DNA of 64,000 nt. Origin: Christiangramia sp. OXR-203. Its GTDB lineage: Bacteria; Bacteroidota; Bacteroidia; Flavobacteriales; Flavobacteriaceae. The DNA is taken from the NCBI RefSeq assembly GCF_034372165.1, contig NZ_CP139698.1, positions 1,984,001-2,048,000 of the forward strand. Reading direction: 5' to 3'. The translations under genes and the position numbers were made by a program. Below, in pieces: positions 1 to 64,000 of this stretch (position 1 is its first letter; each line of letters begins with the position of its first letter). The notes beneath the pieces are model-generated. The model searched no databases and was not told the DNA's origin. It was given only the letters and a program-made list of their open reading frames with translations.

Positions 1-1
1 T

Positions 2-742
2 TTAAAAGAGGTAAGAGAAACCAATGTCCCCAGTATTTATGACGAAAAACTGATGGATTCTCTGGGTTATTACGATGCAGAACTTCCCGAAAAGGAAAAA
101 CAGCACATTATCGATAGTATTTATTTTTTGGGAGAAAGAAGGTATGCGGAAGTAAGTGCGGTGGCTGCCCGGTCTAAAAAATCAATTCCCAGGAAAGTGC
201 AAAGTACAGATACTTCAGCAATTCGGGAAGAAGTGAAGATCCAGGCTAAAGAGATGGGACTGGAGCATCAGCTATTTTTTGCATCCAATCCTAAATCAAA
301 CAAGATTGCAGCTTCCGGAAAAACCGATCCCAAAATTTTAGCTGTAGTCGATGGTACCCAGGTGGTCAGGGCTAATTCCCGGCTCCGTTTACGGTTGGAC
401 CAGGATGCGACTATTGGCAATAAGCCGGTCCCAAAGAATACCCCCCTTTTTGGTTTTGTAAGTTTTCAGCCTAACCGGGTGCTTATCGAAATAGAGAATA
501 TAAAACATCAACCAACCACATTAAAAGCTTTTGATCTACAGGATGGAAGTGAAGGTATTTATGTGGAAAATAATTTTCGTGAGGAAGCGACTACCGAAGT
601 CCTGGATGATCTTTTAGGAGAGATCAATATTCCCAATGTTCCGCAGGTAAGTGGTGTAGGCAAACTTCTAAAAACCAAAAATCGTAATGTAAAAGTTACG
701 GTCCTGAATAACTTTAAACTCATATTAAAACCAGGATTATAA
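2..742 (+). CDS. traM: Conjugative transposon protein TraM, C-terminal part (runs off left edge)
   Basis: TraM is a VirB10-like component of the Bacteroidetes conjugation machine, anchored in the inner membrane and spanning the periplasm. The frame is open from base 2 through the first internal ATG at 53, so the true start lies left of the window and the visible part is the periplasmic C-terminal domain of about 246 codons. It includes a beta-rich stretch around VVDGTQVVRANSRLRLRL and a conserved KNTPLFGFVSF segment typical of the family. The gene is followed 28 bp later by traN in the same direction, as in the canonical tra operon order. The assignment rests on recognised family sequence and on synteny. 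Confidence 0.85.
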   Translation, partial: LKEVRETNVPSIYDEKLMDSLGYYDAELPEKEKQHIIDSIYFLGERRYAEVSAVAARSKKSIPRKVQSTDTSAIREEVKIQAKEMGLEHQLFFASNPKSNKIAASGKTDPKILAVVDGTQVVRANSRLRLRLDQDATIGNKPVPKNTPLFGFVSFQPNRVLIEIENIKHQPTTLKAFDLQDGSEGIYVENNFREEATTEVLDDLLGEINIPNVPQVSGVGKLLKTKNRNVKVTVLNNFKLILKPGL

Positions 743-770
743 AAACCTGGTGTAAATTAAATTCTATGTC

Positions 771-1604
771 ATGAAAACATATCTTCTTATTTCCGCGATG
801 CTCTTAACAGGCATCCAACTTTATTCTCAAAAGGCAGAACGCTTGGACACGATTTTTGCCAATGAGTACAAAAATGTAGCTCTATTTTTTCCGCAACCTA
901 TCAGCCAGGGTATTACAGGTGCCAGCCATTTTGTTTTTAGCCATAATAGGGAAAGACAACAACATTTTGCTTTATTACAGGCCAAACCAGGTAAAGAGAG
1001 TAATCTTCTGGTAATAGATGCCGGAGGTTCGGTGTACTCTTATATACTTAAGTATAAGAAGGATCTCTCCAGATTGAACTATTTCATCCAGAGTACAGCC
1101 CGAATAGGCACTGAAAAGCGTGATCTGCCAGCCCCCTTTAAGGATGTAGAACCAAAACCAAACCAGCTCGACAGAGACACCCATTATCGAAATTTTTGTT
1201 TCTATCTACTGAATAAAAAGGAACGGATTGGTAGGGTAAAGAAAAGAAACCAGGGCATCATCTTAAGTGTTGAAAATATAGTTTTTAACCAGAACGAACT
1301 GTATTTTGTAATTCAGATTGAGAACCAATCCAGCCTGGATTATGATGTCAATTTTCTAAATCTGTCTGTGGCTACCAGGCAAAAAGGAAAGAAAAAATCG
1401 ATGCAATCACTTAAAAAAGATCTCGTGTTTGCCTATAAAGCTCCTACGAAAATTAAAGAAGGTCACACTGCTCGATTGGTGTATGTATTTCCTAAGTTTT
1501 CTCTGAGTAACGACCGGCAGGTATTACTGGAGCTTAACGAAGGAAAGGGTGAAAGGGACGTGGTATTAAAAATCTCTCATCGGTTAATAAATAATCCTAA
1601 TTAA
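771..1604 (+). CDS. traN: Conjugative transposon protein TraN (DUF4138)
   Basis: This is a periplasmic or outer-membrane-associated part of the conjugation apparatus, VirB9-like in role. It is 277 residues long, close to the family length. Residues 1-20 (MKTYLLISAMLLTGIQLYSQ) form a signal peptide ending in the typical flavobacterial SQ cleavage site. The mature protein is beta-rich with conserved stretches such as IILSVENIVFNQNELYFVIQ. It follows traM by 28 bp and is the last plus-strand tra gene here. It converges with the AbiEii gene 30 bp further on, so the usual downstream genes (traO onward) have been replaced or lie elsewhere. Confidence 0.9.
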   Translation: MKTYLLISAMLLTGIQLYSQKAERLDTIFANEYKNVALFFPQPISQGITGASHFVFSHNRERQQHFALLQAKPGKESNLLVIDAGGSVYSYILKYKKDLSRLNYFIQSTARIGTEKRDLPAPFKDVEPKPNQLDRDTHYRNFCFYLLNKKERIGRVKKRNQGIILSVENIVFNQNELYFVIQIENQSSLDYDVNFLNLSVATRQKGKKKSMQSLKKDLVFAYKAPTKIKEGHTARLVYVFPKFSLSNDRQVLLELNEGKGERDVVLKISHRLINNPN

Positions 1605-1634
1605 GAAAGATTTGACTAAAAAAAAGCTGAATTT

Positions 1635-2612
1635 TCAGATAGACCACTTTATATCTTTTAGTCTTGATGCGATATTCATTAAGGATTGCAATACTTCTTT
1701 TTCGTCTGGAAGTTCTCCGGTTAGTAATTCCCTGAATTGACCATTATAAGTTGGGCTTAAACTTTCCCAAACCTTCCCGGTATTTTTAAAAAATAAAGAT
1801 TCTGACGGATGTCTGGATAACCATTCTTTATCTGTGGGAATAGCTTTATCATCATCTTTTCCCACCTGCAAAAGCATTGTTTCAAAATCATCTGATTTTA
1901 GGAATGTCGAAATTTTACACTCCTGCAATAACTGGTGTAAATCGTAGGTATGTCGGATCTTATTTTTTAAATCCTCTAAAGGATTCTCCGTATATGAAAA
2001 TCTCACCAGGCTGATGATTTTCTCACAAAAGGTTCGTTCGATGCTTATTGCCGTTAGATTAAAAGGTTCGAGTTGATATTCTTTTATAAGGTCCTGATTG
2101 TTTGTTGTAGCAATAAACTGTGTGATCATGGAGTGTACGCTTACTTTTTGCGAAGGGTAAGATCTGCCTAAACTGGAAACTTCCAAAACAATCTGGTCCC
2201 GGACCTCCCCATATATACCCTTTACCCCGACTTTATCATAACCGTACACCAACTTTCTGATTTTGCCTTTTTTATTTTCCAGGGGGTGATCAGGAACAAG
2301 CTTCATTTCTGATTCCAACACGCTTGTGACCTTCTTAAGTTTTCTTTTTAAAGAGTTATCCGTTTCTCCATCCTCTTTTATGACAACGAGATCTATATCC
2401 TCGGAAAACCGTTGAATGATACCGTAACATTTAGACAGCGAAGTTCCTCCCTTGAAAACGGCAATATCTTTGGAGTTGGGCTCCGTAAAGATGATTTTAA
2501 GGGCAAAGGTCACCCAATAATCTTTTTCTACATAGATTTCGGAAATTCCGAAATGTTGGGCAGTGGCCACGATGGCACCTTCAAAAGCGGCTTTATAGTG
2601 ATGTAATTTCAT
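1635..2612 (-). CDS. AbiEii/AbiGii-type nucleotidyltransferase toxin
   Basis: This 325-residue protein is a member of the AbiEii toxin family, whose characterised relatives are nucleotidyltransferases acting on RNA acceptors in type IV toxin-antitoxin and abortive infection systems. The nucleotidyltransferase signature is visible: FKGGTSLSKCYG near residue 55, followed by RFSEDIDLVV, which supplies the catalytic acidic pair. Its start overlaps the stop of the upstream gene by one base (TAATG at 2614-2610), so the two are translationally coupled, as expected for antitoxin-toxin order. It sits between the tra and mob blocks of the ICE, a position consistent with element maintenance or phage defence. 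The exact target is unknown. Confidence 0.88.
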   Translation of the reverse strand: MKLHHYKAAFEGAIVATAQHFGISEIYVEKDYWVTFALKIIFTEPNSKDIAVFKGGTSLSKCYGIIQRFSEDIDLVVIKEDGETDNSLKRKLKKVTSVLESEMKLVPDHPLENKKGKIRKLVYGYDKVGVKGIYGEVRDQIVLEVSSLGRSYPSQKVSVHSMITQFIATTNNQDLIKEYQLEPFNLTAISIERTFCEKIISLVRFSYTENPLEDLKNKIRHTYDLHQLLQECKISTFLKSDDFETMLLQVGKDDDKAIPTDKEWLSRHPSESLFFKNTGKVWESLSPTYNGQFRELLTGELPDEKEVLQSLMNIASRLKDIKWSI

Positions 2613-3334
2613 TAAGAAATATTCCAGTTTGAGATCGTAGGTAAGATGCTTTTAGATAAGCCAAATTTATAAGTACTCAGATAATTGATACTGTCTTTAA
2701 GTGATGTACTGAAGGAATTTAAAGAAAGAGCTTCAAGGATGGCCCCTAACAGTGCTCTCACTTTTGGAGGATATGCTTTGGCAATTGCTATCAGATTATT
2801 TTTCTCTACATCAGTAAGCTCCTGAATTTTTTTCCTTAAAAAGGTGATTCCCCTTTTTTTATCCATATCCGGAATATTTTTAAAATCTTTTATAACGTCT
2901 AATAATTGAAGTAACGATACATTGTTTTCTTCAACAGGCACATACGCTTTTGCAGGTTTAAGGACAAGATTACCTATTTTGGCTTTAATCTCTTTGTTAC
3001 CAGCTACCCTTACCACATTAGAGATTTGAGTAGTCAATCCCAGTTCATTGTATAGTCGCAATCCGGTAACGTATGCAATCTGCTTGTCCTTTTCAAAGAG
3101 ATACAAGTCAAGTAGTGTAGTTTCTCTGGGCTTTAATTCCCCAAAAGCAGTTTGTTTAGGTTTGTAATATACCCCATTTTTATATCTCCTGATTACATCA
3201 TCCTCAACTAATCGGCTTAATGCCTTTGCAGCAGCAAGGAATTCATTTGGAGGAATTCCAAGGGTATCATAGGTAAAAACCTCTCCTGAATCTAACTTAT
3301 TAATTTTACTTTTAATGGATGCTGCAATATTCAT
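2612..3334 (-). CDS. AbiEi-like antitoxin / DUF6088 family protein
   Basis: This 240-residue protein lies directly upstream of the AbiEii toxin and shares one base with it. The N-terminal part (about residues 1-60) is predicted to be a winged-helix DNA-binding domain: IKSKINKLDSGEVFTYDTL, then KALSRLVEDDVIRRYKNGVYY, in the style of DUF6088 and AbiEi antitoxins. The C-terminal half is helical. By analogy with AbiEi it should bind inverted repeats in its own promoter and autorepress the operon, but no clear operator was identified in the 3335-3415 gap. Antitoxin function is inferred from family and gene order. Confidence 0.8.
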   Translation of the reverse strand: MNIAASIKSKINKLDSGEVFTYDTLGIPPNEFLAAAKALSRLVEDDVIRRYKNGVYYKPKQTAFGELKPRETTLLDLYLFEKDKQIAYVTGLRLYNELGLTTQISNVVRVAGNKEIKAKIGNLVLKPAKAYVPVEENNVSLLQLLDVIKDFKNIPDMDKKRGITFLRKKIQELTDVEKNNLIAIAKAYPPKVRALLGAILEALSLNSFSTSLKDSINYLSTYKFGLSKSILPTISNWNIS

Positions 3335-3415
3335 AGTACCGCAAAGATAATCTTTAAACTGAATTATGTCAAGTTTTTTATGGTTTTTACTTGACTAAAT
3401 ATAATGTTATTGTAG

Positions 3416-4996
3416 TTATTTAAAAATGGATTTAGCTTCCTGATAAATTCTTTCAAAATTCCTTTCCAAATCGGTTGAAGAAAACTCCTGAGCTTTTACT
3501 GGGAGCTCTCTTACAATCCTTTGTAATTTAAACTGTACTTTTTTATCCTTCCCATCAGCATAGGTAATGAACTCACCCTGTTTCAATCGAAAGAAAACAT
3601 CTGCTCTAATTTTCGGAATTTCATTTTCCCCGGTAATCACTCGTGTATCGAAATTCAGGTTATGGCCACTACTCACACTCTTAGTCGGATCCTTTATAAT
3701 TTCAAAGAAACGTTCATAATATTTCGCGGTATCAGGATCATTTACCTTCCCAAAGAACTGGTAAGATAGATTGCTTAGTATAGCCTTACTAGCTTTATCC
3801 CCATACATCATATCGTTCTGGATCTTATCCTGCATCACATATACAGTGGCAATATCATAACTTCTTAAAGTAGCCGGAATGCGGTGCATATTCAGTAAGC
3901 GTAAGGTAGGTGCTTCTTCCATCAATAGAAATGACGGATTGGAATTACGTACACTCATTTGTTTGGTAATGGTATGGATAATGGCTGCAATTACCGCAGA
4001 ATAGGAAGATTCAAATTTAGGGTTATTCACTACGGAAATTACTGCGGGATTTTCGGGGTTATTTATGTTTAGAGGAACGTCATCTGCAGAAAGCGCCATA
4101 AATATACTTTGGGTACTGATTCGTTTTAAGGCATTGGCCAGGGTACTCTTTACTCCTGCTGTCTGTCTTTCCGAATCTTTACCGCTAATAAAGGCATCTG
4201 CCATCGCCCTGGAAGTTCTGTTCGAGTCCAAAAAGGCTATAAGGCTCTCAGTATCCAGAAATTGATATATCGCTATCAAATGGGGTAAAGTGCAGTACTG
4301 TGGATAGGATGTTTTCAATTTCCAGATCATCCCTCCTATTAAACCTTCTGCAGCATCATTAAAGAATTTTGTGGTTCCACTGGTGCCTGTTTCTTTTTGC
4401 TCTAATAGATTTTCAATAAGGACTCTGGAAATTTCATTGACGCTCTCTTCATTTTCCAGATAGCGGGGTGCAATCGGATTGACCCGGTGAATAATCTTAT
4501 CAAAGGAAATGATCTTAAAAGGAATATCTGAATCCTTAAAAAGCGGATAAGCCATTTCGGTAAGTTCAAAATCCTTGTAATCATGAATCACCCCACAGAA
4601 ATTGTACTGCTGAAAATGCTTTAGAAAACCATAGACCACACTTTCCGTTTTTCCACTACCGGCAGAACCGATGACAGATGCACCGCGTTTGATATTCCCA
4701 ATTTTAAAGTCTTTGCCACTGGTTTTAAAATTTACCTGGTACTTCCTGGCAACCTTATCCTTTATTTCAGTGGAATGACAAAAAACATAGAAAACCGTAT
4801 TGATTAGTAATAAGGGGCAACCCACAAACAGTAGGCCTTCTATAATCAGCTGGGGATAAAAGTAGTAAAGAATAAACCCTATTAGCAAAAGGGAATTGAT
4901 CAAAAATGCATATCTGGAAATACGGTATAAACCGAAAAAAAGCAGAATACAAAAAGTGACGATTATGGTGATATTTACAATGTTGAATTCTTCCAT
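3416..4996 (-). CDS. Type IV coupling protein (TraG/VirD4-like, MobC of Bacteroidetes ICEs)
   Basis: This 526-residue inner-membrane ATPase couples the relaxase-DNA complex to the conjugation channel. Three or four hydrophobic segments occupy residues about 7-75. The Walker A motif is GSAGSGKTES near residue 110, and the Walker B region precedes SFLLMEEAPTLRLLN near residue 355. The sequence is shorter than many VirD4-type proteins because the C-terminal extension is small. The order coupling protein - relaxase - accessory protein on the minus strand, with short gaps, is the standard Bacteroidetes mob operon. The relaxase gene ends 19 bp upstream, so the three genes are probably co-transcribed. 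Confidence 0.9.
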   Translation of the reverse strand: MEEFNIVNITIIVTFCILLFFGLYRISRYAFLINSLLLIGFILYYFYPQLIIEGLLFVGCPLLLINTVFYVFCHSTEIKDKVARKYQVNFKTSGKDFKIGNIKRGASVIGSAGSGKTESVVYGFLKHFQQYNFCGVIHDYKDFELTEMAYPLFKDSDIPFKIISFDKIIHRVNPIAPRYLENEESVNEISRVLIENLLEQKETGTSGTTKFFNDAAEGLIGGMIWKLKTSYPQYCTLPHLIAIYQFLDTESLIAFLDSNRTSRAMADAFISGKDSERQTAGVKSTLANALKRISTQSIFMALSADDVPLNINNPENPAVISVVNNPKFESSYSAVIAAIIHTITKQMSVRNSNPSFLLMEEAPTLRLLNMHRIPATLRSYDIATVYVMQDKIQNDMMYGDKASKAILSNLSYQFFGKVNDPDTAKYYERFFEIIKDPTKSVSSGHNLNFDTRVITGENEIPKIRADVFFRLKQGEFITYADGKDKKVQFKLQRIVRELPVKAQEFSSTDLERNFERIYQEAKSIFK

Positions 4997-5015
4997 ATCA
5001 TTTATATTATTTCAT

Positions 5016-6047
5016 TTAAATTCCGATAGAGCTTGATTTAACTGCTATATCCACTCCCCTTCTCAACCGGTTAAATACTTTTAAAGCCAACTGGGCTTTA
5101 TTGGTTGGGATGTTTGGCATCATAGGCATTCCGGTTTCTTTTAGCATTTTCATGGCAATTGCTTTTTCACTGGTTGGCAGTTTTATCAAATTTGAAAAAT
5201 AACTTCTAGGGTTTTTAATGAACTCTTTCCTAGCGGTATAGGTTTCCACAAAATTCCGTTGATATCCGAAGTTTTTATCGAATGTTTTTTCAGCTTTCCC
5301 AAAGAACTTATCACGGTCAAAACCCCGTTTGACTATTTTCCCATTTAGCTCAACCTTCGATGCTTTGTATTTGCTACCGGGAGATAAGCTGTATTTATTC
5401 GAAGCATCCCTGCGGCTCACTATAATATGAATATGGCTTTGGCTCCCTTCTTTGGCCATTCCCTGAACGATTCGTTGCCCATCTTGTTTATGGGGAGCTG
5501 CTTTTTCCAATTTAGAGATTGCCCGTTTCATCTGGGCAATATTTCCGAGTTTCTCTCCGCGTTCAACTTTTTGGATATCATTTTTTATTTGAAGTATTTT
5601 GGTAGCAAAGGGCTGATTTTCCCGTACCTGTGTATCGGTGCCTTTAAAAAATCGTTGATGTTCAATTTTGGCGTAGTATTTTATATCATCAATATTGACC
5701 GGTCGGCCATTGAGTTCACGATTAAAAGAAGCCACATAATCTTTCATCACTTCTCGGGTATATTTTTTTAAATCTTCGCTGTTGTTTTTCAACCTGTTCA
5801 ATTCATATTTAGAAGGGCTTATCGTAATAGTATAAAACCTTGGTTCCGTTTTTTCCAGTTTAGCGGTATTAGCATTAATTTCCCAAACTACTTCCTCTGC
5901 CGAAATTTGATCATTATACTGATTGAAAAAGTACTCCTTTTCCTCTGGATCCAATCCCTCATTTTCCTTTTCCAGATAGTCCACGAAGTCGGCTGAACCC
6001 TGAGAGTAATTCCCCCCTAATTTTTGTGCTGTGATCGTGATATACAT
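5016..6047 (-). CDS. Relaxase / mobilization protein MobB (DUF5712)
   Basis: This 343-residue protein is predicted to nick oriT and lead the transferred strand. A HUH-type metal site is visible as SHIHIIVSRRD near residue 210 (two histidines separated by one residue). Tyrosines near the N-terminus and in the YYAKIEHQRF segment are candidate nucleophiles, but which one is catalytic cannot be told from sequence. The family is the flavobacterial MobB type rather than the classical Bacteroides MobA/BmgA relaxase. It follows the BfmA-like accessory gene by 9 bp. The oriT-like region at about 6601-6784 lies just upstream of the operon, which is the expected cis arrangement. Confidence 0.82.
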   Translation of the reverse strand: MYITITAQKLGGNYSQGSADFVDYLEKENEGLDPEEKEYFFNQYNDQISAEEVVWEINANTAKLEKTEPRFYTITISPSKYELNRLKNNSEDLKKYTREVMKDYVASFNRELNGRPVNIDDIKYYAKIEHQRFFKGTDTQVRENQPFATKILQIKNDIQKVERGEKLGNIAQMKRAISKLEKAAPHKQDGQRIVQGMAKEGSQSHIHIIVSRRDASNKYSLSPGSKYKASKVELNGKIVKRGFDRDKFFGKAEKTFDKNFGYQRNFVETYTARKEFIKNPRSYFSNLIKLPTSEKAIAMKMLKETGMPMMPNIPTNKAQLALKVFNRLRRGVDIAVKSSSIGI

Positions 6048-6056
6048 CTTATTATT

Positions 6057-6446
6057 TTATGTATCCTTATTAATGCGTTCTTGATACTTAGGTTGGTTTT
6101 CTTGAGAATTTTTCTTCTCCAGAATAAGAGGTTCTTTTTTTGTTGCTGACTCCTCAAATAAGGATTGAAGCATTGCTACGGTAGGTTTGGTTTGTCCTTT
6201 CTCAATATCTTTTAAGATAGCGATGACTCCATTGATCCTTTTTTTAATCAGGTTTTCCAGGGTTTGCATTTTTGGGCCCATAGATTCCGTGGGAGAAATG
6301 CCATTCTCTTCAAAAAACTCAATCATCAACAGCAGGCTTATCGATTGGGATTTTGAGATGGCACGGCTAAACCGTCTAAACTTTTTAGCTACGGAAGACT
6401 TGATCTTCAATGTCTCGAATTGCTCTTTTTTAAATTTTTCATCCAT
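6057..6446 (-). CDS. BfmA/BtgA-type mobilization accessory protein (MobA)
   Basis: This 129-residue protein is the first gene of the mob operon. BfmA/BtgA proteins bind oriT and help relaxosome assembly. The N-terminal part contains KIKSSVAKKFRRFSRAISKS, a ribbon-helix-helix-like DNA-binding start, followed by helix FFEENGISP. The C-terminal 40 residues are charged and probably disordered. A 5' fragment of a homologous gene lies at 19963-20185, where the same motifs can be read (RIKKKTARRFREYSK, FFEKNQISP). The perfect palindrome at 6541-6565 sits about 95 bp upstream and may be its binding site. Confidence 0.8.
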   Translation of the reverse strand: MDEKFKKEQFETLKIKSSVAKKFRRFSRAISKSQSISLLLMIEFFEENGISPTESMGPKMQTLENLIKKRINGVIAILKDIEKGQTKPTVAMLQSLFEESATKKEPLILEKKNSQENQPKYQERINKDT

Positions 6447-6540
6447 TTTTTAGTAAAAAACTGACCATTTATCAGGGGCTGAGGAAGGCTTTTAGTAAAA
6501 AATGATTTCCTAACTCTCTGATTTAAAATAAATTAAAATT

Positions 6541-6565
6541 TAAATAACTGATTATCAGTTATTTA
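6541..6565. promoter_or_regulatory. Perfect 11-bp palindrome upstream of the mob operon
   Basis: TAAATAACTGA at 6541-6551 and TCAGTTATTTA at 6555-6565 are exact inverted repeats around TTA. A dyad this close to the mobA start is a plausible operator or relaxosome-binding site. The second module keeps a degenerate equivalent near 20270-20300, with outer ATAACT...AGTTAT and an inner ATTGA/TCAAT pair. Function is inferred. Confidence 0.55.
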
Positions 6566-6600
6566 AAATATAGTATCAGATATATAACGCGGCTGTGCCC

Positions 6601-6641
6601 GTTATCCTCTTGCTATTCCTTTTCGTCCCGCCAGGCGGGAC
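6601..6641. other. Candidate oriT core, copy 1 (conserved block plus GC-rich palindrome)
   Basis: The block GTTATCCTCTTGCTATTCC at 6601-6619 is identical to 20334-20352 in the second module. It is followed by the palindrome GTCCCGCC-A-GGCGGGAC (6625-6641), which is replaced in the other copy by TTTTTGTCCGCC-A-GGCGGACAAAAA. A short invariant block next to a hairpin, lying between the mob operon and ssb, is the classic form of an oriT nick region. No nick site is demonstrated here. A transcription terminator role for the palindrome is the main alternative. Confidence 0.5.
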
Positions 6642-6719
6642 AAAAATCTCATACAAACTAGACCAATGTCCATTTGCATTTTGAGGAATAAAATTCCATT
6701 ATGTAAAAAATTATGATTG

Positions 6720-6784
6720 GTAAGGATATCAGCGAAAGTCAAAAATTGGGATACCTTACATAAAACTATGTGCTGAAGTTCAGC
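6720..6784. other. Covarying hairpin with invariant loop, oriT region copy 1
   Basis: GTAAGGATATC (6720-6730) pairs with GATACCTTAC (6750-6759), leaving one bulged A, around a loop that begins AGCGAAAGTCAAAA. A second small hairpin, GCTGAA-G-TTCAGC, follows at 6772-6784. The equivalent region at 20453-20521 has a different stem sequence that still pairs, and its loop starts with the same 14 bases. This supports a selected structure, probably a relaxosome or accessory protein site. Confidence 0.55.
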
Positions 6785-6973
6785 TAATTAAATATACCAT
6801 ATTTTTTTTCAAAAGGAAATTAATATGCTATAGAATGGCTAAAATTTTTTAGTTTTATTATTCATTTATTTCCATACTTGGAAATTAAAAAAGGAAGATT
6901 CAGGTAACAGCGAATTTTCCTTTTCTAAAATTTTAGACTACCGGTAACTAATAAAAATTTGAGGGGTAGAATA

Positions 6974-7004
6974 AAAAAATACCCCTAAAGTTTTTAGAGG
7001 TATT
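6974..7004 (-). terminator. Rho-independent terminator after the RadC-like gene
   Basis: Read on the minus strand, AATACCTCT and AGGGGTATT form a stem with one G-U pair around AAAAACTTT and are followed by a run of T. It lies 23 bp beyond the stop of the RadC-like gene. Confidence 0.7.
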
Positions 7005-7026
7005 TTATAAGGGATTAAAAAATAGT

Positions 7027-7476
7027 TTACAGGATACCTTCATCCGCAAAGCTTACATAATCACCATCTGGTGTCAGTATTAAATGATCCAGGACTTTAA
7101 TATCTAACAGTTCCGCTGCTTTGGTAATTTTTTCAGTCAGGCGTTTATCTGCTTCGCTCGGTTTCAAAGTTCCGGACGGATGATTATGTGCAAGGATTAC
7201 AGAACAGGAAAGGCTTTTAAGAATAACCGCAAACAAGATGCGTAGATCTACCAAAGTACCTGTAATTCCACCGGTAGAAACTTCAAAAATACCTTTCACT
7301 TTATTTGCGTTATTAAGCAGCATTACTTTAAAAGTTTCCTGCAAGCCGATCTGGTCTTTGTTCCAGGTATTGTATAATAGTTCAGCAGCATTAACGGATG
7401 AACTTATTTTAGGCGCCTGAGAGATCTTAAAATTCCCCTGATATTTTATCGATATTTCATTAACTTTCGTTTTCAT
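7027..7476 (-). CDS. RadC-like JAB/MPN-domain protein, copy 1
   Basis: This protein of about 149 residues carries the JAMM metalloprotease-type motif HNHPSGTLKPSEAD near residue 100, preceded by GTLVDLRILFAV. RadC-like proteins are common in the leading region of mobile elements next to ssb; their biochemical role is unsettled. The ATG at 7476 was chosen. A longer reading from a TTG at 7527 would begin inside the hairpin loop at 7504-7543 and is unlikely. It is close to the second copy at 20828-21277, from which it differs at scattered positions. It lies downstream of ssb on the same strand. Confidence 0.88.
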   Translation of the reverse strand: MKTKVNEISIKYQGNFKISQAPKISSSVNAAELLYNTWNKDQIGLQETFKVMLLNNANKVKGIFEVSTGGITGTLVDLRILFAVILKSLSCSVILAHNHPSGTLKPSEADKRLTEKITKAAELLDIKVLDHLILTPDGDYVSFADEGIL

Positions 7477-7503
7477 TTTAATCTGATTTAAGGTTAAAAT
7501 TGA

Positions 7504-7543
7504 AAAAGAGGGCGTTACCGTGAGCAAGTACCCGCCCTCTTTT
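7504..7543 (-). terminator. Conserved hairpin between ssb and radC, copy 1
   Basis: AAAAGAGGGCG (7504-7514) and CGCCCTCTTTT (7533-7543) form a perfect 11-bp stem. On the minus strand it ends in a T run, so it can terminate or attenuate ssb transcription before radC. The 18-nt loop differs by a single base from that of the second copy at 21309-21346, which is more conservation than a simple terminator needs. Confidence 0.65.
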
Positions 7544-7549
7544 AATTAA

Positions 7550-7909
7550 CTACTGCTGGCTTTCTGTCTTAGCAGTTCCATTACCTAAAAGAAGAATTTC
7601 ACTGGCTACCACTTCGGTGACATATCGCTTCTCTCCTTCTTTGGTCTCATAGGATCGAGTGGTCAATTTACCTTCAATGGCAATTTCTTTTCCAGTGCCC
7701 ACATAATTCTCTACGATTTCAGCGGTTTTTCCCCATGTCACAACATTGTGCCATTGCGTATCCTGTACTTTTTCTCCTTTTGAATTTTTATAAAATTCAT
7801 TGGTTGCAATTGAAAAGCTGGCTACTTTTTTACCACTTTCAAGATTTTTGATTTCCGGGGTTTGTCCCACATTTCCGATTAACTGAACTTTGTTTCTAAG
7901 CGTACTCAT
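7550..7909 (-). CDS. ssb: Single-stranded DNA-binding protein, copy 1
   Basis: This 119-residue OB-fold protein is predicted to coat single-stranded DNA during transfer and establishment. It starts MSTLRNKVQLIGNVGQTPEI and contains FSIATNEFYKNSKGE and TQWHNVVTWGKTAEIV, all standard SSB core motifs. It lacks the long linker and the acidic DDDIPF-type tip of chromosomal SSB, ending instead in GTAKTESQQ, as expected of an ICE-encoded protein. It sits in the presumed leading region: the oriT-like block is about 0.9 kb downstream and a 278-nt hairpin lies directly upstream, which may drive early expression. A homologue is at 21356-21715. Confidence 0.92.
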   Translation of the reverse strand: MSTLRNKVQLIGNVGQTPEIKNLESGKKVASFSIATNEFYKNSKGEKVQDTQWHNVVTWGKTAEIVENYVGTGKEIAIEGKLTTRSYETKEGEKRYVTEVVASEILLLGNGTAKTESQQ

Positions 7910-7980
7910 AATTAAAAGATTTAAAAATTAATAATTGATTTACTTATTATATCCGGGGCGTTTTCCTGTTTTTGATTTTT

Positions 7981-8258
7981 TTTACTTCGCTTCCGGGTAT
8001 GTTGTTTTGAAATGATTTCATGAGATTTTTATTTGATTTACTTCCTATAGAGCCGTGTGCTGTTACCTTTTTTGATGCTGATACATTTTCAAGAGTTAGA
8101 ATTAGGGAAGACTTATAAAAAGGAGTATGCGACTGGCTTATGCAGTCTGTACTAACTTCTAAATATTGGTATTTTGCATTACAAAAAAGGTAGGGACAGC
8201 AACGGCCGGGAAGGAAATGGAAATGCTGAAATTAAAAAACAACCGGAAGCGAAGTAAA
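7981..8258. other. 278-nt imperfect hairpin upstream of ssb, copy 1
   Basis: The outer arms TTTACTTCGCTTCCGG (7981-7996) and CCGGAAGCGAAGTAAA (8243-8258) are perfect 16-bp inverted repeats. Inward, further segments keep pairing with small bulges: TTGTTTT against AAAACAA, GAGCCGTGTGCTGTT against the AGCAACGGC side, ACCTTTTTTG against CAAAAAAGGT, and AGAGTTAGA against ACTAACTTCT. This continues almost to the apex near 8106-8150. The inner part is conserved at 21762-21899. A single-strand promoter or origin is the leading hypothesis. No family match can be claimed. Confidence 0.6.
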
Positions 8259-8800
8259 TGAATAAATGGAATTCCTATTAAGCGGGCGTCCTTTGTTACT
8301 TAGTTTATAGAATAAGGCTATAAGATTAGCACAACTTATTATTTATCGAATACATCAAGAGAAAAAATGAAAAGGATGCTCAAGATGTTCTTAAGAAAGC
8401 TCTTTACCCAAAATGGAGTATTTAGCGAAATGAAGCGGTAATGTACTGACTGCTATACAACTTATAGAATCATTGAAATTAATGGTCGCAATCTCTGGCT
8501 TTTTTCTGTTTCTACAGGTAAAGCTACTTGAATCAAATTTTTCCAAAAATTCTCTTTAGTAGAAAAGTAGGGCCAATTATGACCCCTTATTTATATAATA
8601 GTTGTATCTCACTTTATTTTTGATTATCTATTATCAAATCGTAAAAGCACGGTGTCAAAAACAAATATTCTAAAACCATTAACAACTAACAATGAATGTG
8701 TTAATCTCTTGTTATACCTATAAACCTTTCATTTTTCTTAACCTTATTTATCTTTTATAACTCTTAATTTAGATAGTCAAACTTGTATTTTATACATTCT
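8259..8800. other. 542-bp intergenic region without a recognised gene
   Basis: The region lies between the ssb hairpin and the CstB-like gene. Short open stretches exist (for example around 8337-8418), but none is long enough or familiar enough to call. AT-rich sequence near 8700-8790 must hold the promoter of the persulfide dioxygenase operon, but no convincing -7 element was found. Confidence 0.5.
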
Positions 8801-10213
8801 ATGGCTTTTAGATTTGAACCCATATTAGCAGAAGGTATCGCTCAGGTTTCATATTTTATATGTGATGAAAGTGCTGGGTGCGCTGCAGTTATAGATCCCC
8901 GGTCCGATGCCGATATTTACCTTCAAAAAGCACGGCAATATGGAGTAACTATTACACATGTTTTTGAAACCCACATCCATGCAGATTTTATGAGTGGGGC
9001 TCGTGAGTTGGAAGCCCGTTGCAAAGGAAGCGCTAAAATTTTTGTGAGCGTTGAAGGTGATGCCACATATGATTTTGCATATGAACCTGTTCGGGAAGGA
9101 GATGAGTTTGAATTCGGTCAAGTTAAAATGATGGCTAAGCATACTCCTGGTCATACACCCGAACATTTATCCTATTTATTATATGAATCGCATAAAGAAG
9201 ACCCCTGGGGCATTGTAACTGGAGATTCACTGTTCGTTGATTCTTTAGGACGACCAGATTTATTGGGTGATGAGAAGACAGATGAATTGACCAAGGCCCT
9301 TTTTAACACCATGCGGGAAGTTTTCTGCAAACTGAGAGATGAAGTGATTGTTTATCCATGCCATGCAGCAGGCTCGGCCTGTGGTCCTGATATAGGCGAC
9401 CGTATGAATACCACCATTGGATACGAGAAGAAACATAATCCATTTATGCAGATGGAGACTTTTGAGGAATTTAAAGAAGCCATTCAGGATAGTGCGCCTC
9501 CAGTACCTACTCATTATCCAAAGATGAAAAAACTTAACGCAAAGGGGCCAGAAACTTTTGGGCATACGCCCCCAGTCAGGTCTTTAAATGTAGAGGAGTT
9601 TGAAAAAGAAATGAAGAACCCCGATACGATCATTATCGATACGCGGGATATGTTGGCTTTTGGAGGCGGCCATATAGAAGGTTCTCTTAACATAGGACAA
9701 CGTCCCACTCTATCGGTTTGGGCCGGTTGGTTAATTGAAATAGACGCTCCTCTTCTACTGGTCTTGCCTGAAGATAAAGATCTAGAACGGGTTGTAACTT
9801 TACTTTGGCGCACCGGACATACCAATTTTAAAGGCTATCTGGCTGGGAACATGCGCAGTTGGCAGGAATCGGGTAAACAAATTAAGAAATTGACCCAACT
9901 CAGTGTACATGAACTCAGCGCAAACAATGGGCAATATCAGCCATTGGATGTACGTAAAAAGAAAGAATTGCAAAATGGATACATACCTGATGCCAGGCAT
10001 ATTTTTCTTGGCGAACTCTCTGATAAGATAAGTACCTTAAATAAAAAACAAAAATTTGCCGTGTATTGCGCCAGCGGCTATAGAGCCAGCATTGCGGCCA
10101 GTCTTTTACAAAAAAATGAATTTCAGAATGTGAATAGCATTCCGGGAAGTTTTAAGGCATGGAAGGCTGCGGACTTATCAATTGAAAATAAATCACAATA
10201 TCAAAAAAAGTAA
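8801..10213 (+). CDS. CstB-like persulfide dioxygenase - rhodanese fusion
   Basis: This 470-residue cytosolic enzyme is predicted to oxidise low-molecular-weight persulfides and pass sulfur on, detoxifying sulfide and reactive sulfur. The N-terminal metallo-beta-lactamase domain (about 1-230) carries ETHIHADFMSG, HTPGHTPEHLSY, TGDSLFVDSLGRPD and YPCHAAGS. A first rhodanese domain (about 265-355) has no active cysteine and looks like a pseudo-domain. The second (about 365-460) has VYCASGYRAS with the catalytic Cys. This three-part order matches CstB. The ATG at 8801 was chosen because the upstream alternative is a TTG. A DUF442 phosphatase gene follows after 6 bp, so the two form one operon. 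Confidence 0.9.
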   Translation: MAFRFEPILAEGIAQVSYFICDESAGCAAVIDPRSDADIYLQKARQYGVTITHVFETHIHADFMSGARELEARCKGSAKIFVSVEGDATYDFAYEPVREGDEFEFGQVKMMAKHTPGHTPEHLSYLLYESHKEDPWGIVTGDSLFVDSLGRPDLLGDEKTDELTKALFNTMREVFCKLRDEVIVYPCHAAGSACGPDIGDRMNTTIGYEKKHNPFMQMETFEEFKEAIQDSAPPVPTHYPKMKKLNAKGPETFGHTPPVRSLNVEEFEKEMKNPDTIIIDTRDMLAFGGGHIEGSLNIGQRPTLSVWAGWLIEIDAPLLLVLPEDKDLERVVTLLWRTGHTNFKGYLAGNMRSWQESGKQIKKLTQLSVHELSANNGQYQPLDVRKKKELQNGYIPDARHIFLGELSDKISTLNKKQKFAVYCASGYRASIAASLLQKNEFQNVNSIPGSFKAWKAADLSIENKSQYQKK

Positions 10214-10219
10214 GAAATT

Positions 10220-10666
10220 ATGGAAAATGAAATCAAAAAAGTAAATGATGAAATTTCGGTGGCAGCATATGATCCGAATGAAAACAGCTTTAAAACTTTT
10301 GCTGATAAGGGTTTTAAGTCGGTTATTAATTTGCAGACCGATGAAGAAGAACAAAATGTTTCCCAAGAGAAAGAAAAAGAGCTGGCTAAGAAGCTTAACC
10401 TTGAATACAAACATATTGGTATATCTAAGGATAACTTATCAGATGCAATCGTTAATAATTTCCGACAGGAGCTTGAATCTCTTCCAAAACCAATCTTGGT
10501 TCATTGCAAATCAGGAAAACGTTCAGGCGCCTTTGTAATGATGCATATTGGGTGCCAGAAGGATATGTCCGGGGAAGAAGTGATTAAACAGGCTGAAGAA
10601 ATGGGTTTTGAATGTGATGTACCGGAATTGGAGCAGTTTCTCAAGAAATATGTAAACGATCATTAA
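10220..10666 (+). CDS. DUF442 / dual-specificity-phosphatase-like protein (BLH N-domain type)
   Basis: This 148-residue protein has the cysteine phosphatase loop VHCKSGKRSGAF (C-x5-R) near residue 95 and the DUF442 features INLQTDEEE and YKHIGISKDNLSDA. In other bacteria this domain is fused to, or encoded beside, persulfide dioxygenases, as here where it begins 6 bp after the CstB-like gene. Its chemistry in sulfur metabolism is not established; the loop could bind a persulfide or a phosphate. It probably shares the CstB promoter. Confidence 0.85.
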   Translation: MENEIKKVNDEISVAAYDPNENSFKTFADKGFKSVINLQTDEEEQNVSQEKEKELAKKLNLEYKHIGISKDNLSDAIVNNFRQELESLPKPILVHCKSGKRSGAFVMMHIGCQKDMSGEEVIKQAEEMGFECDVPELEQFLKKYVNDH

Positions 10667-10851
10667 CAAAGGTATATACAAAGAATCTATTTGTGATATA
10701 AGGACTGATACATCATAGATATAGTAACAAAGGAATGGCGCTACGTTTTTTTGACATTTATACAGGAATTTTATACCTGAAAATAATTCCATGCAAAATA
10801 AATGGTATGATTTTTATGATGCCTAATTAATTAGTGATTCGATATAGCTAT

Positions 10852-11640
10852 CTATTGAAAAGAGGAAAAAGGAAGGATAACTAAAGTAATCCACCACAAA
10901 TACGGCTGCCAGGCTATAATTAAACCTACTGCTATAATAATTGTTAAACCAATAGTTAAAAAAGCTTTCCTCATATTTTTTTGATGCGAATGCTCCCCAT
11001 CTTCTCCATGGCTGTTTCCGTTTTCATCCCCTAAAAACTGCCCTTGTGGCCCTACCCCTTCGATATACACAAGTTGCGATCCATAATGCCCAGCCCAGCC
11101 CACAGAATAACCTGCAAAGGCAAGTACTAAAAAAACTGAAATCTCAAACCATCTTTTTTGTTTTAAAAGGAAGAGGCTTCCCAATTTTAGCACAGCAGCA
11201 ATAGCACTAGTCCATATCGTCCAAGTGGCATATTTATCATGTTGTTCCAGCACTTTTTTAGCAGTCTCGGTAAGACCTTCAGTATTTGGATGTACAAATG
11301 TTCCGGCGACATAAGCTCCAATAAATCCAGCACCTACTGTAAGCAGAATGACCCAGTCCATAGTACGGTTCATTGTGAAGAGTTGTATAAACTGCAGCAA
11401 CACGGCTAACAATAGTAAAGCAATGGGAAAGTGGACCACTAAAGGATGTAGGTTAGGAAATTCATCAAGACCTACAGCTTCAGAACCCTGGACTGGAGAA
11501 AAGGTATCAGGCACTGTATCTTCCAATGTTACTTCGACATTATTTAAGGATACTGAATTGATGTCCTTCACCAAGGCATTTGAGAAATTTACAAAAAAGA
11601 CCAGAAGTAATGTGGTGAATAATAATTGTTTAGTTCTCAT
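10852..11640 (-). CDS. DUF2231 membrane protein, intact copy
   Basis: This 262-residue protein starts with a signal peptide or first transmembrane segment (LLFTTLLLVFFVNFSNA). The DUF2231 signature NLHPLVVHFPIALLLLA follows at about residue 65, then several more transmembrane helices. A His-rich loop GEDGEHSHQ lies near residue 215. The conserved histidines suggest metal or haem contact, but function is unknown. A frameshifted paralogue is at 62887-63548, sharing IEGVGPQG and LVVHFPI. The gene is preceded by a 45-residue membrane protein gene 16 bp upstream and closes the first copper module. Confidence 0.85.
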   Translation of the reverse strand: MRTKQLLFTTLLLVFFVNFSNALVKDINSVSLNNVEVTLEDTVPDTFSPVQGSEAVGLDEFPNLHPLVVHFPIALLLLAVLLQFIQLFTMNRTMDWVILLTVGAGFIGAYVAGTFVHPNTEGLTETAKKVLEQHDKYATWTIWTSAIAAVLKLGSLFLLKQKRWFEISVFLVLAFAGYSVGWAGHYGSQLVYIEGVGPQGQFLGDENGNSHGEDGEHSHQKNMRKAFLTIGLTIIIAVGLIIAWQPYLWWITLVILPFSSFQ

Positions 11641-11656
11641 TTTTTATGTTTTTAAA

Positions 11657-11794
11657 TTAGTTCCCAATTAACTGAAGGAACAAGGCTCCTATGATTATAA
11701 TTACAATGAACCCAAAGATTATAAAGTTGAACCATTTTTTAAAGCCATTCCCTCTTTGTCCTTTTTCATTTCCAGTCTTGCAACATTCTTTCAT
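11657..11794 (-). CDS. Small Cys-rich single-span membrane protein (45 aa)
   Basis: This short gene starts MKECCKTGNEKGQRGNGF and ends in a hydrophobic helix FIIFGFIVIIIIGALFLQ. It has an ATG at 11794 and a TAA at 11659-11657, and lies 16 bp before the DUF2231 gene on the same strand. The adjacent cysteines (CC) near the N-terminus could hold a soft metal such as copper. I recognise the form, a short Cys-rich helper in flavobacterial metal islands, but no named family. Confidence 0.6.
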   Translation of the reverse strand: MKECCKTGNEKGQRGNGFKKWFNFIIFGFIVIIIIGALFLQLIGN

Positions 11795-11937
11795 CTAATT
11801 CTTTGTTGCGCCTGAAGGGGGAAGGGTTATTCAGTACATAACACCTCCCCTACAGGACTTTAAACACCAAGTACCAGAAATTTCAACTAACCAATCAAAC
11901 AATTATAAAAATTATTCTTTCTGATACTGGGTTTTAT

Positions 11938-12390
11938 TTATAATTCACTTTTAAGGCCGGTTATATAATTTATAATTTCTAACTTATCTTCACTTGAAAG
12001 TTTCGCTTCCCCATGGATCAGGGTATAAGAATCCAATGGCATCTCACCGTCTTCAATCTGGCTTATAATAGATCTCAACTTGCTGTTCTTTCTGCGATCT
12101 GAATAATCACCCCATTCGTTAAAATTAAGTTCTGCCTTTCCCTCTCTAATATGGTCCTCCAGGAACCAGGCCACCGGCTGTACTTTATTATACCAAGGAT
12201 ATTCAGTATTATTACTGTGGCAGTCGTAGCAAGATACCTGTATCTTATTCTGTATTTTTTCAGGCACAGTGTTGACCAACATAAAATCTGTACAGGACAC
12301 TTCCTCACTTTGATTGCGTTCTATCGGAAAAAATTGTATTACAACCAATGCGACCAAAAAAAACCAGCCAATGAACTTAATTACTTTCAA
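11938..12390 (-). CDS. Haem-binding domain protein (Haem_bd, CxxCH)
   Basis: This 150-residue protein is anchored by an N-terminal helix (WFFLVALVVIQFFPI) with the remainder periplasmic. The c-type haem motif CYDCHSNNTEYPWYN starts near residue 54, followed by VQPVAWFLEDHI, the standard Haem_bd pattern. It is predicted to be an electron carrier or haem sensor in the envelope. Its start codon abuts the stop of the DUF3347 gene with no gap, so the pair is coupled. It may pass electrons in copper or respiratory stress, but this is inference. Confidence 0.88.
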   Translation of the reverse strand: MKVIKFIGWFFLVALVVIQFFPIERNQSEEVSCTDFMLVNTVPEKIQNKIQVSCYDCHSNNTEYPWYNKVQPVAWFLEDHIREGKAELNFNEWGDYSDRRKNSKLRSIISQIEDGEMPLDSYTLIHGEAKLSSEDKLEIINYITGLKSEL

Positions 12391-12999
12391 TTAATTAATC
12401 TCTTTTTGAATTTTTCCGCAGTCCATCATTTTACTTCCGAAATACGGGTTTTGAATTTCTTTACTAGCACTTAACCACTGTGCGCCTTTATTGTTGTTAT
12501 ACATTGGACAAAAATCCTGATATAACTTTTTATTCGTTCCGGTTATGGCAATCATATCTATAACATCTTTGCTCAAAATATCGAAATGTTCCCGTTGATG
12601 GTCAATGGCGCTTTCGGCAATATGTTCTGCATGTTCCTTTGCATCTTCAATGATATCCGTTAACTCCTGCTGTTCCTCTGAAGAATAATTGCTCTTGTCA
12701 AAATTCTCAAATTCACCAACCAATTTGCCTCCGGCCTGAGCCGCTGCTTCCTGATCATCTGCCACCAGGGCATTTTTCAGCTGCAGGTAGTTATCGATAA
12801 TGGTATTTGTAGCATTATTACCTGCATTCTCGGCCATCATTTTTCCGGAACCTTCCTGATTATCAACATCTTCCTGATACATCTCACTGGACATCGGTTC
12901 AGAGACTTCCTCTTTCTGATTCGCGTCCTTACAAGACATTGCAGTTAGTGTCACCAATACCATAAGGTAAATTTTTATTGTCATTCTTACTTTTTTCAT
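12391..12999 (-). CDS. DUF3347 lipoprotein, copy 1
   Basis: This 202-residue lipoprotein has a lipobox at TAMSCKD near residue 23. A charged linker rich in Met, Glu and Asn is followed by the DUF3347 domain from about residue 65: IIDNYLQLKNALV, FCPMYNNNKGAQWLS and the terminal NPYFGSKMMDCG. The conserved Cys, Met and His residues suggest copper handling, and the domain is also found at the end of CusB-like proteins. It is one of three paralogues in this module (also 16058-16603 and 18045-18653). The third is much closer to this one than the second. Confidence 0.88.
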   Translation of the reverse strand: MKKVRMTIKIYLMVLVTLTAMSCKDANQKEEVSEPMSSEMYQEDVDNQEGSGKMMAENAGNNATNTIIDNYLQLKNALVADDQEAAAQAGGKLVGEFENFDKSNYSSEEQQELTDIIEDAKEHAEHIAESAIDHQREHFDILSKDVIDMIAITGTNKKLYQDFCPMYNNNKGAQWLSASKEIQNPYFGSKMMDCGKIQKEIN

Positions 13000-13129
13000 T
13001 TTGATTTGATTTAATTTAATTTATAATGAAAGTTTTAATCTGTTCTATTTTGCGAGAGTTGTAAAATTCGCTTAACATTATTCTTAATCCTATCTGTGTG
13101 TTTTTTACATTGCTATTTAATTTAAATTA

Positions 13130-15520
13130 TTAAAATCTTAGTGAAAGTCCGCCTCCAGCTCCAAACCGGTTGTCATAACTTCCCATAAGAGAAAAGTTTT
13201 TTCCTAAAAAATATTCCAGGCCGGCGCTCCAGGTAATTTCTTTTTTAAAATTTTCATCTTCAGGTAAATCGTCTACCCAGCCAAAATCTGCCTGAAATTC
13301 ATACTCTCCAAAGACAGCTAATCTGGGAAAAATCATGATTTCCCGGGCCAGACTTATCTGTGGTCTTAATTTGCTATCCAGCCGAACATCCAAAGCAAAC
13401 ATATAAGGAGTAAAATACCTGATTCCACCAATTGCAGTAGTTTGAAGTTCTTCCATGCTATCCTCCATTTCATTCTCCACATTTATCCCTCCAAAAACAC
13501 GAACCCAGTCATTAAGGTAATATTCATAGGAGATTTCAGCTTCCAAATTCTTATTCCAGCCATACTCAGCTAAAACAGTAAATTGATTTCTGATGTTGGA
13601 GCTTACCACATTTAAAGTAGACATATGTGAAGCTACATCCAACATCCCCCAGGTATAGAATTTATCGGTTTCATTAATGAGGTTAGAAATAGGGAATGGC
13701 TTCATACGTTCATCCCGTGGGGTATCATAACTTACCACTCTGGCCATACCAGAATCCAAATGATAAAGGATGTGGCAATGTAAAAACCAGTCTCCATATT
13801 CATTAGCATAAAACTCTATGGTTACTTCTTTCATAGGAGGAACATTCACGGTATGCTTCAAAGGCGAATATTCTCCATTTTCATTTATTACCCTAAAAAA
13901 ATGACCATGCAGGTGCATAGGGTGGTGCATCATAGTGAGGTTATTAAAGGTAATTCTGGTAACCTCATCGCCTTTTATTTTGATTTTATCGGCTTCAGAC
14001 AGTGGTACGCCATTTAAACTCCAAATATAACGGTTCATATTTCCAGTTAAATTCAGTAAAACATTGGTGACCGGGATGCTATCGTTAAAAGCCGTCTTTT
14101 CTGGCGATTTAAGGTAATCGTAATTATATTCCGAAAATAGATCCATTGCCTGCATATCTTCCATTTTTCCCTTTTTCATATCCATCCCATTCATTTCGTC
14201 ATCCTTCATGGCCATCCCATCCATCCTTTTATCTTTCTCACCCATTCCTCCCATTACAGAATCTTTTTTCATATTCATTTTAGAGTGGTCCATTCCTCCC
14301 ATTACAGAATCCTTTTTCATATTCATTTTAGAGTGGTCCTCTTCTCCCATCTTCATATCGTCCATTTGCATCCCCCATTTTTCCTTTAACTCATATGGGT
14401 CCGGATCTTTAGGATTAAATTGTAAAGCTGGCGCGCCCATCTTCATCTTCATTTTTGCCATTTTTTGCATCATACCAATTTTATCTGGTTTTGGCACATT
14501 AGGAGCAGGGAGTATTCTCCCCTCCCCAAGAAAAGCTGAAGCTGTTCCAGAACCATCCTGAGCCATGATTTTAAATTCCACTTTCCCTTCATCAGGAATA
14601 GTCACAATAAAATCATAGGTTTCTGCCACTGCAATAAAAGTTTTATTTCTTTTAAGCGGAACAATATCTTTTCCATCAGCCGATACTAAAGTGGGGGTTT
14701 CCCCACCAAAGGTCATCCAAAATGAAGTGGAGGCGGAACCATCAATAATACGCATCCTCACTTTTTCACCTGGTTTAAAATCTGGGTATTCAATTTTATC
14801 CTCGCCATTAATTAAGAAGGCAGGATAATAAATATCAGCAATATCAGCCCCTTCCATTCGTTGCCTCCAGAAATCTAATTGTGCTCCCAATGCTCCTCGT
14901 TTTATTACCTGATTTAGTGGTGTCGCAGTTCCTTTTTTAATGTTATACCATTCCGTTCCTCTTTTTAGAAACCTTAAAACATCCTTAGGTTTTTCATTGG
15001 TCCAATCTGAAAGTACCAGCACCAGTTCTTTATCATATTCCAGTGTTTTTTCTTTTGGATGGATCATAAGCGCACCGTAAACGCCACTTTGTTCCTGTAG
15101 CATGGTATGGGAATGATACCAATATGTTCCATGTTGCTTTATCTCAAATTCATACTTAAAAGTAGTTCCAGGTTTAATGGGCGGAGTGGTAAGGTAAGGC
15201 ACCCCATCAAAAAAATTGGGCAACAACATTCCATGCCAATGGATAGAAGTTTCTACATCCATTTTATTCTCTACATAAATTACCGCGTATTCCCCTTCAG
15301 TAAATTCTAATACAGGGCCAGGAATTCCGCCATTAATAGTCATTCCCATGGTCTCTTTACCCTTGGCTTTAACAACCATCTCCTGATCTATAGTTATTTT
15401 GTATTCACGCACCGGTAAATTATTAATATTTCCTTCTACCGATGCCTCTAATTCTTCCTGGCTGTAGCCTGAAAAGCCTAAAAATATCAGGAGAATTAGA
15501 AAGTAGTTTTTCAATTTCAT
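13130..15520 (-). CDS. Multicopper oxidase (CopA-type) fused to a CopB-like outer-membrane domain
   Basis: This 796-residue exported protein has a signal peptide at 1-20 ending GYSQ. The cupredoxin copper sites are clear: HWHG at 94, HSH at 136, HPMHLHGH at 533 and HCHILYHLDSGM from 581. It should oxidise Cu(I) to the less toxic Cu(II). A Met-, His- and Asp-rich insert (about 345-460) carries copper-binding MDHSKM motifs. Residues about 615-796 do not belong to the oxidase: they resemble CopB, a small outer-membrane barrel, and end in an aromatic F, as outer-membrane proteins do. The fusion would tether the oxidase to the outer membrane. It follows the DUF305 gene by 11 bp. Confidence 0.9.
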   Translation of the reverse strand: MKLKNYFLILLIFLGFSGYSQEELEASVEGNINNLPVREYKITIDQEMVVKAKGKETMGMTINGGIPGPVLEFTEGEYAVIYVENKMDVETSIHWHGMLLPNFFDGVPYLTTPPIKPGTTFKYEFEIKQHGTYWYHSHTMLQEQSGVYGALMIHPKEKTLEYDKELVLVLSDWTNEKPKDVLRFLKRGTEWYNIKKGTATPLNQVIKRGALGAQLDFWRQRMEGADIADIYYPAFLINGEDKIEYPDFKPGEKVRMRIIDGSASTSFWMTFGGETPTLVSADGKDIVPLKRNKTFIAVAETYDFIVTIPDEGKVEFKIMAQDGSGTASAFLGEGRILPAPNVPKPDKIGMMQKMAKMKMKMGAPALQFNPKDPDPYELKEKWGMQMDDMKMGEEDHSKMNMKKDSVMGGMDHSKMNMKKDSVMGGMGEKDKRMDGMAMKDDEMNGMDMKKGKMEDMQAMDLFSEYNYDYLKSPEKTAFNDSIPVTNVLLNLTGNMNRYIWSLNGVPLSEADKIKIKGDEVTRITFNNLTMMHHPMHLHGHFFRVINENGEYSPLKHTVNVPPMKEVTIEFYANEYGDWFLHCHILYHLDSGMARVVSYDTPRDERMKPFPISNLINETDKFYTWGMLDVASHMSTLNVVSSNIRNQFTVLAEYGWNKNLEAEISYEYYLNDWVRVFGGINVENEMEDSMEELQTTAIGGIRYFTPYMFALDVRLDSKLRPQISLAREIMIFPRLAVFGEYEFQADFGWVDDLPEDENFKKEITWSAGLEYFLGKNFSLMGSYDNRFGAGGGLSLRF
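14243..14338 (-). repeat. Two 48-bp tandem repeats in the Met-rich copper-binding insert
   Basis: Units 14243-14290 and 14291-14338 differ by one visible base and encode 16 residues each (DHSKMNMKKDSVMGGM). Since 48 is a multiple of three, the repeat number can change without breaking the frame and would tune the number of Met/His copper ligands. Confidence 0.9.
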
Positions 15521-15531
15521 AGCTTTTTATT

Positions 15532-16026
15532 TTATTTATTTTCGTTCTCCAAACGATAAATGATCTTCTTCATTTGGGCGATTTCCCTTTTCTGGGCCTC
15601 AATAATTTCTTCGGCCAGTTTCTTGGTTTCAGGATCCTGAAGGTCTGCCCGTTTACTGGTTAAAATTGCAATGGAATGGTGAGGGATCATCGCTTTCATA
15701 TATAAGACATCTCCAATAATGGGACGTTGTGCCCTTACCAAACCTAAGGCTGAAACAAATAACACCAGGCTACCGATATAAATAGCGATATTCTTCTTCT
15801 TACTTTTATACATTTTCAGCATAAGGGATAACATGATCACTGCCATTGCTGCTATTCCCAGGCACGTCATATAAAAGCGGGTTAAACTAAAATATACATG
15901 GTCAAACTCATACGTATTCATGTACATCGTGATATACATAGCTATAAAAGACAGACCGAGCATTAGGAAAAACCGACCATAATTACTTCCACCAGACTTG
16001 TGGTTATTGTTGTTTTCTGAATTCAT
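15532..16026 (-). CDS. DUF305 membrane protein
   Basis: This 164-residue protein has three predicted transmembrane helices in the first 100 residues (for example FFLMLGLSFIAMYITMYM) and the DUF305 core MIPHHSIAILTS near residue 115, followed by a charged helix KLAEEIIEAQKREIAQMKK. DUF305 proteins recur in copper loci and are ferritin-like. The paired histidines are candidate metal ligands. It lies 31 bp after a DUF3347 gene and 11 bp before the multicopper oxidase, so the three form an operon. Confidence 0.88.
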   Translation of the reverse strand: MNSENNNNHKSGGSNYGRFFLMLGLSFIAMYITMYMNTYEFDHVYFSLTRFYMTCLGIAAMAVIMLSLMLKMYKSKKKNIAIYIGSLVLFVSALGLVRAQRPIIGDVLYMKAMIPHHSIAILTSKRADLQDPETKKLAEEIIEAQKREIAQMKKIIYRLENENK

Positions 16027-16057
16027 ACAATTAGGTTTTACGGTTAATTGGGAAATT

Positions 16058-16603
16058 TTACTTTTTTATAGTTTTCTTTACGGAGCCGCAGTTGAGCATT
16101 TTATCACCGAAATATGGATTTTTAATTTCCTCAACGTCAGCATACCAGTACGCACCATCATTATTAAAAGCCATAGGACAGAATTTCTTGTAAATAGTCC
16201 CACCGGATAATGCTTCCTCAAACATTGGCCCAGCCAATTCTGTAAAATTTGAAAATAATCTTCTCTGCTCCTCAATATCGTCAGTATCTCCCAATTGCTC
16301 AGCGATAGATTTTAATTCTGCACGCTCTTCTGAGAAAGAATCGGCCATACTTTTAGCTGCATCCTTTGCCTGGCCGGAGTCCTCATTGGTAAGTGCCATT
16401 TTAATTTCCAGGTAGTTATGCCAGATTTTCCCTGTCATGCCATCTATAAAATCCTGATCGGCGATATCAGCCGTTTCTTTTTCAGCTTTCTTTACTTCCT
16501 CTGGAGTATTAATTTCTACACTTTGGCCTTTTTCTTTATCCATACAGGAAACAAAGATCAAGACGACTAGAAATAATATCCCAATTTTTGATAATTTTCT
16601 CAT
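16058..16603 (-). CDS. DUF3347 lipoprotein, copy 2
   Basis: This 181-residue lipoprotein has a lipobox at FVSCMDK near residue 20. The DUF3347 core is visible in MTGKIWHNYLEIKMAL, FCPMAFNNDGAYWY and NPYFGDKMLNCGSV. It is the most diverged of the three local paralogues: it has EELAKSM-like linker changes and FNNDGAYW in place of YNNNKGA. It is the first gene of the DUF3347 - DUF305 - oxidase operon and is probably a periplasmic copper carrier that delivers to the oxidase. That role is inferred from context. Confidence 0.87.
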   Translation of the reverse strand: MRKLSKIGILFLVVLIFVSCMDKEKGQSVEINTPEEVKKAEKETADIADQDFIDGMTGKIWHNYLEIKMALTNEDSGQAKDAAKSMADSFSEERAELKSIAEQLGDTDDIEEQRRLFSNFTELAGPMFEEALSGGTIYKKFCPMAFNNDGAYWYADVEEIKNPYFGDKMLNCGSVKKTIKK

Positions 16604-16680
16604 TTGATATTTTTGATTGGTTACAATCTTCTAAATTACTTTTTATCGGCAACTTATATTGTTACAATTATGATAGATAC

Positions 16681-17250
16681 TTACACAATTTGGTCTAATG
16701 AACTTCTTAGGTTTTTATTCTGTTTTTTATAATTTGAAAGGCTCATCCCTGTTTCGTTCTTAAACTGTTTGGATAGGTAATTAAGGTTGCTGTAATCCAG
16801 AAGCCGACTTATTTCAGTAAAATTAAATTCATTAGACTGAATAAGCTCTTTAACCTTTTCAATTTTCAACTTTATAAAATATTTTTCAACGGTAGTATTT
16901 TCTGTATATGAAAAAATTCTACTCAATCGAATATAATCATATTCAGTTTCCTCAGACAAATAACTGGAAAGTGTACCTGTCTTTTGAACAGGTAGATTTT
17001 CAAACAACCTTAATAGGCTTAATTTGACTCTCTCTACCAGAATTTCATCTGAGCTTTTTAATAATTCAAAACCATTTACTTTAAGAACTTTATCCAGTCT
17101 TTTTGCGTCTTCGATTTTATTATTGCTTTCATAAACAACCCGTCCCAATTCCACATCTTTCACTTCAATCCCTGCCTCACACAATTCATTCCGTACCACC
17201 TTAATACAGCGGTCGCAAACCATATTTTTGATAAATATTTCTACGATCAT
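16681..17250 (-). CDS. AraC-type regulator with N-terminal HMA-like metal site
   Basis: This 189-residue protein joins two units. Residues 1-70 resemble a heavy-metal-associated domain, with IKNMVCDRCIKVVRNEL carrying the M-x-C-x-x-C pair at Cys12 and Cys15 and a ferredoxin-like pattern after it. Residues about 85-185 are an AraC helix-turn-helix domain: LLDYSNLNYLSKQFKNETG and MSLSNYKKQNK. The simplest reading is that copper binding to the CxxC site controls DNA binding. It lies 19 bp after the DUF2911 gene, at the centre of the copper module, and the DUF3347-DUF305-oxidase operon begins 77 bp downstream. Targets are not shown. Confidence 0.85.
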   Translation of the reverse strand: MIVEIFIKNMVCDRCIKVVRNELCEAGIEVKDVELGRVVYESNNKIEDAKRLDKVLKVNGFELLKSSDEILVERVKLSLLRLFENLPVQKTGTLSSYLSEETEYDYIRLSRIFSYTENTTVEKYFIKLKIEKVKELIQSNEFNFTEISRLLDYSNLNYLSKQFKNETGMSLSNYKKQNKNLRSSLDQIV

Positions 17251-17269
17251 AATTTTGTTGTTTTTATTC

Positions 17270-17845
17270 TTAGTCTTCCACCTGGAAAGGAAGTTTTAAA
17301 AGCACCCTCTCCCAGGCCAGGGAAATCTCACCAATATCCTCACCTGTTTTACTTATAGTATAGTCCAGTTCTTCTTGAATATTTTCAAGTTTTTCAGGCT
17401 TTACTTCTACAGTTATAATATTCTTCATAGGATCGTATTCATCTTTTCCATGCTGGTCCCAGTGACTGTTAAACATTACTTTCCAGACATTTTTTCCAGG
17501 GATTGTAAAAAACGCATATTTACCCGCTGGTAAGAGTTTTTCTCCAAGCATAAGGTCTTTATTAGTTTCTAGCCAGGTAACATTATGAGCTCCAGATTGC
17601 CACACAGTATTGTACCCCACCAAACCTCCAAAAACAATCCTGTTACGAACCCTTGGGGAAGAATAATCTATATGTACATGGGCCTCCCCTACCATCGCCA
17701 TAGCACTTTTATGAGGGCTCATTACTTTTTTATTTTTATCTATAGCCTCACTTTTGACTATATCATGTGTTCCATGTTTATGCTCCTGTGCGAAACCGGA
17801 ATAGGCCAGTACACCTATAAATACAGTAATTAATAGTGTTTTCAT
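17270..17845 (-). CDS. DUF2911 secreted protein
   Basis: This 191-residue exported protein has a signal peptide MKTLLITVFIGVLAYSGFAQ. The DUF2911 pattern is HIDYSSPRVRNRIVFGGLV, then VWQSGAHNVTW and LPAGKYAFFTIPG. The function of the family is unknown, and it is widespread in Bacteroidetes. The mature N-terminus is His-rich (EHKHGTHDI), which would suit metal binding. It shares an operon with the HMA-AraC regulator (19 bp gap), so the pair may be a sensing and response unit. Confidence 0.87.
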   Translation of the reverse strand: MKTLLITVFIGVLAYSGFAQEHKHGTHDIVKSEAIDKNKKVMSPHKSAMAMVGEAHVHIDYSSPRVRNRIVFGGLVGYNTVWQSGAHNVTWLETNKDLMLGEKLLPAGKYAFFTIPGKNVWKVMFNSHWDQHGKDEYDPMKNIITVEVKPEKLENIQEELDYTISKTGEDIGEISLAWERVLLKLPFQVED

Positions 17846-18044
17846 TTTTATTTTTTTTATTTAGTTTTGATACGGCTGGCAGAAGAATGAAGTATTATTC
17901 TTCATTAATCCCTGTGATTTTTTTAATATATAGCTGTAAAATCTGCCAAGGGTAATCATTTATATTTTTTTAGGTTAAGGAATAAATTGTAGAGCTGCAA
18001 AAGTGGATAAAAGGATCACTGCAAAGTGGTTGTATTTTTTTCCT

Positions 18045-18653
18045 TTAATTAATTTCTCTATAGATAGAACCACATTTCAGCATTCTTTTTCCGAAATACG
18101 GATTCTTGATTTCCTCTGTTGAACTTAACCACGCTGCCCCTTTATTATTGTTGTACATTGGACAAAAATCCTGGTAGAGTTTTTTATCGGTTCCTGTTAT
18201 AACGATCATACCTAGAACATCCTTGCTCAAAATTTCAAAATGTTCACGCTGTTGGTCAATGGCGCTCGCAGAAATAAGTTCTGCATGCTCCTTTGCATCT
18301 TCAATGATGTCTTTTAACTCCTGCTGTTCCTCTGAAGAATAATTGCTCTTGTCAAAATCCTCAAATTCACCGGCCAATTTACCTCCGGCACTAGCGGCTG
18401 CTTCCTGGTCATCTGCTACTAGAGCATTTTTTATCTGCAGGTAGTTGTCTATGATTACTGATATGCTTTCAGACTGGGATTCACCTATTTTTTTTCCCTT
18501 AAAATCTAATTCAAAAGTATCTCCATTCTGCACCAGACCCTGTTCCCTGTTTTCACTTAATAGGTTTTGATCCCTACTGTTTTCTTTACAGGATATTACA
18601 ATGATGGCCATTAATGTTGCCAAAATGCTGATTTTAAACCTTGGTTTACTCAT
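18045..18653 (-). CDS. DUF3347 lipoprotein, copy 3
   Basis: This 202-residue lipoprotein has a lipobox at VISCKEN near residue 22. It is very close to copy 1 through the whole core, for example SSEEQQELKDIIEDAKEHAE and KLYQDFCPMYNNNKGAAW, pointing to a recent local duplication. The N-terminal linker has diverged completely (DTFELDFKGKKIGESQSE). The end reads NPYFGKRMLKCGSI. It stands alone with about 200 bp on each side and so has its own promoter. Confidence 0.87.
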   Translation of the reverse strand: MSKPRFKISILATLMAIIVISCKENSRDQNLLSENREQGLVQNGDTFELDFKGKKIGESQSESISVIIDNYLQIKNALVADDQEAAASAGGKLAGEFEDFDKSNYSSEEQQELKDIIEDAKEHAELISASAIDQQREHFEILSKDVLGMIVITGTDKKLYQDFCPMYNNNKGAAWLSSTEEIKNPYFGKRMLKCGSIYREIN

Positions 18654-18823
18654 TTTAAATAAATTTAAGTACGTTCTTAATATGATTGTAAATATTGAAA
18701 AAAGCCCCCTTCTAAAGATGAAGAAGGAAACATTGCTGTTTTGACAGGGAACCTATTATTGACTACGGCAAGTTACTGCCGCCCGGACACACGAAAAAAC
18801 AGTTGCACAGAACAATTGAAGGC

Positions 18824-18850
18824 GTCCTGAAAACCTTAGGGTTTCAGGAC
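18824..18850. terminator. 9-bp hairpin after the HYC_CC_PP gene
   Basis: GTCCTGAAA (18824-18832) and TTTCAGGAC (18842-18850) pair perfectly. It lies 22 bp beyond the end of the minus-strand gene at 18873. There is no T run on either side, so it is a weak terminator call. Confidence 0.4.
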
Positions 18851-18872
18851 TAATGTTCCCTCAGAATAAATC

Positions 18873-19271
18873 TCAAATAAGAAATGTAGCGTATAGTACC
18901 GAAATATCCTTAACAATTAAAGGCGGAGCGTAATCATCAAAAGGAGCCGGCTTTTCAGGTGTAAAATAATGCGGGATTAAAAAAGAATATGCAATAGTGA
19001 TAAACAGCTGATCGATTGAGTCATGATTTAGCTGAATATTTTTAAAGTCTTTTTGCCCCTCTACGGTAGTTTTTGTAGTGGAACAGCAATCGCCCTGCAC
19101 TAAGCCTTCGGAAGAAGCCTTTTCCATGCCACAGGTTTTTGCCTTTAAATTAATGGCGGTATCCACCAAATAGTCCCCACAAAAATGCTTGCTTATGGTA
19201 AAAGAAACAGTGGACATCAACATCAAAAAAGATATCAAATGAAGCAGGCTATTTCTAAAAGAATTTTTCAT
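18873..19271 (-). CDS. HYC_CC_PP family protein
   Basis: This protein of about 132 residues carries the three landmarks that name the family: KHFCGDYLV near the N-terminus, DCCSTTKT in the middle, and DDYAPPLIV near the end. One hydrophobic segment lies at residues 8-25 (LLHLISFLMLMSTVSFTI), and a second hydrophobic stretch surrounds FITIAYSFLIPHYF. It is membrane-associated and Bacteroidetes-specific, often found near copper and mercury genes, with no established function. The ATG at 19271 is preferred over an upstream TTG. Confidence 0.82.
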   Translation of the reverse strand: MKNSFRNSLLHLISFLMLMSTVSFTISKHFCGDYLVDTAINLKAKTCGMEKASSEGLVQGDCCSTTKTTVEGQKDFKNIQLNHDSIDQLFITIAYSFLIPHYFTPEKPAPFDDYAPPLIVKDISVLYATFLI

Positions 19272-19845
19272 TTTTATGATAGTACCAAGCAAATATAAAA
19301 AAATAAAATATAAAAAAAGTTGTAATTTTATGGAATAGAGTTATAAAATCATGGATTTAGTAGATTTTTTTTAATTAAATCTATATTATTGAGTAAAGAT
19401 AATTCTTAAATACATAAAGAAGTGTGTAATAAATGTCTGGCGAACTCAGGAATAATTAGAGACTCTGTCGTTTCACTACAGTGTTAGACCTCCCGGATTT
19501 TAACTTAAAATGTAAATTGTTAGAAAGTTTAGCTACCGTTTGAAATACGTAATTGGCTCCTCCGTTCAAATTTACGGGTAGAGACCGTATGAAGCTATTT
19601 TTTTGTTATAGCGAGCAAAGAATATAGTTCATAGGTTGTGTGGGAATAAGAAGGCGCCTTTATCGGCTTAACCTTTTTTCTTTCGTGGTTTCTAAAATTA
19701 TACCTTTTCTTCCATACCTTTTTTGGCAGCTGTTTAAATTGTTATTCCATAATTAGATGGAGAAATTATAGGATACCAATGAATGTGTAAGCTTCCCTTA
19801 AAACCGAACTGTTTAAAAGTAGAATAATTCTTAATTTTAAACAGT
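19272..19845. other. 574-bp intergenic region, probably remnants of element decay
   Basis: No gene or RNA was recognised. The left part is very AT-rich and must contain the promoter of the HYC_CC_PP gene. The right part, from about 19780, leads into an IS3-type transposase start and may include the IS left end, but a terminal inverted repeat cannot be confirmed because the other end is missing. Confidence 0.45.
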
Positions 19846-19962
19846 ATGAAAAAAAGTAAATTTTCCCCTCAGAAGATCTCTAAGATCCTTAAAGAATGCG
19901 ATAATGGTAAAACTGCTGCTGAGATCAGCCGTGAATATGGCATCAGCACAGCTGCTTTCTAT
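19846..19962 (+). pseudogene. IS3-family transposase OrfA, 5' fragment
   Basis: From the ATG at 19846 the frame reads MKKSKFSPQKISKILKECDN and continues AAEISREYGISTAAFY. This is the helix-turn-helix start of an IS3-type OrfA that should continue with KW residues. After 39 codons the match stops and the sequence becomes the antisense of a mobA gene, so the rest of the IS and the rest of mobA were lost in one deletion. It cannot be functional. Confidence 0.75.
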
Positions 19963-20185
19963 ATTCTTAATGATTGCTATTATAGAATTTATTCCTTTTG
20001 AAATAATCTTTTCCAGACTTTCAAATTTAGGTCCTAGATCTTCGTGTGGAGAAATTTGGTTTTTTTCAAAAAAAAGCTAAAATCACATCTACAGATTCTG
20101 TATGTGATTTAGCTACAAATTTTGAATATTCACGAAATCGACGTGCAGTTTTTTTCTTGATGCGGATAGTTGCAAAATTGTCCAT
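19963..20185 (-). pseudogene. BfmA/MobA-like mobilization gene, truncated and frameshifted
   Basis: Read from an ATG at 20185 it gives MDNFATIRIKKKTARRFREY and continues with AKSHTESVDVILAFF. It then hits TGA because a run of T on this strand is one base too long. In the next frame it continues EKNQISPHEDLGPKFESLEK and INSIIAIIKN. The order matches the intact gene at 6057-6446. The 3' half is missing where the IS3 fragment begins. It is the decayed first gene of a second mob operon. Confidence 0.8.
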
Positions 20186-20333
20186 AATTGAAAAGATTTT
20201 CAAGTTTTTGCCGCAAAATATTAACGTTTTACTGGGGTGGGTTCCCAGTCGATTTGCGTCAAAAAAAATAACTTTAATTAATTGAACATCAATAGTTATA
20301 TGGTTTTTGTGGATTTATAACATCGCTCTGCGT

Positions 20334-20380
20334 GTTATCCTCTTGCTATTCCCCCTTTTTGTCCGCCAGGCGGACAAAAA
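20334..20380. other. Candidate oriT core, copy 2
   Basis: The 19-bp block at 20334-20352 is identical to 6601-6619. It is followed by TTTTTGTCCGCC-A-GGCGGACAAAAA (20356-20380), a perfect 12-bp palindrome with a one-base centre. Copy 1 has one more GC pair in the stem, so the palindrome is preserved while its sequence differs. Confidence 0.5.
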
Positions 20381-20452
20381 ATTCATACAATACAGGCTAA
20401 ACGCCAATTTCCATTTTCTTAGAATTCAAGATTCCTTGTGAAATAAATTGAT

Positions 20453-20521
20453 GGATATAGTAAGCAGCGAAAGTCAAAATAATAGGCTCACTATCCGTAA
20501 AAATAAATGCTGAAGATCAGC
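20453..20521. other. Covarying hairpin with invariant loop, oriT region copy 2
   Basis: GGATATAGTAAGC (20453-20465) pairs with GCTCACTATCC (20486-20496), with a two-base bulge and one mismatch, around a loop starting AGCGAAAGTCAAAA as in copy 1. A small hairpin GCTGA-AGA-TCAGC follows at 20509-20521. The stems of the two copies differ in sequence, yet both fold. Confidence 0.5.
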
Positions 20522-20571
20522 CTTTTAAAGATAAGGTTTTTTTACTAAATGAAATTTTCAAAGCATAAAAA

Positions 20572-20599
20572 AAACATCTCTGGTATTTCAGAGATGTTT
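20572..20599 (-). terminator. Strong rho-independent terminator of the second ssb-radC unit
   Basis: AAACATCTCTG (20572-20582) and CAGAGATGTTT (20589-20599) form a perfect 11-bp stem with a 6-nt loop. On the minus strand it is followed by a run of T. It closes the transcript of ssb, radC and the small broken gene. Confidence 0.85.
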
Positions 20600-20619
20600 G
20601 TAATTCTATTTGGTCGAAT

Positions 20620-20816
20620 TCAGATATTAAAAACATAGGTGTTATTATACATATTTCGTATCGCTTCCTCTTCGATAAGCCGTTTAAAATTGAAACCATG
20701 TTCTTTTGCATATCTTCTAATATCATCACCAGATTTAGTTCTACATCCCTTTTGGAATTTTTCAGAAGTCGTTTCTGTGCTTCCTTATTTAAGTTTGAAT
20801 AATTTAGATATATCAT
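20620..20816 (-). pseudogene. Small ICE protein gene, frameshifted
   Basis: It starts MIYLNYSNLNKEAQKRLLKN and then SKRDVE. In the starting frame the protein then becomes unlike a real one. One base over, the other frame reads KSGDDIRRYAKEHGFNFKRL and IEEEAIRNMYNNTYVFNI before a stop at 20620. The pattern fits a one-base loss shortly after the DVE codons. The joined reading is a small acidic protein of a type found beside ssb and radC in Bacteroidetes elements, without known function. A 99-residue reading of the first frame is rejected. Confidence 0.65.
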
Positions 20817-20827
20817 AACTTTTTGGT

Positions 20828-21277
20828 TTAAAGGATTCCACTATCTGCGAAACTAAAATAATCACCATCGGGGGTCAGGATTAAATGGTCCAGGATTTTA
20901 ATATCTAAAAGTTCTCCCGCTTTCCTAATTTTTTCAGTCAGGCGTTTATCTGTTTCGCTGGGCTTTAAAGTTCCCGACGGATGATTATGTGCAATTATCA
21001 AATTTACGCTTAATGACTTTAATACCACGGCAAAAAGGATACGCAGATCTACCAAAGTACCTGTAATTCCACCGGTAAAAACTTCAAAAATGCCCTTCAC
21101 TTTATTGCCGTTATTAAGTAGCATTACTTTAAAACATTCCTGCAGACCGATCTGATCTTTATTCCTTTCATTGTATAATAGTTCCGCAGCGCTTACTGAA
21201 GAAGTTATTTTAGGCGCCTGAGAGATTTTAAAATTTCCCTGATATTTTATCGATATTTCATTAACTTTCGTTTTCAT
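20828..21277 (-). CDS. RadC-like JAB/MPN-domain protein, copy 2
   Basis: This protein of about 149 residues has the same start MKTKVNEISIKYQGNFKISQ and the JAMM motif HNHPSGTLKPSETDKRL as copy 1. Differences include ECFKVMLLNNGNKV for ETFKVMLLNNANKV and SVNLIIAHNHP for SCSVILAHNHP. It is apparently intact although its neighbours in the module have decayed. The ATG at 21277 is used, because the longer TTG reading from 21331 overlaps the conserved hairpin. Confidence 0.88.
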   Translation of the reverse strand: MKTKVNEISIKYQGNFKISQAPKITSSVSAAELLYNERNKDQIGLQECFKVMLLNNGNKVKGIFEVFTGGITGTLVDLRILFAVVLKSLSVNLIIAHNHPSGTLKPSETDKRLTEKIRKAGELLDIKILDHLILTPDGDYFSFADSGIL

Positions 21278-21308
21278 TTGAATCTTATTTAAAGGGTTGA
21301 AATTGAAA

Positions 21309-21346
21309 AAAGAGGGCGTTACCGTGAACAAGTACCCGCCCTCTTT
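21309..21346 (-). terminator. Conserved hairpin between ssb and radC, copy 2
   Basis: AAAGAGGGCG (21309-21318) and CGCCCTCTTT (21337-21346) form a 10-bp stem around TTACCGTGAACAAGTACC. The loop differs by one base from copy 1, and spacing to both genes is preserved. Confidence 0.65.
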
Positions 21347-21355
21347 ATTTTAAAA

Positions 21356-21715
21356 TTACTCGGCTGAATTATTGTCGTTCTTTACGCCTAACAAAAGAAT
21401 TTCACTGGCTACGACTTCGGTAACATATCGCTTCTCTCCTTCTTTGGTTTCATAGGAGCGATTAGTCAATTTACCTTCGATGGCAATTTCTTTTCCGGTT
21501 CCTACATATTTCTCTACAATCTCAGTGATTTTCCCCCATACCACAATATTATGCCATTGGGTTTCCTGTACTTTTTCTCCGTTAGAATTTTTGTAAAATT
21601 CATTGGTTGCAATGGAGAAAGTGGCTAGTTTTTTTCCACTTTCAAAATTTTTAATTTCGGGGGTCTGCCCCACATTTCCGATTAACTGAACTTTGTTTCT
21701 AAGCGTTCTCATCAT
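21356..21715 (-). CDS. ssb: Single-stranded DNA-binding protein, copy 2
   Basis: This 119-residue SSB of ICE type starts MMRTLRNKVQLIGNVGQTPE. The second Met (21712) aligns with the start of copy 1, so either may be used. By eye there are about a dozen differences from copy 1 in the OB-fold core, for example HNIVVWGKITEIV for HNVVTWGKTAEIV. The tail differs fully (GVKNDNNSAE). Like copy 1 it lies just downstream of an imperfect hairpin. It shows that the second module came from a related element rather than from a recent duplication. Confidence 0.92.
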   Translation of the reverse strand: MMRTLRNKVQLIGNVGQTPEIKNFESGKKLATFSIATNEFYKNSNGEKVQETQWHNIVVWGKITEIVEKYVGTGKEIAIEGKLTNRSYETKEGEKRYVTEVVASEILLLGVKNDNNSAE

Positions 21716-21761
21716 TAAAGTTTTAAAGATTTCTAATTGATTTACTTATTATATCCGGAGC

Positions 21762-21899
21762 TTTTCTTTTTTGATGCTGATCCATTTTCAGCATATAGAA
21801 TTAGAGAGGACTTATAAAAGGGCAGACGCAGTCAATCGGCTTATGCAGTCCGGCTAACTTTTATATGCTGGTATTTTGCATTGATAAAAAGGAAGGTAC
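21762..21899. other. Imperfect hairpin upstream of ssb, copy 2
   Basis: The arms run 21762-21804 and 21854-21899 with CAGCATATA (21789-21797) and TATATGCTG (21862-21870) as the strongest stem. They are flanked by CTTTTCTTTTTTG-like and AAAAAGG segments that also pair. The apical region keeps ACTTATAAAA and GGCTTATGCAGTC, as in copy 1. The outer part present in copy 1 has been deleted, leaving the inner 138 nt as the common core. Confidence 0.55.
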
Positions 21900-22076
21900 A
21901 GTATCGGTCAGGTAGGTAAATGGAAAACGATAAAATGAAAAACAAAACGGAAGGAGAATAAATTCTAATAACTCAAATTGCAGCTAACTAATTATTTCCA
22001 GTATAATAAAGTTATCTCTAAGCATTACTTTAAGTTAGAATTAGAAAAATGAATAAGTATATTAGAAATAATGATT

Positions 22077-22805
22077 TTAAGTTTCAGGATCTCTGCTAAA
22101 AATTTTAATCAAATTAAATATCATTACACAAAAAACGACCCATATAAACCCCGCAATGAACCCGCCAAATACGTCTGAAGGATAATGTACTCCAAGATAA
22201 ATCCGGCTTAATCCAATCCCGAGGATTAAAATTGCGAAAATTGTGATCAGAAAAAACTTAATGAATTTATTTATCGGTAAACTGAAGATGAGATATATTA
22301 TAAATCCATAGAATGCCATCGCCATAGTAGCATGGCCACTAGGAAAACTAAGCGTTTCTACTTTAACCAGATGTTCTGAAACAGGTCTAGGTCTATCTAT
22401 TGTTTTTTTTAAAAGTAAATTAGAACCCAGAGCAAGAATCATTACCAAGGCAATTTGAGCTACATATTTCCAACTTTTTAAAATCCAATAAAAGAAAATA
22501 GCACTTAAACTAAACATAATCACATATCCAAGTGTATCCCCAAAATTGGTTATAAATGTAAAAACAGTAGTTATTGCACGAGATCGAAAATCTATAAAAA
22601 AATTAGTGACTGCGGTATCATAATTCGCTAAAACATCAGATTTTAAAAATTCAGTAAGCTCTATAAATAATTTGATCCCCCCTATTACAATGATAGCAGT
22701 AATTAAAGTAGTTATAATATAGGGAAGCTTGTGATCGTATTGTCTAAATTTATTTGAAAGAATTTCTTTTATCTTTCTTAATACGCTAAAAAGTTGTTTT
22801 CGCAT
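22077..22805 (-). CDS. PAP2-family membrane phosphatase 1
   Basis: This 242-residue protein has about six transmembrane helices. The three PAP2 phosphatase motifs are present: KKTIDRPRP, FPSGHATM and SRIYLGVHYPSD. The family includes undecaprenyl pyrophosphatases and lipid A phosphatases (LpxE/LpxF-type), and the active site faces the periplasm. It is divergent from the response regulator gene and shares a 131-bp intergenic region holding one of the 11-bp-spaced repeat sites. A role in envelope lipid dephosphorylation is likely; the exact substrate is not visible. Confidence 0.9.
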   Translation of the reverse strand: MRKQLFSVLRKIKEILSNKFRQYDHKLPYIITTLITAIIVIGGIKLFIELTEFLKSDVLANYDTAVTNFFIDFRSRAITTVFTFITNFGDTLGYVIMFSLSAIFFYWILKSWKYVAQIALVMILALGSNLLLKKTIDRPRPVSEHLVKVETLSFPSGHATMAMAFYGFIIYLIFSLPINKFIKFFLITIFAILILGIGLSRIYLGVHYPSDVFGGFIAGFIWVVFCVMIFNLIKIFSRDPET

Positions 22806-22882
22806 AGTTCAAAATGAATAAATTATAATTAACGTGCAAATTAGGATTCGAATCTAAAGACAAATTGAATTTTCTATATTTA

Positions 22883-22917
22883 CTTTAATATTTCTTTAGA
22901 ATCAACCTCTACCTTTA
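22883..22917 (+). promoter_or_regulatory. CTTTAGATTT-type repeat site 1 (response regulator operon)
   Basis: Repeats CTTTAATATTT at 22883 and CTTTAGAATCA at 22894 are 11 bp apart. A -7-like TACCTTTA begins at 22910, 16 bp after the start of the second repeat. The site also lies upstream of the divergent PAP2 gene and could serve both. Confidence 0.65.
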
Positions 22918-22936
22918 TTCCCTTAACTTTTTAATA

Positions 22937-23611
22937 ATGAAATATCTAATTGCCGAGGATGAAAAAGAATTACAGCAATCTATCGCCACTTATTTGAGTC
23001 ATGAAGCTAATGTGTGTGAAACCGCATCAGATTATCACGAAGCTTCAGAAAAATTAGAACTCTATGAGTACGATATTGTTATCCTGGATATTAACCTAGT
23101 TACTGGGAGCGGACTCGATCTACTCAAAAAACTCAAAAAGCAACAAAAAAAATGTGGCGTGATTATTATTTCAGCAAACAGTTCATTAGATAATAAATTA
23201 GAAGGATTGGATTTGGGTGCAGATGATTACATCACTAAGCCTTTTCATCTTGCCGAACTAAATTCACGCATAAAAGCAGTCCTAAGACGTGGGCAATTTG
23301 GTGGAGATAACACTATAAATTTTCAGGAAATTAAGTTGGACACTATGGCCCGTAGTGCCTATGTAAATGGGAAAGCTATTACACTTACAAGAAAGGAGTA
23401 TGATCTTCTTTTATTCTTTATCACCAATCAGGGAAGAGTTCTATCAAAAGCAATTATTGCAGAACATCTTTGGGGAGACGATAGTGACTTGTTAGATAAT
23501 TTTGATTTTATTTATGTGCACATCAATAATTTGAGAAAAAAACTTACTAAAGAAGGTGCAAAATATATCCAAACGGCCTACGGAAGTGGTTATAAATTCA
23601 TCGCAGATTAA
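22937..23611 (+). CDS. OmpR/PhoB-family response regulator
   Basis: This 224-residue regulator has a receiver domain at 1-115 with acidic AEDEKEL near the start, the phospho-acceptor Asp in DIVILDINLVTGSGLD, and the KPFH lysine switch. The DNA-binding winged helix (about 125-224) includes TRKEYDLLLFFITNQGRVLS and ends YGSGYKFIAD. Proteins of this class bind direct repeats of about 11 bp, which fits the CTTTAGATTT repeat sites found before this gene and six more times up to 33299. It is cotranscribed with the histidine kinase and is probably autoregulated through site 1. Confidence 0.92.
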   Translation: MKYLIAEDEKELQQSIATYLSHEANVCETASDYHEASEKLELYEYDIVILDINLVTGSGLDLLKKLKKQQKKCGVIIISANSSLDNKLEGLDLGADDYITKPFHLAELNSRIKAVLRRGQFGGDNTINFQEIKLDTMARSAYVNGKAITLTRKEYDLLLFFITNQGRVLSKAIIAEHLWGDDSDLLDNFDFIYVHINNLRKKLTKEGAKYIQTAYGSGYKFIAD

Positions 23612-24875
23612 AAATTCAACCCCAAATAAAACAAAACTATTAAGAAAAGCTTCCAAGACTTTTCTAATTACCAGTATTGTGATAATGATACTCTCAGGTA
23701 TTGTTCTTTTCATATATACCAAATCGCTTTTGGAGAATGAAATTGAAGAAGAGCTCTATTCCAATAAAGACCGGGTAGAGCGTTTGCTGAAAAACAATCC
23801 TGATCTCGTGGGAATCCCACCAATCATGATGGCTGAAAAAACTGAAATTTCAGAAGAAAATGTTCTTATTGACACACTTATTTTTGATCCGCTTCAGGAT
23901 GAAGTAGAACTTTTCAGGCAATTATCTGGTACCAGGAATATTAATGGTCAAGAGTATAAAATAACGGTCCGGGCAATGGTTATTGAATCTGAAGATATTC
24001 TTTCTGCAATTGTCCTCACATTCCTGTCAATAATTTTCCTAGCTTTTATTTTCCTTTTTTATCTGAATAAATCCCGTAATGAAAAACTATGGCAACCATT
24101 TTTTGTGAATTTGGAACGCTTAAAAAGTTTCTCTTTAAAGTCTGATAAACCTTTAGAACTTAATGATTCAGATATTGTTGAGTTTGATGAACTGAACAAG
24201 CAAATGCTGGCATTAACTTCAAAAGTTCAGGCCGACTATCGAAATTTAAAACAATTTACCGAGGATGTCTCTCATGAAATGCAGACACCACTTGCAATTA
24301 TGCAAGCTAAAATAGAAACGCTCTTTGATCAACAAAATATAAACGAAAAACAATATGAGCAGCTTAGCTCACTTCAGTTTGATATACAAAGACTTAAACA
24401 ACTGAACAATCGGTTGATATTACTTGCCAAAATTGATAATAATCAGTTTACCGCAGATGAGAATATTTCGATAAATGAAACTCTTAAACAGTCAATTGAT
24501 AATTTTACTGAGATCACTCAGACCAGGATAGCCCTTAATGGAAAGGATGAAATAACTGCTATTATGGACAAAGCGCTCGCTTCTATACTATTTAATAATC
24601 TATTGACCAATGCTATAAAACACAATTTTGGAAACCAGCCTATCAGTGTGGTTATCGAAAAGAACCATGTTCAAGTTATCAACGCCGGAACTGAAGGCCT
24701 AAGTAATCCAGAATATATTTTTGATCGTTTTTACAAAGAAAGTAAAAAACCAGATTCCACAGGTCTGGGTCTTTCCATAGTGAAGAAGATTTGTGACTTT
24801 TATGGGTTTTTACCTTCCTATAGATTTCATGAAAGCAGTAAAAAACATATTTTCCAGATTGAATTTGATACTTGA
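23586..24875 (+). CDS. Sensor histidine kinase
   Basis: This is a partner kinase of about 430 residues. A transmembrane helix TFLITSIVIMILSGIVLFIY starts near residue 25, a short periplasmic loop follows, and a second helix (IVLTFLSIIFLAFIFLFYL) lies near residue 150. HisKA contains FTEDVSHEMQTPLAIMQAKI with the phospho-accepting His. The ATPase domain has NNLLTNAIKHN and STGLGLSIVKKICDFYG. The start is uncertain: GTG at 23586 is plausible, and an ATT overlapping the regulator stop is another option. A GTG at 23556 lies too far inside the upstream gene. The small sensor loop favours sensing of membrane state or cations. Confidence 0.9.
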   Translation: MVINSSQIKNSTPNKTKLLRKASKTFLITSIVIMILSGIVLFIYTKSLLENEIEEELYSNKDRVERLLKNNPDLVGIPPIMMAEKTEISEENVLIDTLIFDPLQDEVELFRQLSGTRNINGQEYKITVRAMVIESEDILSAIVLTFLSIIFLAFIFLFYLNKSRNEKLWQPFFVNLERLKSFSLKSDKPLELNDSDIVEFDELNKQMLALTSKVQADYRNLKQFTEDVSHEMQTPLAIMQAKIETLFDQQNINEKQYEQLSSLQFDIQRLKQLNNRLILLAKIDNNQFTADENISINETLKQSIDNFTEITQTRIALNGKDEITAIMDKALASILFNNLLTNAIKHNFGNQPISVVIEKNHVQVINAGTEGLSNPEYIFDRFYKESKKPDSTGLGLSIVKKICDFYGFLPSYRFHESSKKHIFQIEFDT

Positions 24876-24893
24876 AATTTTTTAAGTCTAAAA

Positions 24894-24928
24894 CTTTAAA
24901 TTTCCTTTAGATCGCACCACTACATTCA
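24894..24928 (+). promoter_or_regulatory. CTTTAGATTT-type repeat site 2 (TonB-dependent receptor)
   Basis: Repeats CTTTAAATTTC at 24894 and CTTTAGATCGC at 24905 are 11 bp apart. A weak -7-like TACATTCA begins at 24921, again 16 bp after the second repeat start. The receptor ATG is at 24944. Confidence 0.6.
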
Positions 24929-24943
24929 CGAAAAATTCAGCTG

Positions 24944-27367
24944 ATGAAAGTATGCCTGAAGAAAGAAACTCTTCTTTTATTTTTCTTATTTATTTCAACC
25001 ATTGCCGTAGGCCAGGGTATTACTGTTACAGGCCAGGTAATAGAACAAGATACGCAGGAAACACTCCCTTTTGTAACCGTATCTATTTTTGATGCAACTA
25101 GTCTAAACATAGTAACAGGTACCGTAACCAATGAATCTGGCCAGTTTACGGTAGAACTGCCTACCGGAAATTATCTACTGAAAATATCATTTGTAGGTTT
25201 TGAAACGCTAGAAAGAAAAATAACTGCCGGTGGACTTAACCCTATTTTTGATTTGGGAAAAATTGAGCTTGCCACTTCTTCAGAATCGCTGGATGAAGTA
25301 GCTATTGTTGCAAAACGAACAACAGTCTCTTCAGATCTTGACAAAAAATCTTTTAGCCTTGATGATAATGTAGCACAATCTGGCGGATCTGTACTAGATG
25401 CCATGAAAACTATGCCTGGAGTAACTTTTGACCAGGAAGGAAAAGTGGTGCTTCGCGGAAGTGATAAAGTAGTGGTGCTCATTGATGGAAAACAGTCCAG
25501 TTTAACCGGGTTTGGTAATCAAAAAGGCCTTTCTAATATTCCCGCGGCTAATATTGAACGTATCGAAATCATCAATAATCCATCGGCAAAGTATGACGCC
25601 AATGGATTTGCGGGAATCGTCAATATCATTTATAAGGAGGAAAAGCAAAAAGGGCTTAATGGTGATTTGGGAGTATCTTCTGGTTTAGGTGTTTTGTCTA
25701 AGAGAAAAAAAGACACCCCCACAGATTTTGGCAGCTACTCGATCAACCCCAAACTTATTCCCAGCCTGAATCTTAATTACCGTACCGAAAAACTGAATTA
25801 TTTTCTGCAAACAGAAATTATTCTACAGGAAGCTTTACCAAATAATGAATTTACTTCTAGATATTATGACGATGGCAGAAACATCATCTCCCAAGTTCCG
25901 GAAAACCGCAGACAATTTCGAAGCATTATAACCGGAGGTGTTGACTATGAAATTTCAGAAAATGACAACATTACTTTTTCAGGAATGTTTGATCGGGAGA
26001 AACACATTGACACTTCTCAAGTGGCATTTATCAATTTAGACAATAATGTGCGTAACCGTTTATATACTTGGAAGGAAGATGAGGTGACCAGTTTTATCAA
26101 TGCGGCTGTTAATTATGAGCATAATTTTAAGCAACCAGGTCATAAACTCTCCGTAAATGCTCAATATACGCGGGGATTGGAAGATGAAAGTTATTTTTTA
26201 AACGATAGTTCTACGGTTCGTATAGGTCGGGACATGACAAATATTAAGGCCATTGAGCATACTAGCAGTTTTTCTACAGATTATGCGAGGGCGCTAAGCA
26301 ATGGGAGGATAGAATTGGGTGCAAAAGCTCGCTTTAGAAGACTTCCTGTGGATTATACTATAGAACGTGGGAACCAAAGTATTATATATCCCAGTCTGGG
26401 CGATTTTTCAGAATGGAGAGAAAATCTTTTTGCTGCCTACGGAAATTACCTGCTGGAAAAAGAAAATTTTGATATAGAAGCTGGCTTAAGGGCAGAACAG
26501 ACTGATGTTTCCTATCAACTGGACCCAGAAAATATTTATTATGATTCTAACGATAACTATAATTATTTTGAATTTTTTCCCAGTGTACGCTTTACCTATA
26601 AACTAAATAACAAAAACAAACTTTCCGCTTTTTACAACCGTCGTATCGACCGGCCAGGAGAACCTGAATTGCGCATTTTCCCTAAATATGACGACCCGGA
26701 ACTGCTTAAAGTGGGAAATCCCTATTTACGACCACAATTTACCAACAGTTTTGAATTGGCGCATCGTTATTCCTGGAGTTCGGGATCCTTATTTTCTGCG
26801 ATGTATCACCGCGAAATTAATGGGGCATACCAGCGTATTTTCAGTATTGATGACAGTAATCCACAATACGATATCGTAAATAGAATTTATCAAAATACAG
26901 GGCATAGCACCAACACCGGTATTGAATTATTATTCAGTCAGGAAATTGCCGATTATTGGAAACTAAACTCAAGTTTAAATATTTATAGAAATGGTATTGA
27001 TGATTTTCAGGGAACTTTATTGTTTCCTTTTGAGCGACCATTTTTCATAGAAGAGTCTAAAGATACCGCTGGGGATTTTAAGATAACCAATACGTTTACT
27101 TTTCCTTGGGAACTGGAAGCTCAAATTACGGGGCTTTGGTACAGTGCCCGAAACATTCCCCAGGGAGAAGAGCTCGCTCGTTCTTCTATTGATGTAGGTT
27201 TTAAAAAATCAATTTGGGATAAAAAAGGTGAGATCACTTTATCTGCATCAGATCTGTTCAACAAATTTGGTTTGAGACAAAAGATCAACGGTCAGGATTT
27301 TACGGCTCTGTATGAAAATTATTATGAGACTCAAATTGTAAGACTTGGTTTCAACTATAAATTTTGA
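24944..27367 (+). CDS. TonB-dependent outer-membrane receptor with carboxypeptidase-like N-domain
   Basis: This 807-residue protein has a signal peptide (about 1-24, ending AVGQ). A CarboxypepD_reg-like domain follows (about 25-110: VTGQVIEQDTQETLPFVTVS), then a plug (SGGSVLDAMKTMPGVTF, VVLIDGKQSS) and a long barrel ending LGFNYKF with a terminal aromatic residue. This is the outer membrane beta-barrel receptor family of Bacteroidetes, not SusC. The substrate is unknown. Position directly behind the two-component system, with its own repeat site, places it in the envelope regulon. It may import a siderophore or peptide, or adjust permeability. Confidence 0.9.
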   Translation: MKVCLKKETLLLFFLFISTIAVGQGITVTGQVIEQDTQETLPFVTVSIFDATSLNIVTGTVTNESGQFTVELPTGNYLLKISFVGFETLERKITAGGLNPIFDLGKIELATSSESLDEVAIVAKRTTVSSDLDKKSFSLDDNVAQSGGSVLDAMKTMPGVTFDQEGKVVLRGSDKVVVLIDGKQSSLTGFGNQKGLSNIPAANIERIEIINNPSAKYDANGFAGIVNIIYKEEKQKGLNGDLGVSSGLGVLSKRKKDTPTDFGSYSINPKLIPSLNLNYRTEKLNYFLQTEIILQEALPNNEFTSRYYDDGRNIISQVPENRRQFRSIITGGVDYEISENDNITFSGMFDREKHIDTSQVAFINLDNNVRNRLYTWKEDEVTSFINAAVNYEHNFKQPGHKLSVNAQYTRGLEDESYFLNDSSTVRIGRDMTNIKAIEHTSSFSTDYARALSNGRIELGAKARFRRLPVDYTIERGNQSIIYPSLGDFSEWRENLFAAYGNYLLEKENFDIEAGLRAEQTDVSYQLDPENIYYDSNDNYNYFEFFPSVRFTYKLNNKNKLSAFYNRRIDRPGEPELRIFPKYDDPELLKVGNPYLRPQFTNSFELAHRYSWSSGSLFSAMYHREINGAYQRIFSIDDSNPQYDIVNRIYQNTGHSTNTGIELLFSQEIADYWKLNSSLNIYRNGIDDFQGTLLFPFERPFFIEESKDTAGDFKITNTFTFPWELEAQITGLWYSARNIPQGEELARSSIDVGFKKSIWDKKGEITLSASDLFNKFGLRQKINGQDFTALYENYYETQIVRLGFNYKF

Positions 27368-27413
27368 TATTTGAAACTTAAATTTTTTAATCTTTTAGTA
27401 GATATAACTTTTA

Positions 27414-27448
27414 CTTAAAGTTTACTTTAGATTACCTCCTTAGATTTC
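27414..27448 (+). promoter_or_regulatory. CTTTAGATTT-type repeat site 3 with no gene close behind
   Basis: Repeats CTTAAAGTTTA at 27414 and CTTTAGATTAC at 27425 are 11 bp apart. TAGATTTC, a 7 of 8 match to TAnnTTTG, begins at 27441, 16 bp after the last repeat start. The next coding start is 27732, so the implied transcript begins with about 280 nt of non-coding RNA. Confidence 0.6.
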
Positions 27449-27477
27449 AGTATTAAAGAATACATTAATTTATAAAT

Positions 27478-27642
27478 CAGGGCTTATTGGCTAAAACTAC
27501 TTTTTAGGTAAGACAATCTTTATTTGAATTAGCCATTATTTAAGGTACGATACCTGAATAAAAGCCCTGAAAAGGAAGGATCATCCTTACGAACTTGTGC
27601 CGAGCGCATTCGAAGTATCGTATTGCAAATCATCCTTCCTTT
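27478..27642 (+). ncRNA. Candidate structured RNA or structured 5' leader
   Basis: CAGGGCTT (27478-27485) pairs with AAGCCCTG (27562-27569) and encloses two further stems: ATTGGCTAA (27486-27494) with TTAGCCATT (27529-27537), and AGGTA (27543-27547) with TACCT (27551-27555). The result looks like a three-way junction. A second domain follows, with AAAGGAAGGAT (27571-27581) and ATCCTTCCTTT (27632-27642) as perfect 11-bp arms. It lies just after repeat site 3. It could be a regulated small RNA or the leader of the four-repeat membrane protein gene. No known RNA family was recognised. Confidence 0.45.
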
Positions 27643-27731
27643 GTCAGGCACAAAACTCTAATATCCATAACTTTAAGATTCCATTAGAATTACGTAGTAA
27701 TTTAATTCCATTATTTAAACAGACTTAAAAA

Positions 27732-28493
27732 ATGGAAAAAATCATTTTAAACAAAGTTGCAGAAATAACTGTATTGTTCTGGATTATGAAAATTATCGCT
27801 ACCACATTGGGCGAAACTTTAGGTGATTATATCGCACAGACTTTAGCACTCGGATATACTTTGGGTATTCTTATTACACTAATATTCTTTGTTGTGGTAT
27901 TGGTTATTCAGCTTTATGCTAAGAAGTATATTCCGCTGTACTTTTGGCTTGTAATTATTGCTACCACAACCCTGGGGACCGAAATTTCAGATTTCATGGA
28001 TAGGAGTCTGGGCCTTGGATATACTTACGGTAGTTTGATTTTATTTACTGGCCTCCTGGCAATACTATTAATATGGTATAGCAACTATAAAAACCTACAA
28101 GTCTATCCCATTTTTGAGAAGAAAAAGGAACTATTTTTTTGGACGGCCGTACTTTTTTCAAATAGTTTAGGAACGGCCTTTGGCGATTATCTCGGAGATG
28201 TGGCGGGACTAAGCTATTTGCAGGGAGCACTTATAACCGCTTCAATTATCGCAGTTGTAATTCTCTTGCACTACTTTACTAAGCTCAACCAGATTTTTCT
28301 GTTTTGGATAGCTTTTGTATTTACCAGACCTTTTGGGGCAACCTTCGGTGATTTTCTTACCAAACCTCGGGATAATGGAGGTATGGATTTGGGAACACTA
28401 CCTGCTTCTTTAATCTCAATTGTGCTGATTTCCATTCTAATTTATATTTCACATAAAAAACATCATCAGAAGATGATGAAGGAATCTCTTTAG
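27732..28493 (+). CDS. COG4705-type membrane protein with four internal repeats
   Basis: This 253-residue protein has about eight transmembrane helices. A motif of the form LG-x3-GD-(Y/F)-(L/I), followed by a G-L-x-Y-x2-G turn, recurs four times: TTLGETLGDYIAQTLALGYT, TTLGTEISDFMDRSLGLGYT, NSLGTAFGDYLGDVAGLSYL and RPFGATFGDFLTKP. The repeated Gly-Asp pairs inside membrane segments suggest a symmetric channel or transporter with acidic residues in the path. The family is uncharacterised. It is in the repeat-site locus and may be controlled through site 3 and its long leader. Confidence 0.85.
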   Translation: MEKIILNKVAEITVLFWIMKIIATTLGETLGDYIAQTLALGYTLGILITLIFFVVVLVIQLYAKKYIPLYFWLVIIATTTLGTEISDFMDRSLGLGYTYGSLILFTGLLAILLIWYSNYKNLQVYPIFEKKKELFFWTAVLFSNSLGTAFGDYLGDVAGLSYLQGALITASIIAVVILLHYFTKLNQIFLFWIAFVFTRPFGATFGDFLTKPRDNGGMDLGTLPASLISIVLISILIYISHKKHHQKMMKESL

Positions 28494-28533
28494 ATTTGCT
28501 TAAAGCCAGCTTGAGATTTGCCCTGTAGATTTA
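28488..28533 (+). promoter_or_regulatory. CTTTAGATTT-type repeat site 4 (PepSY-like gene)
   Basis: Three consecutive 11-mers start at 28488 (CTTTAGATTTG), 28499 (CTTAAAGCCAG) and 28510 (CTTGAGATTTG). TAGATTTA begins at 28526, 16 bp after the last start. The first repeat overlaps the end of the preceding gene. Confidence 0.65.
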
Positions 28534-28560
28534 CATTATAATTATAAATAATTAGTACAT

Positions 28561-29022
28561 ATGAAAAAATTAATTTTAGGGGTAGGAATGGTTGTAGTGG
28601 CAATGACTACCATAGCATTCACTTCAGAAAATAAGGATAAAGTTCCTCAGGTCGTTAAAAACGCTTTTGCAAAAAAATTTCCCACAGCAAAAAAGGTGGA
28701 ATGGGAAAAAGAAAATGAAACCGAATGGGAAGCTGAATTTAAAATGAACAATGTTGAATATTCAGCTAATTTCTTAGCAAATGGCACTTGGCAGGAAACC
28801 GAGCACGAAATGAAAACCAACGACGTTACACAGAATATTTTATCCTCGTTAAAGTCAAACTTTCCAGGATATGAGATAGAAGAAGTTGAAATATCTGAAA
28901 CTTCTAAAGGGTCTTTCTATGAATTTGAAATTGAAAAAGGGAAGATAGAAATGGAAGTTACTCTTGATAGTAGCGGTACTATTATAAAAAAGCAAATGGA
29001 AGAAGAGGAAGACAAAGATTAA
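28561..29022 (+). CDS. PepSY-like secreted protein
   Basis: This 153-residue protein has a signal peptide (about 1-20, MVVVAMTTIAFTS). Two PepSY-like/BLIP-like beta repeats follow: VVKNAFAKKFPTAKKVEWEK with EYSANFLANGTWQETEHEM, and ILSSLKSNFPGYEIEEVEI with KIEMEVTLDSSG. Such periplasmic proteins are frequent members of two-component regulons in Bacteroidetes and may modulate the sensor or a protease. The very acidic tail (EEEEDKD) could bind cations. The promoter carries three repeats (site 4). Confidence 0.87.
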   Translation: MKKLILGVGMVVVAMTTIAFTSENKDKVPQVVKNAFAKKFPTAKKVEWEKENETEWEAEFKMNNVEYSANFLANGTWQETEHEMKTNDVTQNILSSLKSNFPGYEIEEVEISETSKGSFYEFEIEKGKIEMEVTLDSSGTIIKKQMEEEEDKD

Positions 29023-29089
29023 GTGTTAGTTTTCATAATTGATTGGTTAGTTTGAAATGCTCGATACTATTATTTAGGATCGGGCATTT

Positions 29090-30025
29090 TCATTGACTTT
29101 TAAACCAATCGATCTGTTCCTGCACTCCTTCTTCAAGAAGCACCGTGGGATTATAATTAAGTAAATCTCTTGCTTTAATAATAACTGCTTTCGTACGCAA
29201 TTGATCGCCACTACGAGCGGGTTTTTCCTTACTCTGAATTTTGGTTTTGAGTAATTTTTCAACAACCTGCATACCTTCCTCTGTAGTGTATTCTTTATCA
29301 GTTCCAAGATTAATTATCTGCCCATCACATAGCTTCTCCTTACCTATTACACTTACAATTCCTTCAACAATATCTTTAATATGCGTAAAACTGCGTTTAT
29401 GAGTGAGGCTACCTAAAAATAAAGGGAACTCTCTCCCATTCAAACCACATTTAATTAACTGACTGAACATTTTATCCGGGCGTTCCCGAGATCCATAAAC
29501 TGAATATAACCTTAGAGAGCAGGCAGGAAAATTCCCAAGTCGGGAATGGGTCATGGCTATTTGTTCAGCAGCAAGTTTCGTGACCCCATAGTTAGATACC
29601 GGTTTTGCCATTTGTTCTTCATCACAATATACATCGGAACCATAAATCGATGAAGTCCCAATATTGATAAATAACTTTAAATTAAGATGTTGATTTGCAA
29701 AATCGGTTAAATGATGTGTCGCAATGATGTTATTATTTAGATAATCTTCAAACGTAGAAGTACTTGAGATTCCAGGTTGCGCAGCACAATGAAAAACATA
29801 ATCAAAATCTCTGGGTAGAATTGTAACTAAAAAATCTACGCAGATATCCTGCTCGATCATAGGAATTCCAAAACTGCGTAATTGGTTGGCATTCTGCCTT
29901 TTTAAATGGACGTTATAGTAACCTGAAAAGTTATCCATCCCAATTACTTCATGTCCCATAGAATGCAATTTTTCAGCAAGGTGGGAACCAATAAAACCAG
30001 CTGCACCGGTTACTAATATTTTCAT
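29090..30025 (-). CDS. NAD-dependent sugar epimerase/dehydratase
   Basis: This 311-residue extended short-chain dehydrogenase has the Rossmann motif VTGAAGFIGSHL at the N-terminus, the catalytic Ser/Thr region NIGTSSIYGSD, and the YGVTKLAAE Tyr-x3-Lys pair. It resembles UDP-glucuronate and UDP-glucose 4-epimerases and would make the nucleotide sugar used by the glycosyltransferases next door. It is divergent from the GT2 gene, and the 149-bp region between them holds repeat site 5, which may control both. The sugar cannot be named from sequence. Confidence 0.88.
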   Translation of the reverse strand: MKILVTGAAGFIGSHLAEKLHSMGHEVIGMDNFSGYYNVHLKRQNANQLRSFGIPMIEQDICVDFLVTILPRDFDYVFHCAAQPGISSTSTFEDYLNNNIIATHHLTDFANQHLNLKLFINIGTSSIYGSDVYCDEEQMAKPVSNYGVTKLAAEQIAMTHSRLGNFPACSLRLYSVYGSRERPDKMFSQLIKCGLNGREFPLFLGSLTHKRSFTHIKDIVEGIVSVIGKEKLCDGQIINLGTDKEYTTEEGMQVVEKLLKTKIQSKEKPARSGDQLRTKAVIIKARDLLNYNPTVLLEEGVQEQIDWFKSQ

Positions 30026-30110
30026 TTATATTCATTTGAATTACTTCAAATTAATGAAGAAAAAGCCTTTATCACAAGGCTTTATAACAATAGTTGTGAA
30101 AACAGTAAAA

Positions 30111-30145
30111 CTTAAAAATTACTTTAGATTTACAACGTAGTATTG
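30111..30145 (+). promoter_or_regulatory. CTTTAGATTT-type repeat site 5 (GT2 operon / epimerase)
   Basis: Repeats CTTAAAAATTA at 30111 and CTTTAGATTTA at 30122 are 11 bp apart. The -7-like TAGTATTG begins at 30138, 16 bp after the second repeat start. The GT2 ATG is at 30175. Confidence 0.65.
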
Positions 30146-30174
30146 CAAATTAAGCTAACAATTCCTGCCTAAGA

Positions 30175-30888
30175 ATGCCAAATACACTCACCATAATTGT
30201 ACCTGTTTACAACGAAGAAAAAAATCTGACCAGAGTAGAAAAAGAATTGCAGTCCTACATCGATCAATGTAAGCTCAAAATCACCGTTTTATTTGTAAAT
30301 GATGGTTCAAAAGATTCAAGCTTGCAGATTATTAAGCAAATATGTACCCAGAACAAAACTTTCAATTATCTCAATTTTGATAAGAATTATGGATTGAGCA
30401 CTGCTATTAAGGCAGGTTTTGATCATGCTGAAAGTTCGCTCGTTGGATATATTGATTCAGATCTTCAAACGAGTCCAAAAGACTTTAATCTTTTATTGGA
30501 ATATATTGATGATTATGACCTAGTAACAGGAGTACGCTCCAACAGAAAAGATAGTTTAATAAAAAATATGTCCTCTAAAATAGCCAACGGTATTCGTAGA
30601 AGCTTTACTCAGGACGGGATGGATGATACCGGGTGCCCGCTCAAGATCATAAAAGCTGATTATGCTAAACGTATCCCCATGTTTCAAGGCTTACACCGCT
30701 TTTTACCAGCAATGATTCTGCTTCAAAATGGAACGGTAAAACAGGTGCCAGTGCAACATTTTCCAAGGATTGCGGGTAAAGGCAAATTTGGTGTCTGGAA
30801 TCGTCTGCTTGGTCCTTTAGCAGATTGCATTGCCTATATATGGATGAAGAAAAAATATATCAATTATAAGATAGCAGACAAAGCATGA
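30175..30888 (+). CDS. GT2 glycosyltransferase (ArnC / dolichyl-phosphate-mannose synthase-like)
   Basis: This 237-residue cytoplasmic-face enzyme has TIIVPVYNEEKN at the start, FVNDGSKDSS, and the metal-binding DSDLQTSPKD. The acceptor-side loop GMDDTGCPLKI and the RIAGKGKFGVWNRLLGP segment resemble polyprenyl-phosphate sugar transferases. It lacks the C-terminal transmembrane pair seen in many homologues; the following LAB_N gene, overlapping by four bases (ATGA), may supply the membrane part. Predicted product: undecaprenyl-phosphate sugar donor for the ArnT-like enzyme. Confidence 0.88.
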   Translation: MPNTLTIIVPVYNEEKNLTRVEKELQSYIDQCKLKITVLFVNDGSKDSSLQIIKQICTQNKTFNYLNFDKNYGLSTAIKAGFDHAESSLVGYIDSDLQTSPKDFNLLLEYIDDYDLVTGVRSNRKDSLIKNMSSKIANGIRRSFTQDGMDDTGCPLKIIKADYAKRIPMFQGLHRFLPAMILLQNGTVKQVPVQHFPRIAGKGKFGVWNRLLGPLADCIAYIWMKKKYINYKIADKA

Positions 30889-31514
30889 GTAGTTGGTTAA
30901 TTTATACTATTGGTTTTTCTGCTCAATTATTATTTTCAGGTCGTTCTATTTTACAATGGATAATTTCTGAAAAACAAAAGAAGGTGCTTACCCCCGTATT
31001 ATTCTGGCAACTGAGTTTGATAGCTTCTTTTCTATTATTCATGTATGGTTATTTACGCAATGATTTTGCCATCATGCTGGGCCAAATACTGACCTATTTC
31101 ATTTACATACGCAATATGCATCTGCAAAATCAATGGCTGAAATTCCCGAAAATGCTGCGTTGGTTTTTATATATTTTTCCATTTATCATTCTTTATATTG
31201 GCTATAATAACCATGTTTATGATCGCGCTAAATTATTTCAGAATGATAACATTCCGCTTTGGCTTTTGTTATTAGGTATTATAGCTCAAGTGATTTTTAC
31301 TTTGCGCTTTGTTTATCAATGGTTTTATTCTGAAAAGCGGAAAGTTTCTTCCCTGCCTTTGGGTTTTTGGTTCCTAAGCTTATTTGGTTCTTTAATGATT
31401 CTTATTTATGCAATATTTAGGAAAGATCCTGTGTTACTTTTAGGTCATTCATTAGGCATTTTTCTATACGTTCGAAATATTTTGATCCTTAAAACCGAAT
31501 CTAAGATCCTTTAG
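30885..31514 (+). CDS. LAB_N domain membrane protein (two repeats)
   Basis: This 209-residue protein has six predicted helices built from two LAB_N (lipid-A-disaccharide synthase N-terminal domain) units: LFSGRSILQWIISEKQ near residue 16 and IFTLRFVYQWFYSEKR near residue 140, each followed by a GQxLTYFIYxRN or GHSLGIFLYVRN type helix. LAB_N proteins are commonly encoded between an ArnC-like GT2 and an ArnT-like GT39, and may act as the lipid-linked sugar flippase, which is not proven. The start overlaps the GT2 stop (ATGA), so expression is coupled. Confidence 0.87.
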   Translation: MSSWLIYTIGFSAQLLFSGRSILQWIISEKQKKVLTPVLFWQLSLIASFLLFMYGYLRNDFAIMLGQILTYFIYIRNMHLQNQWLKFPKMLRWFLYIFPFIILYIGYNNHVYDRAKLFQNDNIPLWLLLLGIIAQVIFTLRFVYQWFYSEKRKVSSLPLGFWFLSLFGSLMILIYAIFRKDPVLLLGHSLGIFLYVRNILILKTESKIL

Positions 31515-31565
31515 GTTTGCTTTAGATTTCGTTTAAATTTTCAAAAGATTTCAGTTCCACTTTTG
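31509..31565 (+). promoter_or_regulatory. CTTTAGATTT-type repeat site 6 (GT39 gene)
   Basis: Repeats start at 31509 (CTTTAGGTTTG), 31520 (CTTTAGATTTC) and 31531 (GTTTAAATTTT), exactly 11 bp apart. CACTTTTG begins at 31558, 27 bp after the last repeat start, which equals 16 plus one repeat period. The first repeat overlaps the LAB_N stop. Confidence 0.65.
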
Positions 31566-31584
31566 TAGCAATAAACTACAAAGA

Positions 31585-33240
31585 GTGACCCTAAAAAATA
31601 CTACTGACCGCTTTTATCTATTATTTATTTGTCTTGCATTTATTTGTCTCATCATTGGTTTAGGTTCTTATGGTCTTGCGGAAAGTAGTGAAGCCAGATA
31701 TGCTGAAATCAGTCGTGAAATGTTTCTTTCAGGTGACTATCTAAATCCACAACTTTTAGGGATTTTTCATTTTCATAAGCCACCTATTACCTATTATATT
31801 ACCTCTTTGGGCTATAAAATATTTGGTATCAATGAATTTGGCGCTAGATTTTTTCTTCAAGTTGCTATTGTAATTCAGCTTCTTCTAATTTATGGTTTAG
31901 CTCATTTACTATTTAGAAGTAGAAAAATTGCTTTTCTCTCCGGATTGATTTATTTCTCCATGCCTATTGTTCTTATATCAAGTCGAAACCTTACTACAGA
32001 TGCATATTTAACCACCTTTATCATGGCAGCTATTTTTAGCTGGCAGTATTACATCAGCAATAAAAAGTTACCTTTTCTCTATCTGTTCTATATACTACTT
32101 GGGTTGTCACTTTTGACTAAAGGTCCGGTTGCACTCTTATTTGTTCTGGTATATATCTTCACCTATAAAATCATATGTAAATCTGGTTTTAAGATCAATA
32201 CACATCATGTATTTGGTGTTTTAATATGCTTAACTATAGGAGCAAGTTGGTTTTTACTTTTAGTGGTTGAAAATCCAAAGCTCTGGGACTATTTTATTGA
32301 AAAACAAATTGCGGGAAGAATGACTGGTAGTTCTTTTAGTGAAAGAGCTAAACCTTTCTGGTATTTTATTCCCATAATATTTGGTTTACTTCTCCCCTGG
32401 CTAGTTGGAAGTATTCCTACTTTTAAATTTAAACTGAAATCTCTTTATAAGACAAAAAATCAATCTCTGGTTTTATTGATATCCAGTAGCCTGTTAATTC
32501 TACTTTTCTCAGTATTTCGTACCAAGCTTATATTATATATCCTTCCTGTATTTTGGATGATGGTTATTTATATAGCCAAACAATTAGAGAGCCTGGACAA
32601 GGAAAGTAAGAAATGCATAAGCCTGGTTTACTTGATAATTTTGACCATACTATTTATTGGTCTTCTTATTTGCTGGTTTTCTGAATTTGAGTTTATTAAT
32701 ATTCATACTTCAGCAATTATCACCTCCTTTTTAGTAACTATATTTTCTTTCGCTGTTCACTATTTCATAGAAAATGATAAAAAATATAAACCGGCAGTAG
32801 TTGGGGCTATTTTTAGTGGTGCTGTACTTTTAATTTCCAGCACTATTTTAAAAACAAATAGCCCATTAATTAACTCTACCCGACATATGGCAAATTTCAT
32901 CAATACTATTTCAAAAGAGAAGGATAAAACCATCTTGGTTTACGACTATTTACTTACTTCTATTCCATTTTATTCTAATGCTGAATATATCACACTACAA
33001 TCCACTCATAGAACAACAGATAGGGAAGTTCAATTTCAGAATAATGAGGATTGGAGGAAACAATTATGGGATGTGAATACTCCTGATGTAATAGCTAATC
33101 TTAAACAGTTATCCAAAGCCCGACATACTTTTCTTTTAGTTCGGAATAAATCGGAATTAAACGAAAATATCCAATTCTTGAGAAATGCGTTTGATCAAAA
33201 AAAGGAGTATCCTAAATGGACGATTTTTTACAATAATTAA
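31585..33240 (+). CDS. ArnT-like GT39 glycosyltransferase
   Basis: This 551-residue polytopic enzyme is expected to move a sugar from a polyprenyl phosphate to an acceptor such as lipid A on the periplasmic face. The first loop motif ESSEARYAEISREM, then HFHKPPITYYITSLGYKIFG, is the ArnT/PMT signature with catalytic acidic residues. About eleven membrane helices follow, then a soluble C-terminal domain (from about residue 430). The start is a GTG at 31585. It is placed with GT2 and LAB_N as a three-gene lipid glycosylation set, but has its own repeat site. Confidence 0.87.
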   Translation: MTLKNTTDRFYLLFICLAFICLIIGLGSYGLAESSEARYAEISREMFLSGDYLNPQLLGIFHFHKPPITYYITSLGYKIFGINEFGARFFLQVAIVIQLLLIYGLAHLLFRSRKIAFLSGLIYFSMPIVLISSRNLTTDAYLTTFIMAAIFSWQYYISNKKLPFLYLFYILLGLSLLTKGPVALLFVLVYIFTYKIICKSGFKINTHHVFGVLICLTIGASWFLLLVVENPKLWDYFIEKQIAGRMTGSSFSERAKPFWYFIPIIFGLLLPWLVGSIPTFKFKLKSLYKTKNQSLVLLISSSLLILLFSVFRTKLILYILPVFWMMVIYIAKQLESLDKESKKCISLVYLIILTILFIGLLICWFSEFEFINIHTSAIITSFLVTIFSFAVHYFIENDKKYKPAVVGAIFSGAVLLISSTILKTNSPLINSTRHMANFINTISKEKDKTILVYDYLLTSIPFYSNAEYITLQSTHRTTDREVQFQNNEDWRKQLWDVNTPDVIANLKQLSKARHTFLLVRNKSELNENIQFLRNAFDQKKEYPKWTIFYNN

Positions 33241-33242
33241 GA

Positions 33243-33299
33243 CTTTAGATTTCCTTTAGAATCTCTTTAGATTCTCAAAAGACTTTTCGTTCATCTTTG
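33243..33299 (+). promoter_or_regulatory. CTTTAGATTT-type repeat site 7 (PAP2 gene 2), best match
   Basis: Three consecutive repeats start at 33243 (CTTTAGATTTC), 33254 (CTTTAGAATCT) and 33265 (CTTTAGATTCT). CATCTTTG begins at 33292, 27 bp after the last start. This is the least degenerate copy and defines the consensus. Confidence 0.7.
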
Positions 33300-33360
33300 C
33301 TATCAGAGAAAATCAAAAGCCTATAGATAACATTTACTCAAATCTAAATTTTACTAATTA

Positions 33361-33948
33361 ATGCTTATCTATTTGCAAAATTTCAAATCTTCATTTTGGA
33401 CAGTAATCATCGTTTGCTGTCTTCTATTTGCTCAGTTTTCTTATGCTCAGGATACAAGTGAGACCATTCCACAAGTTGGCACAGTACAAAAAATAGGTGA
33501 CGTAATATTGATTGCTTTACCTGTTGCGACTTTAGGAACCAGCTTGATTAAGGGGGATAATGAAGGAGCCTGGCAATTTACAAAGGGGCTATTACTTACA
33601 GAAGCAGTCACATTTGGTTTAAAATTAGGGGTAAATAAGCAAAGACCAGATATGAGTAATGATAATTCTTTCCCATCAGGACATACCTCTACCGTTTTTC
33701 ATAGTGCAGGATATATACATAGAAGATATGGTTTTAAATATAGTATACCTGCCTATGCTCTTGCGGGATTTACAGCCGCAAGTCGTATAGATTCCAAGAA
33801 ACATGATATCCTGGATGTTCTTGCCGGAACAGCAATTGGTTTGGGAAGCAACTTAGTCTTCACGACAGAGTATCAACAGGAGCACATGGAATTAACTTAT
33901 GATAATTTTGAAGGGAATCATTTGATCGGCTTTAAATACAAATTTTAG
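33361..33948 (+). CDS. PAP2-family phosphatase 2, secreted or outer-membrane type
   Basis: This 195-residue protein has a signal segment (about 10-30, LLFAQFSYAQ). The PAP2 motifs read NKQRPDMSNDNSFPSGHTS and SRIDSKKHDILDVLAG, the KxxRPD variant common in Bacteroidetes envelope phosphatases, and the protein ends in an aromatic FKYKF. It differs from PAP2 gene 1 in having few transmembrane helices. A lipid A or lipid phosphate substrate is likely from context. The PhoX fragment follows after 4 bp, so both once shared the transcript from repeat site 7. Confidence 0.87.
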   Translation: MLIYLQNFKSSFWTVIIVCCLLFAQFSYAQDTSETIPQVGTVQKIGDVILIALPVATLGTSLIKGDNEGAWQFTKGLLLTEAVTFGLKLGVNKQRPDMSNDNSFPSGHTSTVFHSAGYIHRRYGFKYSIPAYALAGFTAASRIDSKKHDILDVLAGTAIGLGSNLVFTTEYQQEHMELTYDNFEGNHLIGFKYKF

Positions 33949-33952
33949 AAGT

Positions 33953-34159
33953 ATGAATAAAATTGAAACATCTATTTCCACAACAAATAGAAGAAACTTT
34001 ATTAAAAATGCCGTGCTGGCATCTTTAGGTTTTTCAATTTTATCTAGCTGTAATACAGAAGAACTATTTTGTAAACAAGAGGCTGTGGAAGGTATTATAC
34101 CCGATCCAAATGATTATTTAAGCTTACCCCCTGGATTTTCTTATAAAATAATATCATAA
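33953..34159 (+). pseudogene. PhoX/DUF839-like phosphatase, N-terminal fragment
   Basis: The fragment has 68 residues: a Tat-type signal with TNRRNFIKNAVLASLGF, a lipobox-like LSSCNT, then PNDYLSLPPGFSYKIIS, which is the normal beginning of a DUF839 PhoX domain. The family usually runs to several hundred residues, and here the frame stops right after the first strand. The end coincides with the 3' end of the convergent membrane protein gene, so both were cut by one recombination event. Confidence 0.75.
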
Positions 34160-34428
34160 TCTTTGAACAGGTAATAAATCATATATAGGCATAATGCAAT
34201 GGCAACCCCATAAGTAATAATGTACTGGAGAATAAGTGGATCGGTTAAATTTTCAATAGGCAAAAATCCCCCGGTGGCATTGTAAGCGATGTACAGGAGG
34301 CCGAGAATTATATATCTGTGGAAACTAAGGTGCTTAAGATTAATGTTTGCAATGGTAGCAATAACTACAATAAAAGTATCTATCAGCAGGTAAAAAAAGG
34401 TGGTCCAATGTATTGAGGTGCCGAACAT
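34141..34428 (-). pseudogene. Membrane protein N-terminal part, probably truncated
   Basis: This 95-residue fragment has three hydrophobic helices (FFYLLIDTFIVVIATIANI, IILGLLYIAYN, YIITYGVAIALCLYMIYYLF) and ends KDYDIIL immediately at the junction with the PhoX fragment. It resembles the membrane sensor start of longer flavobacterial signalling proteins, so the C-terminal output domain is likely lost. It starts 2 bp after the asparaginase-like gene in the same direction. Being a real short protein is possible but less likely given the junction. Confidence 0.55.
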
Positions 34429-34430
34429 TT

Positions 34431-34922
34431 TTATTCATTTTTAGGCTCAAACTTGTTTGATTCCAGATTTTTGGTAACATTGCTCCAATGAAAAATCCTG
34501 CCATTCATAACCACATAAACATCAGGTTTTAAAAATTGTAAAGCGCAGATTGCATAGCCTAAATTGAATGAAGCATCGGTGTTTGCAGATGATCCTAAAA
34601 TAAAGGAGCCGACAAGGACGATAGTCTTTTTAAGTTCTTCCTTTCCAAAATAAGTCGCGGTATCTTCCATAGTAAAAGTCCCATGGGTTATTAAAATTTT
34701 TTCTGCATTGGAAGCTTTTATTTTTTTTAACAAAAAATTCCTGTCTTCATCGGTAATTGATCGGCTATCCTTAGAAAATGCCCTTTCGATAATATAGGGA
34801 AACGAGACATTGGCCAGGTCAAGAAATTCTCTAATCGCTATTTCGCTTTGCTCTGTTTTATTTTCTGGGTTTTCATAATCCAAGCCTTCAATGGTTCCTC
34901 CTGTTGTAATAATATGTATCAT
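34431..34922 (-). CDS. Short asparaginase-like domain protein
   Basis: This 163-residue protein matches the N-terminal domain of L-asparaginases: HIITTGGTIEGLDY with the nucleophilic Thr region, and ILITHGTFTMEDTATYFG with the second Thr. Full-length type I/II enzymes are about 330 residues, and the C-terminal half is missing. It is found in flavobacterial accessory regions as a stand-alone protein, so it may be complete and have another role, for example nucleotide or amide binding. Both motifs are intact. Confidence 0.75.
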   Translation of the reverse strand: MIHIITTGGTIEGLDYENPENKTEQSEIAIREFLDLANVSFPYIIERAFSKDSRSITDEDRNFLLKKIKASNAEKILITHGTFTMEDTATYFGKEELKKTIVLVGSFILGSSANTDASFNLGYAICALQFLKPDVYVVMNGRIFHWSNVTKNLESNKFEPKNE

Positions 34923-34942
34923 AATTTTATTTTTTATAGAAA

Positions 34943-35110
34943 TTAATGTTTATGGATATTCCCTTTTAACACAAAAAAGTAAAGCAGAAAAGCAGCTATG
35001 ATCAGAAGGACAAGCGCGATAATCCCCTTCACCTTATCTTTTTTTGTGATTTTGTTCTTAGATGGTTTCTGAACTTTTTTCTTTCTTCTATTTCTTCTAT
35101 TTTGGGACAT
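34943..35110 (-). CDS. Small basic single-span membrane protein (55 aa)
   Basis: An ATG at 35110 opens MSQNRRNRRKKKVQKPSKNK, a very basic tail, followed by a transmembrane helix GIIALVLLIIAAFLLYFFVL and the end KGNIHKH. The positive-inside rule puts the basic tail in the cytoplasm. No family is recognised. It lies 20 bp before the asparaginase-like gene on the same strand. Confidence 0.55.
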   Translation of the reverse strand: MSQNRRNRRKKKVQKPSKNKITKKDKVKGIIALVLLIIAAFLLYFFVLKGNIHKH

Positions 35111-35369
35111 TACATTTTGTTATACTATTTCCAATCCATTTTCTGTAAACGGATTGCTTTTAGGACGGCCTATAAAGCTACGCCAACATTGGCAAATACG
35201 GTGTGAAAAAAGCACTTATGACTTAAAGCCGAATGGCAGAGTTATAATGTAACAACAGCTGCCTAGTTTTTCTAAAAACATGCCCTTTTGGAAATTTGTT
35301 TAATTTCCAGAAAATAACTTCATAGGACTTATAAAATCTGATATAATTCATTAAAAGCGGGCACTACCA

Positions 35370-36191
35370 TTATTTTAAAATAAGTACAGGAATTTCTGAT
35401 TTGAAAATCATTTTCCTTCTCAGCCCCAGTTCAGTTAGTTTTTCTATAAAGTCATGTTTCCTGTAAAGTAGCGCCAAAATATCTATGATATTATCTTTCA
35501 AAAAACCGGTTATTTTATCTTCGGTTTTCCCTTCGGAAAAAAGATGAACAGAAATATTCTGCAGATTAAAAAACTCCTCATAATAGTTTTTAATCTCCTG
35601 TTCATTAATAACTTCATCTTTAATTTTGGAAAAATGAAATATAAAAAGGCGTGCGTTAAATGCCTTTAATAGATTAGCCAGAACCTTTAGTTCCCTATCA
35701 GGTTTCAGATTATCTGAATCCAGCGCCAGACAAACTCTTTTTAAATCAAAAGTTTCTAAATCTTCCGGTACTACCAGCACAGGGCAGGGTACATCCTTGC
35801 TCACTTTTTCACTGGTAGTTCCTGCGAGGTAACCTTCTACCTCACCTGCACCTTCTGTCCCCATAATTATCAAACTGGCTTTTTCTTCTGTTGCTAGTTG
35901 ATAAATTATATCTGAAGGTCTTCCTGGGGCTACCATACTCTTATATTTTATTGTCGCCAGACGTGGAAAATTTTCGAGAAATTCCAGCATTTTTTCTTTG
36001 TACAATTTCTGATAAGAACTAAAATTGTCGGGAACCGGATAAACTATAGCCCCATATCCGGCATATTGATAACCTTCAGAATAGGCATGAACAAAGATAA
36101 TTTCTGAATTTAAAGATTCGGCCACCTTTGCGGCATACTCAACTCCAATTTTGGAACTTTGACTAAAATCAATCGGTACTATTATTTTCAT
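35370..36191 (-). CDS. Universal stress protein, two-domain
   Basis: This 273-residue protein has two UspA domains. The first (1-145) is complete: KIIVPIDFSQSSKIGVEYAA, the ATP-binding SLIIMGTEGAGEVEGYLAGT and VPCPVLVVP. The second (about 150-273) is degenerate. It is a cytoplasmic stress factor, common in flavobacterial metal and envelope islands. It stands alone, with 57 bp to the SpoIIAA-like gene upstream on the same strand. Confidence 0.9.
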   Translation of the reverse strand: MKIIVPIDFSQSSKIGVEYAAKVAESLNSEIIFVHAYSEGYQYAGYGAIVYPVPDNFSSYQKLYKEKMLEFLENFPRLATIKYKSMVAPGRPSDIIYQLATEEKASLIIMGTEGAGEVEGYLAGTTSEKVSKDVPCPVLVVPEDLETFDLKRVCLALDSDNLKPDRELKVLANLLKAFNARLFIFHFSKIKDEVINEQEIKNYYEEFFNLQNISVHLFSEGKTEDKITGFLKDNIIDILALLYRKHDFIEKLTELGLRRKMIFKSEIPVLILK

Positions 36192-36248
36192 GGTTTTTTA
36201 ATTTTAATTATACATTCAGTTTTTCAATTAATTATTTAAATAAAAGGT

Positions 36249-36605
36249 TTATTGTTTAATCCACTTTTTGGCAATTTCCTTTTCCTCTAAGTCAAAATAT
36301 TTTACTTCAGCATTGGTAAAAGGTTTCATGAATTTTGTAATCCAGTCCTGCCATTTTTTGTTGCCCACCATCGCGATTTTCTCATAATCTTTTGCATGGG
36401 CAGTATCCATTTTTAGATCTTCCCACAGGCCTGGAAAATCCCAGCCGGTAAAATTCTCCATTTCAAAATACCAGCGTACGTTTAATCCTTTGTCCAAAAT
36501 AGCATGAATAAGGGGATGTACCTTCTCAATATCCATCTCGGTTAAATCTCCCGATGCTCTGGTTGCAATAATATTATCTCCTGAAATCTCAATAATTTGT
36601 AACAT
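36249..36605 (-). CDS. SpoIIAA-like (STAS-type) protein, copy 1
   Basis: This 118-residue member of the SpoIIAA-like family has IIATRASGDLTEMDIEKVHP, VRWYFEMENFTGWD and the C-terminal FTNAEVKYFDLEEKEIAKKW. The family has a STAS-like fold and is thought to bind hydrophobic or protein partners; function is open. Two relatives lie further right: 50805-51164 (intact) and 49559-49776 (broken). They share the FEMENFxGW pattern and the final AKKW/AKEW. Confidence 0.88.
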   Translation of the reverse strand: MLQIIEISGDNIIATRASGDLTEMDIEKVHPLIHAILDKGLNVRWYFEMENFTGWDFPGLWEDLKMDTAHAKDYEKIAMVGNKKWQDWITKFMKPFTNAEVKYFDLEEKEIAKKWIKQ

Positions 36606-36623
36606 ATCTATTTTTATTAATTA

Positions 36624-36800
36624 TTAACCGCCTAAATCGTAAAACCATTCTTCAGCTTTCATAATTCCTTCTTTTATGGCATTTCCCTTAGTATAATTCT
36701 TTTCTATAACCAGACTTTTAGCAATTTCCAGGGCTTTTTCCTTCACTGCAGGATGGAGGCCATCCAAACTGGTTTTAAATTCTTCAAAGGTCCATTCCAT
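36624..36800 (-). CDS. Small conserved protein (58 aa)
   Basis: An ATG at 36800 gives MEWTFEEFKTSLDGLHPAVK with VIEKNYTKGNAIKEGIMKAE and the end EWFYDLGG. It has no membrane segment. It resembles the 61-residue protein at 38145-38330 in its KEEAIxxGIxKAE motif, so both probably belong to one small helical family found beside transporters. It lies 9 bp after the permease gene and 18 bp before the SpoIIAA-like gene, all in one direction. Confidence 0.65.
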   Translation of the reverse strand: MEWTFEEFKTSLDGLHPAVKEKALEIAKSLVIEKNYTKGNAIKEGIMKAEEWFYDLGG

Positions 36801-36809
36801 AGCTTCATT

Positions 36810-38126
36810 TTAATGGTTGAACAGTTCTTTTTCTTTTTCGGGATCTATCTCATTCTTTGACTTTTTGTCCAAAAAATAATCCAGTACGATGCCCACTATA
36901 ATTGCTCCCACAAAAGCAACATACACCTGCCAGTTAAACTGAACTACCAGAGACAGGCTAATAATTATGGCCAAAATGGGTAGGATAGGTACTTTCCCTA
37001 TGGAAAGGGGAACTTTAAAAGGTCTTTCTTTGTCAGGTGCTTTATAACGCAAAACGATGAGTGCAATATTCACAGCTACAAAAACGAGTAACGCCCCTAA
37101 AGAGGACATTCCTGCGACAATTTTAATATCTCCCAATAATAAAAATGCCGCTACCGCAGCCATAACCACCAGTGTAGTTACCCAGGGTACTTTCTGCGCA
37201 TTGGTCTTGGTCATAAATTTTGGAAGCTCGCCCACGCTTGCCATACCGAAAAGCAACCTGCTAATGGAAATAATGCCACTAAAAGCCGCATTAGCCGTAG
37301 CAAAAAGTGCCGCAACTGCCAGGGCTACGGGCAACCAGGAATTTAAATTTGAAGCGGCCAGCGACAATGGGGAATCTACCTTTGCTATTTCTGCGGGGTC
37401 ACTTATATTGAGTACCGTAAAAGATATTAGTAGGTATATAATTGTGGTAAACACCATTGTCAATAAAAATGCCCTCGGAATAGTCTTGCCCGGATTTTTT
37501 ACCTCGGAACCCAATGCTGCCATATGCTCAAAGCCGGTATAAACAAAAAATAAGGTAGCAGTCGCTGCCAGGGTGCCGGAAAAGGACTCCACTTTAAAAA
37601 ATTCTGATTTTGGTGGTCCTGTTTCCAAAAGTCCGACCGCAATAAGAATAAACAATCCCAATAGCTGAATACTGACCATAATGATATTGGCGGTAGATGA
37701 TTTTTTGATGCCCGTAATGCTTATCAATGCAAGAATCAGTAGCACAGCATAGCTAACCAGTAAGGAAGGGATGTTAAAAAACGTATTGAAATACCCTGAA
37801 AAAGCAAGTAGCACCGCGGCGATGGTGGCCGAACTGTGAAATGCAATCGTCCAACCTGTTAGAAAAGATGGAATGTCGATTTTTGGAAAAGCTTTCCGTA
37901 CAAAAATGAATTCTGCACCGGCATTAGGATAGGTAGAGGACAGCTCTGCATACGACATTGCCGAGACACTGGCCGCAATGGCGGCAAAAATAAAACTCAA
38001 CCAAAGGTCTGTTCCCGCCTGTCCAGCGGCTGCACCAATTACAGTATATATTCCAGCACCAACAATGGTACCTACACCATAAAAAGTAAGGCGAAGAGTA
38101 CCCAGAGATTTTTTTAATTCTGCCAT
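36810..38126 (-). CDS. APC-family amino-acid permease
   Basis: This 438-residue protein has about twelve transmembrane helices. It starts LGTLRLTFYGVGTIVGAGIY, the conserved TM1 motif of the amino acid-polyamine-cation superfamily, and has FFVYTGFEHMAALGSEVKNP around TM6. The substrate may be an amino acid or polyamine exchanged with protons. It forms an operon-like run with small genes on both sides and the cation exchanger upstream. Confidence 0.9.
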   Translation of the reverse strand: MAELKKSLGTLRLTFYGVGTIVGAGIYTVIGAAAGQAGTDLWLSFIFAAIAASVSAMSYAELSSTYPNAGAEFIFVRKAFPKIDIPSFLTGWTIAFHSSATIAAVLLAFSGYFNTFFNIPSLLVSYAVLLILALISITGIKKSSTANIIMVSIQLLGLFILIAVGLLETGPPKSEFFKVESFSGTLAATATLFFVYTGFEHMAALGSEVKNPGKTIPRAFLLTMVFTTIIYLLISFTVLNISDPAEIAKVDSPLSLAASNLNSWLPVALAVAALFATANAAFSGIISISRLLFGMASVGELPKFMTKTNAQKVPWVTTLVVMAAVAAFLLLGDIKIVAGMSSLGALLVFVAVNIALIVLRYKAPDKERPFKVPLSIGKVPILPILAIIISLSLVVQFNWQVYVAFVGAIIVGIVLDYFLDKKSKNEIDPEKEKELFNH

Positions 38127-38144
38127 AATACTATTAGTAATATA

Positions 38145-38330
38145 TTATCCATTTCTATCTAAATTCCTTTTTTCCATCTCTGCCTTTACGATACCACGCT
38201 CAATAGCCTCTTCTTTTGAACAATTTTTGTTCAAATAGAAATCTCTTGCATAATTTAATGCTACTGCTCTAATATTTTCATCCAGCACATTTAGCCTCTC
38301 CTGGTAATCCTTAAATAAGTCCTCCTTCAT
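38145..38330 (-). CDS. Small conserved protein (61 aa)
   Basis: The protein starts MKEDLFKDYQERLNVLDENI, is helical and charged, and ends KEEAIERGIVKAEMEKRNLD. It has the same layout as the 58-residue protein at 36624-36800. It lies between the cation exchanger (3 bp) and the permease (18 bp). Function is unknown. Confidence 0.7.
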   Translation of the reverse strand: MKEDLFKDYQERLNVLDENIRAVALNYARDFYLNKNCSKEEAIERGIVKAEMEKRNLDRNG

Positions 38331-38333
38331 TTT

Positions 38334-39332
38334 TTAAAATAGTTTTAGAACAAAAAACACCATAGTTAAGAGATATACAATATACGCTGCATCGAAAACG
38401 AATATCTGCCATCTGCTGAACCCGTGAAGCTCCTTGCTTTGATGAACAAATACCGAATATAAAAGCGGCATCAGTCCTACAAAAGCCAGGTTGACCCAAA
38501 ACAACTGGAAATCTTCGATAGGTGTTGTTACCAATGCCAAAGGAAAAAATGCTATCGTCATGGTAACAGCATTATCGGCAATTACGCTCGTGGTGCCCGC
38601 GGTCACTTCACCTCCTTTTACCACACTCCATGTTTTAAATATTTCTGGGGCAGTCGTCATTATTCCGGTAATAAACAGCCCTCCAACAATTTCGGAAATG
38701 TTCAACACCGAAACAATATTTTCCGTAGCCTTAACAATAAAAAAAGCACCCACGGCTATTGCCATAGCTCCGGCTACTGATAACCACACTTTCTTCTTAT
38801 CCCACTCCACACTTTCCCCTTTTTTCCTGCCTTTTATAATGGCACGCATTAAAAAAGCCGCATAGGCCGCCAGCATAATCCACCCATCAATGGGTTGTAA
38901 CCCACGCCAGGCTTTTGGAAGGGTTAGTATAGCTACCAAAGCAATGATTGCCAGATAGGGGATGGACAATACCGAGACAGAACGTTTGTTCAGGGCCAGC
39001 AGGTTGGTATCTAAATGTTTTTGATGTTCCTTATTGTTTTTAAATTGTTTTCTGGAAGCGAAATAGGCGATGGTTACCATGAGTGGGATGGAAATTATAT
39101 TGGAACCAAGCAAATTTCCTAATCCGATATCAGATACTCCCCGGGCAGCACTTGTAATATTTATCGCCACTTCCGGGCTCGCTGTTACAATAGCTAGGAA
39201 AGCTGCTCCTGCAGAAGCTGTAAGCCCCCATTGCTTACGCAGCATTTTCAAAGGTGTTAGGAGTTGATCAGCACCCCAATGTGCGGCCCAAGCTGCCAAT
39301 CCCAATACTACTACCCAGAGCCAAACGTTCAT
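38334..39332 (-). CDS. Sodium/calcium exchanger family membrane protein
   Basis: This 332-residue CaCA-superfamily protein has ten helices and the two inverted alpha repeats: ASPEVAINITSAARGVSD then GLGNLLGSNIISIP, and GIMTTAPEIFKTW then SVIADNAVTMTI. In repeat one the acidic residue of ASPE is present; repeat two reads TAPE. It is predicted to extrude Ca2+ or another divalent cation against Na+ or H+. It is 2 bp from lspA upstream. Confidence 0.87.
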   Translation of the reverse strand: MNVWLWVVVLGLAAWAAHWGADQLLTPLKMLRKQWGLTASAGAAFLAIVTASPEVAINITSAARGVSDIGLGNLLGSNIISIPLMVTIAYFASRKQFKNNKEHQKHLDTNLLALNKRSVSVLSIPYLAIIALVAILTLPKAWRGLQPIDGWIMLAAYAAFLMRAIIKGRKKGESVEWDKKKVWLSVAGAMAIAVGAFFIVKATENIVSVLNISEIVGGLFITGIMTTAPEIFKTWSVVKGGEVTAGTTSVIADNAVTMTIAFFPLALVTTPIEDFQLFWVNLAFVGLMPLLYSVFVHQSKELHGFSRWQIFVFDAAYIVYLLTMVFFVLKLF

Positions 39333-39334
39333 AA

Positions 39335-40015
39335 CTAATCGATTTTTATAATTGTCCTGTTACTTTCAGTATATTTCAACTTTTTCTTATCCGATATTTT
39401 CTGGTCTTTTTTTTGTTGGCTTTGAAAGATCAGGAGTAAAATCACTCCCGTGCTAATCCAAACATCTGCGGTATTGAATACAGGGTCGAAAAAAGTAAAT
39501 TCATTGCCTCCCCATAATGGCAACCATTCCGGAAGCCTTGTATCAATAATAGGGAAGTACCACATATCCACCACATTGCCATTTAAAAATCCCGCATAAC
39601 CACCGCCTGAGGGGAATATTTCTGCAATGTTGCGAAGTGCGGGATCACTTTTTTCAAAAAACAGTCCGTAAAATGCACCGTCAATCAAATTGCCCAATGC
39701 ACCTGCGTATATAAATGCGGCACAGATTATAAAGACTTTTGCATATCCTTCACGTATCATCTTTTTGATATAAAAGGTCCCCCAAATAATGGCTGCTAAG
39801 CGAAATAGTATTAAAATAAATTTGGCCACATATCCCTCCCCAAATTTAAAGCCCCAGGCCATTCCGGAATTTTCCAAAAAATGCAAGCGAAACCAATCCA
39901 AGCCAAACACGTAGTACTCCTCGCCATAATAAAAATGGGTCTTCACATAAATCTTTATGGCTTGGTCTATTGCCAACAACAGTAAAATCAATAATGCTAC
40001 ATTTCTTTTATTCAT
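39335..40015 (-). CDS. lspA: Lipoprotein signal peptidase (signal peptidase II)
   Basis: This inner-membrane aspartyl protease of about 226 residues cleaves lipoprotein signal peptides. Catalytic-Asp motifs are GNLIDGAFYG and FDPVFNTADVWIS, with the early NSGMAWGF element. The ATG at 40015 (MNKRNVALL) is preferred over a GTG at 40054. It is an accessory copy next to a CDF exporter, an arrangement known from metal-resistance islands (lspA is also found near pbr and czc genes). It may help process the many lipoproteins of this region. Confidence 0.9.
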   Translation of the reverse strand: MNKRNVALLILLLLAIDQAIKIYVKTHFYYGEEYYVFGLDWFRLHFLENSGMAWGFKFGEGYVAKFILILFRLAAIIWGTFYIKKMIREGYAKVFIICAAFIYAGALGNLIDGAFYGLFFEKSDPALRNIAEIFPSGGGYAGFLNGNVVDMWYFPIIDTRLPEWLPLWGGNEFTFFDPVFNTADVWISTGVILLLIFQSQQKKDQKISDKKKLKYTESNRTIIKID

Positions 40016-40063
40016 AATCATTATGTTGTTAGCAATACATATTGTGTCGATCACATATTTAAA

Positions 40064-40864
40064 TTATTTCGAAATTTTCAATATCCTTATGGCGCCTCGC
40101 ATTACAAAAGTGAACACGATTCCACCAATGATCAAATCTGGCCATTTGCTATCCAGAAAATAGACCAAAACACCGGCCAGTATCACCCCACCGTTGACGA
40201 TGATATCATTCGACGTAAAAATGGCACTGGCCTGCATATGCGCCTCCTTACTTTTGGCCTTATTTATCAACCAAAGCGAAATAAGGTTACCCAGAAGGGC
40301 GAAAATGGAAACAATGATCATCAATTGGAAAATTGGTGTTTCACTACTGGTAAAAAACCTTCTTAATACCTCTGCAAAACCAAGTGTTGCCAAGGCCATC
40401 TGAAAATACCCGCTGAATTTTGCCACCTTCTTTTTTCTGGAAATGGCACCACCTACTGCAAATAAACTTAGCGCATATACTATCGAATCTGCCAGCATAT
40501 CCAACGAATCTGCAATAAGGCCCATAGAAGAAGAAATCCACCCCGTGGTCATTTCGATAATGAAAAAGCCGAAATTTATCCCGAGGACCCACCAAAGGAT
40601 TGTTTTCTGTTTGGATTGGTCTTCTATTTCAGGAGGCTCGGCTTCTTCTGTCCCTTGGAAGGAATCCCCAAGGTTTAAACCGGCTATTGATGTTTGTATA
40701 TCTTCGATTCCATTCACATGATATACTTCCAATTTCCTGTTGGGAATATCAAAATCCAAATATTTCACTTGTGTATAAGCCTCCAACTTCATCCGGATCA
40801 TCTGTTCTTCTGAAGGACAGTCCATTTGACTTACTATAAAGGTACTTTTGTTCATTTCTCCCAT
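40064..40864 (-). CDS. CDF-type cation efflux protein with N-terminal HMA-like domain
   Basis: This 266-residue protein begins with a metal-binding-like domain (about 1-70, FIVSQMDCPSEEQMIRMKL with M-x-C-x-x-E), followed by CDF membrane helices. The TM2 motif SLGLIADSLDMLADS-like (SMGLIADSLDMLAD) contains the substrate aspartates. The TM5 counterpart is TSNDIIVNGGVILAG, where Asn-Asp replaces the usual His-x3-Asp pattern, so metal choice may differ from zinc CDFs. It is predicted to export divalent metal by proton exchange. It is followed by lspA and preceded by nhaA, 1 bp away. Confidence 0.85.
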   Translation of the reverse strand: MGEMNKSTFIVSQMDCPSEEQMIRMKLEAYTQVKYLDFDIPNRKLEVYHVNGIEDIQTSIAGLNLGDSFQGTEEAEPPEIEDQSKQKTILWWVLGINFGFFIIEMTTGWISSSMGLIADSLDMLADSIVYALSLFAVGGAISRKKKVAKFSGYFQMALATLGFAEVLRRFFTSSETPIFQLMIIVSIFALLGNLISLWLINKAKSKEAHMQASAIFTSNDIIVNGGVILAGVLVYFLDSKWPDLIIGGIVFTFVMRGAIRILKISK

Positions 40865-40865
40865 A

Positions 40866-42215
40866 TCACTTAACTATATTTTTCCTTCCTTTATTGGAAG
40901 TTAATAAGAGAATTACCGCACCGCCAATAGCTGCAAGTAACGAAGCTATCAAAATACTTATTTTCGAAATTTTAATCAATTCCTGATCATTAAATGCGAG
41001 ATTGGTAATAAAAAGGGACATGGTAAAGCCAATTCCCGCAATCATACCAATTCCAATTATATGTTTCCAGTTTAGTGTAATATGTAATTCGGAAACTCCA
41101 AGTTTTTGCCCAATCAATGTAAAAATACCAATCCCTGTTACTTTACCAATTGCTAATCCCAAAAGGATCCCCAGCCCCAAAGAACCGGAAACAACCTCAA
41201 TTAAATTTACATCGAGCTTTACTCCCGCATTCGCGACTGCAAAAATTGGAATGATAAAGAAAGCATTGAAATCAACAAGGGAATTTTCCAGTTTGAGCAA
41301 AGGAGGCCTTGAATTCTCAGTATCTGTTTTAATGGCTTTTAAAATTATTTGTTGTTTTTTATCCTGAAGGGGATTTAATTTTTCCAGCTCTGTTTTCTCA
41401 AGATTAGTAACGTTTGTGGCAGTCCTTTCTTTTAATATTTTACTGTCTAATTTGGGCACTATTGGAATGGTAATGGCAAAAAGTACCCCCGCAATAGTTG
41501 GATGGATCCCCGAATTAAGGAAGCAATACCATAAGATGATCCCAATAATAATATACCAAATCAAATTTTTGACCCCAGTCCAATTCATTAATAATAATAA
41601 CCCAAATGCCCCCATGCCCGATCCAAGGTATATCCAGCTCAACTCGTTGCTATAAAACAATGCTATCACCAATATGGCCCCTATATCGTCAGCAATAGCG
41701 AGGGCTATTAAAAATGTTTTTAACTGCCTGGGGACATTTTTCCCCAGTAGGCCAATAATCCCTAGTGAATATGCGATATCGGTAGCCATAGGGATGCCCC
41801 AACCCTTTATATTTTCAGTGCCTAAATTTAGGCTAATAAAAATGAGGGCCGGAACTGCCATACCACCTAAAGCTGCCAACAAGGGGGCTGAGGCTTTTTT
41901 AATTGAAGATAATTCCCCCACCATAACCTCCCTCTTCAATTCAAGGCCGGCAACCAAAAAGAAAATTGCCATTAGGCCATCATTGATCCATTCTTCAATT
42001 GTTAGCCCAAAACTAAGATGCTCGGAAAATTCAAAAAGCAATTCATCGCCAAGAAAATGATGATAGGCACCTGCCCACTGTGAATTAGCTAAAAGAAGGG
42101 CAACTATAGTAGCAATTATTAAAAAAATCCCCCCAGCTGTTTCCCTGTCGAGGAACTTTGTTGCCGTTTCCCTGATATACCCAATAGTGGATTGATTTCG
42201 AACTGATTGCCCCAT
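40866..42215 (-). CDS. nhaA: Na+/H+ antiporter NhaA
   Basis: This 449-residue inner-membrane antiporter has twelve helices. Signature elements are IEEWINDGLMAIFFLVAGLE, ALAIADDIGAILVIALFYSN (the adjacent Asp pair that binds Na+) and the C-terminal GIGFTMSLFITNLAF. It would help pH and sodium homeostasis. The order nhaA - CDF - lspA - exchanger suggests an ion-stress operon. It is one base from the CDF start. Confidence 0.93.
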   Translation of the reverse strand: MGQSVRNQSTIGYIRETATKFLDRETAGGIFLIIATIVALLLANSQWAGAYHHFLGDELLFEFSEHLSFGLTIEEWINDGLMAIFFLVAGLELKREVMVGELSSIKKASAPLLAALGGMAVPALIFISLNLGTENIKGWGIPMATDIAYSLGIIGLLGKNVPRQLKTFLIALAIADDIGAILVIALFYSNELSWIYLGSGMGAFGLLLLMNWTGVKNLIWYIIIGIILWYCFLNSGIHPTIAGVLFAITIPIVPKLDSKILKERTATNVTNLEKTELEKLNPLQDKKQQIILKAIKTDTENSRPPLLKLENSLVDFNAFFIIPIFAVANAGVKLDVNLIEVVSGSLGLGILLGLAIGKVTGIGIFTLIGQKLGVSELHITLNWKHIIGIGMIAGIGFTMSLFITNLAFNDQELIKISKISILIASLLAAIGGAVILLLTSNKGRKNIVK

Positions 42216-42312
42216 TTGATCTTATCTATTTTTTGAGTTAATTATTTAAACCTTAATATTTCAAAAAGCTCAGTAGCGTCTTAATTTTTAAGAACTTACT
42301 GTTAGGTCAACT

Positions 42313-43722
42313 TTAAATATGTAATGCCCTATCATCTGTAGCGGCCAGACACGCCTCTTTAAAGGTCTCTGAAAATGTGGGATGCCCGTGTGACATTCTT
42401 GCAATGTCTTCAGCAGATGCCCTAAATTCCATTGCTACCACCGCTTCGGTATAACTGTCTGCAATGCGAGGGCCTATCATATGCACGCCCAGTATCTCAT
42501 CGGTCTGCTTATCTGCGATTACCTTTATAAAACCATCGGTATCCATACTTATCTTTGCCCGTGCGTTTGCCTTATAGGGGAAAGACCCTATTTTTATATT
42601 TTTATTGGCCTTTTTCAATTCTTCTTCCGTCAAGCCTACGCCGGCGACCTCGGGCTGGGTGTACACGATATTTGGGATGAGCGAATAATTAATATATGGC
42701 TTTTGACCAACAATAGTTTCGGCTACAAAAACGCCTTCTTCACTTGCTTTATGGGCAAGCATCGCCCCCCTGATTACATCCCCAATGGCATATATTCCTT
42801 TGACATTGGTTTCGAGATTCTCATCTACGATTATCTGTCCTTTTTCATTGATTTCCACTTCTATGTTTTCAAGTCCTAAATTTGCGGTGTACGGTTTTCG
42901 CCCAATGGCCATAAGGCAGTAATCGCCATCTAAACTCATTTCTTCTTTATCGGAAAGGTTTTCCGCTTTCAACACCACTTTGTTGTCCGTTGCTGTTGCA
43001 TTCGTCACCTTATGTTTTAAATAGAATTCAATTCCCTGTTTTCTTAGGGAACGGTGCAATTGATGTCCCAATGCACCATCCATAGTGGCGATGAGGCTAT
43101 CAAAATATTCTACTATAGAAACCTTTGAACCCAGGCGGGCGAATACGGAACCTATCTCCACACCGATAACGCCACCGCCAACGACCATTAAATGCTTGGG
43201 GATTTCCCGTAGGGCAAGGGCTTCGGTAGAAGAGATGATGCGCTTTTTGTCGATTTTAATATTGGGCAATGAAGCGGGTTTGGACCCTGTGGCAATGATG
43301 ATTTTATCGGTTGCTATGGTTTCCGTTTTATCTTCGCCCTTAATTACAATCGTATTTTTATCCTTGATGGTGCCGTGGCCTTCATAAACGGCAACCTTGT
43401 TCTTTTTCATCAAATAGTCAACACCATTGATAATTTCCTGTACCACGTCCTGAACCCTTTGGTTCATTTTTAGGATATCGACATTGGCCTCTTTTACGTT
43501 GATCCCAAATTTTTCGAATTGATGCTTGAGCTTGTAATTATGTTCAGAGGCTTCCAACCAGGCTTTTGACGGGATACAGCCCACATTAAGACAGGTTCCT
43601 CCCAGGGTGCTATACCTTTCAACTATAGCCACTTTTAAACCTAATTGGGCACAACGGATTGCACCTACATACCCGCCCGGGCCAGATCCTATTATAGTTA
43701 CATCAAATTTTTCCATATTCAC
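42313..43722 (-). CDS. lpdA: Dihydrolipoyl dehydrogenase
   Basis: This 469-residue flavoprotein has an FAD-binding start FDVTIIGSGPGGYVGAIRCA, redox disulfide GGTCLNVGCIPSKAW, an NAD-binding GGGVIGVEIGSVFARLG and a C-terminal dimer domain HGHPTFSETFKEA with the catalytic His-Glu. The start may be the third codon (MEKF). It is an extra copy outside a pyruvate dehydrogenase operon; in metal islands such enzymes may act as a reductase. Upstream is the Fur gene, 83 bp away. Confidence 0.93.
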   Translation of the reverse strand: MNMEKFDVTIIGSGPGGYVGAIRCAQLGLKVAIVERYSTLGGTCLNVGCIPSKAWLEASEHNYKLKHQFEKFGINVKEANVDILKMNQRVQDVVQEIINGVDYLMKKNKVAVYEGHGTIKDKNTIVIKGEDKTETIATDKIIIATGSKPASLPNIKIDKKRIISSTEALALREIPKHLMVVGGGVIGVEIGSVFARLGSKVSIVEYFDSLIATMDGALGHQLHRSLRKQGIEFYLKHKVTNATATDNKVVLKAENLSDKEEMSLDGDYCLMAIGRKPYTANLGLENIEVEINEKGQIIVDENLETNVKGIYAIGDVIRGAMLAHKASEEGVFVAETIVGQKPYINYSLIPNIVYTQPEVAGVGLTEEELKKANKNIKIGSFPYKANARAKISMDTDGFIKVIADKQTDEILGVHMIGPRIADSYTEAVVAMEFRASAEDIARMSHGHPTFSETFKEACLAATDDRALHI

Positions 43723-43805
43723 ATTTTTTTAAGTTAGTTACGGTGGAAAAAACCTTAAGCTTGACCATTGGGGGCTGGGATTCAGGCTTAAGGCACTTCC
43801 ACCTA

Positions 43806-44234
43806 TTATTTTTTACTACAATTTTTACATATCCCTTTTAATACCAGGTTCACATCGTTCACCTCATAATGGTCTGGCAAACTCTCTTCCGATATTTTAT
43901 TTGGTAAACAGATTGTTTTCTTACAATCGGTACAATGAAAGTGCATATGTAAATCTGTACTGTGTTTAACATTGGTGTTTTCATCAGAAAGCGCATATTT
44001 TGCAAAAGCAGTTCCATCGTCAATTTGGTGCACCATGCTTTTTTTCTCAAAGAGCTTTATCGTCCTGTAGAAAGTGGTCTTATTGGCCGTTTTGATATTT
44101 TTATTGATAAAGACTTTTTGCATTTCATTTAAACTTACTGCATAAGTTTTCCTTTTGAGGTATTTGTATATCTTCGACCGCATTTGAGTAGGTCGAATAC
44201 CGTGATTTGTTAATATTTTTTCCGTTTTTGTCAT
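43806..44234 (-). CDS. Fur-family metalloregulator 1
   Basis: This 142-residue protein has a winged helix with LTNHGIRPTQMRSKIYKYLK and the metal-binding domain with HMHFHCTDCKKTICLP and the C-terminal CKNCSKK pair. It carries both zinc-structural CxxC motifs, and its sensor histidines resemble Zur or PerR more than classical Fur. It lies immediately downstream of the P1B-4 ATPase gene (46 bp), so it probably controls that ATPase and the surrounding metal genes. A paralogue is at 51191-51613. Confidence 0.88.
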   Translation of the reverse strand: MTKTEKILTNHGIRPTQMRSKIYKYLKRKTYAVSLNEMQKVFINKNIKTANKTTFYRTIKLFEKKSMVHQIDDGTAFAKYALSDENTNVKHSTDLHMHFHCTDCKKTICLPNKISEESLPDHYEVNDVNLVLKGICKNCSKK

Positions 44235-44280
44235 TTAATATTCTTTCAAAAAAGCTGGATTCTTCTAAGTCCCAATTTTT

Positions 44281-46833
44281 CTAATCTTTTTTATAAGCCA
44301 AAAGGCGTAGCGCATTGGCCACGACCACCAAGGTAGACCCCTCGTGAAATGCCACGGCTATCCCTATGTTTGCCCAGCTCAAAATGGTGGCCGGTATCAG
44401 CAGTGCCACAACCCCAAGGCTTACCCAAAGGTTCTGCTTGATAATAGCTTTTGCTTTTCTACTCAAGCCAATAGCAAAAGGCAGGGTTTCCAACTTGTCG
44501 GCCATTAGGGCAACATCCGCCGTTTCCAAGGCCACATCGCTTCCAGCCGCTCCCATTGCTATGCCCACGGTACTGTTCGCCATTGCGGGTGCATCGTTTA
44601 CCCCGTCGCCTACCATTGCCACCTTGGATTCCTTTTCCTTTAGCTCTTTTATGGCATCCACTTTTTCCTCTGGTAACAAGCTCCCCCAAGCATCGGTCAA
44701 TCCTATTTCTTTCGCCACGGCATCGGCAACCTTTTGGTTGTCACCAGTAAGCATAATCATTCGTTTGATACCGATTTCCTTTAATTTTTTGAGGGTTTCC
44801 TTGGCAGCTTCGCGAGGGGTATCCATTAGGGCAATAACACCTATATATTCTTGGTTTTTCCGAATAAGCATCGTAGTATTTCCCCCACCTTCGAGGTCAC
44901 GGACTTTCGTTATTATCTCTTCGGAAGGGGTGCTCTCATCAAGCCCTTCGTACAGGTCGAGGTTACCGACATAGATTTTGTCATTGCCCAATGACGCTTT
45001 TATACCTTTGCCAAGCACGGCTTCCAAATCGGTTGCATCAGGTATTTCCTCGCCTTCCATCCGCTCCTTTCCATCGCGAACTACAGCTTTTGCCAGGGGA
45101 TGATCACTCAAACTTTCCACAGCTACTGCAATTTTGAGAAGTTCATTTTCTGAAATATCCCCAAGTGGTACTACTTGCGTAAGTTTTGGCTTTCCTTCGG
45201 TCAGGGTACCCGTCTTGTCAAAGGCGAGCGCGGTAATAACCCCCAAGTCTTCCAAAGGACGACCCCCTTTGATAAGTACCCCGCCACGGGCCGCTCGTGC
45301 AACACCGCTCAATACCGCACTCGGGGTCGAAATCGCAAGGGCACAGGGACTGGCAGCTACCAATACGGCCATAGCCCTATAAAAGCTGGCACTAAACGGT
45401 TCATCGATGACCAGAAAAGCAAAGAGCAACAACACTACCAATACCAGTACGGAAGGCACAAAATATCTTTCAAATTTATCGGTAAGCAACTGGGTGGGCG
45501 ATTTTTGGGTCTGGGCCTCGTTCACCAATTTTACCAATCGGGACAGTGTAGAGTCCTTTGCCTCTTTGATTACCTTTATTTCAAGCGTATTGTTGCCATT
45601 GATAGTCCCGGAAAAAACGCGGTTTTCGTCCTTTATATCATCGTCTGCCGAATAATCCTTACTCGTATCTTCCACAGGAATTTTATCCACCGGTACGCTT
45701 TCCCCTGTGATGGGGGCTTGGTTGACACTACTTTTACCATCGACCACAACGCCATCGGCAGATATTTTACTGTTTGGCTTAACTACAATAATATCGCCTT
45801 TATTCAACTTTTCAATACCAACTTCTTTGGTCTTTCCATCTTTTTTTAGCAAGGCCGTTTTCGGTGCTAAATCTGCCAGTGCCGCAATAGATTTTCGGGC
45901 TTTCTCCATCGCATAATGTTCAAGAGCGTGCCCGAGGCTGAACAGGAACAGTAACAAGGCACCTTCCGCCCAAGCGCCCAAAGCAGCGGCACCGATGGCG
46001 GCGACCAACATTAAAAAGTCGATTTCAAAACCACCTTTGGCCACTGTCTGTATGGCCTCTTTCGCGGTAAAATAACCTCCAAAAAAGTAGGCGCCTATGT
46101 AGAGGGACAAGCTGACCCAATCCGGTATCGAGTCCACGTAGGACAATCCGAAACCTATTCCGAGAAGGGCACCGCAAATGATGGCAAAAATAAGTTCGGT
46201 GTTTTTTCCAAAAACACCACCGTGGGCGTGGGAATGTTCTTCCCCGGCCCCGTGGCTTTCACCTTCCATATGATTCTGGACTTCGTTATCTTTATGCTTT
46301 TGTTCTTCTTTGCCCTTTGCCTTTTTTTTATTTAAATTTTGAGGATTCTTTTCCGCAGGTTCAAAGCCTTTATTCTCAGCAGAGGAGCTTTTATTAACTT
46401 TTATGTTTTCTTTTTCTAACTTTGCACTTATTTCATCAAAACTGGTCTCACGCTTATCATATTCTAAACGGATCATTCCTCCCGCATTGGCGGAAGCTTC
46501 CAAAACGCCTTTGATATTCAGCAGACTCTTTTCTATAGTCCTTGCATGCCGGGTATGTCTAATCCCCTCAACCTCTATAAGCAAATGTCCATATTTCTCG
46601 GTAATTTCAGCCCCGGTTCTTTCTGCCAATGATTGAATTCGGTCAATAGAGATAATGTCCGGATCATAATGAAAGCACAATTGTGGAACCGTATCTTCCT
46701 GATCATCTTTTATATGCACTTTTTCAAGACCTTCTTTGGCTTCTAATTCCTCAATAAGTCTTTGTACACAGGTATCTTTTTCATTTGGCACCTGAGGTAG
46801 CAGTACCGGAATTTTAAGTTGTAATTTTTTCAT
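44281..46833 (-). CDS. P1B-4-type heavy-metal ATPase (SPC motif)
   Basis: This 850-residue inner-membrane pump is predicted to export Co, Zn, Cd or Fe. Two degenerate ferredoxin-like domains lie at the N-terminus (about 5-80 and 80-145) without a CxxC site. A His-rich linker (SHGAGEEHSHAHGG) lies near 195. TM4 has ASPCALAIS (Ser-Pro-Cys at 495-497), phosphorylation is at D539 in DKTGTLTEG, and the hinge is GDGVNDAPAMA. HEGSTLVVVANALRLL near the end is the P1B-4 TM6 signature. It begins 1 bp after the MgtC gene and is followed by Fur 1. Confidence 0.92.
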   Translation of the reverse strand: MKKLQLKIPVLLPQVPNEKDTCVQRLIEELEAKEGLEKVHIKDDQEDTVPQLCFHYDPDIISIDRIQSLAERTGAEITEKYGHLLIEVEGIRHTRHARTIEKSLLNIKGVLEASANAGGMIRLEYDKRETSFDEISAKLEKENIKVNKSSSAENKGFEPAEKNPQNLNKKKAKGKEEQKHKDNEVQNHMEGESHGAGEEHSHAHGGVFGKNTELIFAIICGALLGIGFGLSYVDSIPDWVSLSLYIGAYFFGGYFTAKEAIQTVAKGGFEIDFLMLVAAIGAAALGAWAEGALLLFLFSLGHALEHYAMEKARKSIAALADLAPKTALLKKDGKTKEVGIEKLNKGDIIVVKPNSKISADGVVVDGKSSVNQAPITGESVPVDKIPVEDTSKDYSADDDIKDENRVFSGTINGNNTLEIKVIKEAKDSTLSRLVKLVNEAQTQKSPTQLLTDKFERYFVPSVLVLVVLLLFAFLVIDEPFSASFYRAMAVLVAASPCALAISTPSAVLSGVARAARGGVLIKGGRPLEDLGVITALAFDKTGTLTEGKPKLTQVVPLGDISENELLKIAVAVESLSDHPLAKAVVRDGKERMEGEEIPDATDLEAVLGKGIKASLGNDKIYVGNLDLYEGLDESTPSEEIITKVRDLEGGGNTTMLIRKNQEYIGVIALMDTPREAAKETLKKLKEIGIKRMIMLTGDNQKVADAVAKEIGLTDAWGSLLPEEKVDAIKELKEKESKVAMVGDGVNDAPAMANSTVGIAMGAAGSDVALETADVALMADKLETLPFAIGLSRKAKAIIKQNLWVSLGVVALLIPATILSWANIGIAVAFHEGSTLVVVANALRLLAYKKD

Positions 46834-46834
46834 T

Positions 46835-47275
46835 TTAGGTATTGTTTGTTTTATATTTTTTCAAAAAAGGGAAATGATGTGAAACCAATAATAGAATAAG
46901 AAAAGCGGATGTAACACTTCCAATGAGGTACATACCAAACCCAATTGATATACCAACCGCGGCAGTGGCCCAAATTGTAGCTGCGGTAGTCAAACCGGAA
47001 ATTAAATTTTTCGCGCTATCCCTAAAAATAATTCCTGCACCAAGGAACCCAATACCGGAAACAATATTGGCGACAATGCGGGTTTGGTCAGTTACTTCAA
47101 TATGAGTATTGATTATTGTAATTAATGCGGCCCCAAGGCAAACGGCTGCATACGTTCTAATTCCTGCCGCATTTCCGTCAATTTCCCTATCGAGTCCTAT
47201 CAGGACACCTAGTAAAAGAGCGACAAATAATCTCGGTATCAGTGTTATTTCAGTTTGAAAATCCATTGTATTCAT
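46835..47275 (-). CDS. MgtC/SapB-family membrane protein
   Basis: This 146-residue protein has four helices and the MgtC motif LLGVLIGLDREIDGNAAGIR near the start, followed by GIGFLGAGIIFRD and GLTTAATIWATAAVGI. MgtC relatives influence Mg2+ homeostasis, F-type ATPase or virulence in other bacteria. It is adjacent (1 bp) to the P1B-4 ATPase and 6 bp from the bestrophin gene, so all three are likely co-transcribed. Confidence 0.9.
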   Translation of the reverse strand: MNTMDFQTEITLIPRLFVALLLGVLIGLDREIDGNAAGIRTYAAVCLGAALITIINTHIEVTDQTRIVANIVSGIGFLGAGIIFRDSAKNLISGLTTAATIWATAAVGISIGFGMYLIGSVTSAFLILLLVSHHFPFLKKYKTNNT

Positions 47276-47281
47276 CTTGTA

Positions 47282-48172
47282 TTATAAAATATAATAATCT
47301 GTTGGCTCTTTCTTTACAGGAACATCTGTTTCACCTATCATTTGTTTAATGTTTATTTCTATCGTTTCGGCCAAATCAGTCATGGGTGTATCCAAAGGGT
47401 CGTTTTCAAAGGGATCCTGCATGAGTATGGATGTTTTTTCAATGGCAATGAAAATGACTGGTATAATAAATGTTATAGCGATTTCAACTGCTATATTTTT
47501 ATCGTCCAATCCAAAAGGCAACATTGTAGCAAAAACGTAGATGATCAAATGAATCAATAAGCTGTGTGCTTTGGGGAAGACAGTATTTTTTATACGTTCG
47601 CATTTGCCCATTGAATCACATAACCTGGCTATAGTACTGTCTATCTGTACCTGCTGAAAATCATTGACCATACCAATTTCTTTTGCCTTTAACAAAGTTT
47701 CAGAGTGTTGTGACAATAAAGCATTAGGAATATTAAATGCTTTAATCCCATAGGATTCTGAGTATACCTTAACCCGAGTGGAAAAGGGTAGTTTCCTCAA
47801 CGATTCCCCTAGGGCATAGCACCAGATTACCTGACGATCGGTCATCTCTTTCACCATCTTTTGATAGCCTCCTTGACCCCTTGCAAAAAAAGACACACAC
47901 TGCCTGACCAGTGTTCTGGAATCATTGACAATAGCCCCCCAAATAATACGGGCTTCCCACCACCGTTCATAGGCTTGATTGGTTCGAAAACCCAAAAGTA
48001 GAGCCACCGCAGTACCAAAAACGCCGGTTATTGCAATTGGAATAGAGATTTTTGACAAAAAACCATATTGGTCCATATAGCCAACCAGAATTGAATAACT
48101 ACCGATAAATATCAGGTCAAATTTTATGGTTTTCAAGAAGTCAAAAATTGATATCCGCTTATTTAAGAGCAT
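47282..48172 (-). CDS. Bestrophin-family channel protein
   Basis: This 296-residue bestrophin has FRTNQAYERWWEARIIWGAI and DSRTLVRQCVSF in the first half and the C-terminal LQDPFENDPLDTPM acidic cluster. Bacterial bestrophins form pentameric cation or anion channels. The first gene of the MgtC and P1B-4 run, it may balance charge. A broken zinc-ribbon gene is upstream. Confidence 0.9.
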   Translation of the reverse strand: MLLNKRISIFDFLKTIKFDLIFIGSYSILVGYMDQYGFLSKISIPIAITGVFGTAVALLLGFRTNQAYERWWEARIIWGAIVNDSRTLVRQCVSFFARGQGGYQKMVKEMTDRQVIWCYALGESLRKLPFSTRVKVYSESYGIKAFNIPNALLSQHSETLLKAKEIGMVNDFQQVQIDSTIARLCDSMGKCERIKNTVFPKAHSLLIHLIIYVFATMLPFGLDDKNIAVEIAITFIIPVIFIAIEKTSILMQDPFENDPLDTPMTDLAETIEINIKQMIGETDVPVKKEPTDYYIL

Positions 48173-48229
48173 ATTTAAAAATTATTTAAGTCCGTTCAAT
48201 AAGTTGTTTGCTTATTCTCATAATGTAAA

Positions 48230-48484
48230 CTATACTTCATTGCTACATTTAGAACAAAATTTTGCATCCATAGGTATTGGTTCTTGACAACTTATGCATT
48301 TTACTTTACCTAAAGGCTCGCCACAATGTTGTCAAAAAGAAGCATTTTCAGGATTGTTTTTGCCGCATTTTGTACATCTCACAACAACCTTGGGTTCATT
48401 AAATCTTGGGGCATTATTTTTACGTTGATGCTTGTTGGAATGATGACCATAATTTCCTCTTAATAAATGTTTTAAAAATCCCAT
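48230..48484 (-). pseudogene. Double zinc-ribbon protein with TGA at a cysteine codon
   Basis: An ATG at 48484 opens MGFLKHLLRGNYGHHSNKHQ. The first ribbon reads CTKCGKNNPENASF, then TGA (48334-48332), then QHCGEPLGKVKC. A second ribbon CISCQEPIPMDAKFCSKC follows and the gene ends at 48230. The pattern NASF-C-QHCG of zinc ribbons demands a Cys where TGA stands, so TGT or TGC mutated to TGA. The rest of the frame is intact. Read as a nonsense-mutated gene; selenocysteine is considered under findings. Confidence 0.7.
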
Positions 48485-48489
48485 ATTGT

Positions 48490-49251
48490 TTAGTTTAAGT
48501 ATGTTTCCATATATTCCAACGCCTCGGGCATATCCAACTCGCGGGTTCCGTTCCCGGTTCTGATAAAGAAATGCGAACGATCGCCCAAATTCAAATACAC
48601 AGGTTTTTGTGATTTGTGAACCCTTACATAACAGATATCCTTTTCTTCAAATTGGTGAAAAGACACTTTAACCAAAGTGCAAAAATGGGTACCCAACTTG
48701 AGGGACACCAATTGCATTATATATTGCTCAAACCCGTCCTTGCCAGGTTTTTTTAAAGTACCATAATCCTGTTCCAGCCCCAGAATACTACCTTCATCAT
48801 CAATTCCGATAATTAAATGCCCTCCTTGGGTGTTCATAAACCCGGCAATTGTTTTTGCTATTACGTCTTCCAAAGCCTTATTCGGTTTAAACTGCCTCAA
48901 ATCCCATCTCAAGGTAGATTTAAATTCTACTTGCTGGTTTTCTCCTGCCGCAATCAGCTCTCTGATCTCCTCCAGCTTATCTCTTCTTCCGGTCAATTGA
49001 AATATTCTTTGCCTGACCATAAACATAAGCGACAAGGCAATGCCCAGCAGTCCAAATAGCAATTTGATTATGGCTTGATCCAAATCCCATACTCTAAATT
49101 CCTGCTGATATGAAGCAAGCAGGTATTTCCACCATTCGCCATTATCTCCCTGCATGTCATACATGTGGAGTGAAATAGCCAGGGGCTGTATTATAAATAA
49201 GCCAAGGGCTAATCCAATGAATATAAAAACAAATACTTTCCGTTTTTTCAT
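48490..49251 (-). CDS. Membrane protein with AlbA_2/Schlafen-type ATP-binding domain
   Basis: This 253-residue protein has two helices at residues about 7-30 and 60-85 (KLLFGLLGIALSLMFMV) and an AlbA_2 domain from about 108: VEFKSTLRWDL, then DVIAKTIAGFMNTQGGHLII and GIDDEGSILGLE. In other proteins this domain has helicase-linked or RNA-cleaving roles. Attachment to the membrane is unusual and its function is not known. The gene lies 5 bp before the zinc-ribbon gene. Confidence 0.83.
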   Translation of the reverse strand: MKKRKVFVFIFIGLALGLFIIQPLAISLHMYDMQGDNGEWWKYLLASYQQEFRVWDLDQAIIKLLFGLLGIALSLMFMVRQRIFQLTGRRDKLEEIRELIAAGENQQVEFKSTLRWDLRQFKPNKALEDVIAKTIAGFMNTQGGHLIIGIDDEGSILGLEQDYGTLKKPGKDGFEQYIMQLVSLKLGTHFCTLVKVSFHQFEEKDICYVRVHKSQKPVYLNLGDRSHFFIRTGNGTRELDMPEALEYMETYLN

Positions 49252-49309
49252 TTTTACCTTCTTTTATATGCCATAGGTGCCATCGGCTTCGATACCTGTG
49301 GCCTTATAA

Positions 49310-49501
49310 CTACTTCTTCTTATCCTGAAGGACTTTCTTCTTTTGTTCAAATTCCTCATCGCTTATCTCGTCCCGGGCGTATCGATCTCTCAGGGCTTCC
49401 ATAGCCTTATCTTTCCGTCTGTTTTGTCCCGGCGTGGGGTAAGGAATTAAGAATATCCAAAAGATAAGGATTATCCAAAGCCCCCACCATATCCAGTGCA
49501 T
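49310..49501 (-). CDS. SHOCT-domain membrane peptide, copy A
   Basis: This 63-residue protein has a hydrophobic helix WIWWGLWIILIFWIFLIP and a C-terminal SHOCT motif ALRDRYARDEISDEEFEQKK. In copy B (50533-50784) the frame starts ten codons earlier with MMDNWNFGG. Here the same place reads MMDD-TGA, so a nonsense change removes that start and M-H-W-I-W-W becomes the first usable Met. It may still make a shorter peptide. It is part of a local duplication. Confidence 0.7.
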   Translation of the reverse strand: MHWIWWGLWIILIFWIFLIPYPTPGQNRRKDKAMEALRDRYARDEISDEEFEQKKKVLQDKKK

Positions 49502-49558
49502 TCCCCCAAAATATCAGTCGTCCATCATAATCTTTCTGTTTAAATTTATTTAACTTTT

Positions 49559-49776
49559 TTAATGATTTCCTTTCTCCATCCATTCCTTGGCCAAATCTTT
49601 TTCTTCAGGGCTAAAGAATTTAATATGTGCCTTTGTAAAGGGTATCAAAACTTCCGTAAACTGTTCCTTCCATTTTGTATTTCCCACCAATGCAACCTTT
49701 TTAACGCGTTCTTCGTTCGGAAGTTTCAGTTCAATGCCCTTCCAATACGCACTTGCGGTCCACCCCTCAAAATTTT
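49559..49776 (-). pseudogene. SpoIIAA-like protein, 5'-truncated remnant
   Basis: The frame reads NFEGWTASAYWKGIELKLPN to the end EWMEKGNH, matching the last 72 residues of the intact copy at 50805-51164 with a few changes (WKGIEL for WEGIEL, AHIKFFS for AHIKCFS). It lacks the first 47 residues and a start codon. The upstream sequence at 49777-49990 shows no recognisable gene. Confidence 0.8.
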
Positions 49777-49990
49777 ACATTATTAGTAATAAGCGAAAAA
49801 TGATAAGACGGAAATATTTATATATCACATCTATCTCCCTAATTGCGGTACAAATTTTGTACGGCAGGAGGATATTTTATTTACACTTATTACATCTCCC
49901 CAGCGCTATTTTAATAAGGCACTACTGGAAGAGGATGGGATTCTATTTATACTTTTTCATCTTTCTATGTTATTTTGAATTAAATGGCAT

Positions 49991-50533
49991 TCACTCTTTC
50001 TTTAAAATAAGCTGGGCAAATTTTATTTCTATGGATCCTTCAAGTCCAGGAACCACTTGATTTAAGCTTGGGCTTATAGTTTTCTCTATAAATCCACCGG
50101 CACTTAAAAGACAGGAAAATGTAGGACCTTGGGGGATGTGGGTCAATGTCGCTTTAAAGTAGTTTTGCACTTCTTTATTAGGAAGCCTGATCGTTACCAA
50201 CCAATTAAAATCAATTGGTTCATGTGGGCGCAAAAGGAAATCCTCAACCGGGACCTTCCCGGTAAATCTTATCCATATAGGTGCTTGAGTACTTTTAAGA
50301 TAGGTGGCTAGCTGTGGATTATTTGTGTCTATAGTTCTCAAATTTATGGAACCCGTAATTTCTTTACTTGTGTAATCAAAAAACATGGAAAGTTGATGGC
50401 TTTCCGCCTTAAATGCCTTGCCATCTATATTAGCTTTTATAAGGATATGCCCCTCCCGTGTACTGTATATAGTTTGGGTATGCAGGATAGGAGCCAGCAT
50501 TAAAAAAAATATAGTTAGTTGTCCTTTTCCCAT
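49991..50533 (-). CDS. Secreted YceI-like protein
   Basis: This 180-residue protein has a signal peptide (about 1-20, LTIFFLMLAPILHTQ). The mature part is beta-rich with AFKAESHQLSMFFDYTSKEI and GSINLRTIDTNNPQLATYL, a pattern like the YceI lipocalin-fold lipid-binding family. The match is partial, so it may be a distinct family of periplasmic isoprenoid or lipid binders. Its ATG overlaps the stop of the SHOCT gene at 50533, so expression is coupled. Confidence 0.6.
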   Translation of the reverse strand: MGKGQLTIFFLMLAPILHTQTIYSTREGHILIKANIDGKAFKAESHQLSMFFDYTSKEITGSINLRTIDTNNPQLATYLKSTQAPIWIRFTGKVPVEDFLLRPHEPIDFNWLVTIRLPNKEVQNYFKATLTHIPQGPTFSCLLSAGGFIEKTISPSLNQVVPGLEGSIEIKFAQLILKKE

Positions 50534-50784
50534 TATTTTTCCTGCCTAATTTTTTTCTGGTCCTTTGGTTCATTTTTATTTTGAAGAATATTTACCCGGT
50601 GTTTATATTCTTCCTCGCTTATTTCGCCCCGTGCAAAACGCTCCCTTAGAATTTCCATTGCTCCGTCTTTTTTCCGTTTTTGTCCAGGGGTGGGGTAAGG
50701 AATTAAAAATATCCAAAAGATAAGAATTATCCAAAGTCCCCACCATATCCAGTGCATTCCCCCAAAATTCCAGTTGTCCATCAT
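50533..50784 (-). CDS. SHOCT-domain membrane peptide, copy B
   Basis: This 83-residue protein starts MMDNWNFGGMHWIWWGLWII. Its helix continues ILIFWIFLIP, followed by the SHOCT motif ILRERFARGEISEEEYKHRV and a basic tail. SHOCT proteins are short membrane or oligomerisation modules with unclear roles. The start at 50784 is preferred over a longer reading from 50829, since it corresponds to copy A. It lies between a SpoIIAA-like gene (20 bp) and the YceI-like gene (1 bp overlap). Confidence 0.78.
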   Translation of the reverse strand: MMDNWNFGGMHWIWWGLWIILIFWIFLIPYPTPGQKRKKDGAMEILRERFARGEISEEEYKHRVNILQNKNEPKDQKKIRQEK

Positions 50785-50804
50785 AATCTTTCTATTTAAC
50801 TTTT

Positions 50805-51164
50805 TTAATGATTTCCTTTCTCCATCCATTCCTTGGCCAAATCTTTTTCTTCAGGGCTAAAGCATTTAATATGTGCCCTTGTAAAGGGTATCAAAACTTC
50901 CGTAAATTGCTCTTGCCATTTTGTATTTCCCACCAATGCAACCTTTTTAACGCGTTCTTCATTCGGAAGTTTCAGTTCAATGCCCTCCCAATACGCACTT
51001 GCGGTCCACCCCTCAAAATTTTCCATTTCAATATACCAGTACACTTTATGGTTTGACTGTATATGGTTTTTTAATTGAGATATCAAATTGTCATAATCGG
51101 TAGCATCCAATCTATTTTGAGCTACCATATATACCTTGCTTTCTTTCTTATAAATTTTCATCAT
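50805..51164 (-). CDS. SpoIIAA-like protein, copy 2
   Basis: This 119-residue protein has YMVAQNRLDATDYDNLISQL, VYWYIEMENFEGWTASAYW and the end FSPEEKDLAKEWMEK. It is a paralogue of the protein at 36249-36605. The pairing with SHOCT and Fur genes recurs in flavobacterial metal islands, but the link is not understood. It lies 26 bp from the Fur 2 gene. Confidence 0.87.
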   Translation of the reverse strand: MMKIYKKESKVYMVAQNRLDATDYDNLISQLKNHIQSNHKVYWYIEMENFEGWTASAYWEGIELKLPNEERVKKVALVGNTKWQEQFTEVLIPFTRAHIKCFSPEEKDLAKEWMEKGNH

Positions 51165-51190
51165 TGTTCCAATTTTTTAAATCAAAAAAC

Positions 51191-51613
51191 TTAATCCAAG
51201 TCATTGCTACATTTCTCACAGACTCCCTTGGCCACCAGATTGATATCCTCTGCCACATAGCCTTCGGGCAGGTTTATCTGAGGGATTTTGTGCTCTGTAA
51301 GGCACACGGTTTCCCCGCAACTATTGCAATGAAAATGTAAGTGAAGGTCGTTTCCCACCTCACATTCACAATTGTCTTCGCACAGGGCATATTTAATGAT
51401 GCCGGTGCCATCCTCAATTTGATGCACGATTCCTTTTTCTTCAAATGTCTTCATAGTACGGAAAAGCGTACTCCTTTCCGAGCTTTCGAAATCCTTTCCA
51501 AGGTCGCCTAAGCTAACGGCCACATTCAGTTGTGCCAGCCGTCTATAGGTCATCAAGCGCATTGCCGTAGGGCGGATGCCTTTGCTTTCCAACTTTTTTA
51601 CTATTTTTTCCAT
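51191..51613 (-). CDS. Fur-family metalloregulator 2
   Basis: This 140-residue paralogue of Fur 1 has LESKGIRPTAMRLMTYRRLA in the winged helix and HLHFHCNSCGETVCL with CEKCSND for structural zinc. It is more Cys-rich in the middle (CEDNCECEVG), a possible additional metal or redox site. It lies 15 bp after the PII-like gene and probably controls the CusBA-TolC block. Its recognition site is not identified. Confidence 0.87.
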   Translation of the reverse strand: MEKIVKKLESKGIRPTAMRLMTYRRLAQLNVAVSLGDLGKDFESSERSTLFRTMKTFEEKGIVHQIEDGTGIIKYALCEDNCECEVGNDLHLHFHCNSCGETVCLTEHKIPQINLPEGYVAEDINLVAKGVCEKCSNDLD

Positions 51614-51628
51614 TTGCTATAAAAGTAT

Positions 51629-51967
51629 TTAGGGGTCGTAACGCTTTATGGATTCCCCGGTTTTTATCTGGAAGGCATCTTCAATATCGGAAAGATAAAT
51701 TATTCCGTCACCGGGTTCAGTTGTTTTTGCATTCTCAAGGATAATATCTATTGCTGATTGTGCTTCTTCGTTTTGACATACCAGTTCTAACTTTACAACC
51801 GGACTGTCTGTTACACGGAAATCTAAAGAAGGTGATGCGCCTTTTGCTTTAAAAGCCCCGGTACCTTCCCCCTGGGAAAGCGTCATACTTTTGAATCCAC
51901 TTTCACTAAGGGATTCTATCACTTTTTGAACTCGTTTCGGTTTTATAAATGCTTTTATTTCTTTCAT
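51629..51967 (-). CDS. PII-like signalling protein beside a Cus-type RND pump
   Basis: This 112-residue PII-fold protein starts MKEIKAFIKPKRVQKVIESL and keeps the nucleotide-binding loop EPGDGIIYLSD and the C-terminal IKTGES. The T-loop region (about 35-60, SQGEGTGAFKAKGASPSLDF) lacks the classical Tyr and differs from GlnB and GlnK. It is therefore probably a PII-like sensor of a pump rather than of nitrogen status. It lies 96 bp after cusB and 15 bp before Fur 2. A role in tuning the RND efflux is inferred from location. Confidence 0.85.
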   Translation of the reverse strand: MKEIKAFIKPKRVQKVIESLSESGFKSMTLSQGEGTGAFKAKGASPSLDFRVTDSPVVKLELVCQNEEAQSAIDIILENAKTTEPGDGIIYLSDIEDAFQIKTGESIKRYDP

Positions 51968-52063
51968 TGCTGTAATATTAATTTTAGTATTAAGGATGAA
52001 CCCTCTGGAATTTTAATTAAGACAAACATTTAACAGAGAGTCCATCCATCTAATTTTTTTAAT

Positions 52064-53302
52064 TTAATGACCATGGGAAGTCTGGCTTTTCTGCATTTCA
52101 GAAACCAGATAATAGGCATTATTATAGGCAACCAACGTACCTTCAGGCAGAGGCTCCAGCAGTTTAATTTCAACCCAACCATCTTCATTTATTCCCGTTC
52201 TAACCTGCACTGGTTTCAATTCCCATTCGGTTTCACCATCTTCCTGGTGTTTTTGGGCCGTAAAGATGTAGGGATTTCCTTCTTCTTCAATTATTGCTTC
52301 TTCCGGTAAGGCAGGAACAGCTTCTTCACCGGTCCTGATTTTTCCGTTTATATACATCCCCGGAATTAGAAAATCTTCTTTATTATCGATTTCTGCATGC
52401 ACATGTACCGCTTTGGGGTTTTGTTCAAATTGTTTCCCCACTGAATAAATTTCCCCGGTTAAATTACTGCCTGGAACCGATTCCAGTGTAAACGCAATCT
52501 TTTGGCCTTCTTTCACCTTATAAATATCTTTTTCAAAAACCATTAGATCGGCATGCACATGTTCATTATCAACTACCATAAACATACTGGTCTGAGGGTC
52601 TACATATTGTCCTACCTGTACCAGTACTTTTTCAATATAACCTCCAATTGGGCTTACTACCGGAATATATTCATATAATTCACCGTCTCTAACCTGGGAA
52701 GCATTTAGGTTTAACTGCCGTAACTGTGATTCATACCCCCGCACTTCACCTTGTACAGACTGGTAATCTGATTGGGTTTGTTGAAAAGATTTTCCAGATC
52801 CTACCTCTGCTTCATATAAACGTTTCTGTCTTTCAAATTCCTTTTCCAAAAATTGCATCCTACTATATGCATTAATATAATCAGACTGCATTCTGGTTAA
52901 ATTTGGGTGAGAAAGATAAGCCAACACCTGACCTTTATTTACCTTATCCCCCTCAATAACCTTTATAGAAGTTATATTACCGCCTAAAATTGCCGTAACG
53001 GTAGCTTCATATTGTGGCGGCACTTCTAACTGGCCATTGGCTTCCACAATACCGGACAAAGCTTTTTTAGGCAAGGTATCTACTTTAATCCCCAGACTAT
53101 TGAATTTCATTTCTGAAAGATGTACCGAACGCATCCCTCCTTCTTCTTCATCTCCTTCCTCACCGTGATTTTCACCTTCTTCGGTATTAGTAGTTGCAGT
53201 TTCACTGGAAGCATCTTCCCCTGCCGCAGGATTTTCTTTACATCCAAAGAATATGCTGAGCGTTAAGGCAAGCATTAGAATATTTATTGATCTTGTATTC
53301 AT
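52064..53302 (-). CDS. RND efflux membrane fusion protein (CusB/CzcB-type)
   Basis: This 412-residue lipoprotein has a lipobox at FFGCKEN near residue 21, an acidic linker, then the typical barrel-sandwich segments IVEANGQLEVPPQYEATVTA and VISPIGGYIEKVLVQVGQYV-like (here VVSPIGGYIEKVLVQVGQYV). It links the inner-membrane pump with the outer-membrane part. The tail EMQKSQTSHGH is His-ended. It follows the CusA-TolC gene by 22 bp. Confidence 0.92.
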   Translation of the reverse strand: MNTRSINILMLALTLSIFFGCKENPAAGEDASSETATTNTEEGENHGEEGDEEEGGMRSVHLSEMKFNSLGIKVDTLPKKALSGIVEANGQLEVPPQYEATVTAILGGNITSIKVIEGDKVNKGQVLAYLSHPNLTRMQSDYINAYSRMQFLEKEFERQKRLYEAEVGSGKSFQQTQSDYQSVQGEVRGYESQLRQLNLNASQVRDGELYEYIPVVSPIGGYIEKVLVQVGQYVDPQTSMFMVVDNEHVHADLMVFEKDIYKVKEGQKIAFTLESVPGSNLTGEIYSVGKQFEQNPKAVHVHAEIDNKEDFLIPGMYINGKIRTGEEAVPALPEEAIIEEEGNPYIFTAQKHQEDGETEWELKPVQVRTGINEDGWVEIKLLEPLPEGTLVAYNNAYYLVSEMQKSQTSHGH

Positions 53303-53324
53303 ATCGATTTTCTTATTTTAATTT

Positions 53325-56300
53325 TTAATTTGAATTCTTAAGGTAATATTCCAGTTGGTAACGGCTGTCGAGATAATCGTTAAAAGCACTCCAGGCATTT
53401 ACCTCGATTCTAATGGCATCTCTTATATTTTGGAGAAATGTCACATAATCGATAGCGCCTTCCTTAAAGGCCAGCACTGATCCATCTTGTTGCTCTTTAG
53501 CCAAGGGAAGCGCTTCATCCTTATAATAATTCCATGAATTTCTCCATTTGATGAATTCTTCCCGCATATTTTTATAGGCGGTTTCCAATTCGAGTTTATC
53601 CTGGTAAAAATTTTGCTCTGCAATCTTTCGATTCACTTTTGCTTCCTGAGTACGGCCTAATTCAGGCCCAAAGAATAACGGAATTTGAATTCCTATTTGA
53701 TATTGGAAGAAACCCGATTGCCCGGCTATTTCCTGCCTACCGTACTGACCCTGAAATTTGGGCAAAAATTCAGATTTTCGTTCTCTGGTAACCGCTTTGG
53801 CAACATCTATCCTTTGTTCCGAAACCTGTAGCAACGGATGATTTTCAAGCGACTCTACCAGAAAGTTTAAAGGTTTGTCTAAAGTTTCAACAGGCAAATC
53901 TGGTACATCATAAATCGTATCACTAACAAACCATAGGTTTAAACGCTGTATTGATTTCAGGTAATTTCGGTATGACTGTTCCAGCTGTATTTTAACCTCG
54001 TTCGCCTGGTTGGAGGTAGCAAGATATTCCAGTTTAGAGGTAGCTTCTGTCTCATACCGGATTCTTGCAGCCCTTTCAATATCTTCAAAAATTGAATCCA
54101 TTTTTCTATATACCTGATACGCCTTTTTAGTTGTATAAACAGATGTCCAGGCCCTGCTTACTTCACGTTCAATTTCAATAGTAGATAGCTCTAAGGCATT
54201 TTCAGCAAGTGCCACCCTTTCTTTCTGTAATTTCAAACGGGGAGCTATTCCAAAAACATCTATGCCTTGTTGTTGAACACCAATTTGGGTATAGATCCCA
54301 TCAGAACCATTTCCTACCTCTTCTTTTCCTGTAAAGATTTGGGTATTCCCAAAATCATAAGCGGTTTTACGCAATACTTCCTCACTTTCAATTTCAAGTT
54401 GGGCAGCTTTTAATTGTGGAAAGTTTTGGATTGCCATTTCTTTAGCCTCTTCCAAACTAATAGTTTGTAAAGAATCCTGTATTGGATTTTCCGATGACAT
54501 TTCATCAGATTGTGCATTTACGGAAAAGGTTCCGCCTAACATCAATCCAATTATCAAAATTGTGGCTAAAGATCGTGAATTGGAAGAACCAAGCTTGTTC
54601 TGTTCCTTTTTCTCTCGTCTCTTCTCTACAAATGTATAAAGGACAGGAAGAACAACCAGAGTAAGTAAGGTAGCTGTAAGCATGCCTCCAATAACAACCG
54701 TAGCAAGGGGTCGTTGTACTTCAGCTCCTGCTGACGATGAAAAAGCCATCGGCAGAAATCCAAAAATATCTGTTGTTGCTGTTAACATAATAGGTCGTAT
54801 TCGTTCTTTGGTTCCTGTAAAAATTCTATCTTTTATACTGGTTACCCCTTCTTCTTTTAAGGAATTAAACCTGTTAATAAGCACCAGCCCGTTTAAAACG
54901 GCAACCCCAAACAATACAATGAAGCCTACACCAGCTGAAATACTAAACGGCATATCTCTTAACCAAAGAGCAAATATTCCTCCAATAGCCGCCAGTGGAA
55001 TGGCTATATAGATCATAATTGATTGGGAAAAAGATTGGAGTGCAAAGTACAGAAGCACGAATATCAGAAATAGAGCGATGGGCACTACTATTTGTAAACG
55101 CCCTTTTGCTCTTTGAAGGTTTTCAAACTCCCCACCATAAGTAATGTAATATCCTGGAGGTAAATCTAACTCTTCATCCAATTTTTGCTGGATGTCATTT
55201 ACCACAGATTCCACATCCCTCCCGCGGGCATTAACTCCCACATAGGTTCTTCTAAAGGTGTTATCCCTGGAAATTTGCATAGGACCCGGTACATAACTAA
55301 TATCAGCTACTTCCTTAATCGGAACCTGGGTTCCATCCGGCAGATCTATATAGAGGGTACGTAAATCATCAATGCTTTGGCGGTGCGCCTCATCAAAACG
55401 TATAACCATATCAAACCGCTTTTCCCCTTCAAAGATCACTCCGGCCGTTCCTCCGGCAAAAGCTGCACTTATATAATCGTTAATCTTTTCAATGTCCAAT
55501 CCATATTGCGCAATTTTTTTACGATTAAACCGCACCGTCATTTGTGGAAGACCAGATGTTCGTTCAGGGTTCACATCTCCTACGCCCGGTATAGTCTGTA
55601 TTATTTCAGCCATTTTATCAGCTTTTTCAGCAAGAAGGTCTAAATCTTCACCATATAATTTTACCGCAACATCTTCCCTGACCCCGGTAAGCAGTTCATT
55701 AAAACGAAGCTCTACAGGCTGGCTAAAAACCAGGTTGACTCCCGTAAGTTCTTCATTAAGTTTCTCTTTGATCTTTTCTATCAATTCCTCTTTAGAACTT
55801 GCCGAAGTCCAATTATCCATATCCTTCTCTAATACAATAAACATATCGGCAATATCCATAGGCATTGGATCAGTAGGGATATCGGCAACCCCAATCCTCG
55901 CTACGGCGGTTTCTACTTCCGGGAAATTCTCAAGAAGGATATCTTCTATTTTTGTGGAAACATCAATTGCTTCACTCAAACCACTTCCAGGTCTTATTAA
56001 AGCCTGCATGGCGATATCCCCTTCATCAAGTTGAGGGACAAATTCCCCTCCCATTCTGGAAAAGATAAAACCGGCTACTATAAGTAAGACAACCGCAGAC
56101 CCCAATACTATAAACTTCAATCTTAAAGCTCCTTTTAATAAAGGCATGTATCCTTTTTGAATCCCTCCAATAATTTTATCACTAACTTTTTCCAGCCAGC
56201 GTTCAAACTTTCCAAACCAGTTCTTTTTATTCTGAATTGGTTTCATAAATAAAGCAGACATCATAGGGACATAGGTAAGGCATAAGAAAATAGCACCTAT

Positions 56301-57758
56301 CATAGCAAAACCAAAAGTAAATGCCATTGGCCGAAACATTTTCCCTTCTACCCCCGTAAGAAAAAGAATGGGCGCAAATACGATAAGAATGATAATTTGT
56401 CCAAAAAAGGCCGAACCCATCATCGTACTTCCGGCATCATAGGCTACTTCATCCATTTTAGCCTTATTAAATTTTATTTTGCCGGAACGCATCCGTTTTT
56501 GTATTTCATATACCGTACCCTCAATGATGATCACAGCACCGTCTATAATAATTCCAAAGTCAATAGCTCCCAAACTCATTAGATTGGCCCAGACATTAAA
56601 TTGCTTCATTAATATAAAAGCAAAAAGAAGTGATAAAGGAATGGTCGTAGCGGTTATAAGTCCACCTCTTAAGCTACCTAATAGTATCACCAGGGCAAAA
56701 ATCACGATTAAAGCACCTTCCAGAAGATTCTGGGTCACGGTACTCGTAGTTCTTTCAATTAAAACACTTCTGTCAAGGAAGGGTTCTATTGATAAACCTT
56801 CAGGCAAAGATTGTTCTACCGTCTCCATACGATCCTGAACATTTGCAATTACTTTATTAGGATTTGCACCTTTCAACATGAGCACCATACCGCCAACAGC
56901 TTCACGGCCATCCTGGGTAAAAGCACCATAGCGTACCTGGCTACCAAACTGGACCTCTTCAGCTGCATCTCCAATTGTTACAGGCACTCCATTTTCATTC
57001 TTGATAACAATAGATTTTATATCATCTAGTGACCTGATTAAACCCTCACCACGGATAAAATTGGCCATATTATTTTTTTCTATATATGCACCGCCTGTAT
57101 TAACATTATTTTTTTGCAGGGCATCGAAGACTTGGGAAATAGAAACGTTTAACGCATTCAGTTTTTCGGGATTAATGGCAATTTCATATTGTTTTATAGA
57201 GCCCCCAAATGAATTTACCTCTACTACACCTTCGACGAGGGTCATTTGACGCTTTACGATCCAATCCTGGATGGTACGCAATTCCGTAGGGGAATAAACA
57301 GTGTCATACTCTTTTTGTGGCTTTATCGTATATTGATAAATCTCACCCAAGCCTGTAGTAATGGGTCCCATAGCGGGACTTCCAAATTTTTCAGGTATTT
57401 GGTCCCTGACTTCGTTTAGTTTTTCCTGAACCAGTTGACGGGGTTTGTAAATGCCCATATCGTCCTCAAAAACAATTGTAACCACGGAAAGGCCAAATCG
57501 GGAAACAGATCGTATTTCCGTAACCCCAGGTAAATTACCCATCGAAAGTTCAACGGGATAGGTTACAAACTGTTCAATATCTTCAGTGGCAAGATTTGGT
57601 GACTGGGTGATCACCTGAACCTGATTGTTAGTAATATCTGGTACCGATCCCAGGTTTACGGTGGACATGGACCAAATACCCATTCCTATAAGCGCTAAGG
57701 TAAGTAGCCCAATAATAAATTTATTATTAATGGAAAATGCGATTATCTTATTAATCAT
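53325..57758 (-). CDS. CusA/CzcA-type RND pump fused to a TolC-like outer-membrane channel
   Basis: This 1477-residue protein has residues 1 to about 1045 as a heavy-metal RND transporter: start KIIAFSINNKFIIGLLTLAL, GAIDFGIIIDGAVIIIEGTV in TM4 with the proton-relay Asp residues, and VLFGVAVLNGLVLINRF in TM10-11. From about 1060 a signal-peptide-like segment LIIGLMLGGTFSVNAQ leads into a TolC-like part (about 1090-1477) with two repeats of helical hairpins. The fusion is a known Bacteroidetes form of heavy-metal pump. Metal is not certain: Cu or Ag (Cus) is likely from the CopA context, Zn/Co/Cd (Czc) is possible. Confidence 0.93.
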   Translation of the reverse strand: MINKIIAFSINNKFIIGLLTLALIGMGIWSMSTVNLGSVPDITNNQVQVITQSPNLATEDIEQFVTYPVELSMGNLPGVTEIRSVSRFGLSVVTIVFEDDMGIYKPRQLVQEKLNEVRDQIPEKFGSPAMGPITTGLGEIYQYTIKPQKEYDTVYSPTELRTIQDWIVKRQMTLVEGVVEVNSFGGSIKQYEIAINPEKLNALNVSISQVFDALQKNNVNTGGAYIEKNNMANFIRGEGLIRSLDDIKSIVIKNENGVPVTIGDAAEEVQFGSQVRYGAFTQDGREAVGGMVLMLKGANPNKVIANVQDRMETVEQSLPEGLSIEPFLDRSVLIERTTSTVTQNLLEGALIVIFALVILLGSLRGGLITATTIPLSLLFAFILMKQFNVWANLMSLGAIDFGIIIDGAVIIIEGTVYEIQKRMRSGKIKFNKAKMDEVAYDAGSTMMGSAFFGQIIILIVFAPILFLTGVEGKMFRPMAFTFGFAMIGAIFLCLTYVPMMSALFMKPIQNKKNWFGKFERWLEKVSDKIIGGIQKGYMPLLKGALRLKFIVLGSAVVLLIVAGFIFSRMGGEFVPQLDEGDIAMQALIRPGSGLSEAIDVSTKIEDILLENFPEVETAVARIGVADIPTDPMPMDIADMFIVLEKDMDNWTSASSKEELIEKIKEKLNEELTGVNLVFSQPVELRFNELLTGVREDVAVKLYGEDLDLLAEKADKMAEIIQTIPGVGDVNPERTSGLPQMTVRFNRKKIAQYGLDIEKINDYISAAFAGGTAGVIFEGEKRFDMVIRFDEAHRQSIDDLRTLYIDLPDGTQVPIKEVADISYVPGPMQISRDNTFRRTYVGVNARGRDVESVVNDIQQKLDEELDLPPGYYITYGGEFENLQRAKGRLQIVVPIALFLIFVLLYFALQSFSQSIMIYIAIPLAAIGGIFALWLRDMPFSISAGVGFIVLFGVAVLNGLVLINRFNSLKEEGVTSIKDRIFTGTKERIRPIMLTATTDIFGFLPMAFSSSAGAEVQRPLATVVIGGMLTATLLTLVVLPVLYTFVEKRREKKEQNKLGSSNSRSLATILIIGLMLGGTFSVNAQSDEMSSENPIQDSLQTISLEEAKEMAIQNFPQLKAAQLEIESEEVLRKTAYDFGNTQIFTGKEEVGNGSDGIYTQIGVQQQGIDVFGIAPRLKLQKERVALAENALELSTIEIEREVSRAWTSVYTTKKAYQVYRKMDSIFEDIERAARIRYETEATSKLEYLATSNQANEVKIQLEQSYRNYLKSIQRLNLWFVSDTIYDVPDLPVETLDKPLNFLVESLENHPLLQVSEQRIDVAKAVTRERKSEFLPKFQGQYGRQEIAGQSGFFQYQIGIQIPLFFGPELGRTQEAKVNRKIAEQNFYQDKLELETAYKNMREEFIKWRNSWNYYKDEALPLAKEQQDGSVLAFKEGAIDYVTFLQNIRDAIRIEVNAWSAFNDYLDSRYQLEYYLKNSN

Positions 57759-57896
57759 ATAAATAAAAATTTAATTCAGTTAAAATTCTTGATAATAATT
57801 TTGTGCCTAACAAAATCTATCAATAGGACCAAGGATCTAGTATGAGAACCAGGATTTGGTCAAAAAAGAATATAATTATCCTTTAAAAAAACTGAA

Positions 57897-58223
57897 TTAA
57901 ACTTTTGGGGGATCTAAAAAGGAAAGAATAGGTTCTTCCACTGAGCTGTCAAAATAGACAAAGGCTTTTGATGGAATTTCCTTAATCAAAGCCTTGAAAT
58001 TTGAAGAACCGAAATCTACCGTATGCACATGGCAGCAATGACAACTACAAAAAGGAGGGCATAAATCTACTACTTTATCATGAGAATGGTCGATATCTAA
58101 ATTCTGAGCAGCAACCACTGTAACTTCTGAATCAGCAATCACTTGTGAAGTATCACTATCATTACAGGCTAATAAGTTAAGCCCGAATATATACAGAGAT
58201 AATATGACAGCGATAATTTTCAC
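57897..58223 (-). CDS. DUF6660 protein, Cys-rich
   Basis: This protein of about 108 residues starts at GTG 58223 with a signal segment KIIAVILSLYIFGLNLLACN. A central SxDxC-type region follows with VVDLCPPFCSCHCCHVHTVD, a compact Cys/His cluster suited to copper. DUF6660 is found upstream of Cus-type pumps in flavobacteria; function is unknown. The GTG is chosen because a TATCTTTG -7 element sits at 58235-58228, directly before it, so a longer reading from 58247 would begin upstream of the transcript start. Confidence 0.75.
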   Translation of the reverse strand: MKIIAVILSLYIFGLNLLACNDSDTSQVIADSEVTVVAAQNLDIDHSHDKVVDLCPPFCSCHCCHVHTVDFGSSNFKALIKEIPSKAFVYFDSSVEEPILSFLDPPKV

Positions 58224-58227
58224 ACTA

Positions 58228-58262
58228 CAAAGATAAAAAAAAATCAATGCACAGATTGTGCA
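58228..58262 (-). promoter_or_regulatory. Promoter of the DUF6660 - CusA operon with operator-like dyad
   Basis: The minus strand reads TATCTTTG at 58235-58228, a full match to TAnnTTTG. Directly upstream lies a perfect dyad TGCACA-GAT-TGTGCA (58248-58262, plus-strand view). It would lie between the -33 and -7 regions, a common place for repressor binding. No clear -33 element was seen. Confidence 0.6.
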
Positions 58263-58392
58263 AAAGACAAGTGCGTATATTGAATCAAGGATTTTTATAT
58301 GGTTTAATATGTTACTAAAATTTTTCGATATCCTATTTTCGTATAACTAAAATAATCCGTGTGTCTCTCACTAGAATTAGATTAAATATATT

Positions 58393-61140
58393 CTACAACA
58401 ATTTTGCTCCTCTTAACCTCAAGGCATTGGCAATAACTGAAACCGAGCTAAAACTCATGGCCAGAGCCGCGATCATAGGAGAAAGTAATAACCCAAAGAA
58501 TGGATATAATACACCCGCAGCAATTGGCACACCCAGGGTGTTATAAATAAGAGCAAAAAACAGGTTCTCTTTAATATTCCGCATTACTTTTTCGCTGAGT
58601 TTGATTGCCTTAAGCACTCCTTTTAAATCTCCTTTTACCAGAGTGACCTCGGCACTTTCAATCGCTACATCGGTTCCTGTACCCATAGCGATGCCAATAT
58701 CCGCCTGTGCTAGTGCAGGTGCATCATTAATACCATCTCCAGCCATGGCCACTTTTTTACCTTCCGCCTGGAGTTTTTTTACTTCCTCCATTTTATTCTG
58801 CGGGATCATACCCGCTTTAAAATCAGCCAGGTTTAATTCCTTTGCCACGGCTGAAGCTGTTTTCTCATTATCTCCGGTAAGCATGATCACCTTAATACCT
58901 TCATTTTGAAGTTCGAATAATGCTTCCCTGCTGGTTTTTTTTATCTTATCTGAAATGGTTACAAATCCTACAATACTTGAATCTATTGCCAGATATGAAA
59001 CTGTTTTCCCTTTTTCCTGTTCCGCAGTAACCTGATTATTTATTTCTTCTGAAATTTCAGCATTTTTAGCCTGCATTAATTTTTCATTTCCAAGCGCCAG
59101 TTGTTTTCCTTCAAAATTGGCCGTAACTCCTTTCCCGGTAACCGAATTAAATTCTGAAGCTTCGCCATATTTAATTTTTTCCGATTTCGCATAATTAACA
59201 GTTGCATTAGCCAGCGGATGTTCACTTTGTGCATTTACAGAAGCGATAAGGCGGGTGAGCTCCTTTTCAGAATATTCTGAAGAAACCGAAACAACTTTTT
59301 CTACGGAAGGTTTACCCTCGGTGATAGTTCCTGTTTTATCTATTATAAGCACATCGATCTTGTTCATTTCTTCCAGCGCACGGGCGTTCTTAATCAAAAC
59401 CCCGTTTTTTGCACCTTTACCAACTCCTACCATCACAGACATGGGTGTAGCCAGACCTAAAGCACAGGGACAGGCAATGATCAATACCGCAATAGCATTT
59501 ACAAGCGCATAAACATAGGCAGGATCGGGGCCATAGATTGCCCATACAGTAAAGGTTACTACAGAAATAATTACCACGATAGGCACAAAATAGGCTGAGA
59601 TTCTATCAGCCAGTTTTTGGATAGGCGCCCGTGACCTGCTGGCATCATTTACCATTTTTATGATTTGCGCAAGCAGCGTTTCATTTCCTACTTTTTCAGC
59701 AGTCATGGTGAAACTTTGATTGCCATTTATGGTACCAGAATTTACTTTATCGCCTTCCTGTTTATCTACAGGAATCGGTTCCCCTGTGATCATGGATTCA
59801 TCGATACTGGATTTGCCTTTTTTGATGATCCCGTCTACCGGGATTTTATCGCCGGGCTTTACTCTTAGAACATCCCCTTTCTGAATCTTATCTACGGAAA
59901 TTGTTTCTTCTAACCCATCAACCACTCTTACAGCCTTATTCGGTGCCAGCTTTAGTAATTCCTTTATAGCTGAATTAGTTCTGCTGTGAGCACGTGCTTC
60001 CAGAACCTGTCCCATTAAAACCAAAGTGAGTATTACGGTGGCGGCTTCAAAATAAACATGTACGGTTCCCATTTCCGTCTTAAACTGATCAGGAAAAAAA
60101 TTGGGGAATAGCATACCAAACACACTGAATATCCAGGCTACCCCCGCTCCAATACCTATAAGGGTAAACATATTCAGGTTCCATGTTTTAATGGACCTGT
60201 AAGCACGTTCAAAAAACATCCAGGTTGCATAAAAAACCACCGGCAGGGAAAGTCCGAACTGTATCCAGTTCCAAATCTTCATATCTGCCAGGTCATACAG
60301 TGGATTATCGGGAATCATTTCAGACATCGCTATCAGGAAAATAGGAAGTGTAAATGCTACTGCGATCCAGAATTTCTTCAAAAGTGTATTATAACCTTTT
60401 TCCTCAGCAGACTTCTGTGGTTCTTTGGGAACCAAATCCATCCCGCAAATAGGACAATCTCCTGGTTCATCTTTTATTATTTCAGGATGCATGGGACAGG
60501 TATATTCATCCCCTCCTGAAGAAGGAGAACTCAAATCCATTTGCTCCACCAGATCCATTCCGCAGACCGGGCAATCGCCAGGTTTATCATAAGTTTTTTC
60601 TCCTTCGCAATGCATGGGACAATACCATGTGCCGGTTCCTTTACGTTTTGGTGTTTTATCTTCAGACTGATGCTTATGTTTTGCTTGTTTCTCCCCGGGG
60701 AGCATGATATGATAATTTCCTCCGTGCTCTTGTAGGGCTTTTTCAAAAACATCAAGTTTAATGTGTTCTTTCATACTGATCTCTGCCTCTCCTTTTTCAA
60801 GATTTACAGCAGCATTCACAACACCTGACACCGTATTTAAGGTTTCTTCAACATGAGATCTGCAGCCATTACAGGTCATTCCCGTAATCTTATAAGAATG
60901 TTTCATCAGTTGTCCGGCAGGTTGCTCTGTATTTCCCGGCATCATTATATTATAATTACTTCCTTCTAAAGCACGCTCAAATCTCTCCAAAGGAACATAT
61001 TCCTTTATTTCAATCACTGCTTCCTCCTTATTTAGATCAACAGAAACCTGAGTGACCCCATTGACCTTGCTCAAGGATTTTTCTACATGTGACCTGCAAC
61101 CATTACAAGTCATGCCGGTAATTTTATAAGTATGTTTCAT
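58393..61140 (-). CDS. copA: Copper-translocating P1B-1 ATPase CopA with two HMA and two heavy-metal-binding domains
   Basis: This 915-residue pump exports Cu(I). Two HMA domains (about 3-65 and 80-145) each have [10 protein letters not shown]. Two short heavy-metal-binding domains (CPMHCE...CPVCGMDL at 174-197 and CPMHPE...CPICGMDL at 215-237) follow. The TM region contains the CPC site at 557-559 ([13 protein letters not shown]), D601 in DKTGTITEG, and a [11 protein letters not shown] hinge. HMA domains of near-identical sequence suggest an internal duplication. It is 155 bp upstream of the Cys-rich protein gene and shares the minus strand. Confidence 0.95.
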
Positions 61141-61296
61141 CTTTTTGATTTAAACTTTCTGAATTAGGAATTTCAGACGATATTAAACTTTGTAAAGTTA
61201 AGGGAGTGATGAAAGAAAGAAATTTCGATTTGATTTAAATCTAGTGAATTAAAAAACGCCTGAAATTAATAGATTAAATCTCAGGCGGTAATACTA

Positions 61297-61617
61297 TTAG
61301 GCTGTATAAGCCTCACACGCACTTACGCACTCTCTACAGGCCTTTGCGCAATCTTTACAATGTTGATGATCATGCTTTTCACATTCATCCGCACAAGCCT
61401 GACAAAGCTTTTTACAATAATCTACCAGATCCTGAACATCATCATACTTAGTTGCTAAGATCTGACTTAAAGAAGAGCAAGCTTCTGCACATACCCTATC
61501 CAGTCTTATACAATCTTTCATCATTTTAACATTATCTTCATCCAGACATGCATCTGCACAATAATTACAATGATTAATACAATTTCCTAAAGCCTTAATT
61601 AATTTTTCATTTCTCAT
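61297..61617 (-). CDS. Cys-rich four-helix copper storage protein (Csp-like)
   Basis: This 106-residue cytosolic protein has helices lined with cysteines: ALGNCINHCNYCADACL, CIRLDRVCAEACSSL, YCKKLCQACADECEKH and CKDCAKACRECVSACEA. This CxxxC/CxxC array on four helices is the Csp type, which binds many Cu(I) ions per monomer. No signal peptide is present, so it would buffer cytosolic copper next to CopA. It precedes a K+ channel gene region. Confidence 0.9.
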   Translation of the reverse strand: MRNEKLIKALGNCINHCNYCADACLDEDNVKMMKDCIRLDRVCAEACSSLSQILATKYDDVQDLVDYCKKLCQACADECEKHDHQHCKDCAKACRECVSACEAYTA

Positions 61618-61732
61618 AATATATTAATTTATTGTTTATTCATCTAAAATAAGTATGAATCTTGAAATTCGCTTATAGAATTATGCTAAGACCTTTCAGT
61701 TTTAAATGATTTTAACTTTGAGATGTTGATAA

Positions 61733-62737
61733 TTAGGAATTTTTTATATCCACCAATTCCCAGTTCCAGCCATCCTGTTGTACCAGTGTCATAAAAGTTC
61801 GCCTGTTGTGTTCTATTTCGCCTGAAAAACCATTTTTACTTAGATTGATAATTAGTTTTGCATCTAAAAGCTTCTTGATACTCGGAACGGGAGGTGCTGA
61901 TGGTTCCACAGTCATATGGGTAACTTCAGAAAGTACCTCAAAATAATTTTCATAGGCGATTAACAGTGGTTTGATCTTCTGAAATTCCAGTCTTTTATCT
62001 TTGTCTATCTGGTTTGAAATGATCAATAAAGCTTCGTAAAGTCTTGCCAGCTGAAGGATAATCGCGTTTTTCTCTTTGTTATTATGGAAATAATGAATTA
62101 CCGGGTAAGCACGATGTTGCTGACTGTATTTGATAATAGAATCTGATAAAGCATCTACTTTACTGATAAGTGGTTCAAAATTCTTCCCATTCCAAGATGT
62201 AAGAACAATTTCCTCAGGGCTGCTTCCAAGCGTACCCAACGTTATACCAAGTTTGCGCTGATCTATTACCGCAGACAATACCGGTATAAAATAAGTGACA
62301 GACATGGTGAGTAGAATAAGTCCCGTAAATGAATAAATACTCGTCAATACTCTCCATATATCCCCGGAAGGCACATAATCCCCCATTCCCAGGGTTGAAA
62401 GCGTAAAACCGCTATAGTATATAATTTGCCAGATATTGGCCGCAACTTTAGTAGTGCTATCTATAATAGCTCCAGGCTGAGAGTAAAGAATACAAACCAG
62501 ACTCAGCCACAGGCCCATCACCCAAATAAGTACAATGGCAATCATTAAGAAATATCCTGCATGTGCCAGAATTTTAGACTTCCCGTTCTTACCTGAAAGA
62601 AAAAGAAAAAGCTTCCAGAAGAAATGAGAATACCTGCTAGTTAACCAACCTCCTCCTTGCATGGACAACGTCGTTTGAAGTATATCCAGTACTGTAGCTA
62701 TATAAATAATGAGCCCTAAAGCCAGAAATATTGCCAT
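61733..62737 (-). CDS. Two-pore-type potassium channel family protein
   Basis: This 334-residue protein has four membrane helices with a pore region FTLSTLGMGDYVPSGD near residue 115; TLGMGD is a variant of the K+ filter (TxGxGD). The C-terminal half (about 165-334) is soluble and helical with no recognised ligand-binding domain. It may set membrane potential under stress. It lies about 150 bp after the DUF2231 pseudogene in the minus direction. Confidence 0.8.
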   Translation of the reverse strand: MAIFLALGLIIYIATVLDILQTTLSMQGGGWLTSRYSHFFWKLFLFLSGKNGKSKILAHAGYFLMIAIVLIWVMGLWLSLVCILYSQPGAIIDSTTKVAANIWQIIYYSGFTLSTLGMGDYVPSGDIWRVLTSIYSFTGLILLTMSVTYFIPVLSAVIDQRKLGITLGTLGSSPEEIVLTSWNGKNFEPLISKVDALSDSIIKYSQQHRAYPVIHYFHNNKEKNAIILQLARLYEALLIISNQIDKDKRLEFQKIKPLLIAYENYFEVLSEVTHMTVEPSAPPVPSIKKLLDAKLIINLSKNGFSGEIEHNRRTFMTLVQQDGWNWELVDIKNS

Positions 62738-62886
62738 ATCATTAATTATTACTCAAATCGTTTTAAATAGAATTTAATCCTGTCAATATAAATTACACTA
62801 GTAACGGTTAACTTTTAAGTATAGTTATTTTGTAAACCCATATCTAACCATGTTTAGTAAATGATATAAGTAGGAAAATACAGGTT

Positions 62887-63548
62887 TTAATGTCCATGAC
62901 CTTCAGATTCGAGATATTCACCTTGAGGTCCCACTCCTTCTATATATACCAGCTGGGAACCATAATGTCCTGCTTCTGAAACCGAATAGGCTGCAAATCC
63001 CAGAACAAGGAAGACCAATATTTCAAAAATCTTATTTTCCCTTAAAAGAAAAAGACTTCCCAGTTTTAAAACAGCCCCTAAAGCACTCGCATAGATGGTC
63101 CATTCAGCATACCTATCATGTTGTTCAAGTACTTTTTTAGCCATCTCAGATAGATCGTGGGTATGAGGGTGGGCATATACTCCGGCAATATATGCTCCAA
63201 TAAAACCAGTCCCGACACATAAAAGAATAACCCAGTCCAGGTTCCTTTTAAGTACAAATTAAGTACAAAAAGCTGAATTAATTGTAATATCCCACCTAAA
63301 AGTAAAAGTACTATTGGAAAATGTACTACTAAAGGATGCAGGTTAGGAAAGTCATCCAGATTAGCTTTAACTGGTTTATCCTGATTATTTTCAAGTTTGG
63401 TTGATGCATTAACTTCTTTCTCCAGATCTATAGTGTCAACCTGTTGGATGGTATCTTCTTCATGGTTATGATGATAGTGCTCATCATCCTGTGCCCCTCC
63501 CAGTATGGGTAAGAACATCAAAAAAAATATAAGAACGGTTTTTTTCAT
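62887..63548 (-). pseudogene. DUF2231 membrane protein, broken by an 11-bp tandem duplication
   Basis: The gene starts MKKTVLIFFLMFLPILGGAQ at 63548, has the NLHPLVVHFPI signature, and reads as a normal paralogue of 10852-11640 up to QLIQLFVLN. There TTAAGTACAAA (63248-63258, plus strand) is immediately repeated at 63259-63269. Eleven extra bases shift the frame. Removing one unit restores LFVLKRNLDWVILLCVGTG and the rest to EGVGPQGEYLESEGHGH. So the gene is one slippage away from function. Confidence 0.85.
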
Positions 63549-63702
63549 AAAATTTAATTTTAAAATAACCAATACCTGTGTCCTATTGTAATTGGCCTGA
63601 TTAAGTAATAGTTACAGAAGCTAAAAATGAAAGAAAAGGAGGGAGAAAAAGAAATTCAACTAATTAATACTTAAGACCATCCCTCCATTTTCCTCAAACT
63701 TA

Positions 63703-63888
63703 TTATTCATGTTCATCGTCATGGTCCATAGACTCATGATGATCCATTTCCATATCATCATCTTCCATTTCTCCATGTTCCATTTCCATATCATCGTGGT
63801 CATCTTCAGTAGTTTCCCTGCAGGAGAGCATAGTAAGATTAAAAGCTCCCACAAATAAGACCAACATTAGAATTCTTAATTTTTTCAT
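63703..63888 (-). CDS. Small acidic Met/His-rich lipoprotein (61 aa)
   Basis: It starts MKKLRILMLVLFVGAFNLTM with a lipobox at LSCRE. The mature part is almost only Asp, Glu, Met and His (DDHDDMEMEHGEMEDD and DMDHH-type stretches), a composition typical of copper- or silver-binding peptides. It is upstream of the DUF2231 pseudogene on the same strand and near the right edge, so relation to the next region is not visible. Confidence 0.7.
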   Translation of the reverse strand: MKKLRILMLVLFVGAFNLTMLSCRETTEDDHDDMEMEHGEMEDDDMEMDHHESMDHDDEHE

Positions 63889-64000
63889 GATATTTATTTT
63901 TAAAGGTTTATTAAAATATTGCTTGTATGTAACGTATTTTTAATTGAAAAATAACTTCATTCTGGACCCGGTTCAGAATCTTATTTCAAGATAAATCAGG

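Follow-up and report, generated by a model that had tools for sequence, protein, structure and literature searches.

Nine promoters in about 10 kb of the window (the whole 64-kb stretch of DNA analysed) carry 11-bp direct repeats, which are very probably the binding sites of the OmpR-type response regulator encoded at 22937, with a PorY-family kinase as its activator and envelope-modification genes among those activated. A single regulon under this local regulator, as put forward in a preliminary description of the same DNA, is the best explanation, and it is supported by sites that accompany the regulator across genera and mostly within the genus. The motif, its spacing and conservation, its association with the regulator and the gene families involved are established by computation (Table 1). 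Titles and abstract beginnings of the papers retrieved contained no description of the motif, of a Bacteroidota PmrA-like lipid A regulon or of the RNA.

Table 1. Predicted operators, genes and structured RNA of the locus (PWM, position weight matrix score)
Feature	Position	Strand	Details
PAP2 gene behind reverse site	22077-22805		
Site and -7 before PAP2 gene	22836..22870	-	ATTCAATTTGT CTTTAGATTCG, -7 TAATTTGC, 16 bp; PWM 16.0 bits
Site and -7 before response regulator gene	22883..22917	+	exact match; PWM 35.0
OmpR/PhoB-type response regulator	22937..23611	+	Response_reg + Trans_reg_C; Pfam 92.2 and 73.1 bits
Recognition helix (22937 product)			...NFDFIYVHINNLRKKL
Sensor histidine kinase, PorY family	23610..24875	+	NF052314 401.9 bits, cut-off 350; HisKA + HATPase_c
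Site and -7 before TonB-dependent receptor	24894..24928	+	PWM 30.4
TonB-dependent receptor / outer membrane beta-barrel	24944..27367	+	Pfam
Site and -7 before structured RNA	27414..27448	+	exact match; PWM 25.4
Structured RNA	27476..27659	+	multi-branched 5' domain closed by CAGGGCTT/AAGCCCTG, then hairpin
RNA 3' hairpin (family R2)			CCTG..GGAAGGAT/ATCCTTCC..CAGG, ending CACAA
Site and -7 before DUF347 gene	27671..27705	+	repeats 27671/27682; PWM 23.9
DUF347-repeat membrane protein	27732..28493	+	Pfam 197.7 bits
Three-repeat array and -7 before PepSY-like gene	28488..28533	+	-7 TAGATTTA at 28526; PWM 20.4
PepSY-like protein	28561..29022	+	Pfam PF11396
Site and -7 before GT2/LAB_N operon	30111..30145	+	PWM 30.3
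GT2 glycosyltransferase, ArnC-like	30175..30888	+	ArnC model 102.1 bits, cut-off 529
LAB_N-domain membrane protein	30885..31514	+	PF07578, 190.3 bits
Four-register array before ArnT-like gene	31509..31565	+	last degenerate (CAAAAGATTTC), -7 CACTTTTG; PWM 25.5, 18.4 bits
GT39/PMT glycosyltransferase, ArnT-like	31585..33240	+	ArnT model 180.5 bits, cut-off 567
Four-register array before PAP2 gene	33243..33299	+	last degenerate (CAAAAGACTTT), -7 CATCTTTG; PWM 31.1, 24.3, 13.6 bits
PAP2-type phosphatase, weak LpxE resemblance	33361..33948	+	LpxE model 40.7 bits, cut-off 177

All of the 11-mers listed in the preliminary description were recovered from the sequence at the coordinates given there. 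Its seven sites are present, but the total is nine promoters, the site at 27671 and the reverse-strand site at 22870-22836 having been missed; the latter is the weakest of the nine and scores below the simulated maximum. The array at 28488/28499/28510 exists but is weak, the fitting pair being 28499/28510 with 3 mismatches in the 34-mer (repeats plus -7 element). The sites had been described as intergenic; those at 28488 and 31509 each share 6 bp with the end of the ORF before them and are therefore not strictly so.

The 3,395,452-b genome was scanned on both strands with the paired-11-mer pattern CTTWARNNTTNCTTTAGAWT, written from these sites. All five exact matches fall in this 10 kb, as do three of the four with exactly one mismatch (8/9 with at most one); at up to two mismatches 34 matches were found versus 38 for the reversed-pattern control, so that the signal lies only in the close matches. 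Nine genome matches to the 34-mer were obtained at up to two mismatches, seven of them here, the control giving 2. A PWM scan of the window, as had been suggested, returned 13 matches of at least 10 bits, all starting within 22836-33265, and nine of these exceed 19.8, the maximum across 40 simulated windows. The PWM was built from sites of relatives; since its training sites and the search patterns stem from the window's repeats, these tests are not fully independent. Repeats of equal quality are not scattered through the genome, the distribution that the preliminary description had named as speaking against it, and close matches cluster in this 10 kb. The two 34-mer matches outside the locus were weakened as regulon sites: 2638305 falls within a long ORF, and genomes that lack the regulator have the same sequence, whereas 1234338 has a near-identical counterpart in a genome (G216) with no regulator at E<=1e-60. 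The 1234338 site precedes an epimerase-like gene.

In 9/9 promoters the last repeat is followed at 16 bp by the start of a -7-like element, counting degenerate repeats in two of them. A spacing of 16 bp in five promoters and of 27 bp in two had been reported; the 16-bp spacing holds and the 27-bp class is probably not real, because degenerate repeats (CAAAAGA) occur at 31542 (CAAAAGATTTC, 3 mismatches of 11) and 33276 (CAAAAGACTTT, 5 mismatches of 11) in register 16 bp before the -7 element, a register chosen after the fact that sets the 27-bp position aside rather than disproving it. The Bacteroidota sigma-A -7 consensus is TAnnTTTG, as given in the accessible part of PMC6847099. Its six defined bases are matched at 5/6 in six promoters and at 4/6 in three, none being perfect; all eight forward elements have 4-5 of 6 bases at the fixed position, and the reverse promoter has 4/6. 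Relatives contributed 41 sites from 23 other loci: 25 of these have TAnnTTT exactly 16 bp away, and the next best offset accounts for 2/41.

The regulator has the OmpR/PhoB family architecture, and its Asp51 aligns with PmrA Asp51. PmrA is the best of 94 NCBIfam families at 167.3 bits, a score that does not pass the cut-off of 330; the kinase likewise fails the PmrB model (62.4 bits, cut-off 314). The nearest PDB structures are those of BasR/PmrA. According to the accessible part of PMC3973317, the PmrA box consists of two hexamers, CTTAAG and XTTAAT, 5 bp apart, and PmrA contacts DNA through Lys153, Arg171, Thr187, Asn188, His193, His195, Arg198 and Arg210. The 11-bp period is the same here, with hexamers CTTTAR N5 CTTTAG in place of CTTAAG N5 XTTAAT. 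In the alignment four of the eight contacts are identical (Lys153, Asn188, His193 and Arg198) and four are changed (Arg171 to Lys, Thr187 to Asp, His195 to Asn, Arg210 to Tyr), the recognition helices reading VHIHNLREK in PmrA and VHINNLRKK here. PmrA/PmrB is resembled in regulator type and in predicted targets similar to arnC, arnT and a lipid A phosphatase gene; it differs in that scores here are far below the cut-offs, the half-site is another one, the promoter has a Bacteroidota -7 element, the kinase passes the PorY-family model, and a TonB receptor, PepSY and DUF347 proteins and an RNA are additional targets. On the best reading, a regulator of OmpR/PhoB type whose closest PDB entries are PmrA/BasR would activate envelope-modification genes from a PmrA-box-like repeat joined to a Bacteroidota promoter.

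The pho box consists of two 11-bp direct repeats that replace the -35 element, with the half-site CTGTCA. The present repeats share its design and position; the closest known element is the PmrA box, not the pho box, the half-site here being CTTTAG and the regulator falling under both PhoB cut-offs (161.3 of 296.2 and 157.1 of 270 bits). The kinase recalls PorX/PorY of type IX secretion in passing the PorY-family cut-off. PorX is not known to carry Trans_reg_C, whereas the adjacent partner here is an OmpR-type DNA-binding regulator with that domain, and no T9SS part was annotated among the targets identified. Riemerella anatipestifer PhoPR is similar as a flavobacterial two-component regulator with a DAP-seq motif and autoregulation; in the accessible part of PMC9603813 its motif has a TTTAACA core, resembles that of E. 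coli ArcA and has 583 peaks, and it is not a CTTTAG pair.

The repeats are conserved at homologous loci before the same genes, a point on which the preliminary description had staked its proposal. The TonB receptor ortholog is preceded by a site in loci L141, L142, L144, L149, L150, L151 and L224, with no match in L152. The 27414 site is conserved in L141 and L224 and weak in L032, and that at 27671 in L032 and L141, no match being found before the DUF347 gene in L151. PepSY orthologs in other loci are preceded by sites; the GT2/LAB_N site recurs in L032, L141 and L240, and L148 has no match before its GT2 gene. Sites precede the downstream PAP2 ortholog in L144, L145, L146, L148, L149 and L150, and the ortholog of the reverse-strand PAP2 gene in L032 and L150 (3 mismatches each). 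In other genera they also precede an RND efflux operon and an operon for a sulfatase-fold transferase and a lipid kinase.

Rfam gave nothing at gathering score in four stretches searched. A small protein in place of RNA 27476-27659 was rejected, no frame being open, as judged by eye, in all three species translated. Intrinsic termination by the 3' hairpin was rejected too, as no T run follows it. This hairpin recurs in 41/199 genera. Transfer of the complete set between species, close to metal-resistance genes, seems likely; in two sister species the regulon is 99.6-99.99% identical. It is a rather unlikely proposition that the regulator, kinase, operators and regulon-controlled RNA form a mobile, self-contained envelope-defence regulon moving with metal-resistance genes, the 3' hairpin (AAGTCCTG...GGGAAGG...CCTTCCC..GTCAGGCACAA) representing a new family of cis-regulatory RNAs that respond to metals or redox state and occur mainly in one Bacteroidota family. 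If the RNA is such a switch, it would control the same genes after transcription, while the two-component system controls their transcription.

The sites may be the regulator's own and yet serve a response to metal stress rather than to cationic peptides, a reading that overlaps with the best explanation and to which we give somewhat less than an even chance. The window also holds a multicopper oxidase, P-type ATPases (one with heavy-metal domains) and RND efflux genes, and heavy-metal ATPase and ArsP permease genes lie near further occurrences of the hairpin that stands under one site. Salmonella PmrB, moreover, senses Fe3+. The target enzymes, on the other hand, resemble lipid A-type glycosylation and phosphatase genes; ArnC, ArnT and LpxE are the best models for these presumed lipid A modification genes, all with scores below cut-off. 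The RND pump of relatives favours neither side: it scores nearly equally against models of drug pumps (478.5) and metal pumps (470.3) and reaches the cut-off of neither.

It is very improbable that the sites belong to another OmpR/PhoB-type paralog and that the local regulator merely sits among the targets. The source genome is rich in paralogs (29 first-look candidates), paralog loci also show 11-bp repeats starting with CTT, and a PWM match of 27-28 bits was obtained in each of two loci (L165, L167) whose regulators are below 50% identity; the 21 loci around regulators of 46-55% (L160-L180), however, lack any match within one mismatch, and among genomes the sites accompany the 22937-type regulator. 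At least two sites are found in 19/19 family genomes with a regulator ortholog of at least 56%, source genome included, versus 14/180 others, or in 18/18 versus 14/180 with the source genome left out (Fisher 3e-17, ignoring relatedness). Regulon and regulator are clustered in most loci where the latter is at least 68% identical, and a site precedes the regulator gene in 16 of these 20 (window included), L147, L154, L236 and L237 having none at the settings used. Within the genus, 5/6 genomes with such a regulator have at least two sites (9, 7, 7, 7 and 2), three of the five sharing the same transferred locus; G204 (73%) gave no 34-mer match and only two PWM matches. The remaining 18 genus genomes have 7 sites altogether, 3 of which are sequence lying in a long ORF elsewhere. 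Where the regulator is 56-61% identical, no sites lie within 170 bp of its gene, and the frames that follow several of them are short or unannotated; the partial locus L036 (60%) has none.

A regulator protein search of genome contigs gave 80 loci, seven of them (L031-L036, L104) titled as Bacteroidota groups and the others encoding distant OmpR-type proteins, mostly of other phyla. In the related family f2 (Chryseobacterium, L035) the helix AHVKNLKKK occurs where the regulator gene is preceded by TTCAAAATTTCTTCAAAATTT or a closely similar repeat; in 6/8 f2 genomes searched this repeat lies immediately before the gene, with TAnnTTT at 16 bp. In the present family VHINNLRKK goes with CTTTAG repeats. 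Between these families, repeat and recognition helix differ together. Scarcely credible is the notion that no specific regulator is involved and that the repeats are AT-rich elements upstream of promoters or are mobile. AT-rich motifs centred at -18 and -28 do occur in ordinary F. johnsoniae promoters (accessible part of PMC6847099), but the exact 11-bp period, the PWM sites' C, TT, A and GA positions, which hardly vary, the near absence of close matches elsewhere in the genome and the retention of sites in other genera ahead of the same genes all argue against it.

For the single regulon under the 22937 regulator, the following mechanism is proposed. The kinase encoded next to it would activate the regulator, presumably by phosphorylation and in answer to cationic peptides, metal ions or some other stress on the envelope, and a phosphorylated dimer would bind head-to-tail to CTTTAR-N5-CTTTAG, the two repeats standing in for the -33 element 16 bp upstream of TAnnTTTG. 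The bound regulator would then recruit RNA polymerase. The site before its own gene predicts autoregulation, probably as activation rather than repression of its operon. Envelope or lipid A-type modification genes (ArnC-like, LAB_N, ArnT-like and PAP2 phosphatases, to judge by their families) would be activated, together with the TonB receptor, the PepSY-like protein, the DUF347 membrane protein and the structured RNA.

The locus suggests a PmrA-like lipid A-type response outside the proteobacteria that travels as one unit. Its repeats, 16-bp spacing and -7 element make up a testable operator code for a Bacteroidota two-component system, and the joint difference of helix and half-site between related families would be a natural data set for OmpR-family specificity. 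In the RNA element it also offers a candidate for a new RNA family close to metal-resistance genes.

All of the 11-bp direct repeats listed in the preliminary description were found in place. It had named seven promoters between 22883 and 33299, all of which are present; two additional sites, listed in the table, bring the total to nine. In each of the nine a -7-like element, matching 4 or 5 of the 6 consensus bases and never all 6, begins 16 bp past the start of the last in-register repeat. The 16 bp earlier assigned to five promoters stands, and the 27 bp assigned to the other two, those of the ArnT-like and second PAP2 genes, becomes 16 bp only if a degenerate repeat is admitted in the last register position. 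This register was picked after the position of the -7 element had been seen; it is favoured because CAAAAGA, a heptamer occurring 20 times in the 64 kb (both strands), stands there in both promoters. The two would then be four-register arrays, perhaps with room for two dimers. Of 41 sites taken from 23 other loci, 25 have TAnnTTT at 16 bp, and no other single offset accounts for more than 2.

Coordinates of features in the window
Feature	Position	Strand	Remarks
Additional site	27671/27682	+	Upstream of DUF347 gene
Additional site	22870 to 22836	-	Upstream of PAP2 gene
Degenerate repeat, ArnT-like promoter	31542		CAAAAGATTTC; 3 mismatches of 11
Degenerate repeat, second PAP2 promoter	33276		CAAAAGACTTT; 5 mismatches of 11
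NAD-dependent epimerase gene	29090-30025	-	Within the cluster
Conserved RNA	27476-27659	+	Flanked by sites 27414 and 27671
Second hairpin	11803-11862	-	Weaker variant, E 3.7e-6; AAGTCCTG...CAGGCACAA element, no Rfam match
Multicopper oxidase	13130-15520		At or past edge of shared part
P-type ATPase	44281-46833		
P-type ATPase with heavy-metal domains	58393-61140		

The distribution of the repeats was investigated with a paired 11-mer pattern, CTTWARNNTTNCTTTAGAWT, derived from the window's own repeats, and with a position weight matrix (PWM). In the 3.40-Mb genome the exact pattern has five matches, all within 22883-33262, and one mismatch adds four more, three of them in the regulon stretch; repeats of equal quality, which the preliminary description proposed to look for elsewhere, are thus concentrated here. 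With two mismatches there are 34 matches against 38 for a reversed-pattern control, so matches this weak carry no meaning. The matrix spans 35 positions and was built from 65 distinct sites found at 23 loci in other genomes; the window was excluded, although the training sites had been selected with a pattern that itself derives from it. In a scan with this matrix, the 13 best matches on both strands of the window start at 22836-33265 (10.5 to 35.0 bits), and the 14th reaches only 9.9 bits. Forty simulated windows gave means of 0.7 matches of at least 10 bits and 0.2 of at least 14 bits, with a maximum of 19.8, which nine window matches exceed. One good site stands apart in the same genome, at G000:C1:1234338 upstream of an epimerase-like gene (26.3 bits, -7 element at 16 bp); a near-copy is present in G216, in which no regulator was found at E<=1e-60.

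Regulator homologs (E<=1e-60) were found in 38 of the 199 family genomes, which represent one genome per genus, and 40 stretches around such homologs were fetched. Conservation at homologous loci had been set as a test, and was observed: where the regulator shows at least 68% identity, a site precedes it in 16 of 20 loci, the window counted (at most 3 mismatches in one scan, PWM score of at least 16 in the other), and in several loci, not in every carrier, sites also precede the TonB receptor, PepSY, PAP2, DUF347 and GT2 orthologs. At those settings no site lies before the regulator in loci L147, L154, L236 and L237. For the epimerase gene itself no site was detected in the window; its ortholog has one in L032 and L141. 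In other loci, sites also precede targets absent from the window regulon: an efflux operon of the OEP-HlyD-RND type, a sulfatase-fold transferase gene with a lipid kinase gene after it, and phosphatases of the PhoX type. These families were assigned from one or two representatives, and otherwise from length, position and similarity as judged by eye. For the 21 regulators in the 46-55% identity range (L160-L180), the surrounding stretches contained no match at one mismatch or fewer; L165 and L167 in this group each have a PWM match of 27-28 bits. One genome, G125, carries two similar regulator/kinase loci (L142, L143), and in G200 (L240) a second regulator copy with an internal stop codon lies beside a GT2 gene with a good site.

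The association of sites with the regulator was measured in the family genomes using a 34-mer (repeats plus -7 element) at up to 2 mismatches. All 19 genomes with a regulator of at least 56% identity have two or more sites (84 in total), against 14 of the remaining 180 (62 sites in total). With the window's genome excluded, the comparison is 18/18 versus 14/180 (Fisher 3e-17, kinship ignored), a co-occurrence which supports the local regulator, proposed earlier, as the candidate reader of the sites. Six of 24 genomes of the genus encode a regulator of at least 68% identity; they carry 9 (own genome), 7 (G205), 7 (G220), 7 (G200), 2 (G206) and 0 (G204) sites, the first three having one apparently transferred locus in common. 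By PWM, G204 has two sites, one upstream of a PepSY-like gene and the other upstream of a gene which by eye resembles an efflux outer-membrane gene. The other 18 genomes hold 7 sites in total, 3 of which have the sequence that in L009 and L278 lies inside a long ORF.

If the regulator reads the repeat before its own gene, recognition helix and half-site are expected to differ jointly. Regulators of at least 68% identity have the helix ...DFIYVHINNLRKK, paired with CTTTAG sites. Those of 56-61% have ...THM-NLRKK, paired with sites containing CTTCAG or CTTTAG, and no such sites before their own genes. In f2, a related family of the same order (e.g. Chryseobacterium, L035), the regulators (mostly 53-54%) have ...AHVKNLKKK, and upstream of the regulator gene lies an 11-bp repeat whose half-site is different, TTCAAAATTTCTTCAAAATTT or a near variant of it; in 6 of 8 f2 genomes the repeat, with TAnnTTT at 16 bp, is directly upstream. 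The mean best self-match of 10 bases at lag 11 was 9.1 in 13 loci of the f2 group (next lag 7.2, shuffled 6.3), 7.4 in 16 loci of the group of at least 68% (next 6.3, shuffled 6.1) and 6.8, not above lag 7, for paralogs with ...SQIKNLRKK. Three loci with this last helix (L160, L163, L173) carry CTTTCC-type 11-bp repeats upstream, which may mean that regulators of this group share a general code in which half-sites begin with CTT. In L269 and L276 (56-61% regulators) two or three tandem sites lie upstream of one gene, the product of which, we take it, resembles GyrB.

The proposed regulon comprises the OmpR/PhoB-type response regulator, a kinase, a TonB-dependent receptor, a DUF347 protein, a PepSY-like protein, an ArnC-like GT2, a LAB_N protein, an ArnT-like GT39 and two PAP2 phosphatases. 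PmrA is the regulator's top curated model (167.3 bits, below the cut-off of 330), and BasR/PmrA are the closest solved structures; the kinase scores 401.9 against a PorY-family model (cut-off 350). The stretch 22077-33948 is 99.6% identical in G205 (45 mismatches in 11,872) and 99.99% in G220 (1 mismatch). Within the fetched extents, identity continues over at least 20984-55415 in G205 (99.7-99.995%) and 14904-61144 in G220 (98.9-99.99%). These are two other species of the genus, and the shared stretch, about 14900-61100, is 98.9-100% identical. Because near-identity extends over tens of kilobases, the regulon and its surroundings appear to have been transferred recently between species. The window also encodes an RND pump and contains no tRNA genes.

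The conserved RNA was also detected in L141, L032 and L224 (1.5e-31 or better), these three and the window being the model's own input, and matches no Rfam family at gathering score. The full-RNA model gave 2 clear and 1 weak match in the 199 family genomes. Compared with shuffles, the predicted fold has z -5.4 in the window and -2.9 in L141, and is no better than shuffles in L032 (z -0.5). Its last hairpin comprises AAGTCCTG, GGGAAGG, CCTTCCC and GTCAGGCACAA. A pattern for it gave 20 matches in 19 of 199 genomes (control 0), 17 with a hairpin and 3 without (L245, L254, L263). The hairpin covariance model matched 41 of the 199 family genomes (one per genus, E<=0.01), nine of them with two adjoining copies, and 13 of 392 across the phylum, the five matches outside the family being weak (E 3e-4 to 6e-3). 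Covariation support is modest: 93% of cells are paired and 2 pairs changed on both sides, a number attained in 90 of 500 shuffles. Among the neighbours, Pfam identified a DUF3347 gene on the upstream side and, on the downstream side, genes for DUF2231, HMA-type P-type ATPase, ArsP permease, AraC-type, DUF4440 and ion-channel proteins; other neighbours were assigned by eye. Metal-resistance genes are often close in the loci read, and in L144, L150 and L246 (G109 locus) the hairpin lies between a site and the regulon efflux gene. The element is a candidate new RNA family.

OmpR/PhoB direct-repeat operators and the PmrA box are known systems of this general kind. Phosphorylated PmrA is described as binding as a head-to-tail dimer to half-sites CTTAAG and XTTAAT 5 bp apart (PMC3973317), and Bacteroidota promoters as combining a weak -33 element with a strong -7 element, TAnnTTTG (PMC6847099). 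The motif given for PhoP of R. anatipestifer, TTTAACA, is unlike this repeat (PMC9603813). Listings of the open-access literature yielded no account of this half-site or of its being joined to a Bacteroidota promoter, and none of the gene set or the mobile setting. The computed support covers the sites, their spacing and their co-occurrence with the regulator. Since the two repeats together lie over the -33 region of these promoters, we infer activation by recruitment: phosphotransfer to the regulator would be followed by its binding at the paired repeats and recruitment there to activate transcription, and the target enzymes would then carry out lipid A chemistry.
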